From the NCBI GenBank assembly GCA_003225075.1, contig QIAP01000041.1, forward strand, positions 1 to 64,000: a stretch of DNA of 64,000 nt. Reading direction: 5' to 3'. A model generated the notes under the pieces. That model worked only from the letters and a program-made list of their open reading frames with translations. It did no database searches and was not told the DNA's origin. A program made the position numbers and the translations under genes. This DNA comes from Acidobacteriota bacterium. Lineage in GTDB: Bacteria; Acidobacteriota; Terriglobia; Terriglobales; Acidobacteriaceae. This document shows positions 1-64,000 of the stretch, piece after piece (the first letter of the stretch is position 1; every line of letters begins with the position of its first letter).

Positions 1-2485
1 AGTCCGCCGCCACCCTCGCCACCTTGGTCACGTTTCCGGACCCAATCCGCATCGAGTAGAACGAGCGGTACACGAAAGTCACCGACACCAAAAAGAAGAC
101 CAGGGCAAGAATATTGCTGACGTTTGCCCCTGCCTCGTTCGTCAATTTCACCGCCAACTCCACAGCCAGCAGCCCAAAAAGCGTAGTGAACTTGATGACC
201 GGATTCAAAGCCACAGAAGAAGTATCCTTGAACGGATCGCCCACCGTATCGCCGATGACCGTGGCATCGTGCAGCGGAGTCCCTTTCTGTTTCAATTCAA
301 CCTCGACAATTTTCTTCGCGTTATCCCAAGCCGCTCCCGCATTCGCCATAAAAATTGCCTGGTAAAGCCCAAAAGTCGCAATCGAGATCAGGTATCCAAT
401 GAAGAAAAACGGTTCCACAAAAGCAAACGCCAAAGTAGCGAAAAACACCGCAATAAAGATATTCAGCATCCCCTTCTGCGCGAACTGAGTACAGATTTCT
501 ACTACCTTTTTGCTGTCGGCTATTGAGGCTTTTTCTACGCCTTCCAGCTTGATGTTGGCTTTGATGAATTCTACGGCGCGGTAGGCGCCTGTCGTCACGG
601 CTTGGGTGGAGGCGCCGGTGAACCAATAGATCATGGCGCCGCCGGTGATGAGGCCTAGCACGAAGGGGGCGTGCAGCAGCGACAGTTTGTCTACGTTCGT
701 GGCGAGCCCGCGGGTCAGTGCCATGATGATGGAGAAGATCATGGTGGTAGCGCCTACTACTGCCGTCCCGATCAGCACTGGTTTGGCGGTGGCTTTGAAG
801 GTGTTGCCGGCGCCGTCGTTTTCTTCGAGCAGGTCTTTGGCGCGTTCGAAGTTTGCGTCCATTTTGAAGTCGCGCTTGAGTTCGGCGGTAATGTTGGGAA
901 CCTGCTCGATCAGCGACAATTCATAAACAGATTGCGCGTTGTCTGTAACCGGGCCGTAAGAGTCGACCGCAATGGTTACCGGGCCCATGCCCAGGAAGCC
1001 AAACGCGACCAGTCCGAAGGCGAACACTGGGGCTGCGATCATGAGTCCCCTCAGGCCCATCAGGCTGAAGTAGTACCCGACCGACATTAGCGCGACCATC
1101 GAGAGACCCAGCCAGTAGCCGGAAAAGTTGCCCGAGACGAAACCCGAAAGAATCCCGAGCGAAGCGCCGCCCTCTTGTGCGGAAGTCACAACTTCTCTCA
1201 CGTGCCGCGATTCGGTCGAGGTGAAGACCTTGACGAGTTCGGGAATGACTGCACCGGCGAGCGTCCCGCAGGAGATAATTGTGGCGAGCTTCCACCATTG
1301 AGTCGAGTCGCCGCCAAGAACAGGAATGATGAGCGACGAGATCACGTAAGTAAGCGCAATCGAAACAATGGACGTGATCCACACCAGCGAAGTCAGTGGC
1401 GCCTCGAAATTCATTTCAATGGCATTGCCATATCTAGCCTTAGCAATAGCGGCATTGATGAAATATGAGGCGGCGCTGGCAATCAGCATCACCACGCGCA
1501 TAACAAAGATCCACACCAGCAACTGCACCTGCACGGTGGGATCTTTCACGCCCAGCAGAATGAAAGTAATCAGCGCCACGCCGGTGACGCCGTAAGTTTC
1601 AAAGCCGTCAGCGCTGGGACCGACGGAATCGCCCGCGTTGTCACCGGTACAATCTGCAATCACGCCCGGGTTGCGGGCGTCGTCTTCTTTAATCTTGAAG
1701 ACAATCTTCATCAGGTCGGAACCAATGTCGGCGATCTTGGTAAAGATGCCTCCCGCGATACGCAGTGCTGCCGCGCCCAACGACTCGCCAATAGCGAAGC
1801 CGATGAAGCAGGGGCCAGCGTAGTCACTCGGAATAAAGAGCAAGATGATGAGCATCATCAGCAACTCAACGCTGATCAGCATCATGCCAATGCTCATGCC
1901 GGCTTTAAGCGGAATTTCGTAGATGGGGAATGGCTTGCCCGCGAGTCCGGCGAAGGCGGTGCGCGAATTAGCGAAGGTGTTCACGCGAATGCCGAACCAG
2001 GCGACGCCATAGCTGCCCGCAATTCCCACCACGCTGAACAGCAAGATGACGATCACTCGCACGGCTTCATACTTCAAGAGGACGCCGAAGTAGAGGACGA
2101 TGATGACCGCGATGAACGCCCACAGCAGCAGCAGGAATTTTCCCTGGGTGATGAGGTAAGTCTTACAAGTTTCGTAAATCAATTCCGAAATCTCGCGCAT
2201 GGCGCGGTGCACTGGCAGGTTTTTCAGGCGAGTGTAGATGGTGAGCCCGAAAAGCAGTCCGAAAACGCAGAACAGGATTCCGAAGAGCAGCAGGCGGTGG
2301 CCGTCTACTCCTAGAAACTGGACTTGCGACAGGTCAGGCAACTTCAGGTTAGCCTCCCCGCCGACTTCCGAGCTGGGCTGGGCGAAAGCGGCGGCCGCGC
2401 CGAGCGTTAGAAACGCCGCGGCGACCGCGAATGTCTTAGCGAACCGGCATCCTAAGGACGCAAGATTAGCCATCCAGATGCGCAT
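1..2485 (-). CDS. hppA: Membrane-bound pyrophosphatase, 3' end cut off by window edge
   Basis: Integral membrane enzyme that couples pyrophosphate hydrolysis to H+ or Na+ export. The frame starts at ATG 2485, six bases behind GGAGG (2492-2496), opens with a signal-like hydrophobic segment and then alternates hydrophobic helices with cytoplasmic loops; it reaches base 1 without a stop, so the C-terminus is missing. Visible family signatures are the PPi-binding loop GGIFTKIADIGSD, the acidic stretch GDNAGDSVG and the helix Glu in GFAIGES. The acidic signature departs from the usual DNVGDNVGD. The region that sets K+ dependence reads GNTFKATAK (about 784-816), with Lys where K+-dependent enzymes have Ala. 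These changes suggest the divergent mPPase branch described from Chlorobium and Bacteroidetes relatives rather than classical K+-dependent pumps; ion specificity cannot be settled by reading. It has a leader of its own and is probably monocistronic. Confidence 0.95.
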   Translation of the reverse strand, partial: MRIWMANLASLGCRFAKTFAVAAAFLTLGAAAAFAQPSSEVGGEANLKLPDLSQVQFLGVDGHRLLLFGILFCVFGLLFGLTIYTRLKNLPVHRAMREISELIYETCKTYLITQGKFLLLLWAFIAVIIVLYFGVLLKYEAVRVIVILLFSVVGIAGSYGVAWFGIRVNTFANSRTAFAGLAGKPFPIYEIPLKAGMSIGMMLISVELLMMLIILLFIPSDYAGPCFIGFAIGESLGAAALRIAGGIFTKIADIGSDLMKIVFKIKEDDARNPGVIADCTGDNAGDSVGPSADGFETYGVTGVALITFILLGVKDPTVQVQLLVWIFVMRVVMLIASAASYFINAAIAKARYGNAIEMNFEAPLTSLVWITSIVSIALTYVISSLIIPVLGGDSTQWWKLATIISCGTLAGAVIPELVKVFTSTESRHVREVVTSAQEGGASLGILSGFVSGNFSGYWLGLSMVALMSVGYYFSLMGLRGLMIAAPVFAFGLVAFGFLGMGPVTIAVDSYGPVTDNAQSVYELSLIEQVPNITAELKRDFKMDANFERAKDLLEENDGAGNTFKATAKPVLIGTAVVGATTMIFSIIMALTRGLATNVDKLSLLHAPFVLGLITGGAMIYWFTGASTQAVTTGAYRAVEFIKANIKLEGVEKASIADSKKVVEICTQFAQKGMLNIFIAVFFATLAFAFVEPFFFIGYLISIATFGLYQAIFMANAGAAWDNAKKIVEVELKQKGTPLHDATVIGDTVGDPFKDTSSVALNPVIKFTTLFGLLAVELAVKLTNEAGANVSNILALVFFLVSVTFVYRSFYSMRIGSGNVTKVARVAAD

Positions 2486-2791
2486 GGGTATCCTCCAGGG
2501 ATAAGAACTTGATCAGGAATGAGCACGTGTTTCATTGCGTGTTACGGCCCTGCCGTCCGGCAGACGTATGCCTCCGAACTCTTCTTTATAGCATCGGAGG
2601 GAGCGCATTGCCGGAGTTCCGAACACGCTTCCACTGCAAGACTAGAACAGGAGTGCTGAGCTTGGCCGCGTCGGACTAAATTGTGCCGCATCATCACGCC
2701 AGGGCATAGCCCAGCCTGAATGGCCGCGACACACAAAACGGGCATTTATAGCATGTTGGGGAGGGGAGGTCAAACGGAAGGGGAAGGTTGG
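2486..2791. other. Intergenic region upstream of hppA
   Basis: I see no convincing gene here. Short open frames exist on both strands but have no family signature and no ribosome binding site. The region should hold the hppA promoter (minus strand) and ends where the repeat cluster begins. Confidence 0.6.
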
Positions 2792-2870
2792 TATCAGCCG
2801 CAAAGTGCATAGATCCTTCGGGTCGCCGAACCTTCGCTTTGCTCAGGCGTGACTCGCTCAGGATGACAGG
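2792..2870 (+). repeat. Interspersed REP-like repeat, copy 1
   Basis: A unit of about 75 bases that begins near CATAGATCCTTCG and ends in CTCAGGATGACAGG, with an internal imperfect palindrome (CTTCGCTTTGCTCAGG / CTCGCTCAGG). Bases 2792-2820 are identical to 3438-3466, the start of copy 4. Such units can form hairpins and are dispersed in many acidobacterial genomes. Confidence 0.8.
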
Positions 2871-2956
2871 CTTGGGGGTTGCGTACAGTTCATTGGAACT
2901 GTGGCTTGGAAAGACAGGAATGAGGGTGGTACGAACGGCATCGTCATCGGACGCAG

Positions 2957-3022
2957 AATGCAAAGGTCCTTCGTGTCGCCGAGCCTTCGCTTGGCTCAGG
3001 CTCGGCTTGCTCAGGATGACAG
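2957..3022 (+). repeat. Interspersed REP-like repeat, copy 2
   Basis: Same orientation as copy 1. It shares GGTCCTTCGTGTCGCCGAGC, CTTCGCTTGGCTCAGG and the terminal CTCAGGATGACAG. It lies about 85 bases after copy 1; the spacer has no recognisable gene. Confidence 0.8.
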
Positions 3023-3071
3023 TTCAGAGGAATTCTGATTTCGGTTCGCCCGTCACAGACATTTCGAACTG

Positions 3072-3136
3072 CTGTCATCCTGAAGGCGTCCGTCGTACTG
3101 CGAAGCAGAACGATGAACAACCGAAGGATCTATGTA
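3072..3136 (-). repeat. Interspersed REP-like repeat, copy 3, inverted
   Basis: Reverse orientation: it opens with CTGTCATCCTGA and closes with CCGAAGGATCTATGTACTCC, the complement of the ends of the other copies; the middle is diverged. Its GAAGGAT and ATG serve as ribosome binding site and start codon of the GIY-YIG gene that follows. Confidence 0.78.
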
Positions 3137-3458
3137 CTCCTCGCCAAAGTTCTACTACGTTTACATCATGACGAACCGCTCGAAGACGCTATACACGGGA
3201 GTGACCAGCAAACTGGAAACACGGGTGTTTGAACACAAAAACGGCTGCAAGCATGGCTTTACCGCGCGCTACAAACTTGATCGCCTGGTATATTTCGAGC
3301 GTTTCGGAGCCGTGCATGCAGCCATCGCCAGAGAAAAGCAAATAAAAGGACTGCCGCGGATCAAAAAAATTGCGCTTATCGTATCGCAAAACCCAACTTG
3401 GAAAGACCTGAGTAAAGGATGGTACGAGCAGCATCGTTATCAGCCGCAAAGTGCATAG
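3132..3458 (+). CDS. GIY-YIG domain nuclease-like protein, embedded in repeats
   Basis: A 108-residue single-domain GIY-YIG protein of the small UvrC-N/YhbQ-like class. Visible are YYVYIMTN and LYTGVT (the GIY and YIG strands), the following Arg and EHKNG, FTARYKLDRLVYFE, AIAREKQIKG and a C-terminal NPTWKDL motif, all in the usual order; the length matches the family. These proteins are predicted metal-dependent endonucleases, mostly of unknown substrate. The start ATG and its GAAGGAT site sit inside inverted repeat copy 3, and the last residues plus the TAG stop are read from direct copy 4, so the gene is bounded exactly by two repeats in inverted arrangement. That makes it likely to be mobile or repeat-associated, although no transposase is present. 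Confidence 0.88.
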   Translation: MYSSPKFYYVYIMTNRSKTLYTGVTSKLETRVFEHKNGCKHGFTARYKLDRLVYFERFGAVHAAIAREKQIKGLPRIKKIALIVSQNPTWKDLSKGWYEQHRYQPQSA

Positions 3459-3514
3459 ATCCTTCGTGTCGCCGAGCCTTCGCTTTGCTCAGGTTCGGCT
3501 CGCTCAGGATGACA
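3438..3514 (+). repeat. Interspersed REP-like repeat, copy 4
   Basis: It starts with 29 bases identical to copy 1 (2792-2820), continues with CTTCGCTTTGCTCAGG and ends in CTCAGGATGACAA. It supplies the last codons and the stop of the GIY-YIG gene. With inverted copy 3 it forms a repeat pair around that gene. Confidence 0.8.
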
Positions 3515-3622
3515 ACCCAGGGGAGGAAGCAGAGCAGGATGATCCGTCTGGAAACTCCCGCCCTGTCTCTCCAAGACCCGGCCGTCGCGAAGAATTAATA
3601 GATTCTGAAATCCCCTTACTGT

Positions 3623-4468
3623 CTAAGCCCCATCTCCCGACTGCTTTTCCCTCAGCAAATCTTCTACGTCGCCGATCTTGTCGCCCAACGAATTCAGCTT
3701 GCGCGCCAAGCCCTGAATTTCGGACTCAGAACGACGGTTGACTTGGTAATCGAGTTCGCCGCGCAGACGATCTTTTGTGTCCTGGCGATTCTGGCTCATC
3801 ATGATGACCGGCGCCTGGATCGCGGCCAGCATGGAGAGGAAGAGGTTCAGCAGAATGAATGGATAAGGGTCCCAAGCCGAGCGATGCAAAGTTGAATTGA
3901 TGCCGGTGTAAATGAGGATTGCGACCGCGAAGGCGATGATGAACGTCCACGATCCTCCAAAGCGGGCTACCGAGTCGGCGATGCGCTCGCCGAATGTGGC
4001 TTCCTCTTCGATCACCTCGTTAGGATTGCGACTGGCACGCAGCCGGACGAGCTGCTGCGAGGCATGGAACTGACGCGCCAGCACGCTGAGCATATCCATA
4101 CCCGCATGCGGTTTGCGTTGCAGTAGAACCAATATGTCCTGACGATCGACTTCGATGCAGACGGTTTCCTCGATCGCCGTGGCGTTGGTTTGATGGGGAG
4201 TCTGCTCGAGCATGGAGGCGAAGCCAAAGAACTCGCCATGGGTGGGCTCGTCGATGAGGACCTCCTGGTGGTCCTGGTCCACGGTGGTGACACGGACGCG
4301 GCCGGAGAGCATGACGTAGGCCAAGCCGCCCGGGTCGCCAATCTTGTAGATACGTTGGCGCGGAGCAAAATTCCGCAGCTCGACCTGACCCGCCAAAACC
4401 GCGGTCTCATCTTCATCGAGCAGAGCAAAGAGGGGGACATGTTTTAACACTTCCGGTTTGCACGCCAT
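3623..4468 (-). CDS. Cyclic-nucleotide-binding and DUF1003 membrane protein
   Basis: About 281 residues. Residues 10-130 form a cNMP-binding (CRP-like) beta-barrel, with GEFFGFASML in the position of the phosphate-binding cassette. After a linker comes a DUF1003 unit with two membrane helices (FIIAFAVAILIYTGIN and FILLNLFLSMLAAIQAPVIMM) followed by SQNRQDTKDR, and the tail is a probable coiled coil. There is no HTH, so it is not a CRP transcription factor; a membrane sensor or channel-like role gated by a nucleotide is an inference. I chose ATG 4468 over GTG 4471 because the GAGG site lies six bases from the ATG. It stands alone between the repeat cluster and an outer-membrane protein gene. 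Confidence 0.9.
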   Translation of the reverse strand: MACKPEVLKHVPLFALLDEDETAVLAGQVELRNFAPRQRIYKIGDPGGLAYVMLSGRVRVTTVDQDHQEVLIDEPTHGEFFGFASMLEQTPHQTNATAIEETVCIEVDRQDILVLLQRKPHAGMDMLSVLARQFHASQQLVRLRASRNPNEVIEEEATFGERIADSVARFGGSWTFIIAFAVAILIYTGINSTLHRSAWDPYPFILLNLFLSMLAAIQAPVIMMSQNRQDTKDRLRGELDYQVNRRSESEIQGLARKLNSLGDKIGDVEDLLREKQSGDGA

Positions 4469-4549
4469 CACTCACCTCGTCCTGTGAAAGTGGATGGGCC
4501 AGATCCATCCATGCTGGACATTTTAAAGTGAGGCGTGCCCGGAATTGCG

Positions 4550-5161
4550 TTAGAAGCGAAAGACTACGCCGGCAGAGTAACGGAAGCTGTTCTGGTGTCC
4601 GCCGATGCCGTTGAAGAACCCGGTGGATAATGCATCAAACGAGCTCAACTGGGTGTGCAGGTAATCGATCTGGACGGCACGAATTGCGAATCTGGGAGTC
4701 ACACCGATATCGACACCGCCGCCGAAATCCATAGCAAAGCCAGTCGCGCTCTTAAGGGGCGTAGATAGGTCACCGATTAGGGGCAGACCAACAACGCCAC
4801 TGAGGCTGGAACGGGCTGCGCCGAACAAGGCATGTGCGAACACAGCATTTTTGCCGAAGCGGGCGGTGGCGGTCGGTCCAACCAGGAAGTCATAGAACTG
4901 CTGGTTGGCGGAGGCCGTTATCCCCGGAAGGGGCGAGAAGGAAATCGCCGAACGGTAGTTACCGTCAAGCTGGGCGGTGATCCCGAAATAGCGGCTGAGG
5001 TTGACCGTGCCCTGGCCGGTCCAACCGTTGAAACCGTTGTTGTTGTTGCGGAGATAAGAGTAGCCGCCAAAGATCTCCGCCTTGGGAGCGGCAGTCTCCT
5101 GGGCCAGTAGTATTGATGGCGCGAGCAAAATAGCAGACAGTAAAATGACACACGTGCGCAT
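4550..5161 (-). CDS. Predicted outer-membrane beta-barrel protein
   Basis: 203 residues with a clear cleavable signal peptide (MRTCVILLSAILLAPSILLA-QE). The mature part alternates hydrophobic and polar residues in Gly- and aromatic-rich strands (AEIFGGYSYLRNN near the start) and ends in FRYSAGVVFRF, an aromatic C-terminus typical of barrels inserted by BamA. It resembles the small OmpA-like eight-stranded barrels common in Acidobacteriota. No enzymatic motif is visible and the function is unknown. A GGAG-like element precedes the ATG. Confidence 0.82.
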   Translation of the reverse strand: MRTCVILLSAILLAPSILLAQETAAPKAEIFGGYSYLRNNNNGFNGWTGQGTVNLSRYFGITAQLDGNYRSAISFSPLPGITASANQQFYDFLVGPTATARFGKNAVFAHALFGAARSSLSGVVGLPLIGDLSTPLKSATGFAMDFGGGVDIGVTPRFAIRAVQIDYLHTQLSSFDALSTGFFNGIGGHQNSFRYSAGVVFRF

Positions 5162-5340
5162 TTCTCCAGGCTCCTTAGATAGAGGGATTTTAGTAGAATG
5201 CTTTTCTTACTGGGATGCAGGCTGAGGGCGGAAAGAGAGCCAGCATAGGATTTTATGAGTAAAGAAAATGAGGACGCGGACTACGGTATTTAGGGAAGGC
5301 CAGGCTGCATCAGATAGTCACCGGGAAGGGACGGCTCAGG

Positions 5341-5619
5341 ATGGACATGCCAATCCAATGCAAGCATTTGAATGAAATTCGGGTCACCACCCCAAAGGCG
5401 CACGTTTGTGAAGACTGCGTGAAGCTCGGTGACACGTGGGTGCACCTGCGATTATGCCTCAGTTGCGGCCACATCGGATGTTGCGACTCATCGAAGAACC
5501 GGCACGCCACCAAGCATTATCGCAAGATCGGTCATCCGCTCATACGGTCCATTGAGCCGGGTGAACACTGGGTCTGGTGCTACGTGGATGAGGTCGAGGC
5601 AGGGGAATTGCCCGACTAA
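5341..5619 (+). CDS. UBP-type zinc finger protein
   Basis: 92 residues made of one ZnF-UBP domain: C-x2-H near residue 7, VCEDCVKLG, W-HLRLCLSCGHIGCCDSS, N-HATKHY, HPL-RSIEPGEHWVWCY. All the Cys and His ligands of the family seem present. In eukaryotes this fold binds the free C-terminus of ubiquitin; bacterial stand-alone versions are widespread and their ligand is not known. An in-frame ATG at 5347 is an alternative start. It is monocistronic and divergent from the barrel gene. Confidence 0.9.
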   Translation: MDMPIQCKHLNEIRVTTPKAHVCEDCVKLGDTWVHLRLCLSCGHIGCCDSSKNRHATKHYRKIGHPLIRSIEPGEHWVWCYVDEVEAGELPD

Positions 5620-5775
5620 GGCACGTGGGTTTCACGAGTGTCGAGTACGGACGGGATTTGCTCGCCCCTTGCGATGGGCCGCCGTGACCTACCTCGCAAC
5701 CCAGGCTGACTTCGCAGTCCTGCGATGTGCAGCAAACCGGCGGACGTTCGCGGAGAGGCGCTCGGACTATTTAGG

Positions 5776-8319
5776 CTACAGCACCCCAGCCGTGGCGTTC
5801 ATCAGCCCGTCGATGTCGGCGCCCAGGTCTCGCCCATCCGTCCCCGCATTTTTGTAGGGGCTGCTAGACAAGAGGTGGTAGTCGCCGAGGTTGCCCTGGT
5901 TGTAGTCCACAAAACCGACAGTGCCCCAGTCGCTGGCAAAGAACTGGAGACAGCTGCTCAGCGTGCCACAGTTGCCCGTGCTGGGATAAGGCGAAGCAGG
6001 TGCGGGTGACTTGGAAGCGATGATTGCGTTATTGGTAAAGCTCCAAGTCGTTCCCATACACCCCTCGAGGGTTCCAATGGCTCCGGCGACGCCGTGCAGA
6101 GCACATCCGGGATTGCCAATCGCGTTCACCAGGGAATGGAATCCATAGTTGCCGGCGCCGAACAAATTGTTGTTAAAACTGAAATTACTGATCACCTGTG
6201 GCGGTCCATTGAGTATGGCATTTCCGATGCCCGAGCCTACCGGGAAGCCAGTATTGTGTTCGATGGAAATATCGTGAGGCCAATTTTGCTGTTGGTCGGT
6301 GTCGAGGTTAATCAATGCACCGTCGGAGCAGCAGGAACCGGGACTGTACACCGATTGATTGACATCATCCAGCAGGTTGTCGTGAATACTGATGTTGTAG
6401 GCTGAAGCTGAAAGATAACTGCAATGACCGGTACCTCCGCCTGACTCACCGGGACAGGTGGTCGCTTTGGTGACCCCGATTCCCAGAGCGTTTACGGTGT
6501 GGCGGACAATGTTGTAGCGGAAGACGATGTCGTGCACTGTGCAACCCGGACAGGTTCCATACTGGTTCTTGGGATAGAAGAGGATGGCAGTGCCTTTCTG
6601 CCCCATCTTCCAGTTGTTTTCGAAGATGTTTCCCTCAACGAATTCGCGAACTCCGGTCTTACTCTCAAACAGATTCTTGACCAAAAAGAGAGTTCCGAAG
6701 TAGGCACCGTTGGATTGCCACCAGATCAGCGGCTTGAACAAGTGATTGCGACGTATTTCAACGTCACTAACATTGGTTTGAGAAGCACCGCCGCCCCAAA
6801 GAATATTCTCGCCGGCGGCCTCGATAAAATTGTTGACGATTTTGACCGGCCCCGGCCCCGTGAGGGATGAAACAGCCGCTGAATCAGCGCCCCAGCCGGA
6901 AGTCTTGGAATGAATGTCGCTGATAGTGGAGTCGATGATCCCTATATAACTACTATTGTCGAAAGCTATGCCACGGACATCCTCGTTGGTGGCCGTGCCG
7001 TGGACCCAACATCGGTCGAAGATGATGTGGTCGGCGTACTTGAGCATGACCAGGTCATAGTAACCCCAGGCGCCCTTCATGCCGGTGTCAGCGATTTCCA
7101 AGCCAATCAAGCGATAGTAGTTGGCGCCGGCGGTGTTGTTGATGATGTTGATTTGGTTCTTGGTGCCCGTGATAGTGGCCGTCACCTTGGCAGTGGAGAT
7201 GCAGTTAAACGCGGGCCTGCCGGGCAACGACGATACCCCTGCGTAGCAGGGAGTCACGCGCGTGCCTTCGTCGGGAAGACCAGAACCGATGGCAGCGCTG
7301 CGAATCGTAATGTAATGACTCGCATCACAGTTTTTTGCGGGCAGGGTGAAGCCGGAATAAGTTTGGCCCCCTTGGAGAACCAAGATATCGCCGCAGTGCG
7401 CATTATTAATGGCTATTTGTAAACTGCTACCAGGGCCGACTTGTACGACTGCTCCGCTGGAGGGAGTTGCGCTCACGGCGGTGTGGAAACAACCGGTGGG
7501 CACGGCGGCCGGACCGTCAGAGGAACCAAAGTTAGGAACGTCGCCCGGATCACAGTAGCGATTATCCGCTCCGTCAGATGGGGGCGGTGGTGGTGGCGGA
7601 GGCGGCGGTGATGGCGGAGTAATGACCAGGCTGGCGCTAGCCTGTGCCTTGGGGTCAACCAGACTAGTCGCAGTCACAGTCACTGGCTTCGAGCGAGTTA
7701 CCGATGGCGACCGAAATAGTCCAGAATTAGAGATTGTTCCAGCAGTAGTCGACCAGGACACAGCGGTATAACTGGTATCGCGAACCGTGGCGGTAAACTG
7801 CTGAGTGCTTCCGGAAACGAGCCTCATGGCAGCCGGCGATATTGCGACGCTTACGTGCGACCCGCCGTTGGGAGGTTCAACGTTCAAGTTGAGTGTGGTC
7901 TCACCGTGATCATCGTCCGCGTCCGTCACCAGTACGGTGAAACCAAATTTTCCGGTTGAGTGCGGCATCCCGGAAAGACTGCCGGTACTGGAGTCCAGGG
8001 TAAATCCACGGGGAAGTTTTCCCCCAGTAACAGAGAGTTTGTACGGCGCCGATCCCCCGCGAATCGTAAGAATCGAGTTGTAGGGAGTTCCAACCGTGGC
8101 CGGGGGCAGGTTCGTCGAAAGTGTGATCGGCCCGTTAGACTCCTGGCCGGACTTCGAAATCAAGTTCGGACCGAAAGGTCCTCCGGATAGGCTGCAAGCG
8201 GCGGACAGAAACGTCAGCAGCAAAACGAGGGCAACCCACGTGACGTTCAAACGTGGAGATCTGGAGATAACGGGTCGCGCTTTGCCACACTCACAAGGGC
8301 CGATGGAGGCTGGGGACAT
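5776..8319 (-). CDS. Secreted lipoprotein: Ig-like domains plus right-handed beta-helix
   Basis: 847 residues. A hydrophobic segment near residues 27-42 ends in the lipobox-like LSAAC, so the protein is probably a lipid-anchored surface protein; an N-terminal extension of about 26 residues before it may be a start artefact. Residues 65-150 look like a putative-Ig (He_PIG) module (LPPATVGTPYNSIL..GLPRGFTLDSSTGSLSG), 155-232 like a Big-type module, followed by a run of prolines and then about 590 residues of parallel beta-helix repeats (many NN, I-I-N-N and DHIIFDRCWVHG turns). Such helices occur in polysaccharide lyases and surface binding proteins; no catalytic set can be named. It lies next to glycosyltransferase genes on the same strand, which suggests polysaccharide binding or degradation. 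Confidence 0.82.
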   Translation of the reverse strand: MSPASIGPCECGKARPVISRSPRLNVTWVALVLLLTFLSAACSLSGGPFGPNLISKSGQESNGPITLSTNLPPATVGTPYNSILTIRGGSAPYKLSVTGGKLPRGFTLDSSTGSLSGMPHSTGKFGFTVLVTDADDDHGETTLNLNVEPPNGGSHVSVAISPAAMRLVSGSTQQFTATVRDTSYTAVSWSTTAGTISNSGLFRSPSVTRSKPVTVTATSLVDPKAQASASLVITPPSPPPPPPPPPPSDGADNRYCDPGDVPNFGSSDGPAAVPTGCFHTAVSATPSSGAVVQVGPGSSLQIAINNAHCGDILVLQGGQTYSGFTLPAKNCDASHYITIRSAAIGSGLPDEGTRVTPCYAGVSSLPGRPAFNCISTAKVTATITGTKNQINIINNTAGANYYRLIGLEIADTGMKGAWGYYDLVMLKYADHIIFDRCWVHGTATNEDVRGIAFDNSSYIGIIDSTISDIHSKTSGWGADSAAVSSLTGPGPVKIVNNFIEAAGENILWGGGASQTNVSDVEIRRNHLFKPLIWWQSNGAYFGTLFLVKNLFESKTGVREFVEGNIFENNWKMGQKGTAILFYPKNQYGTCPGCTVHDIVFRYNIVRHTVNALGIGVTKATTCPGESGGGTGHCSYLSASAYNISIHDNLLDDVNQSVYSPGSCCSDGALINLDTDQQQNWPHDISIEHNTGFPVGSGIGNAILNGPPQVISNFSFNNNLFGAGNYGFHSLVNAIGNPGCALHGVAGAIGTLEGCMGTTWSFTNNAIIASKSPAPASPYPSTGNCGTLSSCLQFFASDWGTVGFVDYNQGNLGDYHLLSSSPYKNAGTDGRDLGADIDGLMNATAGVL

Positions 8320-8490
8320 CGGGTATTCCTTATTCGGAAAATTGGGGACGTCGAAGGTTCAGTCCTTGAGTGGCACTTTAGTGGCGTTATCAGCGAGGGC
8401 ATAGATCACGGAGGTCGTGGCCCTTCAGGTCACACAGAAGTACATGCACCTCACAGTGGGTTCGAAACAATGCGGGAGGAGCGAGTAATG

Positions 8491-9732
8491 TCAGCGAGCG
8501 GTTACTGCTACTGGGGAGTTTTGTAAATTCGACTTGGTGACAACGTCGTCGAGAATCGCAGCGAGCCTGTTCGCTACCTGCGCCCAACTGTAGTTCTGTT
8601 CTACCAGCTGGCGTGCGGCTAAGCCTATTCGCGTGCGCCGCTCGGAGTCGCGCAGCAGGGTGATCACAGCATCGGCAAATTTTGAAGGATCATCGGCCAA
8701 CAGCAAATGTTCGGAGTCACGCACCGGCAGACCTTCTGACCCGATTGAAGTGGAAACCACGGGTTTGGCCATGGCCATGGCTTCGAAAATCTTCAAGCGC
8801 GTGCCGCCGCCGATGCGCAAAGGCACGATGCAAATCGAACCCCGCGCCATGAATGGACGAATATCTTCCACCCACCCCGTGAGCTCGATGTTGGTTTCCG
8901 TAGCGGCAAGCTGCTGCAAACGAGGAGAAGGTTTACGTCCTACAACGCAGAGAGAAACGCCTGGTACCTGCTGCCGAATGAGCGGAAGAATTTCTTTTAC
9001 GAAATAGAAAATAGCATCTTCATTGGGTAGCCAATCCATGGAACCGGTAAACACCAGCGAATGGGGAGCCGCAGGTTCCGGGTTGGGTTTGAAATACTCC
9101 ACATCCACGCCGGTCGGGATCACAGTGATCTTCGAAGGATCGAGGAACCTCAAAAACTCGTCGCGGTCATTGTCCGAAACGGCTAGCACATGATCGGCTT
9201 TTTGCAGATATCTTCTTTCCGCCGCGGCCATTGTCTTCCATTCTCGCCACGAAAGTGCCTTCCAGAGTGGGTTTCGCGCCACCTCGTAATGTCGCCGCCA
9301 GATCATGGCTTCCACGTTATGAGTGAACAATATTTTGGGGCAGGGCCAATCCCAGGGAATCACCCCAACGGGCATGATGAAATCACAGACGATGACATCG
9401 TAAGTTTCCTGCGCAAGCAGGTGTTGCAGCGCTCGACGGACTTGCGGTCGGCAAAACTTTGTAATGTTGTAAGGCTCCCGCGAGAATAGGCGAACGCTGT
9501 AATCGTATAATTCGCCGAAACTCTTGGCGGCCGGGAGATCGAGTGGAAGGCAGACTACCTGCTGAAAGATAGTCTTCAATTGGGGATGGATGTCATTGGG
9601 ATGAGCTGGATAAAAAGAAAACAAGGTGATTGAATGATTGCGGGCCAGCTCGCGAAGAATGTTGTAGCTCCGGATCTTGCCGCCGCTGTCGGTGGGAACC
9701 AGGCCTCCCGCCTTGACCCAGAGAATTTTCAT
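8491..9732 (-). CDS. GT4-family glycosyltransferase
   Basis: 413 residues with the GT-B fold: an N-terminal acceptor half (MKILWVKAGGLVPTDSGGKIRSYN) and a C-terminal nucleotide-sugar half with VIPTGVDVEYF, LVFTGSMDW-PNEDAI, RIGGGTRLKIFEAMAMAKPVVST and SEGLPV. This is the sugar-transferase type 1,4 subclass often seen in cell-surface polysaccharide loci. Donor and acceptor cannot be deduced. It lies 12 bases downstream of the GDP-mannose dehydrogenase gene on the same strand, so the two are co-transcribed and a uronic-acid acceptor or donor is plausible. Confidence 0.93.
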   Translation of the reverse strand: MKILWVKAGGLVPTDSGGKIRSYNILRELARNHSITLFSFYPAHPNDIHPQLKTIFQQVVCLPLDLPAAKSFGELYDYSVRLFSREPYNITKFCRPQVRRALQHLLAQETYDVIVCDFIMPVGVIPWDWPCPKILFTHNVEAMIWRRHYEVARNPLWKALSWREWKTMAAAERRYLQKADHVLAVSDNDRDEFLRFLDPSKITVIPTGVDVEYFKPNPEPAAPHSLVFTGSMDWLPNEDAIFYFVKEILPLIRQQVPGVSLCVVGRKPSPRLQQLAATETNIELTGWVEDIRPFMARGSICIVPLRIGGGTRLKIFEAMAMAKPVVSTSIGSEGLPVRDSEHLLLADDPSKFADAVITLLRDSERRTRIGLAARQLVEQNYSWAQVANRLAAILDDVVTKSNLQNSPVAVTAR

Positions 9733-9744
9733 GGCCGCGGCCGC

Positions 9745-11067
9745 TTACCAGCAGATCCCTTCATACTTGATTGGCCCTTGGAGACGGCGAGTTTTCTCGA
9801 GATTAACGAGGTCGATCACCAGCTGATCAGGACGCAGGTTGCTGAGCGATGCTTTGTTCAGGTCGCGAGTGGCGATGACCACCACCTCGGCGTTAACGAG
9901 GACTTCCTCCAGCGTCGGACAAAGTAAGGAGCCGATATGAGGAATGACTTCTTCAATATATTGACGGTTAGAGCCGATCAAACGACCGAGGGCAACGTTA
10001 TCGTCCCAAATCTGAATCTGGCGTCCTTCGCCGATAAGGCGCTTGGCCAACTGTACTTGCGGACTCTCACGAAGATCGTCAGTCGCAGCCTTGAAGCTGA
10101 GACCAAGTATCCCAATTTTCTTCTTGCCGGTTCGTAGAACCATTTCCACGGCGCGCTCCAGGTGCTCTTCATTGCTTGGCAGCAAAGACTCGAAGAGAGG
10201 CAGCTTGAGGTCAAGTTCCTTGGCCCGATAGTTGAGGGCGCGAACATCTTTAGGCAGGCAGGAGCCGCCAAAAGCAAACCCCGGTTTGAGGTAGCTGGCG
10301 GAGATGTTGAGCTTGGTGTCGGCAGTAAAAATCTCGACGACGGATTCCGCGTCGACAGCAAGCTCCTTAGCCAAGGTGCCAACCTCATTGGCGAAGGCGA
10401 CTTTTACAGCGTGCCACGCATTGCAAACGTATTTCACCATTTCAGCAGACCGGAAAGAGGTCTCAAAAATGCGGCCCGGCGCCCAGGAGTAGAGTTCCCG
10501 CAGGACGCGGCTGTGAGCGGGATCGGCGGCGCCCAGAATGGTAATCGCCGGCTGCAGAAAATCGGCAACGGCAGTTCCTTCGCGCATGAACTCGGGATTC
10601 ACGCAGACGCCGAAATCTGTGCCCATGCGCTTGTCGCTAGCGTTTTCGAGAGTTGGGATCACAATTGATTCCGCCGTCCCCGGCAGCACAGTGCTGCGCA
10701 GTACAACCAAGTGAAAAGTTTTTTTCTTTTTCAGCGCGGCCCCGATTTGACGGCACACCGGTTCGATATGGCCCAGATCGAGCTTGCCATTGCGGAGACT
10801 CGGCGTACCAACACATAAAAAGGAAATTTCAGTCTTGAGGACTGCCGCCTCTGCATCCGTAGTAGCGTGCAATCGGCATGCCTTGTGACAATCAGCAAAT
10901 AACTCGCTGACTCGTGGCTCGACGATTGGGCTATGGCCCGCTTCCATTGCCTCCACTTTAGAGGAGCTCAGATCTACGCCAAGGACGTGATTCCCCTTGT
11001 GCGCGAGACATGCCGCGGTGACCGCGCCGACGTAACCCAGGCCGAAAACGCTAACTGAACCCTTCAT
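9745..11067 (-). CDS. algD: UDP-glucose/GDP-mannose dehydrogenase family, AlgD-like
   Basis: Cytosolic NAD-dependent four-electron dehydrogenase that oxidises a nucleotide hexose to the uronic acid. The Rossmann motif VFGLGYVG lies at the start, followed by LCVGTPS--NGKLDLGHIE, NPEFMREGTAV and the catalytic-Cys motif FGGSCLPKDVRAL, then the C-terminal domain with GLSFKA-TDDLRESP. The spelling of the Cys motif and of the NGKLDLGHIE stretch is closer to GDP-mannose 6-dehydrogenase (AlgD) than to UDP-glucose dehydrogenase, so GDP-mannuronate is the favoured product, but substrate assignment is inference. An upstream GTG (11100) would add 11 residues; ATG 11067 puts the Rossmann strand at the usual place. 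It leads a two-gene operon and is divergent from the glycosyltransferase-heparinase fusion. Confidence 0.9.
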   Translation of the reverse strand: MKGSVSVFGLGYVGAVTAACLAHKGNHVLGVDLSSSKVEAMEAGHSPIVEPRVSELFADCHKACRLHATTDAEAAVLKTEISFLCVGTPSLRNGKLDLGHIEPVCRQIGAALKKKKTFHLVVLRSTVLPGTAESIVIPTLENASDKRMGTDFGVCVNPEFMREGTAVADFLQPAITILGAADPAHSRVLRELYSWAPGRIFETSFRSAEMVKYVCNAWHAVKVAFANEVGTLAKELAVDAESVVEIFTADTKLNISASYLKPGFAFGGSCLPKDVRALNYRAKELDLKLPLFESLLPSNEEHLERAVEMVLRTGKKKIGILGLSFKAATDDLRESPQVQLAKRLIGEGRQIQIWDDNVALGRLIGSNRQYIEEVIPHIGSLLCPTLEEVLVNAEVVVIATRDLNKASLSNLRPDQLVIDLVNLEKTRRLQGPIKYEGICW

Positions 11068-11286
11068 ACGAACGCCTAATCCTCGATCACTGCGCGCCAC
11101 CTGATTGGTGCTGGCTCATGGAAGAGCCTTCATTCAGGTCTCATTTTCAATAATTTAGATCGGCTGCCTGAATATGAAGAATCATTCCTCGCGAGACTGC
11201 TTGAGCACCGGGGTGCACACGCGAAGGAGGTTTCCTCCCGAATAGAGGAAAATAACAGGTAGTATTTAAACTGTCGAGCTTGCTTT

Positions 11287-11302
11287 TGGAACAACACATG
11301 CT
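11287..11302 (+). promoter_or_regulatory. Candidate sigma-54 promoter
   Basis: TGGAACAACACATGCT has the GG and GC dinucleotides ten bases apart, as needed for the -24/-12 elements, and lies about 40 bases before the start codon of the fusion gene. Three consensus positions differ, so this is a weak call made by eye. Confidence 0.3.
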
Positions 11303-11339
11303 GCCCCGCTTGATTACTAACGTCAAGTAGATCAAAGGG

Positions 11340-14300
11340 ATGACCGTCACCCCCTCAAATCAGGAGTTTGCAATCACCCACCAGGCCGATCCACAGGGAC
11401 CAGGGACCGCGGCGCTTCCGCAGGCAAGGCCGGAGGCATTCCAGCGGCGAAAGGTTTTTTTCCTGGTGGACTCATTCAATGTGGGGGGTACTGAAAGCCA
11501 GGCTGTGGAATTAGCGCGACGTATGGATCCGGCTGCGTACGACCTGACGGTGGGTTGTCTGAAGAAGGAAGGGCCACTACTGGATCGGCTGCAGAAGTCT
11601 TCGATTCAGGTAATCGAATTTTATCCCCAGGGCGGTATCGATTCGATCGGCGGTGCGCGGGAGATGTTACGGCTCGCTGCTTTTTTAAGAAGGGAACGTT
11701 TCGAGGTTGTGCACACTCACGATCTGTGGTCGAACCTGCTGGGTGTGCCGGCGGCACGAATGGCTCGCGTTCCGGTGATTGTCTCCAGCCGGCGCGACCT
11801 GTCGCAATTCGCCTGGTACAAAACAAGCCGCCGCGTATGGTTGCGTCGCATACAGAATCTGTCGAACATTGTGCTGGCCAATGCAAACTCCATCCGCGAG
11901 GGCTTGATTGCAGAGGACGGATTCGCGCCAGAAAAAATACGAGTCATCCGCAACGGCGTAGAAACGGAAGCAATTCAGACGACGGCGCGAGACCGCGAAC
12001 GCCTATTCCCGGGAATCGGTAACAGCAAGCTGGTGGTGCTGGTTGGAAATATGCATTCTGACGTAAAGGGCCACCCTTGGCTCATCGAGGCAGCTCAAAC
12101 TGTGGTTCGGGAATTTCCGTCAACCCGGTTTGTACTTGTGGGGGATGGCCAGGACAGAAAGAAATGCGAAAATCAGGTAGCCAACTTGGGATTGCGGCAG
12201 AATTTCCTTTTTCTCGGCCGCCGCAAGGATGTTCCTGAGATTCTTGCGTGCTGCGACGTTGCCGTACTGCCCTCGCGGGCTGAGGGTTTACCGAACGCTG
12301 TGCTCGAGTATCTCGCGAGCGGGTTGCCCACGGTGGCCACTGAGATCGGCGGGATCACCGAAATCATTCAGGATGGAAACACGGGTGTGCTGGTTCCGCC
12401 GGAGAATTCTGACGCTCTGGCCAGGGCGGTGGCGCGGCTGTTGCGTGATCCTGAACTGTCCCGAAAACTGGGCCGAAGTGGTCGGGAGTATGTTCAGCGA
12501 AATTTCAGTTTTGAGCGGCTGGTCCGCGAGGTAGATGCTCTTTATACCGAACTGCTAGAGTCGCGCGGCCATTCAAGCCGCATGAACAGTACGTCGCGCT
12601 GGTCGCAACGGCGCAACGCACTCGCGCAACGGTGGAAACATCGAATGACGCGGCTGGCCGCGATGAATCGAGATGAACTTCTCGACCGGGCGCGGCAATA
12701 CTTGTCCGCCCGCGCCGACGGGTTGCGCTTCCGGCTAGGATTAGATTTTCCATCCGAAATACATAACGGCACGACGACAAAACACCCCGGGTTCTTTTTT
12801 CGGCCTGAACAGGTGCTGTCGCTATGCGGCGTGCTCAAACAGCGCATGCCCAATCAAGTGGATCAAATTGTCCGCCAGGCTGAGCGCATCTGCCGTCATC
12901 ACTTTGATCTACTGGGCTACGAAAATATCGATTACGGGAACGAAATCGAGTGGAATTGCGATCAGGTGCACGGCAAGCGAGCTCCGGGAAAACCGTGGTT
13001 TCAGGTCCCCTATCTCAATTTTCAAGAAGTCGGCGACAGCAAGATTACCTGGGAGCTTAACCGCCACCAACATTGGGTGACGCTTGCCAAAGCCTATCGC
13101 TTGAGCGGCGACGAACGCTTCGCGAATGAAATATTCCGACAATGGCAGCACTGGCACAGCGCCAATCCCTATCCGATCGGGATAAATTGGGCCAGCAGTC
13201 TGGAGGTGGCCTTCCGCAGCCTTTCCTGGCTGTGGGTATATTTTCTGCTGGCAGATGCTCCAGTCACGCCCAGCGGCTTCCGGTCGGAGTGGTTGCGGGC
13301 ATTGGAAATCAACGGACGGCACATCGAACGGTATCTATCAACGTATTTCTCCGCCAACACTCACCTGTTGGGGGAGGGCGTAGCACTGTTTTTCATCGGA
13401 GTGCTGTGTCCAGAGCTGGCTGCTGCGGAACGATGGAAGCAACGAGGCCTGGAGGTCGTCTTGCGCGAAGCGGAGCACCAGGTGCAAGCCGACGGGCTGC
13501 ATTTTGAGCAGTCGACTTATTACCATGTGTATGCGCTTGATTTCTTCCTGCACGCGGCGATCCTGGCATCGGTCAATGAAATTCCTCTTCCTAAAAAATT
13601 CGAACTGAAGTTGGAGAAGATGCTGGATGCGCTCCTGCTGTTGAGCCGACCGGGAACACCGGCCCAGCTTGGTGACGATGATGGTGGCCGCCTTTTCGAC
13701 CCGCGCCGCAACCGGAGCGAGCACATGCTCGATCCTCTGGCCACCGGCGCTGTTCTTTTTGGCCGTGGCGATTTCAAGCTGGTTTCGGGAGGCTTGCGGG
13801 AAGAGACACTTTGGCTGCTCGGCTCGAATGGAATCGATGAGTTCGACCGGATATCGGAAAAAGTGTTAGACAACAATTCAGTTGCGCTGCCGGCTGGCGG
13901 GATCTATCTGATGACGAGTGCGGAAGCGGGGTATCAGCTCATGGTGGATGCCGGACATCACGGGGCAATTACTGGAGGCCACGGGCACGCCGACGCACTC
14001 AGCGTCTGCGTGAATTGCAAGCAGGGCCCGCTGCTCATCGATCCCGGGACATTCGAGTATGTGGGAAGCGACTCGAGCCGCGATCAGTTTCGCGGCACCG
14101 CTGCCCACAACACTTTGCAGATTGATGGGTTGAATCAGGCGGAGCCAAAAGGACCGTTCGCGTGGGTTCGATTGCCGAATGTGAAGCGAGAGCGCTGGAT
14201 CAATGGTGACCACTTCGATCTGTTTGCGGGCACTCAGGATGGATATGCACACCTGGAACATCCGGTGATTCATTGCCGATGGATATTCGGTTTGAAGTCC

Positions 14301-15056
14301 CGTTTCTGGCTGGTTCGAGATGTCGCGATGGGAAGAGGGCAGCATCGCTTGGATCTTTTCTGGCACTTGGACCCCGGTCTAAGACAGGGCCGCAACGGCA
14401 GGGAGATTTTCCACGCTGAGAATGGCGGGCAAGGATTGGGATTGCTAACTGCCCACGGGCATGATTGGTCCCAAGAAGTTTCCGAGGGCTGGTGGTCTCC
14501 CGCTTACGGGCGTAAAGAACCGGCGCCGGTTGCGCACTTTGGTACTGTGGCAGAACTGCCCACGGAGTTTGTAACTTTATTGGTTCCGGGGGTTGAGAAG
14601 GGGGAGCAGGAACTGGGTAAGATCGTGCGGATTGAAGGCAGCAGCATTGCGAAGGTCTGTGGATACCGGTATCGAACATCGTCGGAAGAAGAGCATTGCA
14701 TCGTCTTCGGGACCGCAGGTGAGCATTGGACACTAGGACCCTGGCGTAGTGATGCGGAATTTATGTATTGGGGAGTGGAACGGGACGGCCTGACTCGTAC
14801 TCTAATCTTCTGTAACGGAACTTATGTCGAGAACAGCGGGCGACGCATCGTTTCTTCAAAGCAGCGGATCACAAGGTGTGAGCTAATGGGCAAAGGCAAA
14901 GAGACGACGGTACACTCTTCAGAAAAGGAATCAATTGTGGTGCATGATTCGTTAGAGGGCATTCCGTCAGAGTTGGAAGCAGTGTCACTGGTGAGCACCT
15001 TACCCGATTCAAAGACAGGGTCGCAAGAGATGCCCTCCGGCAGGACAGGCGTTTAG
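11340..15056 (+). CDS. Fusion protein: GT4 glycosyltransferase + heparinase II/III-like lyase
   Basis: 1238 residues in one uninterrupted frame. Residues about 37-405 are a GT4 glycosyltransferase (FFLVDSFNVGGTES, HTHDLWSN, VIRNGVE, LPSRAEGLPNAVLEYLASGLPTVAT). After a basic linker of about 70 residues, residues 490-830 form an alpha-toroid as in heparinase II/III and alginate lyases (N-WASSLEVAFRSLSWLWV, STYFSANTHLLGEGVALFF, LHFEQSTYYHVYALDFF). About 870-1100 is the beta-sandwich with GGHGHADALS, LLIDPGTFEY and FRGTAAHNTLQIDG. The lyase half has the His/Tyr-rich motifs expected for activity but no signal peptide, so it would act in the cytosol or at the inner membrane face. Stop codon and next ATG are two bases apart, so asnB is translationally linked. 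A polymerising and a depolymerising domain on one chain is unusual. Confidence 0.92.
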   Translation: MTVTPSNQEFAITHQADPQGPGTAALPQARPEAFQRRKVFFLVDSFNVGGTESQAVELARRMDPAAYDLTVGCLKKEGPLLDRLQKSSIQVIEFYPQGGIDSIGGAREMLRLAAFLRRERFEVVHTHDLWSNLLGVPAARMARVPVIVSSRRDLSQFAWYKTSRRVWLRRIQNLSNIVLANANSIREGLIAEDGFAPEKIRVIRNGVETEAIQTTARDRERLFPGIGNSKLVVLVGNMHSDVKGHPWLIEAAQTVVREFPSTRFVLVGDGQDRKKCENQVANLGLRQNFLFLGRRKDVPEILACCDVAVLPSRAEGLPNAVLEYLASGLPTVATEIGGITEIIQDGNTGVLVPPENSDALARAVARLLRDPELSRKLGRSGREYVQRNFSFERLVREVDALYTELLESRGHSSRMNSTSRWSQRRNALAQRWKHRMTRLAAMNRDELLDRARQYLSARADGLRFRLGLDFPSEIHNGTTTKHPGFFFRPEQVLSLCGVLKQRMPNQVDQIVRQAERICRHHFDLLGYENIDYGNEIEWNCDQVHGKRAPGKPWFQVPYLNFQEVGDSKITWELNRHQHWVTLAKAYRLSGDERFANEIFRQWQHWHSANPYPIGINWASSLEVAFRSLSWLWVYFLLADAPVTPSGFRSEWLRALEINGRHIERYLSTYFSANTHLLGEGVALFFIGVLCPELAAAERWKQRGLEVVLREAEHQVQADGLHFEQSTYYHVYALDFFLHAAILASVNEIPLPKKFELKLEKMLDALLLLSRPGTPAQLGDDDGGRLFDPRRNRSEHMLDPLATGAVLFGRGDFKLVSGGLREETLWLLGSNGIDEFDRISEKVLDNNSVALPAGGIYLMTSAEAGYQLMVDAGHHGAITGGHGHADALSVCVNCKQGPLLIDPGTFEYVGSDSSRDQFRGTAAHNTLQIDGLNQAEPKGPFAWVRLPNVKRERWINGDHFDLFAGTQDGYAHLEHPVIHCRWIFGLKSRFWLVRDVAMGRGQHRLDLFWHLDPGLRQGRNGREIFHAENGGQGLGLLTAHGHDWSQEVSEGWWSPAYGRKEPAPVAHFGTVAELPTEFVTLLVPGVEKGEQELGKIVRIEGSSIAKVCGYRYRTSSEEEHCIVFGTAGEHWTLGPWRSDAEFMYWGVERDGLTRTLIFCNGTYVENSGRRIVSSKQRITRCELMGKGKETTVHSSEKESIVVHDSLEGIPSELEAVSLVSTLPDSKTGSQEMPSGRTGV

Positions 15057-15058
15057 AC

Positions 15059-17026
15059 ATGTGCGGGATCTGCGGAATCTTACATACCGATCCTCAGCAG
15101 CGGGCAGAGCGCAGCACGCTGGCCAGGATGAACCAGCAGATCGTGCATCGGGGACCTGATGACGATGGTTTCTTTGTGGAAGGGAATGTTGGCCTGGCCA
15201 TGCGCCGGCTGAGCATCGTCGATCTCAAGACTGGGCATCAGCCGATTTCGAATGAAGACGCGAATATCTGGATTGTCTTCAACGGCGAGATCTACAACCA
15301 TGGACAGTTGCGAGTTGATCTGGAAAATCGCGGTCACCGCTATCGTACGAAGAGCGACACTGAAACCATCATCCACTTGTATGAGGAATACGGCGCCGAC
15401 TGTGTTAAGTATTTGCGCGGCATGTTTGCTTTTGCCATTTGGGATGCGCGAAAGCGGCGCCTCTTTGTGGCTCGCGATCGCCTCGGTATCAAACCTCTCT
15501 ACTACTACTGGAACGGCAAAACATTTCTCTTCGGCTCGGAGATCAAGACCATCCTGACATATTTCGGGATGAAGGCTGAGTTCAACCAGAGCGTACTGGC
15601 GGAGTATTTGGCCTTCGGCTACATCGCAGGCCCGCACACAATGTTCAGCGGCATTCAAAAGCTCCTACCTGCCCACACCTTGCAACTTGACGAGAATGGC
15701 GAACCAGAAATCAACTCCTACTGGGACCTCTCCGTTGCCGCGGATAGCGGTGGTCGTCCCCAAACTTACTACGTAAGAACTTATCGCGAAATGCTGGAAG
15801 AATGTGTTTCCAGCCACTTGATGAGCGACGTCCCGCTGGGCGTATTTCTCAGCGGCGGACTGGATTCGAGCGCGGTTGCCGCCCTGACTACGAAGATTCG
15901 TCGCGCGCCGATTGAGACATTCTCGGTCGGGTATGGCGAAGAAGCCTACAGCGAACTTCCTTATGCGCGACAGGTCGCGCAGCATTTGGGATCGAGGCAT
16001 CACGAAATACGAATGCGCCGCGAGGAATTTTTTGATGCGCTTCCCAGGTTGATCTGGCACGAGGATGAGCCGATCGTGTGGCCATCAAGTGTCTCACTTT
16101 ATTTCGTGGCACGGCTGGCACGCGAGCGCGTCACTGTAGTGTTAACCGGCGAAGGCAGTGACGAGACCCTGGGCGGATACACAAGATATGCGTGGACGAT
16201 GATGAATTCGCGCATGGATCGAGCCTATCGCACGCTCACGCCGGATAGGCTGCGGAAATTGGTGCGGCAGGGAATCAATGCAGGTCCGCTGGGGGCAACG
16301 GCGCGCCGCAAATTAGGCCATACTTTTCTGGGACGGGACGGAGTATCGTGGTCGTCCTTCTACTTCGATAACTTCTACTCGGCCTTCAGCGGCGCGGAGC
16401 AGGACGAGCTGCTGACGGAGGACGCTAAGAGCACCGCGGGCGACGCGTATTCCGGTTCCATGGAATACTGGGAATCATCTTCTGGCGATTTATTGCACCG
16501 GCTGCTCTACACCGACATCAAGACCTATCTCGTGGAGCTGCTGATGAAGCAGGACCAGATGAGCATGGCGGCATCCATTGAGAGCCGTGTGCCTTTTCTG
16601 GATCACGTTTTGCTCGAGTTTGCGGCCAGGATTCCCACGCAATTTTCCATCAAGGGACAGGCGGGGAAATGCATTCTCAAGTCCGCCGTGAAAGACCTGT
16701 TGCCGAAATCGATTATCGACCGGAAGAAAGCAGGATTCCCGACCCCATGGGCATACTGGTTGGAAGGACCACAACTCGGAGATCTCGAACGAATTCTGCT
16801 GGAGCCACGAAGCCTGGAACGAGGGCTGTTCAAGCCGGAAGTAATGAAGCGTCTGTTTGCGGAACATCGCGCCGGGCGCGCTGATCATGGCAATCGCATC
16901 TGGCGGCTGCTGAATCTTGAGCTTTGGCAGCGCGTCTTCATTGACGGTGAAATGCCCGCGCAAGAGCGAGAGTTACAGCAGAACCTGGTTTCTGTGGCGG
17001 CCCCTCCTGTGGTTCCGGGAGCTTGA
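15059..17026 (+). CDS. asnB: Asparagine synthase (glutamine-hydrolysing) type amidotransferase
   Basis: 655 residues. The class II glutaminase domain begins MCGICGI with the nucleophile Cys2 and continues with HRGPDD, RLSIVDL-TGHQPI and NGEIYN. The synthetase domain carries the ATP pyrophosphatase loop SGGLDSSAVAAL (about residue 264) and GEGSDE-LGGY. Length and order match AsnB and also the amidotransferases found in exosortase-associated polysaccharide loci. Given its place between a polymer-processing fusion and a deacetylase, amidation of a uronic acid or another glycan acid is at least as likely as free asparagine synthesis; that is inference. It is in one operon with the flanking genes. 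Confidence 0.92.
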   Translation: MCGICGILHTDPQQRAERSTLARMNQQIVHRGPDDDGFFVEGNVGLAMRRLSIVDLKTGHQPISNEDANIWIVFNGEIYNHGQLRVDLENRGHRYRTKSDTETIIHLYEEYGADCVKYLRGMFAFAIWDARKRRLFVARDRLGIKPLYYYWNGKTFLFGSEIKTILTYFGMKAEFNQSVLAEYLAFGYIAGPHTMFSGIQKLLPAHTLQLDENGEPEINSYWDLSVAADSGGRPQTYYVRTYREMLEECVSSHLMSDVPLGVFLSGGLDSSAVAALTTKIRRAPIETFSVGYGEEAYSELPYARQVAQHLGSRHHEIRMRREEFFDALPRLIWHEDEPIVWPSSVSLYFVARLARERVTVVLTGEGSDETLGGYTRYAWTMMNSRMDRAYRTLTPDRLRKLVRQGINAGPLGATARRKLGHTFLGRDGVSWSSFYFDNFYSAFSGAEQDELLTEDAKSTAGDAYSGSMEYWESSSGDLLHRLLYTDIKTYLVELLMKQDQMSMAASIESRVPFLDHVLLEFAARIPTQFSIKGQAGKCILKSAVKDLLPKSIIDRKKAGFPTPWAYWLEGPQLGDLERILLEPRSLERGLFKPEVMKRLFAEHRAGRADHGNRIWRLLNLELWQRVFIDGEMPAQERELQQNLVSVAAPPVVPGA

Positions 17027-17093
17027 GTCTGAGCGAGACAACGGCCGACAATTATTCGGAACAAACAATCCGAGCCTGCATTCCAAACCAATA

Positions 17094-18152
17094 ATGCTAA
17101 GGGTAATCAAGCGCACAGCCTTGCACATGATCAAAGCCGCGGGGGTATTCGGGCTGGTTCGTGACAGCGAGTGGCGCCAAAGACGGCTTTTGATTCTTTG
17201 CTATCACGGTATTTCACAGCAGGATGAACACCTGTGGCGGCCGGCTTTGTACCTTGAGCCGAAGACGCTTGAGCAACGGCTCAAGATGCTCAAGGATGGC
17301 GGCTATGCTGTCCTGCCTTTCGGAGAGGCAGTTCACCGGCTCTATGAAAACGATTTGCCGCCACGCAGTGTTGCCATCACGTTCGACGATGGGACGTATG
17401 ATTTCTATAAGCATGGATATCCTCTTCTGAAAAGCTATGGCTTCCCAGTCACGGTATACCAGACCACCTACTACACAGACTATTCCCGCCCAATCTTTAA
17501 TTTGATTTGTTCTTACATGCTGTGGAAACGGCGGGGAAGCATAGTGGATGCAGGAAAAGAATTGGGACTAGATTCGCCACTTGATCTGACGACCTCACAC
17601 AGTCGTTTTCTGGTGGAACGCCAACTGGTTCAGAATGCTCTTCGCGACAATTTGGATGGGAAGAAGAAAGATGAGATTGCCGCTGGTCTCGCGAAACTTC
17701 TCAATATTGATTACTACGAATTGGTGAGTAGACGCATGCTCCAGCTCATGAATCCAACGGAAGTGGCTGAACTGGCGACCCAGGGAGTCGATTTCGAGCT
17801 TCATACTCATCGCCACCGTACTCCTCAAGATGAGTTATTGTTTCGCAAAGAAATCAGTGACAATCGAAAACGTATTCAGGAAATAACAGGATCTATTGCT
17901 CTACACTTCTGCTATCCGAGTGGTGTCTACGCCGTGCCGTTTCTTGATTGGCTCAAAGCGGAGCGCGTGATCTCCGCGACAACCTGTGATGCTGGCCTCG
18001 CAACGGCGCAAACCGAGAAACTGTTATTGCCGCGAGTCGTGGATGTTTCCGGCCGAACTCCGATTGAGTTCGAAAGCTGGCTGACGGGCGCGGGTTCGCT
18101 GCTGGCGTTCCGCCGGAAGGCTGCACAGAAATATGCTCCGCCCACCGACTAA
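17094..18152 (+). CDS. Polysaccharide deacetylase family protein (first copy)
   Basis: About 352 residues from ATG 17094; longer in-frame starts read into the end of asnB in another frame and look artefactual. NodB-type deacetylase: LCYHGIS, the metal- and base-carrying TFDDGTYDF (near residue 98), then FELHTHRHRT supplying the His metal ligands, and HFCYPSG. There is no signal peptide. Family members remove N- or O-acetyl groups from polysaccharides. An insertion of about 100 residues separates the TFDDG and HTH motifs, as in the polysaccharide deacetylases of exosortase/EPS loci. It is the last gene of the plus-strand operon starting at 11340 and converges on the cysQ-like gene with ten bases between. 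Confidence 0.9.
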   Translation: MLRVIKRTALHMIKAAGVFGLVRDSEWRQRRLLILCYHGISQQDEHLWRPALYLEPKTLEQRLKMLKDGGYAVLPFGEAVHRLYENDLPPRSVAITFDDGTYDFYKHGYPLLKSYGFPVTVYQTTYYTDYSRPIFNLICSYMLWKRRGSIVDAGKELGLDSPLDLTTSHSRFLVERQLVQNALRDNLDGKKKDEIAAGLAKLLNIDYYELVSRRMLQLMNPTEVAELATQGVDFELHTHRHRTPQDELLFRKEISDNRKRIQEITGSIALHFCYPSGVYAVPFLDWLKAERVISATTCDAGLATAQTEKLLLPRVVDVSGRTPIEFESWLTGAGSLLAFRRKAAQKYAPPTD

Positions 18153-18162
18153 GTGCGAGCTG

Positions 18163-18972
18163 CTAGGAGCGGCGGGCGCTCTCTGGCAGGTGGTTATTTA
18201 CCAATGCAACCAATGCACCCTGAAGATGAGGCCCGCAAGCCAATAAACCGGAGAGCAGTGGAGATTTATTGTTACACCGCAGTGGGGTATCGTCCAATGT
18301 GCGCACCACTCCGCCAGCACTCAGTACCAGCGCCGCACCGGCAGCAACGTCCCATTCATTTTTCGGCGTCAGGGTGAAGGTGGCATCGGCCAATCCTGCC
18401 GACACAAGAGCAAGCTTGTATGCAACCGAACCCATCGGTTTGATTTTGAAGGCGGTGTCAGTGAACTGCCGCCATTCACCGCGCTTTACTTCGCTGCGGC
18501 TGGCGAGCACCAGGGCGCCATCGAGGGTTTTCTTCTGGCTGGGCTGTGCCCGATTGCCGTTGTACGTAACCCCATTTTCTAACGAGCCAATAAAAATCTC
18601 GTTGGTTGCGGGATTGCAAATTCCGCCAGCCACGGGACAGCCATTCTCCACCATCGCAATCGATACGCAAAACTCAGGAATTCCCGCAACAAATTCGCGG
18701 GTGCCATCCAGCGGATCGACTACCCAAACTCTGTTCTTGGAGAGACGCGAGGCGTCATCCACACTTTCTTCTGAGAGCCAGCCCTCGCCATCCCGCAACA
18801 GGTGTTCACGGAGAACTGCGTCAACCTGGCGGTCAGCCTCGGTGACCGGGTCATGCCCAATTTTGTACTCGATCTCGATAGCACCGGGGGTAAAGCGGCT
18901 GAGAACCTTGCGCGCAGCCTCCAAACCCGCATGGATGCGTTGCAGTGTTTCCGAGTTTGAGGAACGATTCAT
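18163..18972 (-). CDS. cysQ: 3'(2'),5'-bisphosphate nucleotidase, inositol monophosphatase family
   Basis: 269 residues of the Li+-sensitive phosphatase superfamily. Visible are DPVTEADRQVD, LSEESVDD, the metal centre WVVDPLDGTREFVAG and the C-terminal NEWDVAAGAALVLSAGG. The order and the REF-type continuation fit the CysQ branch, which hydrolyses the PAP left after sulfation; inositol-phosphate activity remains possible. It follows the TauE-type permease and Sat-CysC genes on the same strand, which strongly favours the PAP role. Cytosolic. PAP removal is needed when PAPS-dependent sulfotransferases run, and two of these are encoded a few kb away. Confidence 0.88.
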   Translation of the reverse strand: MNRSSNSETLQRIHAGLEAARKVLSRFTPGAIEIEYKIGHDPVTEADRQVDAVLREHLLRDGEGWLSEESVDDASRLSKNRVWVVDPLDGTREFVAGIPEFCVSIAMVENGCPVAGGICNPATNEIFIGSLENGVTYNGNRAQPSQKKTLDGALVLASRSEVKRGEWRQFTDTAFKIKPMGSVAYKLALVSAGLADATFTLTPKNEWDVAAGAALVLSAGGVVRTLDDTPLRCNNKSPLLSGLLACGPHLQGALVALVNNHLPESARRS

Positions 18973-19000
18973 GATGTCCTTAAGAAAAGTTTTGTTCCAG

Positions 19001-19771
19001 TCAAGCCCAAAGCATCCTGGCGCCGGTAGCCAGAAGCACAGTGCAGAGAATGCGACGAAGCCAGAGTACCGGGACCCGCGTGCTCAGATGAGAACCCAAC
19101 AATCCGCCGGGAATCGATCCAATCAGCAAAGCCCCGACCAGCTTGGGATCAACGTTTCCCAGGCGGAAATGCAAAAAACTGGTAACCCCGGTCAATATGA
19201 TTGCATGAACAATGTCAGTGCCCACCATTACCTTCGGCGGAAAACTATAAAAAAGTAACAATAACATCATGATGATGCTGCCGGAACCTACAGAGGTCAT
19301 GCCCACCAGGAAGCCCGCCAGAAGCCCAATGATGGCCATCCCCAAGAATGATTTCATGGTTGGAGGGCGGTTGGTGACACGGTCTTCGATGCGTTGCTGA
19401 AACAGTAGCAGTGTGGGAATGCAGACCAGTAAGAGCCCGACGGCCGACTTGATGAAGTCGTTGACCCCGGTTCCATAAATTGTCCGCAAATGAGTAAGAA
19501 AGCCAACCCCAGCGATCGAGCCAGGAATGCTGCCCACCGCAAGCGCCAGCACCACTTTGCGGCGGACAGTACCTTTGCTCAGGTGCAGCCAACCCGCGCC
19601 AATCTTCGTGACGAAATTGAACAAAGCATCGGATCCGACCGCCATGATGGCCGGCACCTTAAGAACGAAAATGAGCAGCGGCAACAGGAGCACACCGCCG
19701 CCCAGTCCGGTGAGGCCGATGAGGGTGCCTACCAGAAATCCGATCAAGATCTTGAGTGTTATTGCAGGCAT
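19001..19771 (-). CDS. TauE/SafE-type sulfite/anion permease
   Basis: 256 residues with about eight hydrophobic helices in two homologous halves. The first half shows GFLVGTLIGLTGLGGGVLLLPLL, the second GFLVGMTSVGSGSIIMMLLLLF, the duplicated Gly-rich motif of the former DUF81 family. Members move sulfite, sulfoacetate or other organic sulfur anions across the inner membrane; direction and substrate are not evident. It sits between Sat-CysC and the CysQ-like gene, so a role in sulfate or sulfite handling for PAPS synthesis is likely. The start ATG gives a normal family length. Confidence 0.88.
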   Translation of the reverse strand: MPAITLKILIGFLVGTLIGLTGLGGGVLLLPLLIFVLKVPAIMAVGSDALFNFVTKIGAGWLHLSKGTVRRKVVLALAVGSIPGSIAGVGFLTHLRTIYGTGVNDFIKSAVGLLLVCIPTLLLFQQRIEDRVTNRPPTMKSFLGMAIIGLLAGFLVGMTSVGSGSIIMMLLLLFYSFPPKVMVGTDIVHAIILTGVTSFLHFRLGNVDPKLVGALLIGSIPGGLLGSHLSTRVPVLWLRRILCTVLLATGARMLWA

Positions 19772-19886
19772 GAAAGACGCGCCGTAGCCTTAATCCCGAA
19801 GCTCATGGTCCTGTCGCCGCAGCCCAGCGTCAGCATAGTCTCGATCCACGACGGACAAATGGAAGGCCGTCGCCAGATGTCGTCCG

Positions 19887-21632
19887 CTATTTCCCCTGTC
19901 CATTTACCCCGATAAAGCCCTGTTGTTCAAGGTGAAGAATAATTTCCTGAGCGGCCTCCTCAGGCGACAGGTCGGCGGTGTTGATCACCACTTCCGCGTC
20001 TGCCGGAGTTTCGTAGGGGTCGGAAATACCAGTGAATTCCTTGACGATTCCCGCCCGCGCCTTGGCATACAGTCCTTTACGGTCGCGTTGCTCACAGACC
20101 TCCAGGGGGGTAGCGATATGAACCAGGACGAAGCCGCCGAAGGGCTCGATCATCTGACGCACCGCCTTGCGGACCGCATTATAGGGAGCGATGGGGGCGC
20201 AGATGGCGATGCCGCCGTTCTTGGTAATCTCCGAGGCGACATAGCCGATGCGGCGGATATTGATGTCGCGATGCTCCTTGGAAAAACCCAGCTCTGACGA
20301 TAAGTGTTTGCGGACAAGGTCGCCATCAAGCAACGTAACTGGGCGCCCGCCGGTCTCCAAGAACTTGGTGAGCAGCACATTGGCGATGGTCGATTTGCCC
20401 GATCCTGAAAGCCCGGTGAAGAAAATGGTTACCCCCTGCTTGTGCCGTGGCGGATAGCTACGGCGCAGTTCTTGAACCACTTCGGGATAAGTGAACCAGC
20501 TTGGGATTTCGCGGCCTTCATTCAAGCGCTGGCGCAAATCGGTGCCCGAAAGGTTAAGAACGCGTGCGCCCTTCGGTACTTCGTTGTCGGGCACATACTG
20601 ATCCTGATCCTCGAGGTACACCATCATGTTGAAAGGCACCATAGCGACGCCGATATCCGCTTCGTGCTTGCGGAAAAGTTCCTGAGCTTCGTAAGGGCCG
20701 TAAAACGGTTTGCCGTCACTGTCGTTGCCCGGGCCAGCGTGATCGCGTCCCACGATCTGATGGGTGCAACCATGGTTCTTGCGGATGATTCCGTGCCAGA
20801 TTGCTTCGCGCGGCCCTCCCATACGCATGGCCAGCGGAAGCATGGCAAGCTTCACTGTTCCTGGCGGGTACTTCGAGAGCAGCAACTGATAGCAGCGGAC
20901 GCGGGTGTAATAGTCCACGTCGCCGGGTTTGGTCATGCCGACGGAGGGATGCAGCAGCAGATTCGCCTCCACCTGCTTGGCAGCGCGGAAGGTCAGCTCC
21001 TGGTGAGCGCGGTGCATGGGATTGCGAGTCTGGAATGCCACCACGCGACGCCAGCCTAAGCGCGCAAACTCCGCTCGCAATTCGGCCGGTGTCAGACGCA
21101 ATGCGCGGAAATCATAGTGCGAAGGCATTTGCACGCCTTCGACTCGGCCACCTACATACCAGGGATTGCCTTTATTCAGCACATAATCCACGCCGGGGTG
21201 AACCATGCTGGTGGTACCAAAGACCGCCTTGGCTTCCGCCTTGCGGTCGGGTTGCCACACATCCTCGACGTGCAGGACGGCGAGCATCACGCCTTCGGGA
21301 TCGCGCAGCGCAATCTTGCTGGTGCCTGGGGTCAGCTTTTTGGCGAATTCTTCGCTGACATCGAGATTGATGGGCATTGGCCAAAGGGTATTGTTGGCGA
21401 GCCGCATCTTGTGGCAGACGCCCTCGTAATCAGCACGCGTCATAAATCCGTGCAGCGGTGAAAACCCGCCGCTGATGAGAAGTTCCAGATCGCAAAGTTG
21501 GCGTGGGGTAAGGTCCCACGAAGGCCACTCGCGTGAGTGCGCTTTAAGTTCCGCGCTGCGTTCGGCAGGGGCTATAAGATTTACTAGTTCATTACCGTGT
21601 GGTGCAATCAGATGGCTGGTTGAAGCGATCAA
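19887..21632 (-). CDS. sat-cysC: Bifunctional sulfate adenylyltransferase / APS kinase (PAPS synthase)
   Basis: About 581 residues from a TTG start. The N-terminal ATP sulfurylase part shows QTRNPMHRAHQELT (the nucleotide-binding HxxH-type motif), GRDHAGPG and NLSGTDLRQRL. The C-terminal APS kinase part shows FTGLSGSGKST (Walker A), DGDLVRKHLSSELGFS and HRDINIRRIGYVA. Together these turn sulfate and ATP into PAPS in the cytosol. A longer frame exists upstream from an ATG near 21764, but TTG 21632 is preceded at nine bases by AGGAGG and gives the normal length of such fusions, so I prefer it. It heads a minus-strand group with TauE and CysQ genes. There is no CysH or sulfite reductase nearby, so PAPS seems meant for sulfation. 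Confidence 0.92.
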   Translation of the reverse strand: MIASTSHLIAPHGNELVNLIAPAERSAELKAHSREWPSWDLTPRQLCDLELLISGGFSPLHGFMTRADYEGVCHKMRLANNTLWPMPINLDVSEEFAKKLTPGTSKIALRDPEGVMLAVLHVEDVWQPDRKAEAKAVFGTTSMVHPGVDYVLNKGNPWYVGGRVEGVQMPSHYDFRALRLTPAELRAEFARLGWRRVVAFQTRNPMHRAHQELTFRAAKQVEANLLLHPSVGMTKPGDVDYYTRVRCYQLLLSKYPPGTVKLAMLPLAMRMGGPREAIWHGIIRKNHGCTHQIVGRDHAGPGNDSDGKPFYGPYEAQELFRKHEADIGVAMVPFNMMVYLEDQDQYVPDNEVPKGARVLNLSGTDLRQRLNEGREIPSWFTYPEVVQELRRSYPPRHKQGVTIFFTGLSGSGKSTIANVLLTKFLETGGRPVTLLDGDLVRKHLSSELGFSKEHRDINIRRIGYVASEITKNGGIAICAPIAPYNAVRKAVRQMIEPFGGFVLVHIATPLEVCEQRDRKGLYAKARAGIVKEFTGISDPYETPADAEVVINTADLSPEEAAQEIILHLEQQGFIGVNGQGK

Positions 21633-21641
21633 ATCCGTGAA

Positions 21642-21647
21642 CCTCCT
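21642..21647 (-). promoter_or_regulatory. Ribosome binding site that decides the TTG start of sat-cysC
   Basis: AGGAGG on the minus strand, nine bases before TTG 21632. No comparable site precedes the upstream ATG. Confidence 0.6.
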
Positions 21648-22125
21648 GGGTTCGGTTGTGTTCCAGACTTCTATTTTTGCCTGGATAAATTCCAGACGAT
21701 ACGAATGGTTTAACTTGCAGAACTGAGGGGAAGGCGTTTTTTCCTGCCAAAGTGCTGCTTCCAACGCCGGCGAACAGAATTTTGCTTGGTTGGACTGCGT
21801 TAAGTCAAATGGACTGCAATTCAGATACCTTCAGAGGAGTTCGCGTTCGAGTTATCGTGCTAAGAACTAAGGATTTGTAGATTTTATCATCGCCTGGCGT
21901 TGTGCAGGTGAGACCAGGTGAAAAAGTTTGCGTTAAAGTTGGTCGGATTGCCTCGAGGGGGGTTAACGGATGATGCCAATTTTTGCAACTCAGCACGGGC
22001 GGTACCAAGATGACACTCGGTTGTGGATGTCACCAGAGACCAGTTCCTCCCATAGTATTCTGGATTGGAAGTAAGGTGGCCGCGGGATGCCGGTTCCGAC
22101 TCAGTGCCAGGTTACTGAATAATTG
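21648..22125. other. Divergent intergenic region between sat-cysC and the second deacetylase
   Basis: About 480 bases that must hold promoters in both directions. Part could be read as an N-terminal extension of sat-cysC but has no similarity to the family. I see no RNA gene or clear operator. Confidence 0.5.
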
Positions 22126-23118
22126 ATGCTTAAAAATTGGATGCAACGGGGCTTAGTCGGTAGCGGGGTCACACGGTTGGCAGGACGGCTGGCAGGACCA
22201 GGAGTCGCCATCCTTATGTATCACTCGGTGATGGACGATCCGTTGCAAGCCGCCAGCACTCTAGGCGGTATCGTCCATTCGACGAAGGTTTTTCGCGAGC
22301 AAATGGAACTGATTGCTCGCGATTACAATACCCTGACTTTGGCTGATGTTTTGCTTTTTGTGCAAGGGGAAAAGGAACCTCCGACCCGGTCGGTGGCAAT
22401 TACCTTTGACGATGGGTACGCTGACAACTTCGAAGTCGCTATGCCGGTGCTCGATCAAACTGGCGTACCCGCCGCTTTCTACGTGGTGGTGGACTGTGTC
22501 GAAAACGCGAGACTGCCCTGGCCTGCGCGACTGCGTTATGCGTTCTACACCACAAAGAAGAGCACTTGGGCGGAATCGAATGGAACTCTCTGGCCGTTGA
22601 AGAGTTTCGAGCAGCGGGACGGCGCCTTTCTGAAGGCCTGCGATGACTGTTGCCAACTGGCGGGCGCAAGGCAGGAACAATTCGTGAGCGGGATCGAGCG
22701 TGACCTGGATGCGGAGTTTCGCTCTGCCGAGAACCCCATGATGACCTGGGACCAACTGTGCGGACTCACACGAAGGGGTCATATCTTGGGTTCGCATACC
22801 ATGACACATCCCAACATGGCGTACCTGCCCGACGCAGATTTACAAATTGAGTTTGCTGAATCGAAGCGCAGTTTGGAAGAACGTCTAAACTCGCCGATAG
22901 ATCATTTTTCCTATCCGTGTCCAGCGCTCTCTCCGCACTGGCGCGATCGAACGGTCGAAGCGAGTGCTCAAGCCAAGTACCGTACTGCCGTGACCACGAA
23001 TGGAGGTCCAGTTCGCAGGAACCATAATCCACTCTGCCTGCGTCGTGTGCGTCCCACGAAAGACATTGAGGGGCTACGGTGGAATCTGGAATGCACATTC
23101 CTGGGGCGCTCGGTATGA
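22126..23118 (+). CDS. Polysaccharide deacetylase family protein (second copy)
   Basis: About 330 residues from ATG 22126 (TTG 22123 is adjacent). NodB-type motifs: ILMYHSV, TFDDGYADNFE, LGSHTMTHPNMAYL with the two His metal ligands, and FSYPCPALS. A long insert lies between the TFDDG and SHTMTH motifs. It has no signal peptide. Sequence and insert differ clearly from the deacetylase at 17094, so this is not a recent duplicate. The stop overlaps the next start (ATGA at 23115-23118), so it is translationally coupled to the FemAB-like gene. Deacetylase-FemAB pairs are typical of EPS loci associated with exosortase systems. Confidence 0.9.
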   Translation: MLKNWMQRGLVGSGVTRLAGRLAGPGVAILMYHSVMDDPLQAASTLGGIVHSTKVFREQMELIARDYNTLTLADVLLFVQGEKEPPTRSVAITFDDGYADNFEVAMPVLDQTGVPAAFYVVVDCVENARLPWPARLRYAFYTTKKSTWAESNGTLWPLKSFEQRDGAFLKACDDCCQLAGARQEQFVSGIERDLDAEFRSAENPMMTWDQLCGLTRRGHILGSHTMTHPNMAYLPDADLQIEFAESKRSLEERLNSPIDHFSYPCPALSPHWRDRTVEASAQAKYRTAVTTNGGPVRRNHNPLCLRRVRPTKDIEGLRWNLECTFLGRSV

Positions 23119-24434
23119 AGGGTGAGGTGCCCGAGCTAACGGTTCGTGTGTATCACGATCTCGATGTTTTGCGGACCTTGGTTCCTGCCTGGGATGAGTT
23201 GTTGTCTGTATATCCCACAGCAACCATGTTTTGTAGCTGGGAATGGCTTTCTTCATGGTGGCGAGCGTTTGGCGGAGCGCGTCAACTGCTGGTACTGGCG
23301 TTTTACGATCGATCCCCAAACAATCAGGGCAAGCTGATTGGGCTGGCTCCTTTATCCGTAGAACGGCATCGCATCGCAGGCCCAGCCTGCTTGCGGAAGA
23401 TTCGCCTGATGGGAGACGGCAGCGGTGATTCGGACAATCTGGACATGCCGGTTCGGCCTGGTTGGGAAAAGCAGTTTGCAGTCGCGCTTCATCGATATCT
23501 TAGCGATCAGAAGAGCCTCTGGGATTTTTGCGAGCTGAATACGTTGCCGGCTGATTCTCCCGGCGCGGAAAGCCTTCGCCGATACTTGCAGACTCAGCGG
23601 TGGCATGTATTGCAGTATCAACGGGTCGCGTCAGCGATTGCTTTACCCGACAACTGGGAAGGATATCTTCGTCAGCTTTCGAGCGAAGATCAGAAGAACC
23701 TCAGCCGCTACGCACGGCGGTTGGAGAAGCGTTATCAGACGCGCATCTATCGCTGCACACAGGAGAGCGAGTTAGCTGCGGTTCTCGAAGCACTATTCCA
23801 ATTGCATCAGGAGCGCTGGCAGGCTGCCGGGGAAGCGGGCAGCTTTGCATCTGAGGAGCGCAGACGCTTTTACTATGACTTGAGTCGTTTGCTTCTGGCG
23901 CGGAGCAGTCTGGAACTATGGGCGCTGGAACTGAATGGGAGGATTGCCGCGGTGCAGTACGCCTTTCGCTACGGGAAGACGGTGTTTCAGCTTCAGGAAG
24001 GCTTTGATCCAGAGCGTTCGTCGGACCGCGTCGGTTTCGTACTGCGGGGACACGTGATGAAGCAACTTATCGAGGAAGGCGTACGAAAATATGACTTTCT
24101 TGCGGTCGAGCCTGGCTATAAGGCGCGCTGGTCAGCCCAAGTGGGGCATTATGTGAATTGTCATTTCGCCCGGCCGCTCACTTTAGGAAGTGGATATCTG
24201 AGTGCCGTACACAACGCAAGAGCGGGGAAGGAATGGCTGCGAGGGAATGTTCCAGAATCGATCTGGAATTTGCTGCATAGAGTGAACGTCGGGGTGCGAG
24301 GTAAATCGTCCCGGGAGGTGGAGCCCAAGATAGCTGAACCAGAGGCCTCATCACCGCAAACCGCTCAGTCGAATCCGATCAAGCAAGCCGAGGGTGGGAA
24401 GATAGCGGTGGATGTCGACAAGCAGTCGCGTTGA
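23115..24434 (+). CDS. GNAT-fold FemAB/CelD-like acyltransferase
   Basis: About 439 residues from ATG 23115, which overlaps the preceding stop in an ATGA; a start at 23079 would read back into the deacetylase gene. The fold is recognisable from FCSWEWLSSWWRAFGG in the N-terminal half and, in the C-terminal GNAT half, LELWALELNGRIAAVQYAF, KTVFQLQEGFDPE and G-VLRGHVMKQLIEEG--KYDFLAVEPGYKARW. This is the Acetyltransf_6 (CelD/BcsL) group, related to the FemAB-family proteins of EPS/PEP-CTERM loci. It likely transfers an acyl or aminoacyl group to a glycan or lipid carrier; the substrate is unknown. The tail of about 50 residues is polar and low in complexity. Confidence 0.85.
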   Translation: MKGEVPELTVRVYHDLDVLRTLVPAWDELLSVYPTATMFCSWEWLSSWWRAFGGARQLLVLAFYDRSPNNQGKLIGLAPLSVERHRIAGPACLRKIRLMGDGSGDSDNLDMPVRPGWEKQFAVALHRYLSDQKSLWDFCELNTLPADSPGAESLRRYLQTQRWHVLQYQRVASAIALPDNWEGYLRQLSSEDQKNLSRYARRLEKRYQTRIYRCTQESELAAVLEALFQLHQERWQAAGEAGSFASEERRRFYYDLSRLLLARSSLELWALELNGRIAAVQYAFRYGKTVFQLQEGFDPERSSDRVGFVLRGHVMKQLIEEGVRKYDFLAVEPGYKARWSAQVGHYVNCHFARPLTLGSGYLSAVHNARAGKEWLRGNVPESIWNLLHRVNVGVRGKSSREVEPKIAEPEASSPQTAQSNPIKQAEGGKIAVDVDKQSR

Positions 24435-24441
24435 TATATTT

Positions 24442-25320
24442 CTACCCGCCGGAGCGGACAGTTTCATCTTGTTGCGAAGATAGCGCGGCCTGTTCTGTAC
24501 TCAGCTTGTACCCAAGATTTTGCATGGCGGCACCCCAGGGAGACTCAATTTCAGCCACTGATCTGGGTGAAAGTTCAGACTTCCATCCGCCAGCGGAGGC
24601 CGCGCGCACAAATGGTTTGTCCTGACGAGTGCTTCTGGTCAACGCCCAATGATGAGATTGGCGCTTTTCCAAAGCCCTCATATGGTCCGCGGAACTCAGT
24701 TCGACCGCTGTTCGCAGCCTTTCGGGGGTTGCTTCGAGATCTAAGAGTGAAGCCACCCTGGCCAGTTCAAGTTCGGTTCGGGCAAGCATATCCTCGTAGC
24801 GCAATAGCACGAAATTTCGCTGACCTTCTCGCATTGCCGTCCAACTTCTCACGTGATCGATCCATGAGGCGGCCCACCCCCATTGAATGTCGAACTCTGC
24901 CGCAATAAAGCGAGGAACAAATTTCTCGATGGGATAGTCCTGGGAAATGCTTTTGCGCTTAATCGCATAGTGATAATAGGAGACGGCCACGTCGCGTGGA
25001 TCGCGGACGATATAGATGATGCGCTGGTAGCGTGGGTCGAAAGACTCGTGACTCTTGAGAATGCGTGGGCGATCGAGAGCGCGCAAAACCCGATCAGGAA
25101 ACAGATAGATTTCGGGGATGCGCGATTCGACATTCGCGAACGTAATGGGGTCGTCCTGATAAACAAGGTTTCCGATCAGGAAGCGGGCCCAGGTGTTACC
25201 TGATCTGGGATACGACACGATGAATATGTCGTCAGGAAAAACTGTAAGCGCCCGCCCGGCAGGCTTCTTGCCAAGCAAAATCCGCCAAGCTTCTCCCAGT
25301 GCTCGAAACATCCTCGGCAT
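24442..25320 (-). CDS. PAPS-dependent sulfotransferase (distal copy)
   Basis: About 292 residues. The Sulfotransfer_1 fold is shown by the PAPS 5'-phosphosulfate loop SYPRSGNTWARFL, the 3'-phosphate site YIVRDPRDVAVSYYHYAIK, LLRYEDML and a C-terminal TRSTRQDKPFVR--GGWKSELSP where the RKG-type motif normally lies. Cytosolic; it moves sulfate from PAPS to a hydroxyl or amine of an unknown acceptor. The start ATG 25320 shares its first base with the upstream ATP-grasp stop (TGATG), so it is translationally coupled. It is clearly a paralogue of the gene at 26655 and is the last gene of the NRPS operon; it converges on the FemAB-like gene. Confidence 0.92.
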   Translation of the reverse strand: MPRMFRALGEAWRILLGKKPAGRALTVFPDDIFIVSYPRSGNTWARFLIGNLVYQDDPITFANVESRIPEIYLFPDRVLRALDRPRILKSHESFDPRYQRIIYIVRDPRDVAVSYYHYAIKRKSISQDYPIEKFVPRFIAAEFDIQWGWAASWIDHVRSWTAMREGQRNFVLLRYEDMLARTELELARVASLLDLEATPERLRTAVELSSADHMRALEKRQSHHWALTRSTRQDKPFVRAASAGGWKSELSPRSVAEIESPWGAAMQNLGYKLSTEQAALSSQQDETVRSGG

Positions 25321-26651
25321 CACTTTTCCTTTTTGGAAGCAATTCCAACTGAGCCTTCATGTTCTTCTGGTTTGCTGTAAGAACGAAACGGATCGCGAAG
25401 ACGAGCAGGCAACAGTCTCTTGGCCACAGACGCGGCGTCGGATGCAAAAACGTTCTTCACAGCACGACCCGCTTCCCAGATTGCCGGCCACGGATCAGCC
25501 AGGGACCACAAAGCATCACGGACTGGGGGCAAAAAGTCCATCGCTGAGCTCATCAAATCACGGCGCAGGGACGAAGCATTCAGCTTTAAAGACGCCGGCA
25601 GAATGCCGCGCACGCGGCGGATATAACCGGCGTCCCAGCGCCAGCGCATCCCCACAACGTAGGAAGAGGGCACCTGCGGCGTCTCATCGTGTGCGAGTTG
25701 CCATTGATAGAAAGGGAAATCGATGCCCGCCTGAATGGGCAGCGAGAGTGTGCCCCAGTAGCGTCCGTTGATTTCCATCAGCGCAGCCTGACCATCCGCG
25801 GGATTCCAGCGGAATTCGACCATGGCCGCGCCGTCCCATTCGATTTCCCGAAGTAAGTCGTGCGCTTTTTCGACCAGTTCCTGATTGAGTGGCTCGCTGA
25901 GGGCAAGGACGGCGACGCCTCCGGTGTGCGGATTTTCCTTCAGACGACGATGTTGGAATGCCGCGATTTGCTTGCCCCGGTGAATCAGGATTTCTATCCC
26001 TATACCCGCACCTGGGCAATATTCCTGCAAAATGGCGCCGCTGAGTTCTCCGGATTGCACGGCGTCGCCCAGCTTTTCGCGAGAATGGAAATAGCGAACC
26101 TTAAACAATTCCTGAGAACCCTTGCTTCGAGGCTTGGCGACCACAGGAAAACTAAGTGAATCCGCTATTTCTTCCAGATTGGCAGCCTCAGAAATGAGGT
26201 ACTCGCCCGGAACACGGATACCGCAGCGTTGGGCGATTTCCAAAGTAGTTTGCTTATTCAAAACCCGATCGACTACGAGTGGTGGCGGGCACGCCACATG
26301 GGTCAGTTCGCTCAAGTGATTGTAGTGAGATGAAATTGCCGACAGTGCTGCGTCGGTGGCTGGAATAAGCATGTCGACGTTGCTCTCGTGAATAAGCGAC
26401 GAAAGAGCGTCAACGAAATGATCCGGCGTCTCGCAGTAGCTTGGCAGGCGAACGAAGTGGGTGATCGCACGGGATGATATGCGCGGCTCCTGTGCAGATA
26501 GAGCTGCAACCATCACCGGAATATGGTGGCGATGCAGAGAACGCGCGATGGGCACACTGATTCGAGGCTCTACGCCTAAGACCAGGACCGGCTGCTTCTC
26601 AAGGGCCGTTTTCAAAATGTTGCCGCCAGGCGATTCAAATTCGGAAGCCAA
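25320..26651 (-). CDS. ATP-grasp carboxylate-amine ligase (single-domain copy)
   Basis: 443 residues. ATP-grasp signatures: VLGVEPRISVPIARSLHRHH at the pre-grasp Rossmann region, SFPVVAKPRSKGS for the ATP-binding Lys, VEFRWNPADGQAALMEINGRYWG with the metal-binding Glu and Asn residues. It resembles the predicted ATP-dependent carboligases of COG3919, which join a carboxylate to an amine via an acyl phosphate. The C-terminal 130 residues have no known domain. It is a paralogue of residues 1-400 of the protein at 27634 but lacks the fused phosphatase. Three bases separate it from the upstream sulfotransferase gene, and it overlaps the downstream one. Confidence 0.88.
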   Translation of the reverse strand: MASEFESPGGNILKTALEKQPVLVLGVEPRISVPIARSLHRHHIPVMVAALSAQEPRISSRAITHFVRLPSYCETPDHFVDALSSLIHESNVDMLIPATDAALSAISSHYNHLSELTHVACPPPLVVDRVLNKQTTLEIAQRCGIRVPGEYLISEAANLEEIADSLSFPVVAKPRSKGSQELFKVRYFHSREKLGDAVQSGELSGAILQEYCPGAGIGIEILIHRGKQIAAFQHRRLKENPHTGGVAVLALSEPLNQELVEKAHDLLREIEWDGAAMVEFRWNPADGQAALMEINGRYWGTLSLPIQAGIDFPFYQWQLAHDETPQVPSSYVVGMRWRWDAGYIRRVRGILPASLKLNASSLRRDLMSSAMDFLPPVRDALWSLADPWPAIWEAGRAVKNVFASDAASVAKRLLPARLRDPFRSYSKPEEHEGSVGIASKKEK

Positions 26652-26654
26652 TAT

Positions 26655-27515
26655 CTACGAACGAACCAGCGCAGTGTGTTCATCCGGGGCGGGCGGCGTA
26701 GTCGCGAGTTCGTATCCGAGCGTCTGCATAAGCGATCCCCACGAAGCTTCGATCTCTGCAACAGACTTGGCCGGAAGCGCGGAACGCCAGCCGCCAGCTT
26801 TGGCGTCCCGCACAAACGGTTTGTCCTGTCGCGTAGACTTGGTGAGTTGCCAGTCTTTCGCTTGCGATTTCTCCATCTTACGCATGTGATCTGCGGAACT
26901 TAACTCGACGGCACGCGCCAGGCGCGTCGGTGATGCCTCGAGATTAAGGAACGCGGCCACCTTGCTGAGTTCGCGTTGCGGATTCTCCAGCATATCTTCA
27001 TAGCGCAGCAGCAGGAACTTGCGATTGTGTCGCATGGCAAGCCAACTGGCTACGTTGTCGTACCACGATCCCCATCGTGGGTCAGCCAGCAGGCCGGAAC
27101 CGAAGGTTCCGCTCATGAACTTGGGGACAAATTCTTCAATAGGACAGTTATCCGGTAACAGCTTTACCTTGATGGAATAGTGATAAGCGGAAACCGTGAC
27201 GTCCCTGGGATCGCGGACAATGTAAATGACCTTCTTATACCTGGGATCGAAACAGTCGTGACTCTTGAATATCCGTGGCAAGCGGTGCAGTTGACGGTCG
27301 GAAAAAATGTAGACGGAAGGAATGCGGTACTCGATATTCGCGAATGTGACGGGCTCATCCTGATAGATCAGGTTGCCGAGCAGAAAGCGCGTCCAGGTGT
27401 TGCCCGACTTAGGATAGGAGACGATGAAAAGATCATCGGGAAAGACAGTCATGCGGCGGCCTGCGGGCATACGGTGAAGAAGAAAAGCAGCCGTCTGCTG
27501 CAGATGCGCAGCCAT
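26655..27515 (-). CDS. PAPS-dependent sulfotransferase (proximal copy)
   Basis: About 286 residues from ATG 27515; longer starts up to 27605 add a stretch not present in the paralogue. Motifs: SYPKSGNTWTRFLLGNL (5'-phosphosulfate loop), YIVRDPRDVTVSAYHYSIK (3'-phosphate site), LLRYEDMLENP and STRQDKPFVRD--AGGWRSALP. Closely parallel along its length to the sulfotransferase at 24442, so the two arose by duplication. The acceptor is unknown. It sits between the two ATP-grasp genes; the gap of 118 bases to the upstream gene may hold an extended N-terminus or just a leader. Confidence 0.92.
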   Translation of the reverse strand: MAAHLQQTAAFLLHRMPAGRRMTVFPDDLFIVSYPKSGNTWTRFLLGNLIYQDEPVTFANIEYRIPSVYIFSDRQLHRLPRIFKSHDCFDPRYKKVIYIVRDPRDVTVSAYHYSIKVKLLPDNCPIEEFVPKFMSGTFGSGLLADPRWGSWYDNVASWLAMRHNRKFLLLRYEDMLENPQRELSKVAAFLNLEASPTRLARAVELSSADHMRKMEKSQAKDWQLTKSTRQDKPFVRDAKAGGWRSALPAKSVAEIEASWGSLMQTLGYELATTPPAPDEHTALVRS

Positions 27516-27633
27516 CTCACGAACTCTGCTCTTCTTTTTCAAGATATGCTCCACCCGCCTATCCCCAGCGCGTATGACGACGAGGTTAATGCCTTTAAGT
27601 CCCAAGCCGGAAGAGGCACTCGCCGTTGTTTGT

Positions 27634-29493
27634 TCAAATTGAAACAGCGCTCTCTGATCTCAGTGTACTTCCAGCCTGCTGGGATATCAGCCCTTCCGCC
27701 AGCCTCTGAATACAAATTCGCAATACGGCATAACATTCCCGCGTGACTTGCAAGTTTCCGGTATATGGATCCGGAATCTCACGATAACGCAGGGGCCGGT
27801 CCGCATATGCGCTGAGCATGAATATTTTGTTTTTGGCGGCGGGGTAGAGTGCCAGCAATTCGGCCTTGTGCAAAAAATCCATGGCAAAGATGACATCTGC
27901 GCGTTCAACCATCTCTGGCGTCAACCGCTGGGCGCGATGCTCAGTTAAGGAAATACCGATCTCTTCTGATGCTAGCTGCGCCCAAGGGTGCGCCTCGCGG
28001 CCCGGAGTTGCGTGCAAGCCTGCGGAAAGCACGTGTATGCCCTCATCCTGGTTACGCTGAAACAGCGCCCGCTTGAACATGGCTTCAGCCATGGGGCTGC
28101 GCATGATGTTGCCGTGGCACACAAAAACGAAGGAACGCGCATTGGCAGGGACTCTGCGCTTGTTACCACCACGAATTCCAAGCATGTCCAGACATCGCAG
28201 CCTGGCGTATATCGAACCGATCGCTGGCCCCAGTCGGTGGTAAAGATCGCGATCTCGCAGGAGTTGCTTCGGTACAAGTTTGCGGGCGATCCACTTAAGA
28301 TCAGCTGCCGCCCACTCCCACAATGTGCGGCCAAGATCGGCCAGCGCAGGAATGGGATCAGACCAGGACCAGATGGCATCGCGAATAGCCGGTGAAAAAT
28401 CTCGCGGTAAACTGCGAAGCTCTCGCCACCGGCTATGCGCTGAGGCCATCGCTGAACCGGATCCAGCGAAGAGTTGATGAAGGCGCGTGATGTAGCCGGA
28501 GGTATAGCGCCACCGTGTTCCGACTTTGTACGAATGAGGAACCTGCACCTCTTGGTTGTGCGCAATTTGCCATTGATATGCCGGGAAATCCATCCCTGCG
28601 AGAATAGGCAATGAAGACGTACCCCAAAAACGGCCGTTCACCTCCATCAAGACCGCGGTGCCTTGTTCGGGGTCACGGCGGTACTCCACCATGGCAACGC
28701 CCTCCCATTCAAGAGCGCGCAATAGATCCAAGGAGGATTGAACCAGTCCCGAGTCCGGCTGCTCAGCAATGGCCATCACTGCCACGCCGCCAGTAGGGGG
28801 TGCTTCCTTCAATCGCCGATGCTGAAAGGTGGCAATCGCTTTCCCTTGATGCATCAGCATTTCAATTCCGACGCCTTCGCCAGGACAATACTCCTGAACC
28901 AGCACCGGTCCCAAAGACCTGTTCAGAGCTGCGGAAAGCTCCGCGAATTCATGAAAGTAGAGCACCTTAAATTTTCGGCCGCGGCACACGCTGGGTTTCA
29001 CCACCACCGGAAACCGGATCTCACCACGGAGAGCTTCCAATTGCTCGGCAGTGGAGAGCGTGTAAGTGAATGGCGTTCTAATTCCACACTCACGCGCTAC
29101 CTGGAGAGTGGTTCGCTTGTCGACAACGCGGTTGACAATCGCGGGCGGAGGACAGCCCGGGTTCAGCAATGAACTCAGCTGTTCGTAATGTTGTGTGATT
29201 GCCGCCAGCGAGGGGTCGTTGGTGGGAATCAGCATGTCGAACCCGCGCACTTGAATGAGGGAACGGAGCGCCTTGATAAACTCGTCCGGTGCCTCGTTAT
29301 TGTCCGGCAACCTATGAAAATCGTTAATGGCAGTCGAGTGCAGACGTGGTTCTTGGGCGATGAAGGTGGCTACTTCCACCGGAACTCCGATTCGGCGAAG
29401 GCTCCGGGCGATGGGCACAGTGACTCGTGTTGCGGCGCCGAGGATCAACACCGGCCGATGGTGGGCCGCTTCGCCCACGCGATGAGCCGCCAT
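27634..29493 (-). CDS. ATP-grasp ligase fused to low-molecular-weight protein tyrosine phosphatase
   Basis: 619 residues. Residues 1-400 are an ATP-grasp carboligase (LILGAATRVTVPIARSLRRIG, RFPVVVKPS, VEYRRDPEQGTAVLMEVNGRFWG), paralogous to the gene at 25320. Residues 450-605 are a complete LMW-PTP: the P-loop VCHGNIMRSPMAEAMF with nucleophile Cys459 and Arg465, LSAGLHATPGREAHP, and the general-acid loop IPDPYTGN. All catalytic residues are present, so phosphatase activity is expected. LMW-PTPs often regulate polysaccharide export kinases, but no BY-kinase is in the window. The start abuts the flippase stop (TAG-ATG) behind a strong AGGAGG, showing one transcript. The physical link of ligase and phosphatase is unusual. 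Confidence 0.9.
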   Translation of the reverse strand: MAAHRVGEAAHHRPVLILGAATRVTVPIARSLRRIGVPVEVATFIAQEPRLHSTAINDFHRLPDNNEAPDEFIKALRSLIQVRGFDMLIPTNDPSLAAITQHYEQLSSLLNPGCPPPAIVNRVVDKRTTLQVARECGIRTPFTYTLSTAEQLEALRGEIRFPVVVKPSVCRGRKFKVLYFHEFAELSAALNRSLGPVLVQEYCPGEGVGIEMLMHQGKAIATFQHRRLKEAPPTGGVAVMAIAEQPDSGLVQSSLDLLRALEWEGVAMVEYRRDPEQGTAVLMEVNGRFWGTSSLPILAGMDFPAYQWQIAHNQEVQVPHSYKVGTRWRYTSGYITRLHQLFAGSGSAMASAHSRWRELRSLPRDFSPAIRDAIWSWSDPIPALADLGRTLWEWAAADLKWIARKLVPKQLLRDRDLYHRLGPAIGSIYARLRCLDMLGIRGGNKRRVPANARSFVFVCHGNIMRSPMAEAMFKRALFQRNQDEGIHVLSAGLHATPGREAHPWAQLASEEIGISLTEHRAQRLTPEMVERADVIFAMDFLHKAELLALYPAAKNKIFMLSAYADRPLRYREIPDPYTGNLQVTRECYAVLRICIQRLAEGLISQQAGSTLRSESAVSI

Positions 29494-31062
29494 CTAGACA
29501 TCCTCCTGGTAAGTTTCCACCAGCGCGGCTGCAACCAGCTTATCGGCTTCCGGCTTCGCGCGCGGCGTTAACTGTTCGACGTGCAGAGCGGTATTGCTCA
29601 GGACCGCCCACATCAGTCCTGCTCCGTATACTACCGCTCCTACGAGCAAGTGAATCCCAAGTTGGCGGTATCCATGGGGCACGAACCAGCGCCGCATCAG
29701 AAGCAGCGCCAGCACCATCGGTGTGCACAGCGAAATCGGCAGCACATATGCTTGCCGCAGAAAAGTGCGCACTGGGACGCCGAGAACGTGAGAGAGATGG
29801 AACGGTAGAAAAAACAGCATGGTACAAGTTAGCGGAATCGCAGTACCAAGGGCATCGCCAATGATGCCGTAATGGCGCACTAAAAGAATGCTGAGGATCA
29901 GATTGGAGACGCCTTCAATCAGCGTGGCAATAGCCAACTTTCCGTGCCTGCCAATGCCGAAGAGAATGCGGCCGGAGGCGGCCTGCGCTAGTTGAATCGT
30001 GACAGGGATTACCAGGATTACCAGAACTGGATAGCTGGCAGCAACATACTTGGCGCCCACCCACGCTTCAATGACCGACTTCCCCAGAATGATAAGTACT
30101 GCCGACATAGGCAGCATGATGAGCGCGCACGCTCGGTTTCCCGCGATATATATCTTGCGCAGCCGATCCATGTTGCCAATTGCGTCCGACTGGCTGGACA
30201 TGGGTACGAAGATCTGTGCCAGACTGGAGACGACTTCAGTGGCGTAGTCGACCAAGCGCGAACCAATGGAGAAGTAGGTGATGGCCGCAGAGGAGAGAAA
30301 TGTCCCGATCACCAGGGCATCCGTTTTGAACCGCAAACGGCCGGCCAGAATGATCATGAATGTGACGCTGCTGTAGTTCGCCATTTTGCGGAAGGTGCCA
30401 CGGTCCACATAGCGCCACGCAAAGGGAATCGGCAGAATACGGAATACGATGGCGGCTCTCAGGATCGAGGTGAGTATCGGCAGGGCCACTGTGATCAAGG
30501 CAATGGTTAGCAGCCCGTAGCCGCGATTCAAGGTAATGACAATCAGCAGTGCGCGCAGCAGCGTGGAAACGATGTTGGTGAGGTTGAGAAAGTAAAAACG
30601 TTGCAAGCCTTCCAGAATCCCGCCATACACACCAAGCGGGAAGCCCAGCGCAACCGAGGCACCGACCATCAGGAACAGCCACCGCGCGGTTGTGAGGAAC
30701 GCTGGAGGTATTTTAAAGATGGAGTCGACGTAGAAGCTGCCGGCGATCGTGATGGCCAGCGTCAACAGCCCCACGCAGGTGTAGCTGAACAGGCTGGTGT
30801 TAATCAGTTTAGCCAGGTCTTCGTTATCGCTGGTGGCCGTGAACTTTGAAACGTATCGAATGATTGAGGAGCGGATGCCAAAATCAAAAAGCCCGTAATA
30901 GCCGGTTACGGAGAAGATGAGGACCCAAATGCCGAAGGCCTCATCTCCCAGACGGTGAAGGATGAAGGGAGAGAGAAAAATACCAACAAGCACGTTGACT
31001 GCAAGCCCGAACCAACTCGAACTGACATTTTTTATGATCTCGAGTTTTTCGAATTTGCGCAT
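29494..31062 (-). CDS. MOP-family polysaccharide flippase (Wzx-like)
   Basis: 522 residues with 12-14 predicted membrane helices and the typical N-terminal motif NVSSSWFGLAVNVLVGIFLSPFILHRLGDEAFGIWVL, split here between helices 1 and 2, followed by LFDFGIRSSIIRYVSKF. This matches the Polysacc_synt / MATE-like exporters that flip lipid-linked glycans or other amphipathic precursors across the inner membrane. The substrate is not readable. The gene lies between the Sfp-type transferase and the ATP-grasp fusion with essentially no spacing, so the product of this operon is probably exported as a lipid-linked or amphipathic conjugate. The C-terminal 30 residues are hydrophilic. Confidence 0.93.
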   Translation of the reverse strand: MRKFEKLEIIKNVSSSWFGLAVNVLVGIFLSPFILHRLGDEAFGIWVLIFSVTGYYGLFDFGIRSSIIRYVSKFTATSDNEDLAKLINTSLFSYTCVGLLTLAITIAGSFYVDSIFKIPPAFLTTARWLFLMVGASVALGFPLGVYGGILEGLQRFYFLNLTNIVSTLLRALLIVITLNRGYGLLTIALITVALPILTSILRAAIVFRILPIPFAWRYVDRGTFRKMANYSSVTFMIILAGRLRFKTDALVIGTFLSSAAITYFSIGSRLVDYATEVVSSLAQIFVPMSSQSDAIGNMDRLRKIYIAGNRACALIMLPMSAVLIILGKSVIEAWVGAKYVAASYPVLVILVIPVTIQLAQAASGRILFGIGRHGKLAIATLIEGVSNLILSILLVRHYGIIGDALGTAIPLTCTMLFFLPFHLSHVLGVPVRTFLRQAYVLPISLCTPMVLALLLMRRWFVPHGYRQLGIHLLVGAVVYGAGLMWAVLSNTALHVEQLTPRAKPEADKLVAAALVETYQEDV

Positions 31063-31063
31063 G

Positions 31064-31858
31064 TTAGCCAGTGCTCACGTCGGGCGCAGCAAGCGCCGAA
31101 CTTGTACTCCTTCCGATTTCTACAGCCAGAGCAGCGGCGTACCCGGGGGGCACTTCTAAATCGTGAAGTGACCAGCGTGATGCCTCATTGGCGTCCGGGC
31201 GAGTGCGCAAAAGCGCTGCGGGCTCGGCGGGCGAAAGTGATACATCAAACTGGTGCAAGGGAAGAGAAAGGCCTTCACCTCTGGCTTTGATGTACGCCTC
31301 TTTACGCGTCCAACAGTTAAAAAAACCTTGTCGTCTGTGCTCCGCGGGAAGGGCCCGTAGCGCAATACGTTCGCCGGCCGAAAAGAATCGCTCGGCAATC
31401 TCTTCAGTACTGAAATCCTGGCGCATCTTCTCCACATCGACGCCGACCTCGCGATTGCGGGCGAACGCGCAAACAATCACGCCATCACTATGAGACAAGT
31501 TAAAAGTCAGGATACCTGGGTTCTTGGCTTCTTCCAGACGAGGCTTGCCATATGCGGAATAGGTGAAACGCAATCCTGCCGCCGAACCACCCAAATAGGA
31601 TGCAAGCAGTGTCCGCAGCATGCCACGGCTTACGATGAATTCGTGGCGATTCTTATCAAAGCGAAATTTTGAAGCCCTCGCATTCTCGTCATCGGAAAGC
31701 AGCTCTTGAAATTGAGTAATGTAGCCGGCGGCTGAGGCTACGGACCCAACCCAAACGTGGACTTCGTGTTCGCCCGGCGGGTGCAACCGGGAACTGGGAC
31801 CCGCCATGGCAAACTGTGAAACGCAGAGGCTGATGGCGTTGGGAACCAGAGTGGCCAC
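31064..31858 (-). CDS. 4'-phosphopantetheinyl transferase, Sfp type
   Basis: 264 residues from GTG 31858; ATG 31807 (residue 18) is a plausible alternative because family members start close to the VHVWVG strand. Motifs of the Sfp group: FNLSHSDGVIVCAFA, VGVDVEKMR with the Mg-binding Asp and Glu, and FFNCWTRKEAYIKARGEGLSLPL. The enzyme converts apo carrier proteins to the holo form using CoA. It follows the NRPS stop by three bases, so its target is almost certainly the PCP domain (Ser1029) of that NRPS. Downstream it is one base from the flippase gene. Confidence 0.93.
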   Translation of the reverse strand: MATLVPNAISLCVSQFAMAGPSSRLHPPGEHEVHVWVGSVASAAGYITQFQELLSDDENARASKFRFDKNRHEFIVSRGMLRTLLASYLGGSAAGLRFTYSAYGKPRLEEAKNPGILTFNLSHSDGVIVCAFARNREVGVDVEKMRQDFSTEEIAERFFSAGERIALRALPAEHRRQGFFNCWTRKEAYIKARGEGLSLPLHQFDVSLSPAEPAALLRTRPDANEASRWSLHDLEVPPGYAAALAVEIGRSTSSALAAPDVSTG

Positions 31859-31861
31859 GGG

Positions 31862-34800
31862 TTACGCCGTCCTGCCGCTGGTCGCGGCCGTGGAAGAATC
31901 GTCCGTGGAGATTTCCGCTGCTTGCAACGATGTCTCCTGCGACTCGAGCAGCTGTTTCATCCGGGAGGCGAGCTTTTCGCCCATCACCCGGACGTAGGGT
32001 TCACGCAGCATTTCGACGTGAAGGAAGTTGACAATCTGAATTTCCACGCCACCCTCGGACCGGGCGCCCCAACCCATCTTCGGATCATTTACGTAGTAGA
32101 AAGGCTGCTTCGGCTTTTTAAACAATAGGACAGGAGCGCGAAAGCGAGGCGCTGTGAATCCATCGCCAGGCCAGTAAAATTCTCGCCAGTCGCTGCGTAC
32201 TTCCGGCATACCCGACTGAGCAATGCTGCGAAAATTCTTTCGCAACGCCTTCTTCCACAACTTCAATTTGTTTACCAGATGCATATTCCGCAGAGAACGC
32301 AGCCGCTCCTGGTAGTAATGTATGTGCCAGAGCCATGGTACTTGACTGTTTTGAAGCACCCAAGTGTCAAGGATGACAAACAAACCCACCTCTAGACCCT
32401 GGGCTTCGAGATCAAGCACGATTTGCTCTGCGATCTGCACGCCTTCACACATGCCACCGAAACAATAAGGACCTTGCGGCTGCACGGCACGCATGGCCGC
32501 TATGTATTCCTTTGCGAGACCCTGTAACTCCTCTTTGGTAAAAGGACGGTCCCCCACCAGAGGCGCATTAGCCTGCAACTTGTAGAATGGCTGCTCAACG
32601 CCCATGTGGCGCGCCAATAGCGCGTAGCCGAGAGTATCCACTCCGGGCGACGCCACCGCGAAGAACGGCAAGTTCCCATTGCCGGCCTGGATCTGGGTCA
32701 GAATCGGATCGGGACCTGAAGCCGGGCCTTCGCGAATCAGTTGCGCCAGCGACTCAATCGTAGCGCCGCGAAAAAGTGCGGACAGTGGAATCGGATGGCT
32801 TGTAACCTTCTCCACTTCGGAAAGCAAACGTGCCGCCAACAAAGAGTGTCCGCCCAGATCGAAAAAGTTATCGCGGATGCCGATTTTTGGAATGCCGAGC
32901 ACGCGCTGCCAAATATCGACCAGCAACTGTTCCAGCGAATCACGTGCGGGGACCAGGTTAACCGCGTCCAATGGCAAAGCATCAGGTGCAGGTAGAGCGC
33001 GGCGATTCACCTTGCCGTTCGGCGTAAGCGGGAGTTCGTCCAGAGTGATGAAAGATCCCGGCACCATATATTCGGGCAGACTCGACTTCAGAAATGCGCG
33101 CAACTCATCATTCGAAATCTTCTCGCCGGGTGCCAACACCAGATAAGCGACCAGGCGACGGTCCCCGGGTTTGTCCTCACGAGCGGCGACGACGCATGAC
33201 CGCACTGCGGGATGGCGCGCCAGCAAAGACTCAATTTCTCCCAATTCAATACGATAGCCGCGAATCTTCACTTGGAAATCCGCCCGCCCTAGAAACGAAA
33301 TATTTCCCTCAGGAAGATAGCGAGCCAGATCACCTGTCCGGTACAGCTTGCTCTTTGTATCGCGAGCGAACGGATTAACCACAAACTTTTCCGCTGTCAG
33401 TTCCGGCCGGTTCAGATATCCACGCGCCAGACCATCGCCGCCGATATACAATTCGCCGGCTACACCGACGGGAACCGGTTCCATTCGCGAATCCAGAATG
33501 TACATCTGGGTATTGGCGATTGGCTTCCCGATGGGTACCGTTCCGCTTTCGCCTGACAGAACCCCATGCACCGATGAGTAGATCGTGGTCTCAGTGGGTC
33601 CATACATGTTCCATAACGATTCGCAGCGTGGAAGCAGTTGCTCCGCTAACTCACGCGGAAATCCTTCGCCGCCGCAGAGAACTTTCAATTTTGAATTGCC
33701 CTTCCAGTTCGCGTCCAATAGCAATCGCCAAGTTGCCGGCGTGGCTTGCATGACAGTAACGCGGCACTGCTCCATCAGCCGGGCTAGGAGTTTTCCGTCG
33801 GTGCATTCTTCGCGGCTCGCCACCACCAGGCGCGCCCCCGTAGTCAGTGGCAAGTAGAGCTCCAGCCCTGCAATGTCGAAGGAGAGAGTAGTTACCGCCA
33901 GCAAGACATCTTCGGGCAGTAGGCCGGGAACCTGACGCATGCTGGTGAGGAAATTGACCACGGCGCGATGTTCAATTTGAACGCCTTTGGGTTTTCCCGT
34001 GGAACCGGAGGTGTAAATCACATAGGCGAGATCATGCGCAGTGGACTGTGGCGGCAGATTTTCTGTACTTTCTTTGCTGATCTGATTCCAATCAGTGTCC
34101 AGAAGAATCAGTGCTTCAGATATTTTTGGCAAATTCGGGAGTAGCGACTGCTGGGTCAGAAGCACGGGAGCATGCGCATCCTCCAAGATATATGCAACTC
34201 GATCCTTGGGATACGCCGGGTCAAGCGGCACATAGGCTCCGCCTGCCTTGAGCACGCCGAGCACTCCCACAACCATGTCCAGCGAACGCTCAGCGCACAG
34301 ACCTACAAGAACGTCGGGGCCAACGTCGGCTTTTTTAAGGTAATGCGCTAACTGATTCGCCCTTGCGTTCAGTTCACGATAGGTCAAATGATGATTTTGA
34401 AAGACAATTGCTACTGCTCCAGGCGTGAGCTCAGCTTGCCGCTCGATCAATTGCTGAACGCCCACGTCGGGATAGGAAGCCGCGGTACGGTTCCACTCAA
34501 TCAGGATTTTCCGTTTCTCCGATTCAGTCAGCAGCGGCAGTTGCGAAATCGGCCGCTCCGGATTCTCGATCACCCCTTGCAGCAGTCGCTGGAAATGCTC
34601 CGTCATGCGCGAGATTGTGGACTCATCGAATAAGTCGGTGTTGTATCCAAACCTGGCCCTTAACCCGTCTTCGCTTTCACACATCGTGACCGTGAGATCG
34701 AATCGTGCGGTGCCGTTCTCCCCTTCGATCGGGCTTACGATCAACCCGGGCACGCTCGAGTCTTCTTGCGGGACCGTCCGTAACTCAAACATGATTTGGA

Positions 34801-35929
34801 ACAAAGGATTGCGGCTCAGGTCGCGTTGCGGTCGCAATTCCGCGACGAGTTTTTCAAAGGGAATCTCGTTCGCGGAGGCGTTATCCGCCGTCGCGCGAAC
34901 TCGGTGTAGCAGTTCTATGAAGCTGGGATCGCCAGACAAATCGTTGCGCTGAACCAGCATGTTCTCGAATAGCCCGATCAGTTCTTGCGCTTCAAGCAGG
35001 TCGCGATTGGGCGTGAGCGTGCCCACCACAATTTCATCTTGACCGCTATAGCGGTACAGAAGCACATTAAAAGCCGCCAGCAGCGTTACGAAAAATGTGA
35101 CGCTCTCGCGACGGCTCAGTTCCCGCAACCCGTGCGCCAGCGAGTTCTCAAATGCAACCCACTGGCTCGAGCCACGAAACGTCTGCACCGGCGGCCGAGC
35201 GTGACCGGTTGGTAATTCGACGCCTGAGGGAGTTGAGGCAAGGTTTTGCCGCCAATAGGAGAGTCGCTGTCTGAAATTCTCCTCGTGGCTGGAGCGGCGT
35301 TGCCAGATCGCATAGTTCGCATATTGCGCCGGGAGTTCGGGAAGGCGCGAATTATCTCCGGCCGTGAAACTCCTATAGACTGTCGTGAGTTCTCGCAGCA
35401 GAATATCCACTGACCAGGAATCGAAAACAATGTGATGTAGGGTCAGCAACAAAACATGATCTTCGCTGGCAATTCGAAGTAGCGAGGCCCGGATCAGGGG
35501 GCCGTGAGTCAGATCGAATGGTCGTTTTGCCTCTTCGCGGACAAAGTCGTGGATGTGGGAGTCGCATCGGTGGGCAGGAACGCTGCCTATATCGCTAAGG
35601 ACGAGACGCATCGGACTCGCCGAGGAAATGACCTGTGTGGGCTGGCCCTCAACAGTGTGAAATTGCGTCCGCAGCACTTCATGCCGCCGGATGATTTCAT
35701 TGAGACTGTGTTCCACTGCTGCGATGTCAAGAGCGCCTTCCAGGCGCAATGCGACTGGGATGTTATGTGCGGCGGTGTTCGGCTCCAATTGTTCCAGAAT
35801 CCAGAGTCGCTCCTGGGCAAAGGAGAGCGGAACGCGCTGGGGCGCGCTGTGCTCCAGTCGCAGAGCCTGCAACCGTATCCCGGTTTTCTGAGTCTCTGAT
35901 GGGTCCATCATCTCCACGACCTTAAACAA
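31862..35929 (-). CDS. Single-module nonribosomal peptide synthetase, C-A-PCP-TE, with Cys-type thioesterase
   Basis: 1355 residues (TTG 35929; ATG 35911 is an alternative with AAGG upstream). Order: condensation domain, about 30-460, with active-site HHIVFDSW (His165, His166, Asp170); adenylation domain, 470-985, with YIYTSGSTGKPKG-like A3 loop, NMYGPTETTIY, YRTGDLAR and NGKVNRR; PCP with LGGHSL (Ser1029); thioesterase from about 1085. My hand alignment of the pocket gives D-I-L-Q-L-G-M-I-Y-K, close to the known glycine code. In the thioesterase the GxSxG motif reads GGMCEG: the nucleophile position is Cys1161 (TGT, 32447-32449), with His1304 as candidate base. The N-terminal C domain has no partner carrier in the operon, so its donor must come from elsewhere. 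It is the first gene of a seven-gene operon. Confidence 0.95.
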   Translation of the reverse strand: MFKVVEMMDPSETQKTGIRLQALRLEHSAPQRVPLSFAQERLWILEQLEPNTAAHNIPVALRLEGALDIAAVEHSLNEIIRRHEVLRTQFHTVEGQPTQVISSASPMRLVLSDIGSVPAHRCDSHIHDFVREEAKRPFDLTHGPLIRASLLRIASEDHVLLLTLHHIVFDSWSVDILLRELTTVYRSFTAGDNSRLPELPAQYANYAIWQRRSSHEENFRQRLSYWRQNLASTPSGVELPTGHARPPVQTFRGSSQWVAFENSLAHGLRELSRRESVTFFVTLLAAFNVLLYRYSGQDEIVVGTLTPNRDLLEAQELIGLFENMLVQRNDLSGDPSFIELLHRVRATADNASANEIPFEKLVAELRPQRDLSRNPLFQIMFELRTVPQEDSSVPGLIVSPIEGENGTARFDLTVTMCESEDGLRARFGYNTDLFDESTISRMTEHFQRLLQGVIENPERPISQLPLLTESEKRKILIEWNRTAASYPDVGVQQLIERQAELTPGAVAIVFQNHHLTYRELNARANQLAHYLKKADVGPDVLVGLCAERSLDMVVGVLGVLKAGGAYVPLDPAYPKDRVAYILEDAHAPVLLTQQSLLPNLPKISEALILLDTDWNQISKESTENLPPQSTAHDLAYVIYTSGSTGKPKGVQIEHRAVVNFLTSMRQVPGLLPEDVLLAVTTLSFDIAGLELYLPLTTGARLVVASREECTDGKLLARLMEQCRVTVMQATPATWRLLLDANWKGNSKLKVLCGGEGFPRELAEQLLPRCESLWNMYGPTETTIYSSVHGVLSGESGTVPIGKPIANTQMYILDSRMEPVPVGVAGELYIGGDGLARGYLNRPELTAEKFVVNPFARDTKSKLYRTGDLARYLPEGNISFLGRADFQVKIRGYRIELGEIESLLARHPAVRSCVVAAREDKPGDRRLVAYLVLAPGEKISNDELRAFLKSSLPEYMVPGSFITLDELPLTPNGKVNRRALPAPDALPLDAVNLVPARDSLEQLLVDIWQRVLGIPKIGIRDNFFDLGGHSLLAARLLSEVEKVTSHPIPLSALFRGATIESLAQLIREGPASGPDPILTQIQAGNGNLPFFAVASPGVDTLGYALLARHMGVEQPFYKLQANAPLVGDRPFTKEELQGLAKEYIAAMRAVQPQGPYCFGGMCEGVQIAEQIVLDLEAQGLEVGLFVILDTWVLQNSQVPWLWHIHYYQERLRSLRNMHLVNKLKLWKKALRKNFRSIAQSGMPEVRSDWREFYWPGDGFTAPRFRAPVLLFKKPKQPFYYVNDPKMGWGARSEGGVEIQIVNFLHVEMLREPYVRVMGEKLASRMKQLLESQETSLQAAEISTDDSSTAATSGRTA

Positions 35930-36346
35930 TGGCTGGAACTTGGAGCAGTCTCACAGGCTTTCATCTTTGTCCCAAGCTGAAATTCTTGGATGCAAAATGT
36001 CTTCACTCGTCCCGCAGGACTCATAAACTTCGACGCGTACTATTCCCAGTTAACAACATTTGTGAGTGAGCTTGTTCATTCCTGAAGTAAAAACCTGCAC
36101 TTGCTCTGCCAAGATGATATCTGCTGGTGTTGGCGGAATCCATCAATTAAGCATTGAAACACTTTGTTTTCAGAGGTTTAGATGGAGAACCAGCGAATCC
36201 TGCAAGGCCGGATTGAGCTCAAGTGCAAAGCTTTGCAGTTTCCGGGAAGCTCTAAAGCCGAAGACTGCTTTCGGGCTGAGGAATTGCTTTATAGAATTGG
36301 TAATCCCGGATAGCATCTAACTTACGGTCTAGGTCTGGGTCCATTT
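35930..36346. other. Divergent intergenic region upstream of the NRPS operon
   Basis: Must contain the promoter of the NRPS operon (minus strand) and perhaps that of the small secreted-protein gene at 36347 (plus). I found no clear sigma-54 site, operator or RNA gene. The sequence is richer in A/T than its flanks. Confidence 0.5.
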
Positions 36347-36814
36347 ATGATTCATTTATCCACTCCTGAAAGACGCACCAAATCATTCAAGCTAAAGCGG
36401 GTCGTAATCGCAACTGTTACCGTGCTCTTCTTGGCGGTCTCGGGCGTCTCGCAAACCCGTCACTATTCGGATTCCAGGACTCGTTACTCGCAATCGAAGT
36501 CCGTCAAGAGTTCGATGCGGAAGGCGAGCGGAGTCCCGCATCCGACGGCTGACGTCATAGTTCGCAAAGCGAACCCGAAATCAGGCGGAGAACAACAATT
36601 AAACAATTTGGCACGCCAGACCGCGCGCATCGAGAGTTCACGGCGGAGCAAAAAAGCAAGCGGCCTTTCTCAGCAGGCGGCAAAGGGACAAAACCCAGAA
36701 GTTAATTTCCAGTTCCAGCCACCGAAAGGTGGCCTCAAAAACTCTAATGCGGGACGCGAGACCAAGGTCCGTCACTCCGCGATCAATCGGAGGGTAAACG
36801 GTTCGTCTCGCTGA
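36347..36814 (+). CDS. Small secreted basic protein of unknown function
   Basis: 155 residues. After a basic N-terminus comes one hydrophobic stretch (VVIATVTVLFLAVSGVSQ) that looks like a signal peptide with cleavage near SQ-TRH. The rest is polar, rich in Ser, Arg, Lys, Gln and Asn, and probably disordered. No domain or motif is recognised. It is divergent from the NRPS operon and converges on a glycosyltransferase gene ten bases further on, so it does not belong to either operon. Confidence 0.6.
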   Translation: MIHLSTPERRTKSFKLKRVVIATVTVLFLAVSGVSQTRHYSDSRTRYSQSKSVKSSMRKASGVPHPTADVIVRKANPKSGGEQQLNNLARQTARIESSRRSKKASGLSQQAAKGQNPEVNFQFQPPKGGLKNSNAGRETKVRHSAINRRVNGSSR

Positions 36815-36823
36815 ACCGCGCGA

Positions 36824-37594
36824 CTACTCTCCCCCGATACTGCGCTCCTTCGTCTTCAGCCCTTGAACATTTTCGTCCGCGCTAGAAGTAGGTGCCTTCA
36901 CTAGGCGTTCCTTCATCGAATACTTGAACAGGCACCACAGCGCGTGGAATCCATCTCTCCATCCGATTTTCTTTCCTTCCTCGTAAGTGCGGCCCCAGTA
37001 GCTGATGCCAACCTCGTAAATTCTGAGGCGGCGTTTGGCAATTTTCACCGTGATTTCCGGTTCGAAGCCAAAACGATCCTCCTCGATAGGGATGGATTGA
37101 ATTACCTCGCGGCGGAATACCTTGTAGCAGGTTTCCATATCGGTGAGATTAATGTTGGTCAAACAATTGGAGAGCAGGGTGAGCAACCAGTTACCCACTG
37201 AATGCCAAAAGTACAGGACCCGATGGGGACGTCCACCCAGAAAGCGGGAGCCGTACACCACATCCGCTTTGCCCTGGATCAGCGGGTCAATGAGAACGGG
37301 ATATTCAATGGGATCGTATTCCAGATCAGCGTCTTGAATGATGACATAGTCACCGGTTGCCTCTTGAATTCCGCGGCGAAGGGCGGCGCCCTTACCAAGA
37401 TTCTTCGGTTGCAGCAACGCTCGAATTTGGGGATGCCGATTCTGCAATTCGGCCAAAATCTCGCGCGAACCATCGCGCGAAAAGTCATCGACGCAAATTA
37501 CTTCGATTTCAAGGGGAACTGAAAGTACCTTGTCTACCAGGCACCGCAAGGTGGCGCGCTCGTTGTAAACCGGAATCACGACAGAGAGTTTCAT
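36824..37594 (-). CDS. GT2 glycosyltransferase, dolichol-phosphate mannose synthase-like
   Basis: 256 residues with a GT-A fold: [12 protein letters not shown] at the N-terminus, [45 protein letters not shown] (the DAD metal motif), YGSRFLGG and [12 protein letters not shown]. There is no C-terminal membrane anchor, as in DPM1-type enzymes acting on polyprenyl phosphate with a GDP- or UDP-sugar at the membrane surface. It stands alone, so its pathway is open; it could supply polyprenyl-linked sugar to the nearby surface-glycan genes. Confidence 0.92.
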
Positions 37595-38119
37595 TGCGAT
37601 GAATCAGAGTTTACTTGTACCCATTTAAAATAGCGCCCGTCGTATGACGGTGGTTTGTCGCAAGCAGTTCCAAGGTTTTATTACGACAATGGCGAGCCAA
37701 CTCCAGCGAGTCCTCCACGTCTCAATATAGTTGTGCTTTATAGTTGCGCTTCGGAATCAAAACGATTCGCATTTCGCAAGATGTAATTAGTTCCATTTCT
37801 GCCCGCATTATCGGAAATTTTGTCCTAATGTATTCACCCTAACCAGTGACTAATCGCGTTCAAAATCAATAGAGTTCTACCGCCCTCGATCAGGGTTCCT
37901 CGGAGCCACATCTGCGGTTGCGTTCTCATTCTTGAGAAAGTGCTGTCAATTAAAGAGCACCGGAAGTCGAGTTGGCAACACGGATGCTACCATTTTTGGA
38001 AGAAGCCGTATTCAACATTTAATTAAAAGTTGAACCATCCGGTCGAAACCGGCGATGGATTCGACAACTCTGTGATTACACAACCGCATGGCGAGCGGGA
38101 GAAAATCAGGGGAGGAGTG
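37595..38119. other. Long intergenic region upstream of the first mini-HTH pair
   Basis: About 525 A/T-rich bases between divergent genes, without a credible gene. Two perfect small dyads are visible: GAATC-N5-GATTC at 37754-37768 and CCGGT-N4-ACCGG at 38039-38052. Both are candidate operators; neither matches a site I can name. Confidence 0.45.
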
Positions 38120-38644
38120 ATGGGCGATATAGCAGTAGGATTGGGATTAGGGAGCCGCGAACAGCAGATTGTTGAACTATTACTTCAAGGCTGTGACAAC
38201 GAGGAAATCGCAAGACAGCTGAACATGGCCCGCCGCACTGTAAAAGCTTACTTCAACCGGCTATTCCTGCGATTCGGTATTACCACTGGAATCAAGCGAG
38301 TCAAGCTCGCAACTCTTTTGTATCGGAGGCAGTTATGTCTGGAGAAGAACGTCAGGGAGCTCTCACCCCCAATGAACGAGAACAGCAAGTCATCGCACTC
38401 GTTGCTCAGGGACTCAAAAATCGGGAGGTCGCAGATGCCATCGGAACCACCGAGCACGTCGTCAAGAACTATCTTCGTGGCATCTACGACAAACTCGGTC
38501 TCTGGAACCGCGTCGAACTCGCCCTCTGGTACGAAGCGCGCAAGAATGAACAGACGTTCCGCGCGTAATGTAGTGAGGGTATGGGAAAGCCGGATGATGG
38601 GATTGGGGAGGATGATGCTTCCCCAGCGATCGAACGCCAAGTGA
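38120..38644 (+). CDS. Stand-alone LuxR-type HTH protein, pair A first gene
   Basis: Start ATG 38120 behind GGGGAGGAG. Residues 10-72 form a GerE/LuxR-type DNA-binding domain (SREQQIVELLLQGCDNEEIARQLNMARRTVKAYFNRL, shown here in two parts: SREQQIVELLLQG and EEIARQLNMARRTVKAYF). No receiver or sensor domain precedes it. The close counterpart at 48424 stops soon after the HTH, but this frame runs on for about 100 low-complexity residues right through the next gene, which is read in another frame. The extension is therefore doubtful as functional protein. It is probably a small DNA-binding regulator acting with the gene at 38335. Confidence 0.75.
   Translation: MGDIAVGLGLGSREQQIVELLLQGCDNEEIARQLNMARRTVKAYFNRLFLRFGITTGIKRVKLATLLYRRQLCLEKNVRELSPPMNENSKSSHSLLRDSKIGRSQMPSEPPSTSSRTIFVASTTNSVSGTASNSPSGTKRARMNRRSARNVVRVWESRMMGLGRMMLPQRSNAK
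38335..38568 (+). CDS. Stand-alone LuxR-type HTH protein, pair A second gene
   Basis: 77 residues, ATG 38335 with GGAGG five bases upstream, a better ribosome site than most genes here. The whole protein is a GerE domain (LTPNEREQQVIALVAQGL, NREVADAIGTTEHVVKNYL, YDKLGLWNRVELAL). It lies wholly inside the longer frame of the first gene, in a different frame. It matches the second gene of pair B (48645) more closely than it matches its own neighbour, so the pair was duplicated as a unit. Predicted to bind DNA as homo- or heterodimer. Confidence 0.85.
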   Translation: MSGEERQGALTPNEREQQVIALVAQGLKNREVADAIGTTEHVVKNYLRGIYDKLGLWNRVELALWYEARKNEQTFRA

Positions 38645-38742
38645 ACAGCTTAATCCCGCCGATGCCACCGAAAATCTGATCGCCGAATGACGGGCGGGGA
38701 AGATCCGATTCGCCCGAAAATTCGCTGGTCATTTACAACCGG

Positions 38743-39975
38743 TCATTTACAACCTGAAGCCTGTAATTCTCTCAATCTGTTAGCGGCGGCAGTAGACCCT
38801 TTCTTAGCGGCTGCGACTAGCAGTACTTCGGCCTGATCGCAGCTCTTCGGAATTCCATCTCCCCGCTCGTATAGATCTGCGAGCAACAATATTGCGGCCT
38901 TGTTCTGCTTGCCAATCGCTTTCCACAGCAACTTCGCGGCTTGGGCCGTGTCCCTGGAGCCACCCTCGGCGTTGAGGTATTTTTCCGCGGCGGCCAAATC
39001 CGCTGCCCCGCTCTCGGAAGGAATTACGTTCCAGACAGGCGCGCTACGAAGGTCTCGTGGGAAAGCCGCCTTGCCCGTCGCCGCGACACCCTCGTCCGGA
39101 GATGCGCCTCTAGTTGGCTGTTGTGGGGGATTCGCTTCGGCGGCAGAATGCTGGGCTTTCTGGTGCGCTTCAGGACTAAGCTGTTGCCCTTCTGCTTTTT
39201 TATTCACTTGTCCCGAAGGTGCACTTTCCGCCGGCCGCTGGGGTGTGGGGACTGCGCCGGCCGACGATTCAGAAATAGAATGCGATGGGGAACCGGTAGG
39301 TGATTGGCTCCGCCACTGCACGTAGAGGAATGCTACTAACAACAACACCAAAACAGTGGCAGCGAGTTTGCCAAAAACTCGAGGCTTTTGCGTGTCCGCC
39401 GCAAGATTTACAAGACTTCTCTCCCGCAGCCACTGCACATCGGGTTGATCCACCTTTGCCGGCGACTCCGCCAGCAGTTCAGAACCCGGAAAATCGTGGT
39501 TCAGAGTACCCCGTCCTCCATTGGTCGGCGCCGCAGGGGCCGACACCGCCTTTGCGATGTGACCTTGAAGAGAACAACCGCATCTCCCACAAAACCACTG
39601 GCCGGGAAGATAATTATGATGACAGTCCGGGCAGACCAGTGGTGCAACGCGCGTCGCTGTAGACTCAGGCGCCTCAGTAATTTTCAGCTGCGGTGATTCC
39701 GCTATAGGTTGATTGCTTTCCTGCTGATCCCGCTCTTCAGGACTATCCTCGGACACTCCCTCTAGTTCCCGAAGCAGTTCCACGACGGCTTGTTCCCGTT
39801 TTTCCGGAGGGGTCGTAAAGTACACTTGGGCCCATCTTCCTAAATTGCGTCCCAGAGTCGGATTCATCATGGGATTAAGCTGGGGATTGGGCAGCTTACC
39901 CTTTGACTCCGCGTCTTTGTCCGATGAGTACCGCAAACTTGTCTCTCCGGGTTGAGCTCCTAAGGATAATTCCAC
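38743..39975 (-). CDS. Zinc-ribbon membrane protein with C-terminal Sel1-like repeats
   Basis: 410 residues. After a region beginning NPTLGRNLGRWAQVYFTTPPEKREQAV, there is a zinc ribbon CPDCHHNYLPGQWFCGRCG (about 115-135), a single membrane helix LAATVLVLLLVAFLYVQW (about 205-222), a long Pro/Ser/Gln-rich linker and a C-terminal Sel1/TPR-like part (AAEKYLNAEGG--AQAAKLLWKAIG, AAILLLADLYERGDGIPKSCDQAEVLL). Topology would place the ribbon in the cytosol and the repeats outside. The precise start is uncertain; MNPTLGRNLGRW is an alternative. Function is unknown; ribbon plus membrane helix suggests a sensory or scaffolding role. The next gene upstream also carries a ribbon and one helix. Confidence 0.75.
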   Translation of the reverse strand: MELSLGAQPGETSLRYSSDKDAESKGKLPNPQLNPMMNPTLGRNLGRWAQVYFTTPPEKREQAVVELLRELEGVSEDSPEERDQQESNQPIAESPQLKITEAPESTATRVAPLVCPDCHHNYLPGQWFCGRCGCSLQGHIAKAVSAPAAPTNGGRGTLNHDFPGSELLAESPAKVDQPDVQWLRERSLVNLAADTQKPRVFGKLAATVLVLLLVAFLYVQWRSQSPTGSPSHSISESSAGAVPTPQRPAESAPSGQVNKKAEGQQLSPEAHQKAQHSAAEANPPQQPTRGASPDEGVAATGKAAFPRDLRSAPVWNVIPSESGAADLAAAEKYLNAEGGSRDTAQAAKLLWKAIGKQNKAAILLLADLYERGDGIPKSCDQAEVLLVAAAKKGSTAAANRLRELQASGCK

Positions 39976-40052
39976 TCCGACGAGATCAAGTTGTCAATTC
40001 AGCTAGGCCCTGATCGATGGAGGAGGCGCACAACTATTTGTTCTGAAAGTGG

Positions 40053-41672
40053 TTAGTCGCAGGCCTTGCGATAGGCGGGCTCGAATTGATCCAATTGTGC
40101 GTCCCGCTGGCTTGTGAACTTGCCCTTGGGAGTATTGCCGTACAAATCTGCGCCAGGACAGTAGTAGAGCGCGGTGTGCAAGTCCACCCAGACCTTGGTC
40201 TCGGGATTTCCATTGTAGACAGGAGCGGGAGGCGGCTCCGCAATGCCTAGAGCGACCAGCAGCCGGTCGGTCAGACTCAGCTTCGGCTCCTCCACTTGCT
40301 TTCGCCTTGGCCTGGCCCGGCCTGTCGCAGAATTATCTCTCGAAGAGGCCGTCACAGTAGCGCCACTGCCGGAATTCGACCAGACGCCCCAACCGACTGC
40401 GGCGACGACCAGGATTATTGCGATTGCCAGGTAAACGTCGGCGCGTCTCATTTTCCAGAATCGGGCGAACGCGGCATTCGACCGCACGCCATTCAGCGAC
40501 TCCAACCAGGCTTTGGCTCGAGCTGCGGAAACCCATGGATATAGTTGCTGCGCTGAAGTTTTCCCTTGTGCTGCATTTGCTTGAGCAGGTGGGAGCGATT
40601 TTGATGCCTGCTCGATATTTTCCCGAGAATTGTTGTCGCCGTCTGCGCTGGTCAATTCCTGCTGAAGATGATCCGACTTTAGATTTGCCAACGGCAGCCC
40701 GGAGACGAAGTCAGGCTCTCTTTCGCGAACCTGGTTGACCGGCAGTTTGTTGGCCTCACTCATGCGCCACATCGAGGCCCATTTACTCTGGAGATCTCCG
40801 CTGCCGGGCTGGGTTTTCTCAGTGCCGCACATGCCACAGAAGATTTCGTCCGCCCTAATCGGATTACTACACTCGGGACAGAGTGCGCTCTCTCGGCTGG
40901 TGACCGACTCTATGCCATTCGCCAAGGGCTCTAATTCTAGTTTGAGCTTTTGCGAGTTCCCGGTCGTTGTCGCGTGTTCGGCGGCAAATATCTGCTGCAA
41001 TTCCAGTTCTGCTGTCCGCGCCAAACCTTCGGTAACCAATCCAGCCATCAGTTGGCAGGTGCGAACATCGTGGTCTTGATAGCCGTTGGCATTTGCGAAA
41101 TGCAATTCCAAACAACCCATTATCTTGCCGTCATAGAAAACAGGAACGGCAATAATCGCGTTGATACCTTGCCGCCTGCAAGTTTCGGGATCAAGACGAA
41201 CATCGTTCCGCACGTCAGGACATTGCAAAATCGTCCCCGTGCTTACACAGTCGGCGGGTAAACAGGACGCAGCCTTGACACGACTGCCGGCCAGTCGCAC
41301 GGCGCTTCCGGAGGCGGCCCAGTACAGCAAGTCTTCCTGTTCGAGTAAGCCGACAGCGCTGCCATCGGCGTGCGCGATTTGTTTTGCCCGAGTTGCGATC
41401 AGCCCTATGGCAGCGTGCAGATTCAGATGACGCATCTGGATCTGGTGCTGACATTCCACGATTTCGCCCAGGATGCGGGTGTAATCCACGTCGATTTCGC
41501 TGGGTGCGTGGCTCTCCGTCGGACTAACTTCTGTGCCTTGCGACGTCAGCGTGGGTTCGGTAATTCGCGACTGCTCGTTGTGCTGTTGAAGCACATACGC
41601 CGCCGCTAGCAGTTTCTGGAATGAGACTTCGTCCAGTACCGGACGTCCATTATTAGTTGTGAAGGTTGCCAT
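40053..41672 (-). CDS. GAF-domain, zinc-ribbon, single-helix membrane protein
   Basis: About 539 residues from ATG 41672 (TTG 41744 is possible). The N-terminus FQKLLAAAYVLQQHN is followed by a GAF domain at roughly 80-245 (AAIGLIATRAKQIAHADGSAVGLLE, INAIIAVPVFYDGKIMGCLEL), a zinc ribbon CPECSNPIRADEIFCGMCG, one membrane helix VYLAIAIILVVAAVGWGVW, and a C-terminal segment VWVDLHTALYYCPGADLYG with a second Cys at the end. That last motif recurs in acidobacterial proteins but I know no name for it. It may be a redox- or ligand-responsive membrane sensor; there is no kinase or output domain. Confidence 0.78.
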   Translation of the reverse strand: MATFTTNNGRPVLDEVSFQKLLAAAYVLQQHNEQSRITEPTLTSQGTEVSPTESHAPSEIDVDYTRILGEIVECQHQIQMRHLNLHAAIGLIATRAKQIAHADGSAVGLLEQEDLLYWAASGSAVRLAGSRVKAASCLPADCVSTGTILQCPDVRNDVRLDPETCRRQGINAIIAVPVFYDGKIMGCLELHFANANGYQDHDVRTCQLMAGLVTEGLARTAELELQQIFAAEHATTTGNSQKLKLELEPLANGIESVTSRESALCPECSNPIRADEIFCGMCGTEKTQPGSGDLQSKWASMWRMSEANKLPVNQVREREPDFVSGLPLANLKSDHLQQELTSADGDNNSRENIEQASKSLPPAQANAAQGKTSAQQLYPWVSAARAKAWLESLNGVRSNAAFARFWKMRRADVYLAIAIILVVAAVGWGVWSNSGSGATVTASSRDNSATGRARPRRKQVEEPKLSLTDRLLVALGIAEPPPAPVYNGNPETKVWVDLHTALYYCPGADLYGNTPKGKFTSQRDAQLDQFEPAYRKACD

Positions 41673-41999
41673 CAGCATCAACTGGGCGGAATCCGCACCG
41701 GCGCCCAGCTCGGGTGCACTATTGTAGTGCAATTCGTTACCCAAAGGGACTCAGAAAGGGCCGTGGCGGGTTCATTCTAACAGGTAACAGCGGGGCCCTA
41801 AGGTACCTATCGGCATGGCGCACTTTCGTGCAAGTTATTCGCACGTCAAAGTTTATCAAGGACACCCCAGTGCGACGCCCACGATTGTACCGGGCAGGGG
41901 CGCGTGGCCAGGTTCCTTTTCGTGTTCCACCGACTAAAAAGTCGAGATTGAGTGCAAGATTATGCACTTTTTGGGGGACAGCAAAGCTTTTCGTTACTT
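41673..41999. other. Intergenic region with a terminator-like hairpin
   Basis: Lies between the RND operon end and the GAF-protein start. AGTGCA-N6-TGCACT at 41951-41968 is followed by TTTT on the plus strand, and ACT-AAAAA-AGT type dyad lies just before it; both could end transcription, but the T-run is short and on the strand opposite to the RND operon. A minus-strand open frame of 88 codons here has no family features. Confidence 0.4.
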
Positions 42000-44900
42000 T
42001 CATCGGACCGGCGACAATTCCAATTTCTCTACTTTTTCGCGGCTCAGATAAAAGTGAACTGCCGGCGTAATGATCAGCGACAGAACCATCGAGATTAAAA
42101 TTCCGCCGATGACAGCGATCGCCAGGGGCTGCAACATTTGCGAGCCCGCCCCGATTGCAAAAGATAGGGGTAACATGCCGGCGATGGTGGCCAGTGCGGT
42201 CATAACAATGGGACGCAAACGTCGCCGGCTGGCTTGTAACATGGCGTCTTCACTGGAGAGACCGAGAATATGGAACTTCTCCTCCGCATCGAGCAAAAGA
42301 ATACCGTTCTTAGCCACGATGCCTACCACCATGATCATTCCCATAAAAGATGAGATGTTGAAGGTTGTCCGCGTGATCATCAGAGCAATAAAAACACCTG
42401 ACGTGGAGAGCAGTGCGGACGCCAAAATCGCCAGCGGCGCGGCAAAGCTGCGGAATTCGAAAAGCAGCACAATAAAAACCAGCAGAATGGCGATAACGAA
42501 TACGAACACCAGATCCCGAAATGACCGCTGCTGTTCCTGATAGGTTCCACCGTACTCGACACGAATGCTCGCGGGAAGACGCAAGCCGGCTACAGTCTTC
42601 TGCACCGCGTTCATGGCGCTGCCTAAGTCGGTGCCCTCCAGGCGCGCGGTGACCGCTACGTCGCGCTGCAGGTTCTCGCGCCGGATTTCGGTTTGCCCGG
42701 GAAGTTCCGTGACTGTAGCCAATGAACCCAGGGTCGCGGTCTTTCCTGTGCTGCTCGTGAGAAGCGTATTCCGCATGGCCTCGAGCGATGAATGATTAGC
42801 GGCGGGAAAGCGCACCCGCAAGGTGTAGGCGCGATCGTTGGCTACCACTGGAGTCGGGGCCGGCTCACCTTCGAGGATGGCCGCAGCGTCGAGCGCTACT
42901 TCTTCGGGAGTAAATCCGGCTCGCGATGCAACGCTGGGATCGACCTGGAAAATCACTGCCGGACCACTGATCGTGTTATCGATTCCATTCAGAACATCCA
43001 CGACACCTGGAATTTTTTGAATCGCATCCGCCAGCTTCGGCGCCCAGGCTTCGAGTACAGCCGGGTCCTGCGAAAACAACTTAATCTGGATCGGCTCCGG
43101 GGCACCGGTCAGATCGCTGATCATGTCCTGCAAAGTCTGTATGAATTCAACGTCAAGGGCGGGTTCCTGCTGTTTAATTTTCGTACGAACGTCTTCCATG
43201 ACTTCCTGGACACTCCGACTGCGCTTCTGTTTCAGCTTTACGGAAAGATCGCCGGTATTCGCCTCCGTAACGGCAGCCAGCCCCAGTTGCAGCCCGGTTC
43301 GACGCGAGGTGCTCTCCACTTCGGGGGTGCTTCGCAAAATCTGTTCGACGTGACTGATGACACGATTTGTTTCCGCCAATGAACTGCCAGCGGGCATGAT
43401 GTAGTCGAGCACGAAACCGCCCTCGTCCATTTCGGGCAACAGGTCCGATCCGGAAAAGTGATAGCAGACGTATGAGACCACGATCAGCACCAAGCTAAGT
43501 CCCACCAGCAGCCACGGTTTGTCCACCGCTCGCCGCAACCAGCGCTCGTGCAAATTGATTACCTTATGAAAGAAGCCGCCGAGATGCGCCTCTTCAGCCG
43601 CCAGCAACCGCGACATCGATTCTTCTTCCGGTTCTTCTTCTCGTTCCGGTCCGGTTTCGTCCGAGCCCTTGTGTTTACCCCGAATGAGATATTGACTCAG
43701 ATTCGGCGTCCAGGTGAGAGCCAGCGCCAGTGAAGTCAGTAGCGAGACGGCCATGGTCACGGCTAGCGCGCGGAAGAACGTTCCTGTCACCCCGGTAATC
43801 GAAATCAGCGGAAGAAAAACCACGACGGGCGTGACTGTGGAACCGATCAGCGGCACAGTGATTTCACCAAGCGCGCTATGTATGGCCTGGAGACGCGATT
43901 GCCCGGCGTCGCGATGCAGCACGATGTTTTCAACCACCACGATGGCGTCATCAATCACCAACCCAACCGCTGCGGCGAGACCGCCTAAGGTCATGAGGTT
44001 GAAGGTCTCCCCCAGCACCTTCAGCGCGATGAACGTAACCATCACCGTAACTGGGATCACCAGTCCGGCGACCACCGATGTACCCCAATCACGCAAAAAG
44101 ACCACCAGTATGATCGACGCCAGAAGCAGACCCAGCAGAATTGCGTCACGCACGCTCTTGATGGAATCACTAACGATGATCGACTGGTCGTAAAAGGGCT
44201 GCAGCAATATTCCAGGCGGCAGTGATTTGCGGAGACGGTCCACTTCGGCATGCACTTCTTGCGCAACCTGCACCGTGTTGCTGTCCGGTTGCCGGTTGAT
44301 GTTCAGCAGCACCGCGGCCTTGCCGTTTGCCGTAACAATCGTGTACACAGGCTTGACCGCCGGAGCGACCGTCGCCACATCCCCCACACGAACCGGAATG
44401 CCCGTGGGCGTGGTCTTGATCACGGTGTTGGCGATTTCTTCCGGCGTGCGGACCTGGGCGTTGATAAGACCCAGAAATAGCTGATGGTTTTGTTCCAGCA
44501 GGCCGGGCGAGTCGATCAAGTTTGTCCGCCGCACGGCATCCAGAATGTCGGTCACCGTCACCCCCGCGGCTAGTAATTTGGCGGGCTCAGGAGTGATGTG
44601 GAATTCAGGTTCCTGTCCTCCCTGCACCACTACCGTCGAGACTCCATCCAGGCGGTTCAAGCGTGGTTTCATCTCGTAGGTGGCCATTTCCCAAAGTTTG
44701 GTTAGCGGCACCGTCTGTGAGGTAAGGCTGTAGCCCATGATGGGGAAGCTGGCGAACGTCATGCGGTGTGCTTCCACTTTTGCCGTGGTGGGAAGCTCAG
44801 GTTGCACACGCGCGAGCGCCGAATTCACATATTGCAGGGTTTGAAACATGTCCACGTCCCAACGGAAAAACAAGTCAACTTCCGCTGATCCGCGGCTGGT

Positions 44901-45158
44901 GATGGAACGAACCGTAAGCAGTCCCGGAACACTGTTGACGGTCTCTTCGATGGGACGGGTGACCGTTACCATCATCTGATCGATGGGCATGACACCGTTG
45001 TCAACCGAAATCAGAATGCGAGGGAAGTTAGTTTCCGGGAACACCGAGACCGGAACGGTGAATGCTAAGTAGGCGCCTAGCATCGCCACCGTCAGAATGA
45101 GAAAGATAACTGACTTGGAGTTTCGTGCAAACCAGTATGAGGGCTCCGATTGTGTCAC
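42000..45158 (-). CDS. RND efflux transporter, inner-membrane permease
   Basis: 1052 residues with twelve helices and two large periplasmic loops, typical of the HAE1/CzcA superfamily. Near the start is VPVSVFPETNFPRI; helix 4 carries GGLAAAVGLVIDDAIVVVENI with the paired Asp residues of the proton relay; DLLPEMDEGGF and GTYQEQQRSF lie in loop 2, and MVVGIVAKNGILLLD in the second half. Start GTG 45158 follows GGGGGT four bases upstream, which overlaps the adaptor stop. It pumps drugs, metals or lipids in exchange for protons; the spelling does not settle which. Third gene of a tolC-adaptor-pump operon. Confidence 0.95.
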   Translation of the reverse strand: MTQSEPSYWFARNSKSVIFLILTVAMLGAYLAFTVPVSVFPETNFPRILISVDNGVMPIDQMMVTVTRPIEETVNSVPGLLTVRSITSRGSAEVDLFFRWDVDMFQTLQYVNSALARVQPELPTTAKVEAHRMTFASFPIMGYSLTSQTVPLTKLWEMATYEMKPRLNRLDGVSTVVVQGGQEPEFHITPEPAKLLAAGVTVTDILDAVRRTNLIDSPGLLEQNHQLFLGLINAQVRTPEEIANTVIKTTPTGIPVRVGDVATVAPAVKPVYTIVTANGKAAVLLNINRQPDSNTVQVAQEVHAEVDRLRKSLPPGILLQPFYDQSIIVSDSIKSVRDAILLGLLLASIILVVFLRDWGTSVVAGLVIPVTVMVTFIALKVLGETFNLMTLGGLAAAVGLVIDDAIVVVENIVLHRDAGQSRLQAIHSALGEITVPLIGSTVTPVVVFLPLISITGVTGTFFRALAVTMAVSLLTSLALALTWTPNLSQYLIRGKHKGSDETGPEREEEPEEESMSRLLAAEEAHLGGFFHKVINLHERWLRRAVDKPWLLVGLSLVLIVVSYVCYHFSGSDLLPEMDEGGFVLDYIMPAGSSLAETNRVISHVEQILRSTPEVESTSRRTGLQLGLAAVTEANTGDLSVKLKQKRSRSVQEVMEDVRTKIKQQEPALDVEFIQTLQDMISDLTGAPEPIQIKLFSQDPAVLEAWAPKLADAIQKIPGVVDVLNGIDNTISGPAVIFQVDPSVASRAGFTPEEVALDAAAILEGEPAPTPVVANDRAYTLRVRFPAANHSSLEAMRNTLLTSSTGKTATLGSLATVTELPGQTEIRRENLQRDVAVTARLEGTDLGSAMNAVQKTVAGLRLPASIRVEYGGTYQEQQRSFRDLVFVFVIAILLVFIVLLFEFRSFAAPLAILASALLSTSGVFIALMITRTTFNISSFMGMIMVVGIVAKNGILLLDAEEKFHILGLSSEDAMLQASRRRLRPIVMTALATIAGMLPLSFAIGAGSQMLQPLAIAVIGGILISMVLSLIITPAVHFYLSREKVEKLELSPVR

Positions 45159-45167
45159 GGTAACCCC

Positions 45168-46556
45168 CTATTTCTCGCTGCCAGATTGGTCGGCGGATTT
45201 TTCGCCGTCAGACTTGTTGGCGGACGGTTTATCGCTGGTTGGGTTCTCCGCAGCAGCTTCAATATTGACCTTGGTGTTATCGGGCAGCCCGTAGTTCCCA
45301 GAAGTCACGACGCGATCTCCGGCCTGCAATCCTTGTGCGATTTGAACTTGGTCGCCCTGTCGAATCCCAACCTGTACCGCTTTCTGATGGGCGCGGCCAT
45401 CGGGGCCAACCAGCATCACTGAGGTGCTGCCGTCCGTGGCTGTAAGGAGCGACGAGGCTGGCACGACCAGCGCATCAGGGATAGTTTGCGCCAGCATGGA
45501 AAGTTTCACGCTTGTCCCAGGTTTAAGACTTCGCTGCGGATTGGCTGCCTGCGCCCAGACTTCTACGGTCGTGCTATTAGGATCGAGCGCAGGACTGACC
45601 ACCGTCACCTTGCCCGTGACCGGCTCATCCAGACCAGGAACCGTGATGCTTGCTTTGTCACCGACCTTGAGCAGGGCGGCCTCGGGTTGAGGAATGTGAG
45701 CCCGGGCGATGATTTGAGAAATATCCATTACCGTAATCAGGGGAACGCCGGCAGCACTCATCTCTCCTGGATACAGAGGACGGTCTGTCACTACGCCATC
45801 GATGGGGCTGCGAATCTCCGAGTAACTCAACTGCGCCTCAGCCCCCTGATACTTTCCCTGCGCGGACTCAAGTTGACCGTGAGCTGACTTCAGGGTCTGT
45901 TGCTTTCCGACAGCCATTAATGAATCGAGGTGTCGCTGCGCCAGGTCGTAGGCGTTACGGGCTTGCGTCAAACTCACGCCCGCCTCGTCTAGTTGTCTGC
46001 GGGGCAACGCGCCTTGCTGAAACAATACCTCCCGGCTCTTGTACACCTTTTCGGCCGCATCAAGCGCTTGTTTGGCCGCCTGAGTGTCAAGCTTAGCCCT
46101 TTGAATTTCTTCCGGAAGCCCAGCCGCAGTAGTGCTGGTATAAGCCGCCTCCGCCTGTTCATAGGTACCCTTGTTTTCCTGCGCCGCGGCTGCCAGATCG
46201 CGATTCTCCAACACAGCCAGCAACTGCCCTTTGTGCACTTTGGCGCCTCGTTTTACCTGGAACGTCCTGACCGGTGCGCTGATCTTGGGTGTGATTGCTG
46301 CCTGTTGCAACGGAAATAGAATAGCTTCCGCGGTGACCGTGCGCTGGATCGTAGTCTTCTGCACGGGCGCGGCTTGAACTGTGACTACGGGCTCTTTGTC
46401 TGGCGCATTCCCCGAGCATGCAGCCAAAAATAGGAAGGCAGATGCGATCGCCGACCGGACGAGCGGCAATGCGATCCTCCTTGAAACTACGCTGTAGCGA
46501 CCTGGTGCCTGCCGGTGACCATTATTCGCAAAGCCAGCGGCTGTTGAAGGTTTCAT
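45168..46556 (-). CDS. RND periplasmic adaptor (membrane fusion protein), lipoprotein
   Basis: 462 residues. A signal ending in FLFLAACSGN gives a lipobox, so the protein is anchored to the inner membrane. Then come the barrel-sandwich strand TPKISAPVRTFQVKRGAKVHKGQLL split across the lipoyl-like half, an alpha-hairpin rich in Ala, Gln and Lys (about 125-240), YSEIRSPIDGVVTDRPLYPGE, and the membrane-proximal domain VVTSGNYGLPDNTKV. It bridges the pump at 42000 and the outer-membrane channel at 46561. The last 25 residues are Ser/Lys/Asp-rich. Confidence 0.94.
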   Translation of the reverse strand: MKPSTAAGFANNGHRQAPGRYSVVSRRIALPLVRSAIASAFLFLAACSGNAPDKEPVVTVQAAPVQKTTIQRTVTAEAILFPLQQAAITPKISAPVRTFQVKRGAKVHKGQLLAVLENRDLAAAAQENKGTYEQAEAAYTSTTAAGLPEEIQRAKLDTQAAKQALDAAEKVYKSREVLFQQGALPRRQLDEAGVSLTQARNAYDLAQRHLDSLMAVGKQQTLKSAHGQLESAQGKYQGAEAQLSYSEIRSPIDGVVTDRPLYPGEMSAAGVPLITVMDISQIIARAHIPQPEAALLKVGDKASITVPGLDEPVTGKVTVVSPALDPNSTTVEVWAQAANPQRSLKPGTSVKLSMLAQTIPDALVVPASSLLTATDGSTSVMLVGPDGRAHQKAVQVGIRQGDQVQIAQGLQAGDRVVTSGNYGLPDNTKVNIEAAAENPTSDKPSANKSDGEKSADQSGSEK

Positions 46557-46560
46557 TCTG

Positions 46561-48024
46561 TTAGAAGTTTCCGGTCAGTGTTTGCAAAGTCGCTAAAGCT
46601 AGCCGAAAACGAGCCTGCCCGTCATCGTATGCGTTCCGTGCCTGGCGAAGCGTGGTCTGCGCATCTACTACTTCCAGCACCGTAGCTTCTCCGGCCTGAT
46701 AGCGCAAGGTGGTAAGACGCAGGCTCTCCGCCGATAGTTGCGCTGCCTGGGTCAGCGATTCCAATTCGGCGCGCGCCGCCTGGGCCTCATTGTAGAACGA
46801 CTGCACGTTACCGAGCAGTTGCCGCTGGGCAAAGCTCAATTCGACGCTAGCCTGATGCTGCCGTAGATTCGCTTGCCGAACCTTGCTGCGATTGGCTCCC
46901 CAACCCCAGACGGGTACCAGCAACGTGGCCGTGGCGGAGTAGCCCAAATTACGGATGGTCGCGAACTCCCGGGTTGCGGGATCATGCAAAACTGTCTGGT
47001 GAACCGCAAAGTGACTGGCATCGATCCCATAGAAGTAGTCGAGGGTCAGGGAAGGCAGAAGCCCACCCCACGCAGCAGTGACTTCGTGGTTTGCCGCTTG
47101 GAGCGCGGCTACGGCGGCCCGCAGTTCCGGATTCTTTCGTGCTGCCGCAGCCTGGACTTCCGGGAATGACGGCAATGGCTGGAGGGTTTGGAGATCGTCA
47201 ATCACGGTGAAATTCTCATTAAAGTTCGGGAAGAGCAATATAGCCAGCTCCAGCCGGGTGCGATCCATATCCAACCGCGCCTCCTGCAAATCGCGCTGAG
47301 CCTGTTGGAATTGGATTTGGGCCTTGATGACATCGGCATGGGCAACTTCGCCGCCTTGTTCGAGTTTCTGGCTGATCCCCAGAAAGCGTTCCGCTTCCGA
47401 AGCGGCGTTTTGGGCAGTGGCATACTTGCGCTGGGCAATTACCAGGCCGTAGTAAGCCTTCACTACGGTTACCACCAAGCCCCGAGCCGCGATTTCCAAG
47501 CGCGCCCGCGCTGCCGCTTCCATCGCACGGGTTCGCCGGTAATCGGCGAAACCGGTCAACGAGAGTGCCTGATGCACGTTGGCCTGACTAATGTACTCGT
47601 GTACACCATTGTTGGCTATGAAACGGCCAGGGAAGCTTGGGTTGCCACCTTCGGTGTAGATGAACTGGTTGTTGTAATTAACGTTTGGCAACAAGGCAGC
47701 CCGAGCTTGAACATGATCTTCTTTCGCGAGACCCAGTTCTGTGAGCCCGGCTTGGAATTGAGGACTGTTGCTTTTCGCTCGCTTCAGGGCATCCTGCAAC
47801 GTCAGTGTCAGCGGAGCACCGCTATTCGGACTATCTGCCGCGGTCGCTTCGGAAGGGAGGCCTGCCGTAGCCTGCACGTTGATGGGTTTAAAGGCAGGAT
47901 TGGTTTGTGCAACGGCAAATGACGTCACCAAGACAATGGAAAGTAGGGTTTCTCGATGCAGCCTTCGAATCCTTTTCCCTGAATAGGACCGCTTTTTACT
48001 TTGTGGAAATCCGCAACGCGACAT
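46561..48024 (-). CDS. TolC-family outer-membrane efflux channel
   Basis: About 487 residues (GTG 48030 is two codons upstream). A signal peptide ends near VTSFAVAQ. Two repeated outer-membrane-efflux-protein units follow, with the typical LTLQDALKRAKSNSPQF opening, long Ala/Gln/Glu-rich helices and the closing LRYQAGEATVLEVVDAQTTLRQARNAYDDGQ. It forms the trimeric exit duct of the tripartite system. First gene of the efflux operon; its upstream region is shared with the divergent mini-HTH pair B, which suggests local regulation. Confidence 0.94.
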   Translation of the reverse strand: MSRCGFPQSKKRSYSGKRIRRLHRETLLSIVLVTSFAVAQTNPAFKPINVQATAGLPSEATAADSPNSGAPLTLTLQDALKRAKSNSPQFQAGLTELGLAKEDHVQARAALLPNVNYNNQFIYTEGGNPSFPGRFIANNGVHEYISQANVHQALSLTGFADYRRTRAMEAAARARLEIAARGLVVTVVKAYYGLVIAQRKYATAQNAASEAERFLGISQKLEQGGEVAHADVIKAQIQFQQAQRDLQEARLDMDRTRLELAILLFPNFNENFTVIDDLQTLQPLPSFPEVQAAAARKNPELRAAVAALQAANHEVTAAWGGLLPSLTLDYFYGIDASHFAVHQTVLHDPATREFATIRNLGYSATATLLVPVWGWGANRSKVRQANLRQHQASVELSFAQRQLLGNVQSFYNEAQAARAELESLTQAAQLSAESLRLTTLRYQAGEATVLEVVDAQTTLRQARNAYDDGQARFRLALATLQTLTGNF

Positions 48025-48030
48025 AAACAC

Positions 48031-48423
48031 GGAGCACCTCGGATTTTTTTAAGAGACTTGAACAAAAATACAAAAGACGTCACTTCATTGCCGGAGCGAC
48101 GATTGTCAACGAACCTTGGGAATTTTGTCCATATCGCCTTGCCCCCGCTGAGATAAGTCCCGAACGAAATTCCGAACGTGCAGTGAAGATTCGAAATCCA
48201 AAACTGAACGGGAAAAGCACAACATTCCGGCATCCGGAACCAATGCGGGAAATCTCACGGCCGGCGTGGTTAAGAAGTGTTTGACGTCTGAAGGGGTTGC
48301 TCTCAAGTTCCTGCATTCATTGGGGTTCATCCCTCAGTGCGAGACGGCGAAGCTTTGGCGAAAGACGTGCTTATATTCATGTAGCGCGAGCCTACTGAGA
48401 GAAACCGAATGCGCGAGGAGAAC
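48031..48423. other. Divergent control region between efflux operon and mini-HTH pair B
   Basis: About 390 bases with no credible gene. A perfect dyad TTCCGG-CAT-CCGGAA lies at 48225-48239, close to the middle, and is a candidate operator. GGGAATTTTGTCC (48118-48130) is nearly the same as GGAAATTTTGTCC (37813-37825) upstream of pair A. Confidence 0.45.
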
Positions 48424-48666
48424 ATGATTAATCTAAACGAAATCAAGATCACGCCCCGGGACCAGGAAGTGCTGAAGTTGCTGGTGCAGGGGTGCAGCAA
48501 CAAAGAGATCGCCGCCCATCTGAGCATCAGCCCCCGAACGGTGAAACAACATTTGCGCACTTTGTTCTTGCGTGCTGGAATCCGAGATGGCCGTAAGCGA
48601 GTCAAGTTAGCAACCGCTATGTTTTCTGAGGAGCAGGTGGAATCATGCAGCCACGTGACCAGTTAA
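48424..48666 (+). CDS. Stand-alone LuxR-type HTH protein, pair B first gene
   Basis: About 80 residues from ATG 48424, which has GAGG five bases upstream (ATG 48409 is possible). The protein is a single GerE-type HTH domain: ITPRDQEVLKLLVQGCSN, KEIAAHLSISPRTVKQHL, LFLRAGI and KRVKLATAMF. It is the clear counterpart of the gene at 38120, but ends just after the domain. It has no receiver, so it cannot be a classical two-component regulator by itself. Its end overlaps the start of the next HTH gene by 22 bases, implying coupled synthesis of two HTH proteins. It is divergent from the RND efflux operon. Confidence 0.87.
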   Translation: MINLNEIKITPRDQEVLKLLVQGCSNKEIAAHLSISPRTVKQHLRTLFLRAGIRDGRKRVKLATAMFSEEQVESCSHVTS

Positions 48667-48854
48667 CCGCAAAGGAAATCCAAGTCGCCACTCTGGTCTG
48701 GGAAGGCCTTACAAACCGTGAGATTGCCGTCCTTATAGGTACAACGGAGCAAGTCGTAAAGAACTATCTGAGAGCTACCTTTGACAAGATTGGCGTATGG
48801 AGCCGTCTCGAGCTAGCGCTGTACGTGGCCGGCCATGGGGAGCCACTTGGATGA
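48645..48854 (+). CDS. Stand-alone LuxR-type HTH protein, pair B second gene
   Basis: 69 residues and again just a GerE domain: LTAKEIQVATLVWEGLTN, REIAVLIGTTEQVVKNYL, FDKIGVWSRLELAL. The recognition helix reads TTEQVVKNYL, as in the second gene of pair A (TTEHVVKNYL), and differs from the PRTVKQHL / RRTVKAYF of the first genes. The ATG lies within the end of the preceding gene with AGGTGG just upstream. It is a likely heterodimer partner for the first protein. Confidence 0.87.
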   Translation: MQPRDQLTAKEIQVATLVWEGLTNREIAVLIGTTEQVVKNYLRATFDKIGVWSRLELALYVAGHGEPLG

Positions 48855-49461
48855 CCGAGTTGGGTCTTAGGCGACAAGCCTAGACCGGAAGCTCGCCACC
48901 CTGGTATGTCGGTTTAATACACCAGTCAGCACCGCGCGAACTCCTTGGTGCATACGGTTCTAGCCTGTTTTTTCACAGTCTTCCACCTGAACTCTTGGCT
49001 TAGGTTAAGAGTTCTGGTGGCGATTAAAGCCTCTATAACGGAGACTTGACGAAGCCTCGGAGTGCGCCACTGTTAGGTTGCACCAATTCACAGCATAAGC
49101 CTGTGGATGCGCGGCATGTCTTTGAGCAGTCATGCTGTTTGGGCTCGAGAATCCACTTGACGGCAGGCGGTGTTGAGAGTACTGGCGAGAAGGCAATCAC
49201 CCGGATGTCTGTTCGTGTTTCTTGTTGCCGCGCATGGTCGCCCGATTTGAATGGGAAGAGCCAGAATGTTTGCAACGGGTTGCACTTCCCATCGAATTTA
49301 GCGTCTTGGAGTTCCCATATCTCTTACGCCAGGCGGCCGACAAAAGCAGCATGCAGCCAGTACAGGTTTTGGGTAATGAAAGCTGAACTTGGCAATCTGA
49401 CGGTGAACGTGGGGATAAGTTGCAAGCCCGCCATTCGTGTTTGAGGGGGTAATCGAAAACC
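48855..49461. other. Intergenic region before the receiver gene
   Basis: About 600 bases. Overlapping open frames on both strands (plus 49046-49444, minus 49197-49556) have no family features and odd Cys/Ser/Arg composition, so I treat the stretch as non-coding. No RNA fold or repeat stood out. Confidence 0.45.
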
Positions 49462-49926
49462 GTGCCGAATTCTATGTTGGCAATGCGAATTTGTACGATT
49501 GCCCCCACCATTCTGTTGGTGGATGATTCTCCCGCCATGCTCAAGTATTTTCGCACCGTGCTGGAGCTCTATTCTTATAGGGTTCACGCTGCCAACAATG
49601 GCCTGGAGGCTCTGCGTCGGATACGTGACGGGTTCATCCCGGACGTTGTCTTGTTGGACCTGCAGATGCCTCACTTGGATGGTATGCAGACGCTCAAGTA
49701 TCTATTGAAGCTTCGTCCTGGGCTGAAGGTGATCATGTGTTCCGCCTTAGGTGATCCGGAAAAAGTCCAGCAAGCGAGATCGCTTGGCGCGCAAGCCTAC
49801 CTGACGAAGCCGGTGCAACACTTATATCTCACTGCTGCATTGGAGACCTGCCTCCATCCGCCTTCAAACCCGAACGACACGAGCTCCCACGTAGACCCAT
49901 TCACTTTCGTCTCTGCCGCGCAATAG
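49462..49926 (+). CDS. Single-domain response regulator (CheY-like receiver)
   Basis: 154 residues from GTG 49462; ATG 49474 is an alternative. Receiver motifs: ILLVDDSPAMLKYF with the acidic pair, VVLLDLQMPHLDGMQTL with the phosphorylated Asp, IMCSALGD at the Thr/Ser position, and AQAYLTKPV with the conserved Lys. No output domain; the last 30 residues are polar. No sensor kinase is adjacent, so the partner is unknown. It lies downstream of mini-HTH pair B, and a functional link between receiver and HTH proteins is possible but not shown. Confidence 0.9.
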   Translation: MPNSMLAMRICTIAPTILLVDDSPAMLKYFRTVLELYSYRVHAANNGLEALRRIRDGFIPDVVLLDLQMPHLDGMQTLKYLLKLRPGLKVIMCSALGDPEKVQQARSLGAQAYLTKPVQHLYLTAALETCLHPPSNPNDTSSHVDPFTFVSAAQ

Positions 49927-50137
49927 AGGTTAGAAAGCATCAAACGCGGGAAAATTCTGCAAAATCTTGCGTTTCAAAGGGTTTGCTTGATTTTCAGTAG
50001 CACCAACCTGCTGTACCGCAAAGCCTTCGTGGGTCTGGTCTCAGGCATTTGAATTGCACGTTCCGCAGTGTTGTCCCAGGATCACTGGACGTCTCTGTCT
50101 CGACGAGCCGGGTCCCAGCCCACGCGACGAGGTAGGT

Positions 50138-50536
50138 ATGGCTTACAAGGAGACTTTTTGGATGGCCTGTGACTCGACCGAGCAGTTACGCGCGGAGTAT
50201 GGACCATTCCACACCCGTGCAGAAGCAGAAACTGAGGCCAAAAAGCTGGGCTTTTGCTACCTACTGCGTTACGAGCACATCATCGATGAGCACGAGGAAA
50301 TCCAAGAAGTGCGCTGCATTTTCATTGAGCTGCCCGAAACAATCGCACTGGTAAAGGACAGCAAGAATCTGCACACCCGATGTGCGACTTGTGGTGAATC
50401 CTCAACTCATGAGCAGTCCTGGCAGGCTGAAGTCTGGGCAGATATTCACGAATTTGAACATTCGCGACATCGCGTCCGGCTCTTTGAGCACACTCGAGGT
50501 GAAGGTCTAAAGGAAATCGCTGACTGGCGAGCCTGA
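50138..50536 (+). CDS. Conserved small protein of unknown function
   Basis: About 132 residues from ATG 50138, five bases behind GAGG; a longer frame from 50054 has no such site. The N-terminal part MAYKETFWMACDSTEQLRAEYGPF with later FHTRAEAETEAKKLGFCYLLRYEH reads like a short alpha/beta domain. A Cys pair CATCG lies near residue 82 and His residues cluster near the end (WADIHEFEHSRHR), so metal binding is possible. I do not recognise the family. Monocistronic, between the receiver gene and a convergent kinase gene. Confidence 0.65.
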   Translation: MAYKETFWMACDSTEQLRAEYGPFHTRAEAETEAKKLGFCYLLRYEHIIDEHEEIQEVRCIFIELPETIALVKDSKNLHTRCATCGESSTHEQSWQAEVWADIHEFEHSRHRVRLFEHTRGEGLKEIADWRA

Positions 50537-50688
50537 AAGGACTTAGAGCACCTAACAAAAGCCAGTTTCCGCCACCGAAAACTCCAGCACACTACTTCAG
50601 GTTGCGTAATTCGCGTTTGGACGGGATTGTCTGAATCAGCGTCCTTCCAAAAGGAAGTCTTGATACGCGGCTAAGGCGGGTTTTCGGT

Positions 50689-53600
50689 TCAGTGCTTCGT
50701 CGCGGCAGCCCGGCGGGCGATGAGGAGGAAGCCTTTGGCCTTGGCGTCACGTTCCAGTGCTTGCAGGCGGGCGCGGCCGGCGGTTGTTTTGCCTGATTTC
50801 ACCTCTATTTCGCCCAGCGCCAACCGCGACTGAAACTCATAGCCAAGATAGCCATGCCTGCTGGCCTTGACGAGCACAGCCTCAAGACTCCGTTTGGCAG
50901 CCTCGGTTTCGTCCTGACGGGAATGATTGGCCGCAGCCGCGCGGATACGCGCCGCGGCAATATCCACTTCGAAATGCACTGGAATCACTCCGCTGCGTGC
51001 GGACAGCTCTTGCGCGGTTTGGATTACTTTCTGCGCTTCGCTGGTCTTGCCCTGCTCCAAAAGTGAGCGCGCCAGCACCGAATCAGTTACCGCTACATTT
51101 TCCTCCGACTTCAGCTTACCGAACTCCCCGGCGGCCTGCCGGGCCAGGGCCTCCGCTGCTGCGGGTTGTCCTTCGTCCAGTGACAGAGCAGCCAGGCTAG
51201 CGCGACTCGCGGCGGTGGTCCATTGCTCACCAATCTCGGTTCGGATGGCCAGCGCCTCCTCTCCTTTCATGCGGGCCGCCACCAGATCGCCTTGCGCCGA
51301 AAGCGTTTCGCTCAATCCCGCGAGCTCGAACGCCATGCCCCGCTTATAGCCGGTTTCCTGGGTAATGTTGAGCGCCTGCTCGTACATCTTCTTCGATTCC
51401 TCCAGTCCGCCCATCTCGTAGAGCAGGAGGCCCAGGTTGCCCATGGTGGAGGCCATTCCTCTCTTGTCTCCTACCTCGGCGAAATACTCGAGCGCCTCCT
51501 CGTGCATTTTTCTGGCGCCCGCAAGATCTCCTTGGCCATCGAGCACATTGCCCAAGTTTCCCAGCACCCCGGCGAGGCCGCTCTTCGATGCAATTTCCCG
51601 CTGCAGTGGCAGCGCCTGCTCATACGTCTTTTTTGCAGCGGCCAGATTCCCCTGGTCATAAAGCACGTTGGCAATGGCGTTGATGGCTTTGGCCATCCCT
51701 TTGCGATTGCCACTTTGGCGAAACAGGGCAAGCGAGTCTTCGTACATTTTCTTGGCGCCGTTGAAATCTCCCTTGTCGTAGAGCACGCCTGCGGTGGTGT
51801 ACTGGGTCGATGCCACGCCCTGGGTATCGCCCGCCGCAGCGAAAAGACTTCTTGCTTTCGCCAGTGGGTCGGCCGACTTCTGCAATTCTCCTAGCCGGTC
51901 GAACGCCCAGCCTTGCTCGATCAGCGCTCGCGCCACGAGAAGGCGAGCCTCATGCCTTTCGCCCTTTTCGACGGCGTTCGAGGCAGCTTGCAGTTCACGC
52001 TTGAAATCGCCGAGGGATTCCGCAATGCTGCCTTCCGCCAGGTCAATGCGCGGATCCTCACGGGCGGGACCGGGCAGGTTCCGCAACGCTACCAGAGTGC
52101 TGAGAGCTTCCTTCCCGCGACCTCCGGAAACTTGCGCGGCCATCAGCCTCAGGGCGTAGTCCAGATTATCCGGGAAGGACTCCCACAACTTGAGATAGAC
52201 CTCGGCTGCTTTGTCCCACTGGTTGGCGAACTGGTGATAGCTCCCCTCGACTGACAGGCGCTCCTCGCGCGATAGTTTTGCGGACAGGTCGAAAGCCTTC
52301 TTGGCCTCCCCTTGTGCCTTGGCATCAAAACCCAGGTCAGACCAGGCTGCCGCAAGCGCCGAATGCGCCAGGGCGTAGTGGGGATCCGCCGCGACCGCCT
52401 TCTCGAGAAGCTCTCGCGCCGCCAGCGCATCGAAGACACGCAGCTTCACCAGCCCTTGCGAATAAAGTCGCGCAACCTCAGTATCTGATGGAAGGGAGGC
52501 TCGCAGACCGGCGCTTTCCGAGGTTGAAACTTCACCTATACCGAGTTTCTGGCGAAGACTCTCGCCAGTACGTGCCACCAGATCGAGAAGACTGCTTTCC
52601 GTTCCCATTTGCGAAACGGAGGCAATCGTCTCTCCTGCGACTGCATCCTGCAGCCGCAGGTCCAGACGTACCTGCCCGCCAGCGTCTTTTCCCCCGTTGT
52701 AAAACGAGCCGATCACCACGAAATCTGCGCCAAGGTTTTTACGAATTCGAGCCAGCGTGTCCGGAGCGTAACTGTCCGCCTCTGGCAGCGAGAGCTCAAC
52801 CCTGGTGCGCGCCACATTTTCACCCGAAACCGTACGGAGATTTTCGCCCACCGCCAATTCAGTGGTGAGCATTTCTGAAAGAGCGGTGGAGAGCCACGCC
52901 TCATCGGGCCGTCCCGATAGATTCTTGAAACCAAGTACGGCCACCGAACGACGTCCTCTGGCCGGCACACTTGCTCTGCTTGAACTATTTCTTCCCAGCA
53001 GCCGGTCGCGCCACCCGCGAAGATTCAGGCCGAGAGTCAACCCGATCAGAAGGATAATTGACAGCCCGAGGGCAGTGGCGGACCACCGGAGGGGAGCCCT
53101 TGCCACCGGTCCGACGCCCGCGGTTATACCTTGGAGCGTAACCAGTAGCTCCCTGGCCGACTGATAACGCTTCTCCGGTTTCTTGTCGAGCGCCTTCATC
53201 ACGACGCTTTCGAACGCGGGTGTGATGTGGCGATTGTGTACGCTTACCGGCGTCACTGCCTGGTGCAAGATGGCCCCAATCAACTCGGCAGTCTGAGGCT
53301 GGGGAAAGGGGCGCCGACGGGTGGCCATCTCGTACAGCACCGCCCCTATTCCCCAGATGTCGCTGCGGGCGTCACATCTCTCTCCGCGCAGTTGCTCGGG
53401 TGCGATGTACGGTAGGGTGCCCCGCACCTCCTGTGATTGAGCGAGGCTCACAGTGAGATCTACTTCGCCTTGCGGTTGCATTAACTGCGCCAACCCGAAG
53501 TCCAGAATCTTCAACCGACCGTCGGGCGTCAGACGCAAATTGCCCGGTTTGAGGTCGCGGTGAATTACCCCGTGCTCGTGGGCCGCGACTAGGCCTTCAG

Positions 53601-53964
53601 CTAACTGGGTTCCCAGTCGCACGATTTCCGCTTCCGTTAGCGCTCCAGTTGCCAGGTTGGTATCCAGCGTGGTTCCCGGTATGTATTCGGTCACCAAAAA
53701 GTCCACGCCATCTTGGTTGCCAAACTCAAAGACGGTTTCGATGTTAGGGTGGTTCAGCTTGGCGAGTGCGAGCGCCTCCTTGCGGAATCGCTTGCGTGCA
53801 CTCTCATCAGCCAGCATGCCGGCAAAAAGAACTTTGAGAGCGACGTCGCGGTCGAGTTGCTCATCGTGGGCACGGTAAACAATACCCATGCCACCGGCAC
53901 CAATTTGCTCAATGATGCGATAGTGGCCAAGTACCTGGCCGACGAGTTGGAAGGGGGCGGTCAT
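50689..53964 (-). CDS. Membrane Ser/Thr protein kinase with periplasmic TolB-like and TPR domains
   Basis: 1091 residues. Residues 14-280 form a PknB-type kinase (IGAGGMGIVYRAHD, VALKV, HRDLKPGNL, LDFGLAQ, APEQLRGE), with all catalytic residues present. A helix at about 295-312 (ALGLSIILLIGLTLGLNL) crosses the membrane. Residues 340-470 resemble the TolB-N/FlgO-type domain (RSVAVLGFKNLSGRPDEAWLS, LGADFVVIGSFY). From about 480 on, at least ten TPR-like repeats follow (VLGNLGNVLDGQGDLAGARKMHEEAL split in repeats, GNLGLLLYEMGGLEESKKMYEQAL). This layout is common in Acidobacteriota; ligand and targets are unknown. It is monocistronic. Confidence 0.92.
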   Translation of the reverse strand: MTAPFQLVGQVLGHYRIIEQIGAGGMGIVYRAHDEQLDRDVALKVLFAGMLADESARKRFRKEALALAKLNHPNIETVFEFGNQDGVDFLVTEYIPGTTLDTNLATGALTEAEIVRLGTQLAEGLVAAHEHGVIHRDLKPGNLRLTPDGRLKILDFGLAQLMQPQGEVDLTVSLAQSQEVRGTLPYIAPEQLRGERCDARSDIWGIGAVLYEMATRRRPFPQPQTAELIGAILHQAVTPVSVHNRHITPAFESVVMKALDKKPEKRYQSARELLVTLQGITAGVGPVARAPLRWSATALGLSIILLIGLTLGLNLRGWRDRLLGRNSSSRASVPARGRRSVAVLGFKNLSGRPDEAWLSTALSEMLTTELAVGENLRTVSGENVARTRVELSLPEADSYAPDTLARIRKNLGADFVVIGSFYNGGKDAGGQVRLDLRLQDAVAGETIASVSQMGTESSLLDLVARTGESLRQKLGIGEVSTSESAGLRASLPSDTEVARLYSQGLVKLRVFDALAARELLEKAVAADPHYALAHSALAAAWSDLGFDAKAQGEAKKAFDLSAKLSREERLSVEGSYHQFANQWDKAAEVYLKLWESFPDNLDYALRLMAAQVSGGRGKEALSTLVALRNLPGPAREDPRIDLAEGSIAESLGDFKRELQAASNAVEKGERHEARLLVARALIEQGWAFDRLGELQKSADPLAKARSLFAAAGDTQGVASTQYTTAGVLYDKGDFNGAKKMYEDSLALFRQSGNRKGMAKAINAIANVLYDQGNLAAAKKTYEQALPLQREIASKSGLAGVLGNLGNVLDGQGDLAGARKMHEEALEYFAEVGDKRGMASTMGNLGLLLYEMGGLEESKKMYEQALNITQETGYKRGMAFELAGLSETLSAQGDLVAARMKGEEALAIRTEIGEQWTTAASRASLAALSLDEGQPAAAEALARQAAGEFGKLKSEENVAVTDSVLARSLLEQGKTSEAQKVIQTAQELSARSGVIPVHFEVDIAAARIRAAAANHSRQDETEAAKRSLEAVLVKASRHGYLGYEFQSRLALGEIEVKSGKTTAGRARLQALERDAKAKGFLLIARRAAATKH

Positions 53965-54007
53965 CGGCGAGGAGAATGTTAGGTCCGCGAACGACGTTGG
54001 TCAATGC

Positions 54008-54041
54008 AACAGTCAGACCCATGTAACAGTCGGACACATGC
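54008..54041. repeat. Tandem pair of 17-base direct repeats upstream of the kinase gene
   Basis: AACAGTCAGACCCATGT is followed at once by AACAGTCGGACACATGC, 14 of 17 positions equal. It lies 44-77 bases upstream of the kinase start codon, a position suited to a tandem activator or repressor site. Confidence 0.5.
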
Positions 54042-54266
54042 AGTCAAACCCGCCTGACCTTCTCAGACAAACATGTTTGGGGTGCTGGCAGTCTAAGTCG
54101 GCGGAAAGGTCGGATCGGATGGCACCAAGGTTGGCAAGGACCGTATAAACCTCTTCGCTTGTTCTTTAGTAGAGACTGCAAAGCTGTTTTGCTACTCTAT
54201 TGCCGTAAGCGGTAATCCCCAGTACCCTGAGACTGGTTGGCGTGACCGGCATTCCGGTAGCCGCGA

Positions 54267-54755
54267 ATGTATTACCGAAACTTAAAACCTATGCTCATCG
54301 TCTGCATACTTTTAGCGATCATTCCACTGCTCGGTGTGGCCTGGATCTTCTCTCAAGGCTTGGCCATCACTGTAGATAATCTTTTCATGTCGCTCATCCT
54401 ACTGGCGATCTCTGCCAGCTTTGGGATAAACGTGCTGATCGAATTGCGTAACCGAAAATTGGGCGCCGGAAAATCTGGCAAAGCGGCAAGCTCATCGGCG
54501 TCCAACTCTCGGTCCTCTATCGCGTCCAATGAAGCGGTTTTAGAGAGAGGACGAGTGGAAAGTGTTCAGTTCTTCGAGTCGCACGTCGGTGAACGAAATA
54601 CATCGATTGTGATGTTGTCTGACGGCGGCACCGCCTCCCGATTGATGGCATTCGAGGGAGATCTGAGAAATGCTTTGCCGGTGGGGAAATCGGTGGAAAT
54701 TACGGCGCGAGACGATGCCGGTCGTAAGATCCTGCTCAATGTGAATTATCGCTGA
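54267..54755 (+). CDS. Two-helix membrane protein of unknown function
   Basis: 162 residues. Two hydrophobic helices lie at about 8-29 (MLIVCILLAIIPLLGVAWIF) and 38-57 (LFMSLILLAISASFGINVL), followed by a Ser/Ala-rich linker and a soluble domain of about 80 residues (VLERGRVESVQFFESHVGERN, IVMLSDGG, VGKSVEITARDDAGRKILLNV). The soluble part looks like a small beta-barrel. I do not recognise a named family. There is no clear ribosome site and no operon partner. Confidence 0.7.
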   Translation: MYYRNLKPMLIVCILLAIIPLLGVAWIFSQGLAITVDNLFMSLILLAISASFGINVLIELRNRKLGAGKSGKAASSSASNSRSSIASNEAVLERGRVESVQFFESHVGERNTSIVMLSDGGTASRLMAFEGDLRNALPVGKSVEITARDDAGRKILLNVNYR

Positions 54756-54876
54756 ATGGATGCCTAACGCAGGTTACAAGCTTCGCGAAACGCGAATCAG
54801 CATCGTCTTGGAAGCGCTTCCGGCTGGTGTTCCTCGCCTCGCGATGCGAGAGAAAATCTTCTAACGTCCCCACAAT

Positions 54877-56334
54877 TTAGTTTCCCGGCCGCGTGGACTT
54901 CTCCTCCGGCGGAGGCGGAATTGTAATGTCCACCGGTGTTACCGGGCCGAGAGTGGAGAGCGGTTTATCGAACTCAGATGTGTTTCCCACTACCAGCACG
55001 GCCAACTGATCTTTATGAATGTACTTGGCAGCAACGCGTGCAACATCGGTTGTCGTGACCTTCTCCACGCCGGCGCGATAGCGTTCCAGAAAATCAAGTG
55101 GATATCCATAGAACTCATAAGCCATGCGTTCCCGAAGGACTTTTTCCGGAGTATCGAAATTGAAGATAAACGAATTCAGGATGGAATCCTTAGAACGCTT
55201 GATCTCGTTTTCGGTAATAGGTTTCTTGGATAGGTCATCAATTTCTTGATAAATCGCTTGAATCGATTCCACCGTACTTTGGCTTTTGGTGCCGATTGAG
55301 AAGCGGAGAACGCCAGGGTGGTCAAACGCAGTACCAATGCCACCGCCTACGGCATACGCGAGTCCCTTGCCGGAACGGATATCACTGAACAGGCGCGATG
55401 AGAATCCTCCTCCGAAGGCCTCGTTGAAGACTTCAATCGCATAGTAATCGGGATTCTTGCGCGTGGTGCCGAGTTGCAGCATGCGTACGGCGCTCTGGTT
55501 CACGTCTTTCTTGTCCACCAGGTAATAAGCTGGCTTTGCGGGTTGAAACTGGATTTCGGGTTCATGCAAGGGGGGGCCCTTAGGCCACGATCCGAACACC
55601 TGTTTCAACTTTGCTTCCATGGCCGTTGAATCGAAATCGCCGGTCACGCCGAGAATGAGGTTGTTAGGGTGAACGTAACTGCGATGCCAACTCACCAAAT
55701 CTTCCCGCGTAACCGCCGCGATGGTGGCGTACTCCGCTTCGCGAGCATAGGGATTGTTCGCGCCATAGGCGAGCTTTCTGGATTCCCGCGCTGCGATTCC
55801 ACCAATCTCGTCATTGCGGCGCGAAATGGCGTCAAAAGCTCCCTTCTGTGCAAGATCAAGTTTTTCCGCCCGAAATTCTGGTTCGCCGAGCAAGTCCAGA
55901 ACAAGTTTGAAGACGTCTTCGAAATCGCCCTTCAAGCAAGACCAGCCAATACTGGTCGAATCGACGCTTCCGCTAGTCTCAACCTTCGCCGCCCGGATTT
56001 CTAGAAAGTCGTCGAGCTGATCCCCGGTCTGCGTCTTAGTTCCACCCGTACGCCAGACTTCGCCGTAAAGATCAACCAGGCCAACCTTGCTTGCGGGCTC
56101 GATTCTCGACCCGCCGCGAATGCGAATCACTCCATCAATGAGAGGCAGTTCGTGATCTTCCTGAAGAAAAATCACCATGCCATTGGGCAGCGGGACCCGC
56201 TTGGGTTCTGGTGGATGGAAAGCGGGCAACGGAGGAATCTTAATTTGCTGCCAGTCGGCCGCTTGTGCGTCGGCGCGAGGGACAGCCGCGAATATCATTG
56301 CCAGCAACAGGAGAGGCAGCGTATTCCGCTTCAT
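54877..56334 (-). CDS. M16 peptidase-like protein, non-catalytic partner
   Basis: 485 residues with a signal peptide (MKRNTLPLLLLAMIFAAVPRADA). The M16 fold is clear from RVPLPNGMVIFLQEDHELPL at the start, SYVHPNNLILGVTGDFD and FNEAFGGGFSSRLFSDIRSGKGLAYAVGGG near the R/Y motif of the C-terminal half. At the place of the HxxEH zinc site it reads VDLYGEVW, so the metal ligands are lost. In heterodimeric bacterial M16B enzymes one subunit keeps the zinc site and the other the R/Y pair, which fits this gene and its neighbour. The start overlaps the upstream stop as ATGA (56331-56334), so both are made together. Periplasmic. Confidence 0.92.
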   Translation of the reverse strand: MKRNTLPLLLLAMIFAAVPRADAQAADWQQIKIPPLPAFHPPEPKRVPLPNGMVIFLQEDHELPLIDGVIRIRGGSRIEPASKVGLVDLYGEVWRTGGTKTQTGDQLDDFLEIRAAKVETSGSVDSTSIGWSCLKGDFEDVFKLVLDLLGEPEFRAEKLDLAQKGAFDAISRRNDEIGGIAARESRKLAYGANNPYAREAEYATIAAVTREDLVSWHRSYVHPNNLILGVTGDFDSTAMEAKLKQVFGSWPKGPPLHEPEIQFQPAKPAYYLVDKKDVNQSAVRMLQLGTTRKNPDYYAIEVFNEAFGGGFSSRLFSDIRSGKGLAYAVGGGIGTAFDHPGVLRFSIGTKSQSTVESIQAIYQEIDDLSKKPITENEIKRSKDSILNSFIFNFDTPEKVLRERMAYEFYGYPLDFLERYRAGVEKVTTTDVARVAAKYIHKDQLAVLVVGNTSEFDKPLSTLGPVTPVDITIPPPPEEKSTRPGN

Positions 56335-57860
56335 TGCTGGCCCCCTTGCGGCTGGGCTGCTGAGGCCCGGGATACATTCTCGATCACGCCTACGGTCCTA
56401 TTCGTGAGGACAAAGGTTCCATTCGCGACCCGTCGTATGTCTGCTTTTGTTACCTTGTCGATGTTATCGACCTGGCGGAACAATTCGCGCCAGTCGCCGT
56501 AGCGCGATTGGTAGATACCCAACTGCAAGGCCAGGCCTTGATTGTCGGCCAGTCCACGAATCAGATTGGCCTTCGCGCGGGTCTTGATCATTTTCAGTTC
56601 CTCATCACTGATGTCTTCTTTTTTGATTCGTTCAATTTCGAAATGAATGGCATCTCCTACTTCCTGCGGCGTATGGCCAGGCAGGGGAGTGGCATAGAAC
56701 GCGAAAAGATGGGCGTACTTGTTGCCGGGAAATCCCGTGAATCCGGCGGCGAAGGACGCGATTTTCTTGTCGCGGACCAGGGCGCGGTAAAGGCGAGAGG
56801 TGCGGCCTTCCGACATTAAATCAGCAATCGCGTCATACACAGCATCGTCTTTATCGTGATAGTCCGGCCGATGATACCCCTCGATATAAAAGGGTTGAGA
56901 AGCCTCGTGCAGCACAACTCGCCGTTCAGAGTTCTGTGGCGGCTCAAGCGTGGTGCGTTCGTCCGGTGTTGGAGGAGACTGCAAGCGTCCAAAATATTTT
57001 TCAATGATGGGCATCACCTCAGTTGCCTTCACATCGCCGACGACCGCCACCACCATATTGGACGGTATGTAGTAGGTATCAAAAAAACGCTGTGCGTCTG
57101 TCGCTGAAAAGGAATTCAGGTCCGAAATCCAACCGATCGTGGGCCGATGGTAGGGATGCGCCTCGAAAGCCGAGGCGATGAACTGCTCCACCAGCCGCCC
57201 GATGGGCCTGCTATCAGTGCGCATGCGCCGCTCTTCTATGACTACATTGCGTTCGTCGTAAAACTGCCGCATGACTGGGTGCAGAAAGCGCTCGGATTCC
57301 AGATATGCCCAAAGCTCCACCCGGTTTGAAGGAAAGGCGTAGTGATACCCAGTCTCATCGTCGTTGGTGAAGGCGTTCATTCCTTCACCGCCTTCACGCT
57401 CCACGATCTCACCAAACTCGTTGGGCTTGACGTACTTGTTCGCCTCAGCAACGGCATCTTTCCAGGCTTTCTCCAGCTCTTTTACTTTCTTGTCGTCCCT
57501 GCCCACAGTTTTGTCGCGCTCCGCAATGTAGGCGGCGTATGCCTTCTCGACCTTTTCCAGCGCAACCTTCTCGGCAGAATAATTCGTTGTGCCAATCTTG
57601 TCAGTGCCCTTAAAGGCCATGTGCTCGAACATGTGCGCCAAGCCGGTTTTGCCTAGTGGGTCCTGCACCGAGCCGGCATCGACGTGGGTAAAGAAAGAGA
57701 AGACCGGGGCCTCCGGGCGCTCGTAGATCACCACCGTGAGACCGTTCGCCAGTTTCTTGACGGTGGTGCGCTTTTCAAAGGATGCCAGGTCTTGAGCGGC
57801 GGCTAGCGCAGTGGAAACAAGAAGAAGGAGGATTGCGTTTCGGATTGCACGGTATCTCAT
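56331..57860 (-). CDS. M16 family zinc metallopeptidase, catalytic subunit
   Basis: 509 residues with a signal peptide (ILLLLVSTALAAAQ). The zinc-binding HMFEH lies at His76-His80, within TGLAHMFEHMAFKGTDKIG, and the third ligand Glu is expected in the NAFTNDDETGYHYAFPSN region. The second half has FYIEGYHRPD and GRTSRLYRALVRDKKIA. It belongs to M16B processing-peptidase-like enzymes, here periplasmic. The insert ERDKTVGRDDKKVKELEKAW between HxxEH and the downstream ligand looks like a helical hairpin found in several bacterial members. It is translated just before its degenerate partner through an ATGA overlap. Confidence 0.94.
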   Translation of the reverse strand: MRYRAIRNAILLLLVSTALAAAQDLASFEKRTTVKKLANGLTVVIYERPEAPVFSFFTHVDAGSVQDPLGKTGLAHMFEHMAFKGTDKIGTTNYSAEKVALEKVEKAYAAYIAERDKTVGRDDKKVKELEKAWKDAVAEANKYVKPNEFGEIVEREGGEGMNAFTNDDETGYHYAFPSNRVELWAYLESERFLHPVMRQFYDERNVVIEERRMRTDSRPIGRLVEQFIASAFEAHPYHRPTIGWISDLNSFSATDAQRFFDTYYIPSNMVVAVVGDVKATEVMPIIEKYFGRLQSPPTPDERTTLEPPQNSERRVVLHEASQPFYIEGYHRPDYHDKDDAVYDAIADLMSEGRTSRLYRALVRDKKIASFAAGFTGFPGNKYAHLFAFYATPLPGHTPQEVGDAIHFEIERIKKEDISDEELKMIKTRAKANLIRGLADNQGLALQLGIYQSRYGDWRELFRQVDNIDKVTKADIRRVANGTFVLTNRTVGVIENVSRASAAQPQGGQQ

Positions 57861-58037
57861 CAGACCTCCGCAACGGTTGGACGTGCCAAAAACCAGGCAG
57901 AAATCGAAGTTACGTTGCGGGGAGGGGAATTGTCAAACTTGGGAGCAACACCCCTGCCAAAGAGTCACACAAACTTCCAGCCTACTGACCCGGTCAGAGG
58001 CATCCCAGAATCGCGGCGGATATACTAAAGAGCTTTC

Positions 58038-59153
58038 ATGCAATCGACTGGCATCAAAAGGGGCAGTGTGAGCGAATCGCAACTGGTGGAAATCGCTGGC
58101 AGGAAACTGAAACTCTCGAACCTGGACAAAGTCTTATATCCGGCGACCGGGTTTACCAAAGGCCAGGTAATCGACTATTACGCGCGCATCGCTCCCGCGC
58201 TGCTGCCGCATCTCGCTGGACGCCCGCTGACCATGAAAAGGTATCCCGGAGGAGTGGATGCCGAATTCTTCTTCGAGAAAAATGCGCCCATGCACCGGCC
58301 GGACTGGGTGAAAACCGCCCCTATCTGGAGTCATGGAAATCGCCGCAATGTGAATTACATTCTTGCCAACGATCTTCCCACGCTGATTTGGATCGCAAAT
58401 TTGGCAGCACTGGAACTCCACCCCTCGCTCTCGCTTGCTAAAAATATAGAGTGTCCGACGATGATAGTTTTCGATCTGGATCCCGGGCCTCCCGCGAATA
58501 TCGTTCAATGCGCGCAAGTGGGGCTGTGGGTGCGAGAAATCTTCGATCACTTCGGCCTTAGGAGTTTCGCCAAGACATCTGGTTCCAAGGGACTTCAAAT
58601 TTACGTTCCGCTGAATACGCCCACCAGTTATGACGTGACCAAGCCCTTTGCCCATGCTTTGGCGCGCTTGCTGGAGCAGGAGCATAAGGAACTCATCGTT
58701 TCCGACATGAAAAAACAGTTGCGCACTAATAAAGTGTTTGTGGACTGGAGCCAGAACGATCAGCATAAGACGACCGTGTCTGTGTATTCGTTGCGTGCTC
58801 GCGAACGGCCGACGGTTTCTACGCCGGTGACCTGGGATGAAGTCGAGCACATCCTAAAGAAAAAAGATCCCAAGTTGCTCGTTTTCGAAGCCGACCAGGT
58901 GCTCCGGCGCACGGAGAAAATGGGCGATCTGTTCGAGCCCGTACAGAAGCTTAAGCAAAGGCTGCCCGATCTGGCTAAGCTGGCGAGCGTTGCACCCGAA
59001 GCCGCAACGGTCGATTTGGCTGCCGAGGCAGAGAAGGTAACCGCGCCGAGAACGAAAGCGCAAAAAAAGACATCACAGAAACAACCTGCACGCAAAGAAC
59101 TCGCGGCAATGGAGAAGAAAAACGCGTCTCGCAAAAAAGCGTCGCGAGTATAA
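58038..59153 (+). CDS. LigD-type archaeo-eukaryotic primase-polymerase, stand-alone
   Basis: 371 residues. It corresponds to the polymerase domain of bacterial NHEJ ligase D: LSNLDKVLYPATGFTKGQVIDYYARI, RPLTMKRYPGGVD, FFEKNAP, MIVFDLDPGPP with the catalytic Asp pair, SGSKGLQIYVPL and VFVDWSQND. No ligase or phosphoesterase domain is attached, and there is no Ku gene in the window. The C-terminal 60 residues are Lys/Ala-rich (AQKKTSQKQPARKE) and histone-like, suited to DNA binding. Expected role: gap filling at broken DNA ends, with ligase and Ku encoded elsewhere. ATG 58038 is assumed as start. Confidence 0.92.
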   Translation: MQSTGIKRGSVSESQLVEIAGRKLKLSNLDKVLYPATGFTKGQVIDYYARIAPALLPHLAGRPLTMKRYPGGVDAEFFFEKNAPMHRPDWVKTAPIWSHGNRRNVNYILANDLPTLIWIANLAALELHPSLSLAKNIECPTMIVFDLDPGPPANIVQCAQVGLWVREIFDHFGLRSFAKTSGSKGLQIYVPLNTPTSYDVTKPFAHALARLLEQEHKELIVSDMKKQLRTNKVFVDWSQNDQHKTTVSVYSLRARERPTVSTPVTWDEVEHILKKKDPKLLVFEADQVLRRTEKMGDLFEPVQKLKQRLPDLAKLASVAPEAATVDLAAEAEKVTAPRTKAQKKTSQKQPARKELAAMEKKNASRKKASRV

Positions 59154-59239
59154 TCTGCAAGTCCCCGCCTAATTCCACCGAATAACAGTTCACTTCGGAC
59201 GTTCGGTGCCGCTGGCCTTGTGGGGCGGGATTTCTAGCC

Positions 59240-59953
59240 ATGGCGCAACTATTCGCTGGTACCTCCGGATGGGCGTATCCGAGCTGGAAGCCCGAGTTCT
59301 ATCCCGAAAAGCTTCCCCAGAAGAACTTTCTCAAGCACTACACCACGCAACTTAATACCGTCGAAGTCAATTTCACTTTTCGCCAGTTGGTGAAGGAAAC
59401 CACTATCGAAAAGTGGCTCAACGAAAGCCCGCCGGAATTTCGTTTCGGCATTAAGGCCCACCAGGTCATCACTCACATCAAACGTCTCAAGGACACTGAA
59501 GATTTTGTAAAGCGATTTCTGGGTACGATTGAAGCGCTGGCGCGTGCTGACAGGCTTGGCCCAGTATTGTTTCAACTTCCGCCTAACCTGAAGGCCGACA
59601 GGGAAGTGCTCAACACTTTTCTTTCTACTGTTCCACGCGGCCTGCGTGCCGCATTTGAGTTCCGCCATCCATCCTGGCTCACTGATGAAATATTCGATTG
59701 CTTACGCAGCCGCAACATTGCATTGTGCGTCGCCGAAACTGAGGAGAGGACAACTCCGGACGTAGTCACAGCCGATTTTTGCTATTACCGTTATCGCAAG
59801 CCGACCTATACTGCCGAAGAGCGTCGCTCCATGGTGGATCGAATGAAAGAGCATTTGCGGGAGAATCGCAATGTTTTTGCCTACTTCAAGCACGAAGAGA
59901 CGCCCGAAGGCGCGCTGTACGCGGTTGACGTGTTGCGCGGCATGAATACGTAA
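59240..59953 (+). CDS. DUF72 family protein (YecE-like)
   Basis: 237 residues. Motifs of the TIM-barrel DUF72 family: AGTSGWAYPSWKPEFYPEKLPQ split in two strands, TVEVNFTFRQL, FRFGIKAHQVITH, GPVLFQLPPN, AFEFRHPSW and a final FAYFKHEETPEGA. Its length is normal. The biochemical function is unknown. It follows the LigD polymerase gene on the same strand, 86 bases apart; DUF72 and LigD-type genes are often seen close together in bacteria, so a DNA-repair link is possible. Confidence 0.92.
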   Translation: MAQLFAGTSGWAYPSWKPEFYPEKLPQKNFLKHYTTQLNTVEVNFTFRQLVKETTIEKWLNESPPEFRFGIKAHQVITHIKRLKDTEDFVKRFLGTIEALARADRLGPVLFQLPPNLKADREVLNTFLSTVPRGLRAAFEFRHPSWLTDEIFDCLRSRNIALCVAETEERTTPDVVTADFCYYRYRKPTYTAEERRSMVDRMKEHLRENRNVFAYFKHEETPEGALYAVDVLRGMNT

Positions 59954-60039
59954 GATGCTCTCGCAGTTTTCTCGCCTGTGAGAACTGGCATCCGCCTCAT
60001 TACTTTTCTCGGCGTCCGATAACTTGCATACTCAAATTA

Positions 60040-60960
60040 ATGCCCTCTGAATCAAATAGCCGTCTGATGTCGGGATTCCTCGACTACTTGAAAGTCGAGA
60101 AGGGACTGGCGCGCTTGACCATCGCTGCCTACACCACCGACATATGTCAGTTCTCCGAATTCCTGGAGAAACGTAAGCGGGTGCTGACCGTCGCCCGCCG
60201 CAGCGACGTTTGCGACTTTCTCCAGCAACTGTTTTCCAACCAGGTGGACGGACGCTCCGTGGGACGCAAGCTTTCTGCGCTGCGCCATCTCTACCGCTTT
60301 TTGCTTTTGGACAAACTGATCGGTCACGATCCCACACTGAACATTGATTCTCCCAAGCAGTGGAAAGTCCTGCCCAAGTCGCTGGCACGCGATGAAGTCG
60401 AAGCTATGCTCGAGCATACCCAGCCGATTCGTGAAAACAAGAAAGCAGGCGCCATAGCCGCCCGCAACCGCGCCATGTTGGAGGCTTTTTATGCGGGCGC
60501 CCTGCGCGTGTCGGAATTGGTCAGTATGAAGATTGAGGATCTGAAACTAGATATGGGATACGTGCTGGTGCACGGCAAGGGAGACAAAGAACGAATCGTT
60601 CCTTTAGGTAAGTCGGCGCAGGATGCCTTGGCGCAATATCTCAGTCAATCGCGCGCGCTCTTGATGTCCGGCAATACCTCGCCGCTTCTTTTTCTCGGCC
60701 ATCGCGGCGTGAAGCTCACCCGCCAGCGAGTCTGGCAGATGGTGCAGGATGCGTCGCCCACCTCCGGGCGCAAGGCATCGCCTCACATGCTGCGCCACTC
60801 CTGCGCCACGCATATGGTCGAAAACGGCGCCGACCTGCGCACCGTCCAAACTATTCTCGGCCACGCTGATATTTCGACCACCCAGGTTTATACCCATCTC
60901 GCGCTCGACCGGCTGAAGAACGTTTACCAGAAGCACCATCCCCGGGCGAAGGTACGGTAG
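60040..60960 (+). CDS. xerD: Tyrosine recombinase, XerD-like
   Basis: 306 residues. An N-terminal SAM-like core-binding domain (FLDYLKVEKGLARLTIAAYTTDI split across the first helix) is followed by the catalytic domain with AGALRVSELVSMKIEDL (first Arg), GKGDKERIVPL (Lys), HMLRHSCATHMVENGADL (His and Arg), GHADISTTQVYTHL (His and Tyr nucleophile). All six catalytic residues are present. The size and the companion gene favour the XerCD dimer-resolution system at dif rather than a phage integrase. Three bases separate it from the second recombinase. Confidence 0.9.
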   Translation: MPSESNSRLMSGFLDYLKVEKGLARLTIAAYTTDICQFSEFLEKRKRVLTVARRSDVCDFLQQLFSNQVDGRSVGRKLSALRHLYRFLLLDKLIGHDPTLNIDSPKQWKVLPKSLARDEVEAMLEHTQPIRENKKAGAIAARNRAMLEAFYAGALRVSELVSMKIEDLKLDMGYVLVHGKGDKERIVPLGKSAQDALAQYLSQSRALLMSGNTSPLLFLGHRGVKLTRQRVWQMVQDASPTSGRKASPHMLRHSCATHMVENGADLRTVQTILGHADISTTQVYTHLALDRLKNVYQKHHPRAKVR

Positions 60961-60963
60961 GGA

Positions 60964-61881
60964 ATGCGCAAAATGAAGGTGCAGCCTCGAACCGCAGTCG
61001 AAAGAGCGGTTCGGCAATTCCTTAGATCGCTAGGCGGACGCAATGCCTCTCCGCACACCGTAAAGGCGTACGCCGGCGATCTCGAAAATTTCGCGAACTA
61101 TGTCGGTTCACGTGAGTGGAAGAGTATTGACCATGTGTCCATTCGGGGTTTTCTCTCTCATCTCTACGAAAAAGATCTGAGCAAGGCTTCCGTCGCACGC
61201 ACGCTCGCAGCCGTGCGATCGTTTTATCGGTGGCTGGCGCAGGAAGGAGTAGTAGAGCAAAATCCCGCGGCACTCGTTTCTACACCGAAGCTTCCCCAAA
61301 AACTGCCACGCGTGCCCACTATCGAGGAAATGAATACAGTGCTCGATGGCGAGATGCCCGAAATTGCATCTTTTCCGCGACGCGATCTGCTGATGCTGGA
61401 ATTGCTCTATGGCTGTGGCATCCGTAACTCGGAGATGGTTGGAATCAATTTGGCCGATATCCGGCTCAGTTCGGAAGCGATGCTGATTCGAGGGAAGGGG
61501 AAGAAAGAACGCTACGTGCCCTTTGGCGGGTCGGCCAAGGCGGCGCTTACCACTTACTTGCCGGAGCGGCAGCAACTGCTCGCGAAAGTAAGAAGTAAAA
61601 CCCCGGCGCTGCTGATAAACCACCGTGGTGGCCGGCTCACGACACGCAGCATTGGACGAATCGTGAAGACGATCGCGGTAGCCAAGGGACTTTCACCGGA
61701 CGTCCACCCGCACACGCTGCGCCATGCTTTCGGCACGCACATGCTGGAGGAGGGTGCCGACCTTCGCGCCATCCAGGAAATGCTCGGACACGAACGGCTC
61801 TCGACGACGCAGCGCTACACCCAGCTTTCGATGAAGCATGTGCTTCAGGTCTACGATCGAACTCATCCCCGCGCAAAATGA
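60964..61881 (+). CDS. xerC: Tyrosine recombinase, XerC-like
   Basis: 305 residues. It has the same architecture as the upstream gene: RSLGGRNASPHTVKAYAGDL at the N-terminus, LLYGCGIRNSEMVGINLADI (Arg), GKGKKERYVPF (Lys), HTLRHAFGTHMLEEGADL, GHERLSTTQRYTQL (Tyr). The catalytic set is complete. Sequence divergence from the first copy is large, so this is an old pair, as expected for XerC and XerD, which elsewhere are usually encoded apart. Which is C and which is D cannot be fixed by reading. It converges on the acyltransferase fusion. Confidence 0.9.
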   Translation: MRKMKVQPRTAVERAVRQFLRSLGGRNASPHTVKAYAGDLENFANYVGSREWKSIDHVSIRGFLSHLYEKDLSKASVARTLAAVRSFYRWLAQEGVVEQNPAALVSTPKLPQKLPRVPTIEEMNTVLDGEMPEIASFPRRDLLMLELLYGCGIRNSEMVGINLADIRLSSEAMLIRGKGKKERYVPFGGSAKAALTTYLPERQQLLAKVRSKTPALLINHRGGRLTTRSIGRIVKTIAVAKGLSPDVHPHTLRHAFGTHMLEEGADLRAIQEMLGHERLSTTQRYTQLSMKHVLQVYDRTHPRAK

Positions 61882-61893
61882 AGAGTAAAGAAA

Positions 61894-64000
61894 TTAGTCT
61901 GCCGTGGCGGCACGTGCCTTTTCATTCGATGCTCGTAACTCCTCCCACATTTCCACGACACGTTGCTTCAGTTGCACCGTTAGCTTTTCGTACGCAGCCT
62001 CAGAAGCCTCGTACTCCTGCGGCGGATAGATGGGAGCACCAAAAACGATCTTCAATGGCGCAAACTTCTGGAACTTCATGCCACGCGGCCAAGCGTCATG
62101 AAAACCCTCGATTGCTACCGGCACGATAGGCACTTGCAGATGGATGGAAAGGATGGCGGCACCCTTTTTGAAGACCTTAGGCTGGCCGTCGATGCTGCGC
62201 TCACCCTCGGGATAGAGAATGAGAATGCGTCCGTTGCGCAGCCCGAACGCCCCCGCTCGCATCGCAGGAATCAGGTTGGCATCGGGATCGACCACTACGG
62301 TCCGAACCCATGGTGCCAGCCGTCGCATCAAACCCGAGCCAAAAATATCGCTGGTTCCGACCGCGAACAGGTTGCGAAATAAAAACCCCGGTAGCGTGCT
62401 GGCCAGAACAAGTGGATCAATGTAGCTCTGATGGTTGGACGAGAGGATAAATGGTCCAGCCTTCGGCAATTTTTCCAGTCCGCGGACGCGCAGGTGAAAT
62501 CGGTCGAGGGCAAATACCTGCAGGACTCTTGAAAAAAGATAAAGTAATGCTGAGCTGACTGGGCGTGACTTGGTCAACGTGAGCACCTCGGGGTCGGCGG
62601 ATTCTTCCGCAAGGATGGTGTTCCATGCAGCCGATGGTCGCCGGGCACTCGAAGTATTTTTTCCCCGAGCTGCGCTCTCCCGCACCGCGTTGACCACTTC
62701 GCGCACCGTGTAAATTTCCGACAATCTCGACTCTTCCACGTCGCCGCCAAGCTGCTCTTCCACCGCTACCAGCAATTCCACACGCTGCATCGAATCCAGT
62801 CCAAGATCAAGTTCCAGATTGTCAGTCGGACGAATGCTGTCAGGCTTCGTCCGTGTCCGCTCCCGAATGACCTTCAAGGCGCGCTGCACGTCGGGCTGCT
62901 CCATCCAGACCTGATCTTCATTGCTTAAGGTTTCTGGCTCAGAGAACGCCGAACCGGATTCCTGTTTGTCATCTCGGCCGGCGCGTACGCGCTTTTCAAT
63001 CTCGAATCGCTTCAGCTTGCGGGTGGTCGTGCGGGGCAGGTCATCCTGCCAGATTTCATAACTGGCAATGCGTTTGGTCGAGGGCAGTTTTTGCGACAGT
63101 CCTTCAATGTCAAAACGGATGACTTCTTTCGTATTAACTATTTTTCGTTCCCTGAGAGCATTGAAATTCGGCACGATCACTGCGTACAGCCGCTCAGAAG
63201 TTGCGTCGCCCGGTTTGCTCTCCAGCGCCATTACACAGATTTCTTTTATGTAGGGCGATTTCAAGTACTGCGCTTCGATCTCCTCCGGATAAATATTCTT
63301 GCCGTTACTGAGGACGATAAGTTCTTTCCGGCGTCCAGTGATGAACAGGTTGCCGTGGGAATCGAAATATCCCAGATCTCCTGTTAACAACCATCCGTCT
63401 TGCATGACTGCCCCCGTCGCATCCGGCCGATTCCAGTAGCCTTTCATCACAATCGGCCCGCGAATCACAACTTCACCGCCGCCGTTCCTTTCGTCATCGC
63501 CTTGCGAGTCCACGCTGTTAGAGCGATCGTTCTTCGCTTCTATAATCTTGGCCTCGACTCCGGGCAGGGGCTTGCCTACTGAGCCGATCACGATGTCGCT
63601 GGGACGATTGACGAATGCGCCTCCCGTAGTCTCCGTGAGGCCGTAAGCTTGCAAAATGTCAATGCCGAGCGCGTGGAAGTCGCGAGCTATCTTCGGATCA
63701 AAGCGCGAGCCACCCGTGACCAGATAGCGCATTTCTCTTCCAAAAGTTTCATGAATGCGCCCGAAGAAGAGTGGCCCGGCATTCCCACCGAATTTTCGAA
63801 GCAGCCGGTTCAGGCCCATCAACAGGCGTAACCCTCGTTTTGCAAAATTGCCGCGCTCGGCAACTTCCTTCGATATGCGCTCGTGAATCAAGTAAAAAAA
63901 CTGTGGCACCACGGCGAAGGCGGTAATCTTGCGTTCGCGCAGTGCTCGCAGCAATTCGGTCGTGTTCAGAGTCTCGAGATAAACTACGCGAGCGCCCGCG
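61894..64000 (-). CDS. AMP-dependent ligase / acyl carrier / PlsC acyltransferase fusion, 5' end cut off
   Basis: The frame is open to the right edge, so the N-terminal part is missing. From the visible start: the back half of an acyl-CoA synthetase type adenylating domain (LVTGGSRFDPKIARDF, QAYGLTETTGG, DGWLLTGDLGYFD, TGRRKELIVLSNGKNIYP), then a carrier domain with LELDLGLDSMQRVELLVAVEE (Ser as phosphopantetheine site), then a PlsC domain with LSSNHQSYIDPLVL (HxxxxD acyltransferase motif) and YPEGERSIDG. It would activate a fatty acid, load it on its own carrier and transfer it to lysophosphatidate or another glycerolipid. The architecture resembles the Aas-like multidomain lipid enzymes. 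No cluster partner is in view. Confidence 0.92.
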   Translation of the reverse strand, partial: AGARVVYLETLNTTELLRALRERKITAFAVVPQFFYLIHERISKEVAERGNFAKRGLRLLMGLNRLLRKFGGNAGPLFFGRIHETFGREMRYLVTGGSRFDPKIARDFHALGIDILQAYGLTETTGGAFVNRPSDIVIGSVGKPLPGVEAKIIEAKNDRSNSVDSQGDDERNGGGEVVIRGPIVMKGYWNRPDATGAVMQDGWLLTGDLGYFDSHGNLFITGRRKELIVLSNGKNIYPEEIEAQYLKSPYIKEICVMALESKPGDATSERLYAVIVPNFNALRERKIVNTKEVIRFDIEGLSQKLPSTKRIASYEIWQDDLPRTTTRKLKRFEIEKRVRAGRDDKQESGSAFSEPETLSNEDQVWMEQPDVQRALKVIRERTRTKPDSIRPTDNLELDLGLDSMQRVELLVAVEEQLGGDVEESRLSEIYTVREVVNAVRESAARGKNTSSARRPSAAWNTILAEESADPEVLTLTKSRPVSSALLYLFSRVLQVFALDRFHLRVRGLEKLPKAGPFILSSNHQSYIDPLVLASTLPGFLFRNLFAVGTSDIFGSGLMRRLAPWVRTVVVDPDANLIPAMRAGAFGLRNGRILILYPEGERSIDGQPKVFKKGAAILSIHLQVPIVPVAIEGFHDAWPRGMKFQKFAPLKIVFGAPIYPPQEYEASEAAYEKLTVQLKQRVVEMWEELRASNEKARAATAD

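Follow-up and report, generated by a model that had tools for sequence, protein, structure and literature searches.

A single reading frame in the window, by which we mean the whole 64,000-nucleotide stretch of DNA analyzed here, joins a GT4 glycosyltransferase to a heparinase II/III lyase-type protein, and at least two changes between the separate and the fused state are needed to explain its occurrence among relatives. We consider it probable that the second half is a cytosolic, biosynthetic enzyme that acts on uronic acids in an exosortase-type exopolysaccharide locus and that it has become tethered to its GT4 in a few lineages. Both parts belong to known kinds of enzyme, and their combination appears to be new; within the open-access literature, to which our search was confined, we found no report of the GT4-heparinase combination or of its biosynthetic setting.

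Gene model and domain architecture

The initial annotation placed both domains on one uninterrupted polypeptide of 1238 residues, and stop counts and Pfam matches confirm that this two-domain frame is real. It opens with ATG, closes with TAG and holds no stop across its 1238 codons, against 41 and 38 stops in the other two forward frames of the same interval. Its principal features are the following.

11340..15056, + strand: fused gene, GT4 plus heparinase II/III-like, 1238 residues (open reading frame list, Pfam, frame stop count)
11448..12557, + strand: GT4 domain, residues 37-406, with the EX7E motif at 12282-12308 (Pfam, NCBIfam, structure comparison)
12879..13655, + strand: Hepar_II_III_N, residues 514-772, the toroid (Pfam, 8.7e-37)
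13356..13364, + strand: N673-T674-H675, with T674 at the position of the heparinase III catalytic Asn (alignment)
13521..13523, + strand: Y728, aligned with the heparinase III catalytic Tyr294 (alignment)
13875..14525, + strand: Hepar_II_III_C, residues 846-1062, the beta-sandwich, containing H881, H883, D901, Y907 and H923 (Pfam, 6.1e-40)

In the GT4 half, Glyco_trans_1_4 (1.7e-41, residues 230-370) and Glyco_transf_4 (2.8e-21, residues 48-210) both exceeded their cut-offs, with 142.2 bits against 27 and 76.7 bits against 28.5, and E315-E323 fits the EX7E motif of GT4 enzymes. The top NCBIfam match, TIGR03088, spans residues 37-406 at 213.4 bits, below its curated cut-off of 409.05, which puts the GT4 half outside that family; the nearest solved structures are HepE and BshA (Z ~40). 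A GT4 of this type normally adds one sugar. In the second half, Hepar_II_III_N and Hepar_II_III_C likewise exceeded their cut-offs (127.7 bits against 22 and 137.7 against 24), and the HepC model NF045573 (PL12) scored 115.8 against a curated cut-off of 700, which was not reached.

An AlphaFold2 model of fusion residues 34-1216 shows a GT4 fold followed by an (alpha/alpha) toroid and a beta-sandwich. Its pTM of 0.66, without a fixed domain interface, and a low-confidence linker (model residues 377-390, fusion residues 410-423) mean that no interface between the domains can be claimed. Modeled alone, the second half reached a mean pLDDT of 78.9 and a pTM of 0.84, and aligned over most of its length with lyases of PL39, PL40, PL17, PL12, PL15 and PL21 and with dermatan sulfate epimerase 1. 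Both domains are apparently intact, and the protein is presumably expressed at its whole length, with both halves expected to be active.

Conservation across 84 lyase-like sequences was complete for T674, E679, H881, H883, D901, Y907 and H923, and 83 of the 84 kept N673, H675 and Y728; these positions include the catalytic Tyr, the His of the beta domain, a second Tyr and the metal ligands. The comparison of catalytic Tyr, His and Asn that the initial annotation proposed, made here against heparinase III, was split: Tyr and His are kept, whereas the position of the catalytic Asn (Asn240 in PL12) is occupied by Thr in all 84, with an Asn one residue earlier. By alignment, this Thr appears to be a real departure from heparinase III, and N673 or H675 might substitute for the missing Asn. 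In the alignment with the PL17 lyase 4nei, H881, H883, D901 and H923 fall in its GHGH...D...AHNTL region. PMC11848413 gives Tyr294 as catalytic in heparinase III, which we paired with Y728 by our own count between chain and paper numbering, and also describes a PL33 His444-Tyr470 pair, whose spacing of 26 residues is that of H881 to Y907.

Cellular location

That the protein has no signal peptide, as initially annotated, is borne out by hydropathy: over its first 60 residues the 19-residue means peak at 0.54, whereas three control proteins from the window reach 1.55-2.16. By hydropathy, the only method applied, the fusion contains no signal peptide or membrane segment, and an export signal was absent from 14 of 14 lyase-like family members, the window's own lyase half included. 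The heparinase-like part should thus be cytosolic, and this location appears to be independent of the fusion, as the separate homologues also lack the export signal.

Distribution and phylogeny

The search for this architecture that the initial annotation suggested was run with a junction query on 398 family genomes (threshold 1e-30; 82 matched, GT4-only rows among them). Three of the 398 carry the fusion without a stop (G000, which is the window's genome, G580 and G712), two have the genes in the same frame, interrupted by one TAG (G568 and G051), and eight, counted from the rows, carry separate, directly adjacent genes (G056, G082, G106, G709, G689, G177, G142 and G700). Among 200 family genomes, the second half mostly occupies its own frame of ~800 residues; in six relatives, it directly follows the GT4 gene, whose stop touches or overlaps the lyase-like start. 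In a separate survey, 280 relatives' loci were found and 80 taken for comparison. This GT4 lies directly upstream of the lyase-like gene in 8 of those 80, two of them fused (L066, QIAL01000236.1; L074, JAIQFH010000001.1), with both domains confirmed by Pfam; frame lengths of 1205 and 1210 suggest that L066 and L074 are the same contigs as G712 and G580. The window's host is a soil acidobacterium, and almost every named assembly is a metagenome bin.

Fusion is not a family-wide rule, as most relatives have separate genes. In several close relatives, the genes are separate and in some apart; the same-genus genome G014 has its GT4 and its best lyase match on different contigs, and the lyase is not next after the GT4. 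Separate genes in all close relatives, which the initial annotation had named as evidence against its proposal, thus come close to describing the family, yet the three fused genomes, with at least two changes among them, stand apart from that pattern.

The search for fusions extended over the Acidobacteriota. Across the phylum, Pfam matches occurred in 90 of 396 genomes, and the long frames checked among them revealed no further fusion. Seven Hepar_II_III_N frames besides the window's exceed 1000 residues (G217:C85, G529:C172, G316:C141, G514:C49, G397:C108, G529:C77 and G354:C49). Four of these seven regions (L143, L144, L145 and L148) show no second domain by Pfam, their extra N-terminus being domain-free open frame; of the other three, L146 and L147 contain no open reading frame of at least 900 residues, and that of L149 has 903. 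By eye, the additional N-terminal sequence in L073, L091, L093 and L133, although long, looks non-coding. G177 and G091, with open frames of 1568 and 1563 residues for the lyase in one search and 916 and 802 in others, were not counted as fusions.

In a careful tree of 24 of the 84 lyase-like sequences, L066 and L074 group with separate-gene relatives (100/99), and the window's fusion is placed elsewhere. Forcing the three fusions into one clade lowered the log-likelihood by 131.4 (p-AU 3e-39), which rejects a single common origin and requires at least two changes; the marked branches of the tree force two between the separate and the fused state. The three-fusion group had been set from the locus survey before the test tree was made, with a FastTree tree made in between, and FastTree trees of the GT4 and lyase halves agree with the rejection of one clade. 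Gains are a simpler account of these changes than one old gain followed by several splits.

The junction and the origin of the fusion

The junction preserves what appear to be traces of the two-gene state.

12558..12668, + strand: junction and linker, residues 407-443 (junction alignment; model of low confidence at 410-423)
12573..12575, + strand: TCA (S412), one substitution short of a stop, where the GT4 genes of separate-gene relatives end; presumed site of the lost stop
12582..12584, + strand: in-frame ATG (M415), the probable former start of the lyase-like gene, without an evident ribosome-binding site upstream
12582..12764, + strand: basic, helical N-terminal extension of the lyase-like family, ~60 residues, preceding the part alignable to solved lyases

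Separate-gene relatives have their GT4 stop shortly past ...YxELL, at the same spot as the TCA of S412, and the codon of M415 lies six bases beyond it. A stop codon was probably lost at this site, and a single base may be all that separates the window's fusion from the two-gene state. In L066 and L074, no ATG, GTG or TTG is present at the old lyase-like start, and the first in-frame GTG or ATG lies further inside, without an evident ribosome-binding site. Given these sequences, the lyase-like part of both would most simply be produced only as a fusion. Membrane anchoring through the basic extension was considered and set aside, as its hydrophobic moment is ordinary (14% of the protein's 18-residue windows are as high).

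One potential explanation is that the fusion is a neutral accident, in which the halves work as they do when apart and the tether has no consequence. The rarity of the fused state (just 3 of 398 genomes) and the separate, sometimes distant, genes of several close relatives speak for this reading. However, the tree needs at least two changes, and one lineage, comprising two species, has retained the fusion, each half of which is under purifying selection there: between L066 and L074, dN/dS is 0.08 for the GT, 0.12 for the lyase and 0.35 for the linker, the last being weak evidence from 38 codons. We regard a neutral accident as possible and, on balance, somewhat unlikely.

Genomic context

Neighboring genes of the fusion include the following.

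8491..9732, - strand: GT4 glycosyltransferase near TIGR03087, below its cut-off (NCBIfam)
9745..11100, - strand: nucleotide-sugar (UDP-glucose) dehydrogenase, divergent, a source of uronic acid (profiles)
15059..17026, + strand: AsnB-type amidotransferase, starting 2 nt past the stop of the fusion (open reading frame list, profiles, locus comparison)
16917..18152, + strand: polysaccharide deacetylase-like protein (Pfam)

An AsnB-type gene in the same orientation comes no more than 700 nt after the lyase-like gene in 64 of 76 loci (76 of the 80 being testable and four too short). The window also encodes two deacetylase-like proteins, a bifunctional ATP sulfurylase/APS kinase and two sulfotransferases. 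Together with the dehydrogenase, these genes point to a modified, uronic-acid-containing and possibly sulfated exopolysaccharide as the product of the locus. In all 11 relatives checked, which were picked for their long contigs rather than at random, an exosortase gene shares the contig of the lyase-like gene, ~20-35 kb off; in the window's genome, the exosortase gene lies on another contig, adjoining a polysaccharide-export gene. By our own reading, a flippase-like open reading frame lies within the cluster (29494-31062).

Possible activities of the heparinase-fold half

Elimination, C5-epimerisation and editing are each possible for the heparinase-fold half. Repeated fusion speaks for joint use of the two enzymes but does not tell what chemistry the second performs. 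Our leading view is that this chemistry modifies uronic acid on the growing unit, by epimerisation or elimination, rather than degrading a finished polymer.

A more specific version would have the protein act as a glucuronic acid C5-epimerase at the polymer or oligomer level, like human dermatan sulfate epimerase 1, in a sulfated exopolysaccharide pathway. The structure of that enzyme (6hzn) aligns over 586 residues (Z 22.9, rmsd 4.7), and the cluster, with its UDP-sugar dehydrogenase, ATP sulfurylase/APS kinase, two sulfotransferases and deacetylase-like proteins, would suit such a pathway. In PMC8006597, the His450/His452/Glu470 of this epimerase have a spacing of +2 and +20, equal to that of H881/H883/D901, and a conversion of lyase to epimerase by small active-site changes is proposed. 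The same His/His/acid spacing, however, is found in the PL17 lyase 4nei, and proven lyases score equal or higher (PL39, Z 32.3; PL17, ~26; PL12, ~24.5). Since the epimerase falls within the range of the full-length proven lyases (Z ~20 to 32), fold comparison cannot choose between the activities, and neither can sequence. We consider this version rather unlikely.

The initial annotation proposed that polymerisation and cleavage share one chain as a length-control device, such that the heparinase-like half would work from the cytosol, cutting uronic-acid chains that are nascent or stalled and thereby editing them or setting their length. Uronic-acid lyases share its fold and most of its catalytic residues, and an export signal is absent by hydropathy. 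Yet if assembly is Wzx/Wzy-like, as the flippase-like frame might imply, no long chains would be made in the cytosol; moreover, the invariant Thr replaces the Asn of heparinase III, and none of our results is direct evidence of cleavage or favors it over epimerisation or another uronic-acid chemistry. We rate this proposal as possible but unlikely. Finally, an assembly or base-calling error that erased a stop codon in the window is very improbable. One base can separate the states, and the source assembly comprises 259 contigs; however, two other assemblies have this architecture too, with their junction altered, although they speak for their own copies and do not prove that of the window.

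A proposed tethered biosynthetic enzyme

Our preferred reading, that of a cytosolic biosynthetic enzyme tethered to its GT4, can be described as a series of steps. Two neighboring, translationally coupled exopolysaccharide genes would have merged when the upstream GT4 gene, without its stop, continued in frame through a second gene, that of a cytosolic protein with the heparinase III/alginate-lyase fold. The product would be a single soluble protein, probably membrane-peripheral, whose GT4 half may add a sugar to a cytosolic, probably lipid-linked, glycan; before this glycan is exported, the heparinase-fold half would then act on one of its uronic-acid residues, and the AsnB-type neighbor probably amidates a carboxylate. 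The tether between the halves would bring both steps together. The substrate and the order of the steps are inferred.

Several implications follow. First, the default annotation of heparinase-fold proteins, degradative lyase, is probably wrong for this branch, as the branch is conserved, lacks an export signal, sits in exopolysaccharide biosynthesis loci and has been fused to a glycosyltransferase more than once. Second, the fusion names a partner for the branch, namely, a glycosyltransferase, and the independent mergers in a few relatives hint that both enzymes cooperate inside the cell. Third, if the enzyme does epimerise uronic acids, bacteria would have a way to make iduronate-like sugars, and lyase/epimerase interconversion within this fold could be put to the test. 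A bolder extension, which we judge quite improbable, is that in exosortase-type loci of Acidobacteriota, a cytosolic lyase-fold enzyme modifies uronic acids during the assembly of a sulfated GAG-like polymer, as a bacterial functional counterpart of dermatan sulfate epimerase acting on the glycosyltransferase's own product, with the recurrent fusions as direct evidence of the partnership.

Comparison with known systems

The GT4 half resembles HepE (4xsp; Z 41.2 over 355 residues) and, through its best NCBIfam match, the TIGR03088 'stp2' GT4s of exosortase exopolysaccharide loci; it differs from both in the C-terminal region fused onto it. For the second half, heparinase III of PL12 (4mmh, 5jmd and 4fnv) is the best PDB sequence match (profile E 1.6e-52), with both domains shared and Tyr294 aligned with Y728. 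Known heparinase III members are secreted degradative enzymes with a signal peptide, whereas the window's protein has no export signal by hydropathy, carries the ~60-residue N-terminal extension, has Thr at the Asn position and possesses a GHGH metal loop closer to that of PL17. The alginate lyases of PL17, PL15 and PL39 (4nei, 3a0o and 6jp4) have the same two-domain fold (Z 26.2, 22.8 and 32.3), and PL17 has the GHGHxD and AHNTL motifs in common with the lyase-like half; identity is, however, 13-14% over aligned residues, and those entries are degradative and lack a fused glycosyltransferase. Dermatan sulfate epimerase 1 is alike in fold, for which lyases score as high, and in its His/His/acid spacing. 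It differs in being eukaryotic and N-glycosylated (PMC8006597), but would share with the window's protein a role in building, rather than breaking, a polymer.

Genes of the exopolysaccharide region

The exopolysaccharide region carries a sulfation cassette at 18163-27605, some parts of which retain synteny in several relatives. Its members comprise:

within 18163-27605, inositol-monophosphatase-family (CysQ-like) protein
within 18163-27605, putative TauE-like permease (identity read from the ORF)
within 18163-27605, ATP sulfurylase/APS kinase
within 18163-27605, two Sulfotransfer_1 proteins

Close to a separate ATP-grasp gene (25320-26651), a single 619-aa frame at 27634-29493 combines an ATP-grasp domain with a low-molecular-weight tyrosine phosphatase. 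Within the sugar cluster, at 31064-35929, we read from the ORFs a putative nonribosomal-peptide-synthetase-like gene (1355 aa) and a putative phosphopantetheinyl-transferase-like gene.

Heparinase II/III genes at other loci

The genome of the window encodes a second, distant heparinase II/III protein (L002, G000:C114:19542-21204), which lies at a contig end; the same contig carries another polysaccharide-export gene. Locus L144 comes from a different family within the phylum; there, at L144:1791-3600, the open frame preceding a heparinase II/III gene resembles, by eye, a glycosyltransferase in the wrong frame. This resemblance suggests that the gene order, glycosyltransferase followed by heparinase II/III, may recur in that family.

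Follow-up and report, generated by a model that had tools for sequence, protein, structure and literature searches.

Few bacterial sulfated polysaccharides have genes in hand. Among the described systems closest to the locus analysed here is synechan (xss) of Synechocystis PCC 6803, which the excerpt of the source available to us (PMC8205485) presents with the same features of two sulfotransferases, Wzx/Wzy-type assembly and modification of the repeat unit in the cytosol. In contrast with our locus, synechan appears in that excerpt without NRPS, ATP-grasp, PAPS synthase, heparinase or exosortase genes, and its host belongs to another phylum. The XrtA/PEP-CTERM exosortase EPS loci (TIGR03108, TIGR03087, TIGR03013 etc.) share with the present one stp1/stp2-type glycosyltransferases, an amidotransferase, an EpsB priming enzyme, an XrtA ATPase, a chain-length protein and the exosortase itself, whereas here a sulfation set and an NRPS are added and several of the proteins fall short of the XrtA equivalog cut-offs. 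A sulfated glycosaminoglycan-like EPS cluster of Pontiella, itself only predicted, is similar in its proposed N-sulfated hexosamine polymer and linked sulfotransferase, but no NRPS is mentioned for it (PMC7356697).

For the activation of an amino acid, the nearest parallel in purpose is Dlt D-alanylation, in which an adenylation domain and a carrier work together to charge a single amino acid for a polymer of the cell surface. In the window (the whole stretch of 64,000 nucleotides under analysis), however, adenylation domain (A), carrier (T) and thioesterase (TE) are joined in one NRPS chain, and no member of the Dlt set (DltA, DltC, the MBOAT protein DltB and DltD) was found among the window genes scanned. 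The protein AB3403 of Acinetobacter baumannii (PDB 4zxh/4zxi) has the same four-domain C-A-T-TE build and a Gly-type A domain. Its A core is the nearest in the PDB to that of the orthologous NRPS in genome G048. To our knowledge, AB3403 does not belong to a sulfated EPS locus. The SulM/SulN sulfazecin pathway (PMC11298585) likewise pairs a Cys-type TE with a sulfotransferase, but is multi-module, specific for diaminopropionate (Dap) and beta-lactam forming, with another TE motif and another Asp position. Each of the families discussed below is known, as are sulfated Wzx/Wzy EPS loci such as that of synechan. A literature search for an NRPS in an EPS locus, or for the same gene set, gave no match, and we found no counterpart in the literature searched for an NRPS module with an exchangeable A domain in a sulfated EPS locus.

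A preliminary description of this DNA had reported seven same-direction genes of named families with tight joints at 24442-35929. The coordinates and the minus strand of all seven ORFs were confirmed, as were the Pfam families (NRPS, Sfp-type PPTase, MOP flippase, ATP-grasp plus LMW-PTP, Sulfotransfer_1, ATP-grasp and Sulfotransfer_1), and the joints measured 3, 1, 0, 28, 3 and -4 bases in order of transcription. The first gene (31862-35929) encodes a one-module C-A-T-TE NRPS, as judged from Pfam matches (Condensation, AMP-binding, PP-binding and Thioesterase) and motifs, with Gly as the predicted amino acid; its start is probably the ATG at 35911 and not the TTG at 35929. It is followed by an Sfp/HetI-type phosphopantetheinyl transferase (PPTase; 31064-31858) and by a Wzx-like flippase (29494-31062), a MOP protein of the polysaccharide type by Pfam, which served as the marker gene of the EPS locus. 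Next come an ATP-grasp ligase fused to a Wzb-like LMW protein tyrosine phosphatase with the active site CHGNIMRS (27634-29493), a PAPS-dependent sulfotransferase of the cytosolic SULT type with the motif YPKSGNTW (ST1; 26655-27605), a second ATP-grasp ligase (25320-26651), which is a paralogue without the phosphatase, and a second PAPS-dependent sulfotransferase (24442-25323; Sulfotransfer_1), a paralogue of ST1. Comparison with orthologues suggests that ST1 probably starts about 90 bases inside its ORF, in which case the 28-base joint becomes one of about 118 bases.

The block sits within a longer polysaccharide locus. A GT2 glycosyltransferase (36824-37594, minus strand), with 74-80% identity in several relatives, forms its conserved right border. 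On the other side, the convergent neighbour is a FemAB/GNAT-like (Acetyltransf_6) protein (23079-24434, plus strand), in place of which, in several relatives, an ATP-grasp gene adjoins the polysaccharide deacetylase DAC2 (here at 22123-23118, plus strand). Further along lie a bifunctional ATP sulfurylase-APS kinase (PAPS synthase; 19887-21764, minus strand), which scores over the NCBIfam cut-off, a TauE/SafE family exporter (19001-19771, minus strand) and an inositol monophosphatase family protein whose closest model is the PAP phosphatase CysQ (18163-18972, minus strand). Beyond these are a second polysaccharide deacetylase, DAC1 (16917-18152, plus strand), an asparagine-synthase-like amidotransferase closest to that of the XrtA/PEP-CTERM system (15059-17026, plus strand), a GT4 glycosyltransferase fused to a heparinase II/III-like domain (11340-15056, plus strand), a UDP-glucose 6-dehydrogenase (UGDH) family protein for uronic acid supply (9745-11100, minus strand) and an stp1-like GT4 glycosyltransferase of the XrtA type (8491-9732, minus strand). 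With the PAPS synthase and the CysQ-like phosphatase, genes for both PAPS synthesis and PAP removal thus stand beside the sulfotransferases, and the Wzx-type flippase, PAPS-dependent sulfotransferases and PAPS supply that a sulfated EPS locus requires are all present. The earlier proposal, in which an amino acid bound to a carrier and sulfation go into a product that is assembled in the cytosol and exported by a lipid-type flippase, with a decorated glycan as one possibility, is supported; the window supplies a PAPS synthase and a CysQ-like phosphatase of its own.

We then compared the locus with those of relatives. A flippase search of 398 genomes of the family gave matches in 127, of which about 67 were close (48% identity or more), and a scan of named genomes yielded 67 flippase loci, nearly all in Acidobacteria MAGs (Terriglobales, Candidatus Sulfotelmatobacter, gp1), many of which bear the label palsa, bog or fen. 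Among the 32 loci of at least 19 kb, a PAPS gene lay near the flippase in 27 and a sulfotransferase in 26; heparinase, amidotransferase, deacetylase and UGDH genes were present in most of the loci of well-assembled relatives. A sulfated EPS locus is widespread in one soil-acidobacterial family. G048, from another genus, has a collinear locus with the NRPS included, G051 has the same locus without it, and in many relatives the flippase, sulfotransferases and ATP-grasp/PTP lie inside the conserved EPS locus with the NRPS missing. The NRPS was found at the flippase locus in at least 11 genomes across several genera, a lower bound because contigs break, and in 11 of 11 such loci it shares the strand of the flippase and lies 5' of it. 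Relatives have the non-NRPS genes in their EPS loci even where the NRPS is missing, and for this reason the other product considered earlier, an independent metabolite made by a self-contained cluster of seven genes, was rejected as the main reading. The idea that the genes are conserved together in relatives fails for the NRPS in most genomes and holds in the 11 that carry it. The NRPS is an accessory of the EPS locus. No Sfp-type enzyme other than this PPTase was found in the genome, and in G048 the PPTase gene is unlinked, suggesting that the enzyme is probably a general helper. Two loci have something else in the NRPS slot: an 859-residue remnant lacking SGSTG, carrier and TE in L183, and a gene for a 330-residue protein with no Pfam match in G299.

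An exosortase was found in all nine genomes examined and, in six relatives, lies on the same contig as the locus at a distance of 37-50 kb. In this genome it is on contig C108, the window being on a different contig of the draft assembly. C108 also carries genes for an EpsB-type priming transferase, a tyrosine kinase, an XrtA ATPase, a chain-length determinant and ligase/Wzy-like proteins; the Wzy-like gene gave 69.6 bits with the TIGR03097 ligase model, below the cut-off of 188. The locus-bearing contigs of G182 (2.05 Mb) and G255 (0.5 Mb) each encode no PF13440 protein other than the flippase. Taken together, its gene context, the exosortase block and its standing as sole PF13440 protein make Wzx of a sulfated EPS the best interpretation of the flippase. 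The LMW-PTP is best read as a Wzb-like phosphatase of the EPS machinery.

The core motifs of the A, T and TE domains are all present in the window NRPS. Only one module per locus was found, where a peptide assembly line would have at least two modules, or else a partner synthetase; the NRPS, we infer, builds no peptide. In G048 its C domain is the only one found in the genome; the genome under analysis has further C domains on other contigs. The C-domain motif of the window, HHIVFDS, keeps the HH and D of HHxxxDG and has lost the G. The second His of this motif is absent in seven of the eight full-length EPS-linked C domains (the window is the exception), as against four of 46 other acidobacterial C domains. 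The TE triad of the window consists of Cys1161 (GMCEG), Asp1188 and His1304, and all nine copies examined have Cys for Ser, Asp at +27 and His at about +140. Ordinary NRPSs of acidobacteria, too, have Cys-type TEs with this motif, and the Cys is thus no mark of glycan transfer. A fold search with the TE returned general thioesterase matches only (Pks13 TE, AB3403 and EntF), all with high rmsd, so that no function was read from the fold. Two groups of candidate relatives were set aside: TE relatives of ~870 residues, taken for A-T-TE proteins without a C domain, have C-T-TE motifs and belong to other NRPS clusters, and class-level NRPSs with HQ/HL C motifs (G467 and G614) are located in ordinary NRPS clusters and not in the EPS slot.

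The A-domain specificity positions were read in GrsA numbering, confirmed on PDB 1amu. The window code, DILQLGMIYK, matches near-exactly DILQLGMIWK, the code of G048 and G377 and a reported Gly code (PMC12283262), and the window A domain is predicted to be specific for Gly. DVWHFSLVDK, found in G255, G182, G229 and G151, is a Ser code (PMC3795760) and DFWNIGMVHK, found in G397, a Thr code (PMC4169593). For the Gly-type domains the nearest PDB A cores are those of AB3403 and the 5u89 protein. Nearest PDB cores agree with both the Gly and the Ser readings. DLFNNALTYK, found in G351 and G415, we take to be an Ala code; a search for literature confirmation of this code found none.

The A cores of the EPS-linked NRPSs share 74% identity when their predicted amino acids agree and 47% when they differ; for the TE domains the corresponding values are 56% and 59%. 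The TE of the Thr-type G397 is 79% identical with that of the Ser-type G255, and the TE of the Ala-type G351 is 72% identical with that of the Ser-type G229. In AU tests the Ser group was rejected on the TE tree (p 6e-9) and the G351 plus G229 pair on the A tree (p 2e-97), both p-values being descriptive as the groups were picked after the identities had been seen. A domains thus group by predicted amino acid and TE domains do not, which indicates that A domains have been exchanged, on one chassis, between NRPSs of the same slot. A domains cluster by substrate in general. A-domain swapping is known from peptide NRPSs; the swapping described here is located at an EPS locus.

A second amino acid-activating system was found in sister loci. 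A DltA-like adenylation domain lies 4-9 kb from the flippase in six other flippase loci; in the three examined in detail, a carrier-like protein of 92-93 residues (no Pfam match) stood beside it in every case and an MBOAT-like protein nearby in two. The MBOAT protein of L193 is closest to DltB. A search of G000 for a Dlt-like A domain gave no strong match. That two unlike amino acid-activating systems occur in one type of sulfated EPS locus supports the view that the NRPS and the Dlt-like sets share one purpose, to aminoacylate the polymer. The NRPS is present in 11 and the Dlt-like set in nine of the 67 genomes, with a single overlap (G151, on different contigs), and mutual exclusion of the two was dropped as an interpretation as these numbers are too few to set against chance.

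We reason that the seven genes form the core of a Wzx/Wzy-dependent, exosortase-type locus for a sulfated EPS, with decoration and flipping as their tasks and the NRPS aminoacylating the repeat unit, and assign this reading a probability of roughly 0.55. The features read from sequence are the gene content, PAPS supply, EPS context, single-module NRPS, A codes, loss of the C-domain His in relatives, Cys-Asp-His triad and A-domain exchange. The PPTase would pantetheinylate the NRPS carrier, which the A domain is then predicted to load with glycine. We infer that, still in the cytosol, the TE or a partner enzyme would next pass the aminoacyl group to one of the sugars of the lipid-linked repeat unit, where the acceptor may be an amine, a hydroxyl or, via ATP-grasp, the carboxylate of a uronic acid. 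The two sulfotransferases would put sulfate on the repeat unit, and the ATP-grasp enzymes may add another carboxylate-amine linkage, for instance at a uronic acid. The repeat unit would be carried outward by the Wzx-like flippase, to be polymerized and exported by the Wzy/Wzc-type machinery that is linked to the exosortase and encoded at another place in the genome, with the LMW-PTP as the putative Wzb partner to the tyrosine kinase of that machinery. The exchangeable A domain would set the small amino acid attached: Gly, Ala, Ser or Thr. More tentatively, and at somewhat less than even odds, we suggest that an NRPS module has been turned into a sulfated-EPS aminoacyltransferase, in which the C-domain chemistry is lost, the Cys TE performs the transfer and a swap of A domain alters the Gly, Ala, Ser or Thr displayed. 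Several points count against these proposals, among them the Cys-type TEs of ordinary NRPSs, the general clustering of A domains by substrate and the separate contigs of C108 and the window. The window C domain, with HH and D, could still condense a substrate; the deacetylases, if located outside the cytosol, would make their free amine out of reach of a cytosolic NRPS; and the ATP-grasp, sulfotransferase and flippase genes also occur without the NRPS, their direct cooperation with it being putative.

The NRPS may instead yield a separate secreted small metabolite (an N-acyl-amino acid, a dipeptide or a free aminoacyl ester) and be merely lodged in the EPS locus. Such a product would fit the minority of loci that carry the NRPS, the HH and D retained by the window C domain, the similar C-A-T-TE proteins in ordinary NRPS contexts and the general look of the PPTase. 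However, the constant position on the same strand and 5' of Wzx (11 of 11 loci, several genera) and the loss of the catalytic C-domain His in seven of eight copies speak against it, and no co-occurring regulator or dedicated exporter gene was seen, Wzx-type transport alone being at hand; we consider this explanation unlikely. A decaying NRPS without any function today is very improbable: degenerate C domains and the remnant in L183 point that way, but full-length copies have intact A, T and TE motifs, divergent copies keep canonical A-domain codes, and A domains have been exchanged between copies.

Another possibility concerns the ATP-grasp enzymes, which might join carrier-presented glycine, as the amine, to a uronic acid carboxylate, the TE hydrolysing the thioester to give a uronoyl-glycine amide. 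A uronic acid-alanine amide is known from a bacterial capsule (cited in PMC9676051). UGDH and ATP-grasp genes are both in the locus, and the predicted ATP-grasp fold most resembles those of CPSase-like 2pn1, PylC and L-amino acid ligases. Yet ATP-grasp genes also occur in NRPS-less loci, and ATP-grasp ligases normally use free amino acids, which would make the NRPS superfluous; this route is improbable in our view. A sulfazecin-like monobactam or beta-lactone would accord with a Cys-nucleophile TE and linked sulfotransferases, as in SulM, but the TE Asp is at +27 in nine of nine copies and not relocated as in SulM/ObiF (PMC11298585). The A codes are those of Gly, Ala, Ser or Thr and not of Dap, neither Gly nor Ala permits a four-membered ring via the side chain, the window TE has Met-Cys-Glu where SulM has Gln-Cys-Asn, and no Dap genes were seen. 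Asp at +27 is the spacing of ordinary Ser thioesterases. We rejected such a product on the A-domain codes and the TE motif and give it a minute chance. If, as we prefer, the NRPS aminoacylates the polymer, it would offer a way to make amino acid-decorated glycans enzymatically, their specificity being readable from the A domain, and would show that A-domain exchange among NRPSs can affect a surface polymer instead of a secreted peptide.

Finally, we analysed the ATP-grasp and sulfotransferase pairs. The ATP-grasp fold with conserved ATP/Mg residues is present, and a search of the PDB with the ATP-grasp sequence gave no match, nor did a characterised close relative emerge. Structure comparison of the predicted model of the second ATP-grasp (pLDDT 86.6) gave CPSase-like 2pn1 (Z 26.0, rmsd 3.4, 290 aligned), PylC and L-amino acid ligase as the best folds; the model reveals a predicted fold, not a substrate. 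The two ATP-grasps of the window are 51% identical with each other, and the two sulfotransferase genes share 69% DNA identity over a 326-base stretch. These paralogous pairs represent a duplication of an ATP-grasp plus sulfotransferase unit, not four unrelated activities. A short contig of G001, from the same genus, carries the fused ATP-grasp-PTP, one sulfotransferase and the FemAB-like gene in that order, as would be expected if the pair had been duplicated in the window.

The position 5′ of the flippase that is held by the NRPS in the window had other occupants in the genomes of relatives. At locus L183, it was taken by an 859-residue C-A remnant (7309-9888, + strand) lacking the SGSTG motif, the carrier and the TE; its reading frame is open, and the remnant is possibly a non-catalytic descendant. 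At L085 (29-1021, genome G299) and L148 (8852-9847), the flippase–CysQ interval, which holds the NRPS in other genomes, contained a protein of ~330 residues without a Pfam match. A 3052-residue NRPS of genome G109 (L132:1-9156, contig C26) has a Cys-type TE as in the EPS-locus NRPS (61% identical) and is linked to a PPTase, with the flippase on a different contig. Within the window, a carrier-type protein (61894-63999; PP-binding at 62683-62877) showed weak NRPS similarity and extends past the right end.

A stand-alone DltA-like adenylation domain was observed close to the flippase and sulfotransferase in EPS loci of the window's type (L146, L163 and L193; likewise in genomes G412, G257, G269, G245, G232 and G343), accompanied, where examined, by a 92–93-residue carrier-like protein and a DltB-like MBOAT.

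In the window, a GT4 glycosyltransferase is fused to a heparinase II/III-like domain (11340-15056), as in G255, with two separate genes in G051 and G122. ATP-grasp and sulfotransferase genes are tandemly duplicated (24442-27605), one ATP-grasp copy missing the PTP domain.

To the right of the seven genes, a protein without a Pfam match (38743-39975) and a small ORF region (38030-38644) are kept adjoining the GT2 gene in many relatives. A GAF protein adjoins, and this stretch possibly forms a conserved locus border.
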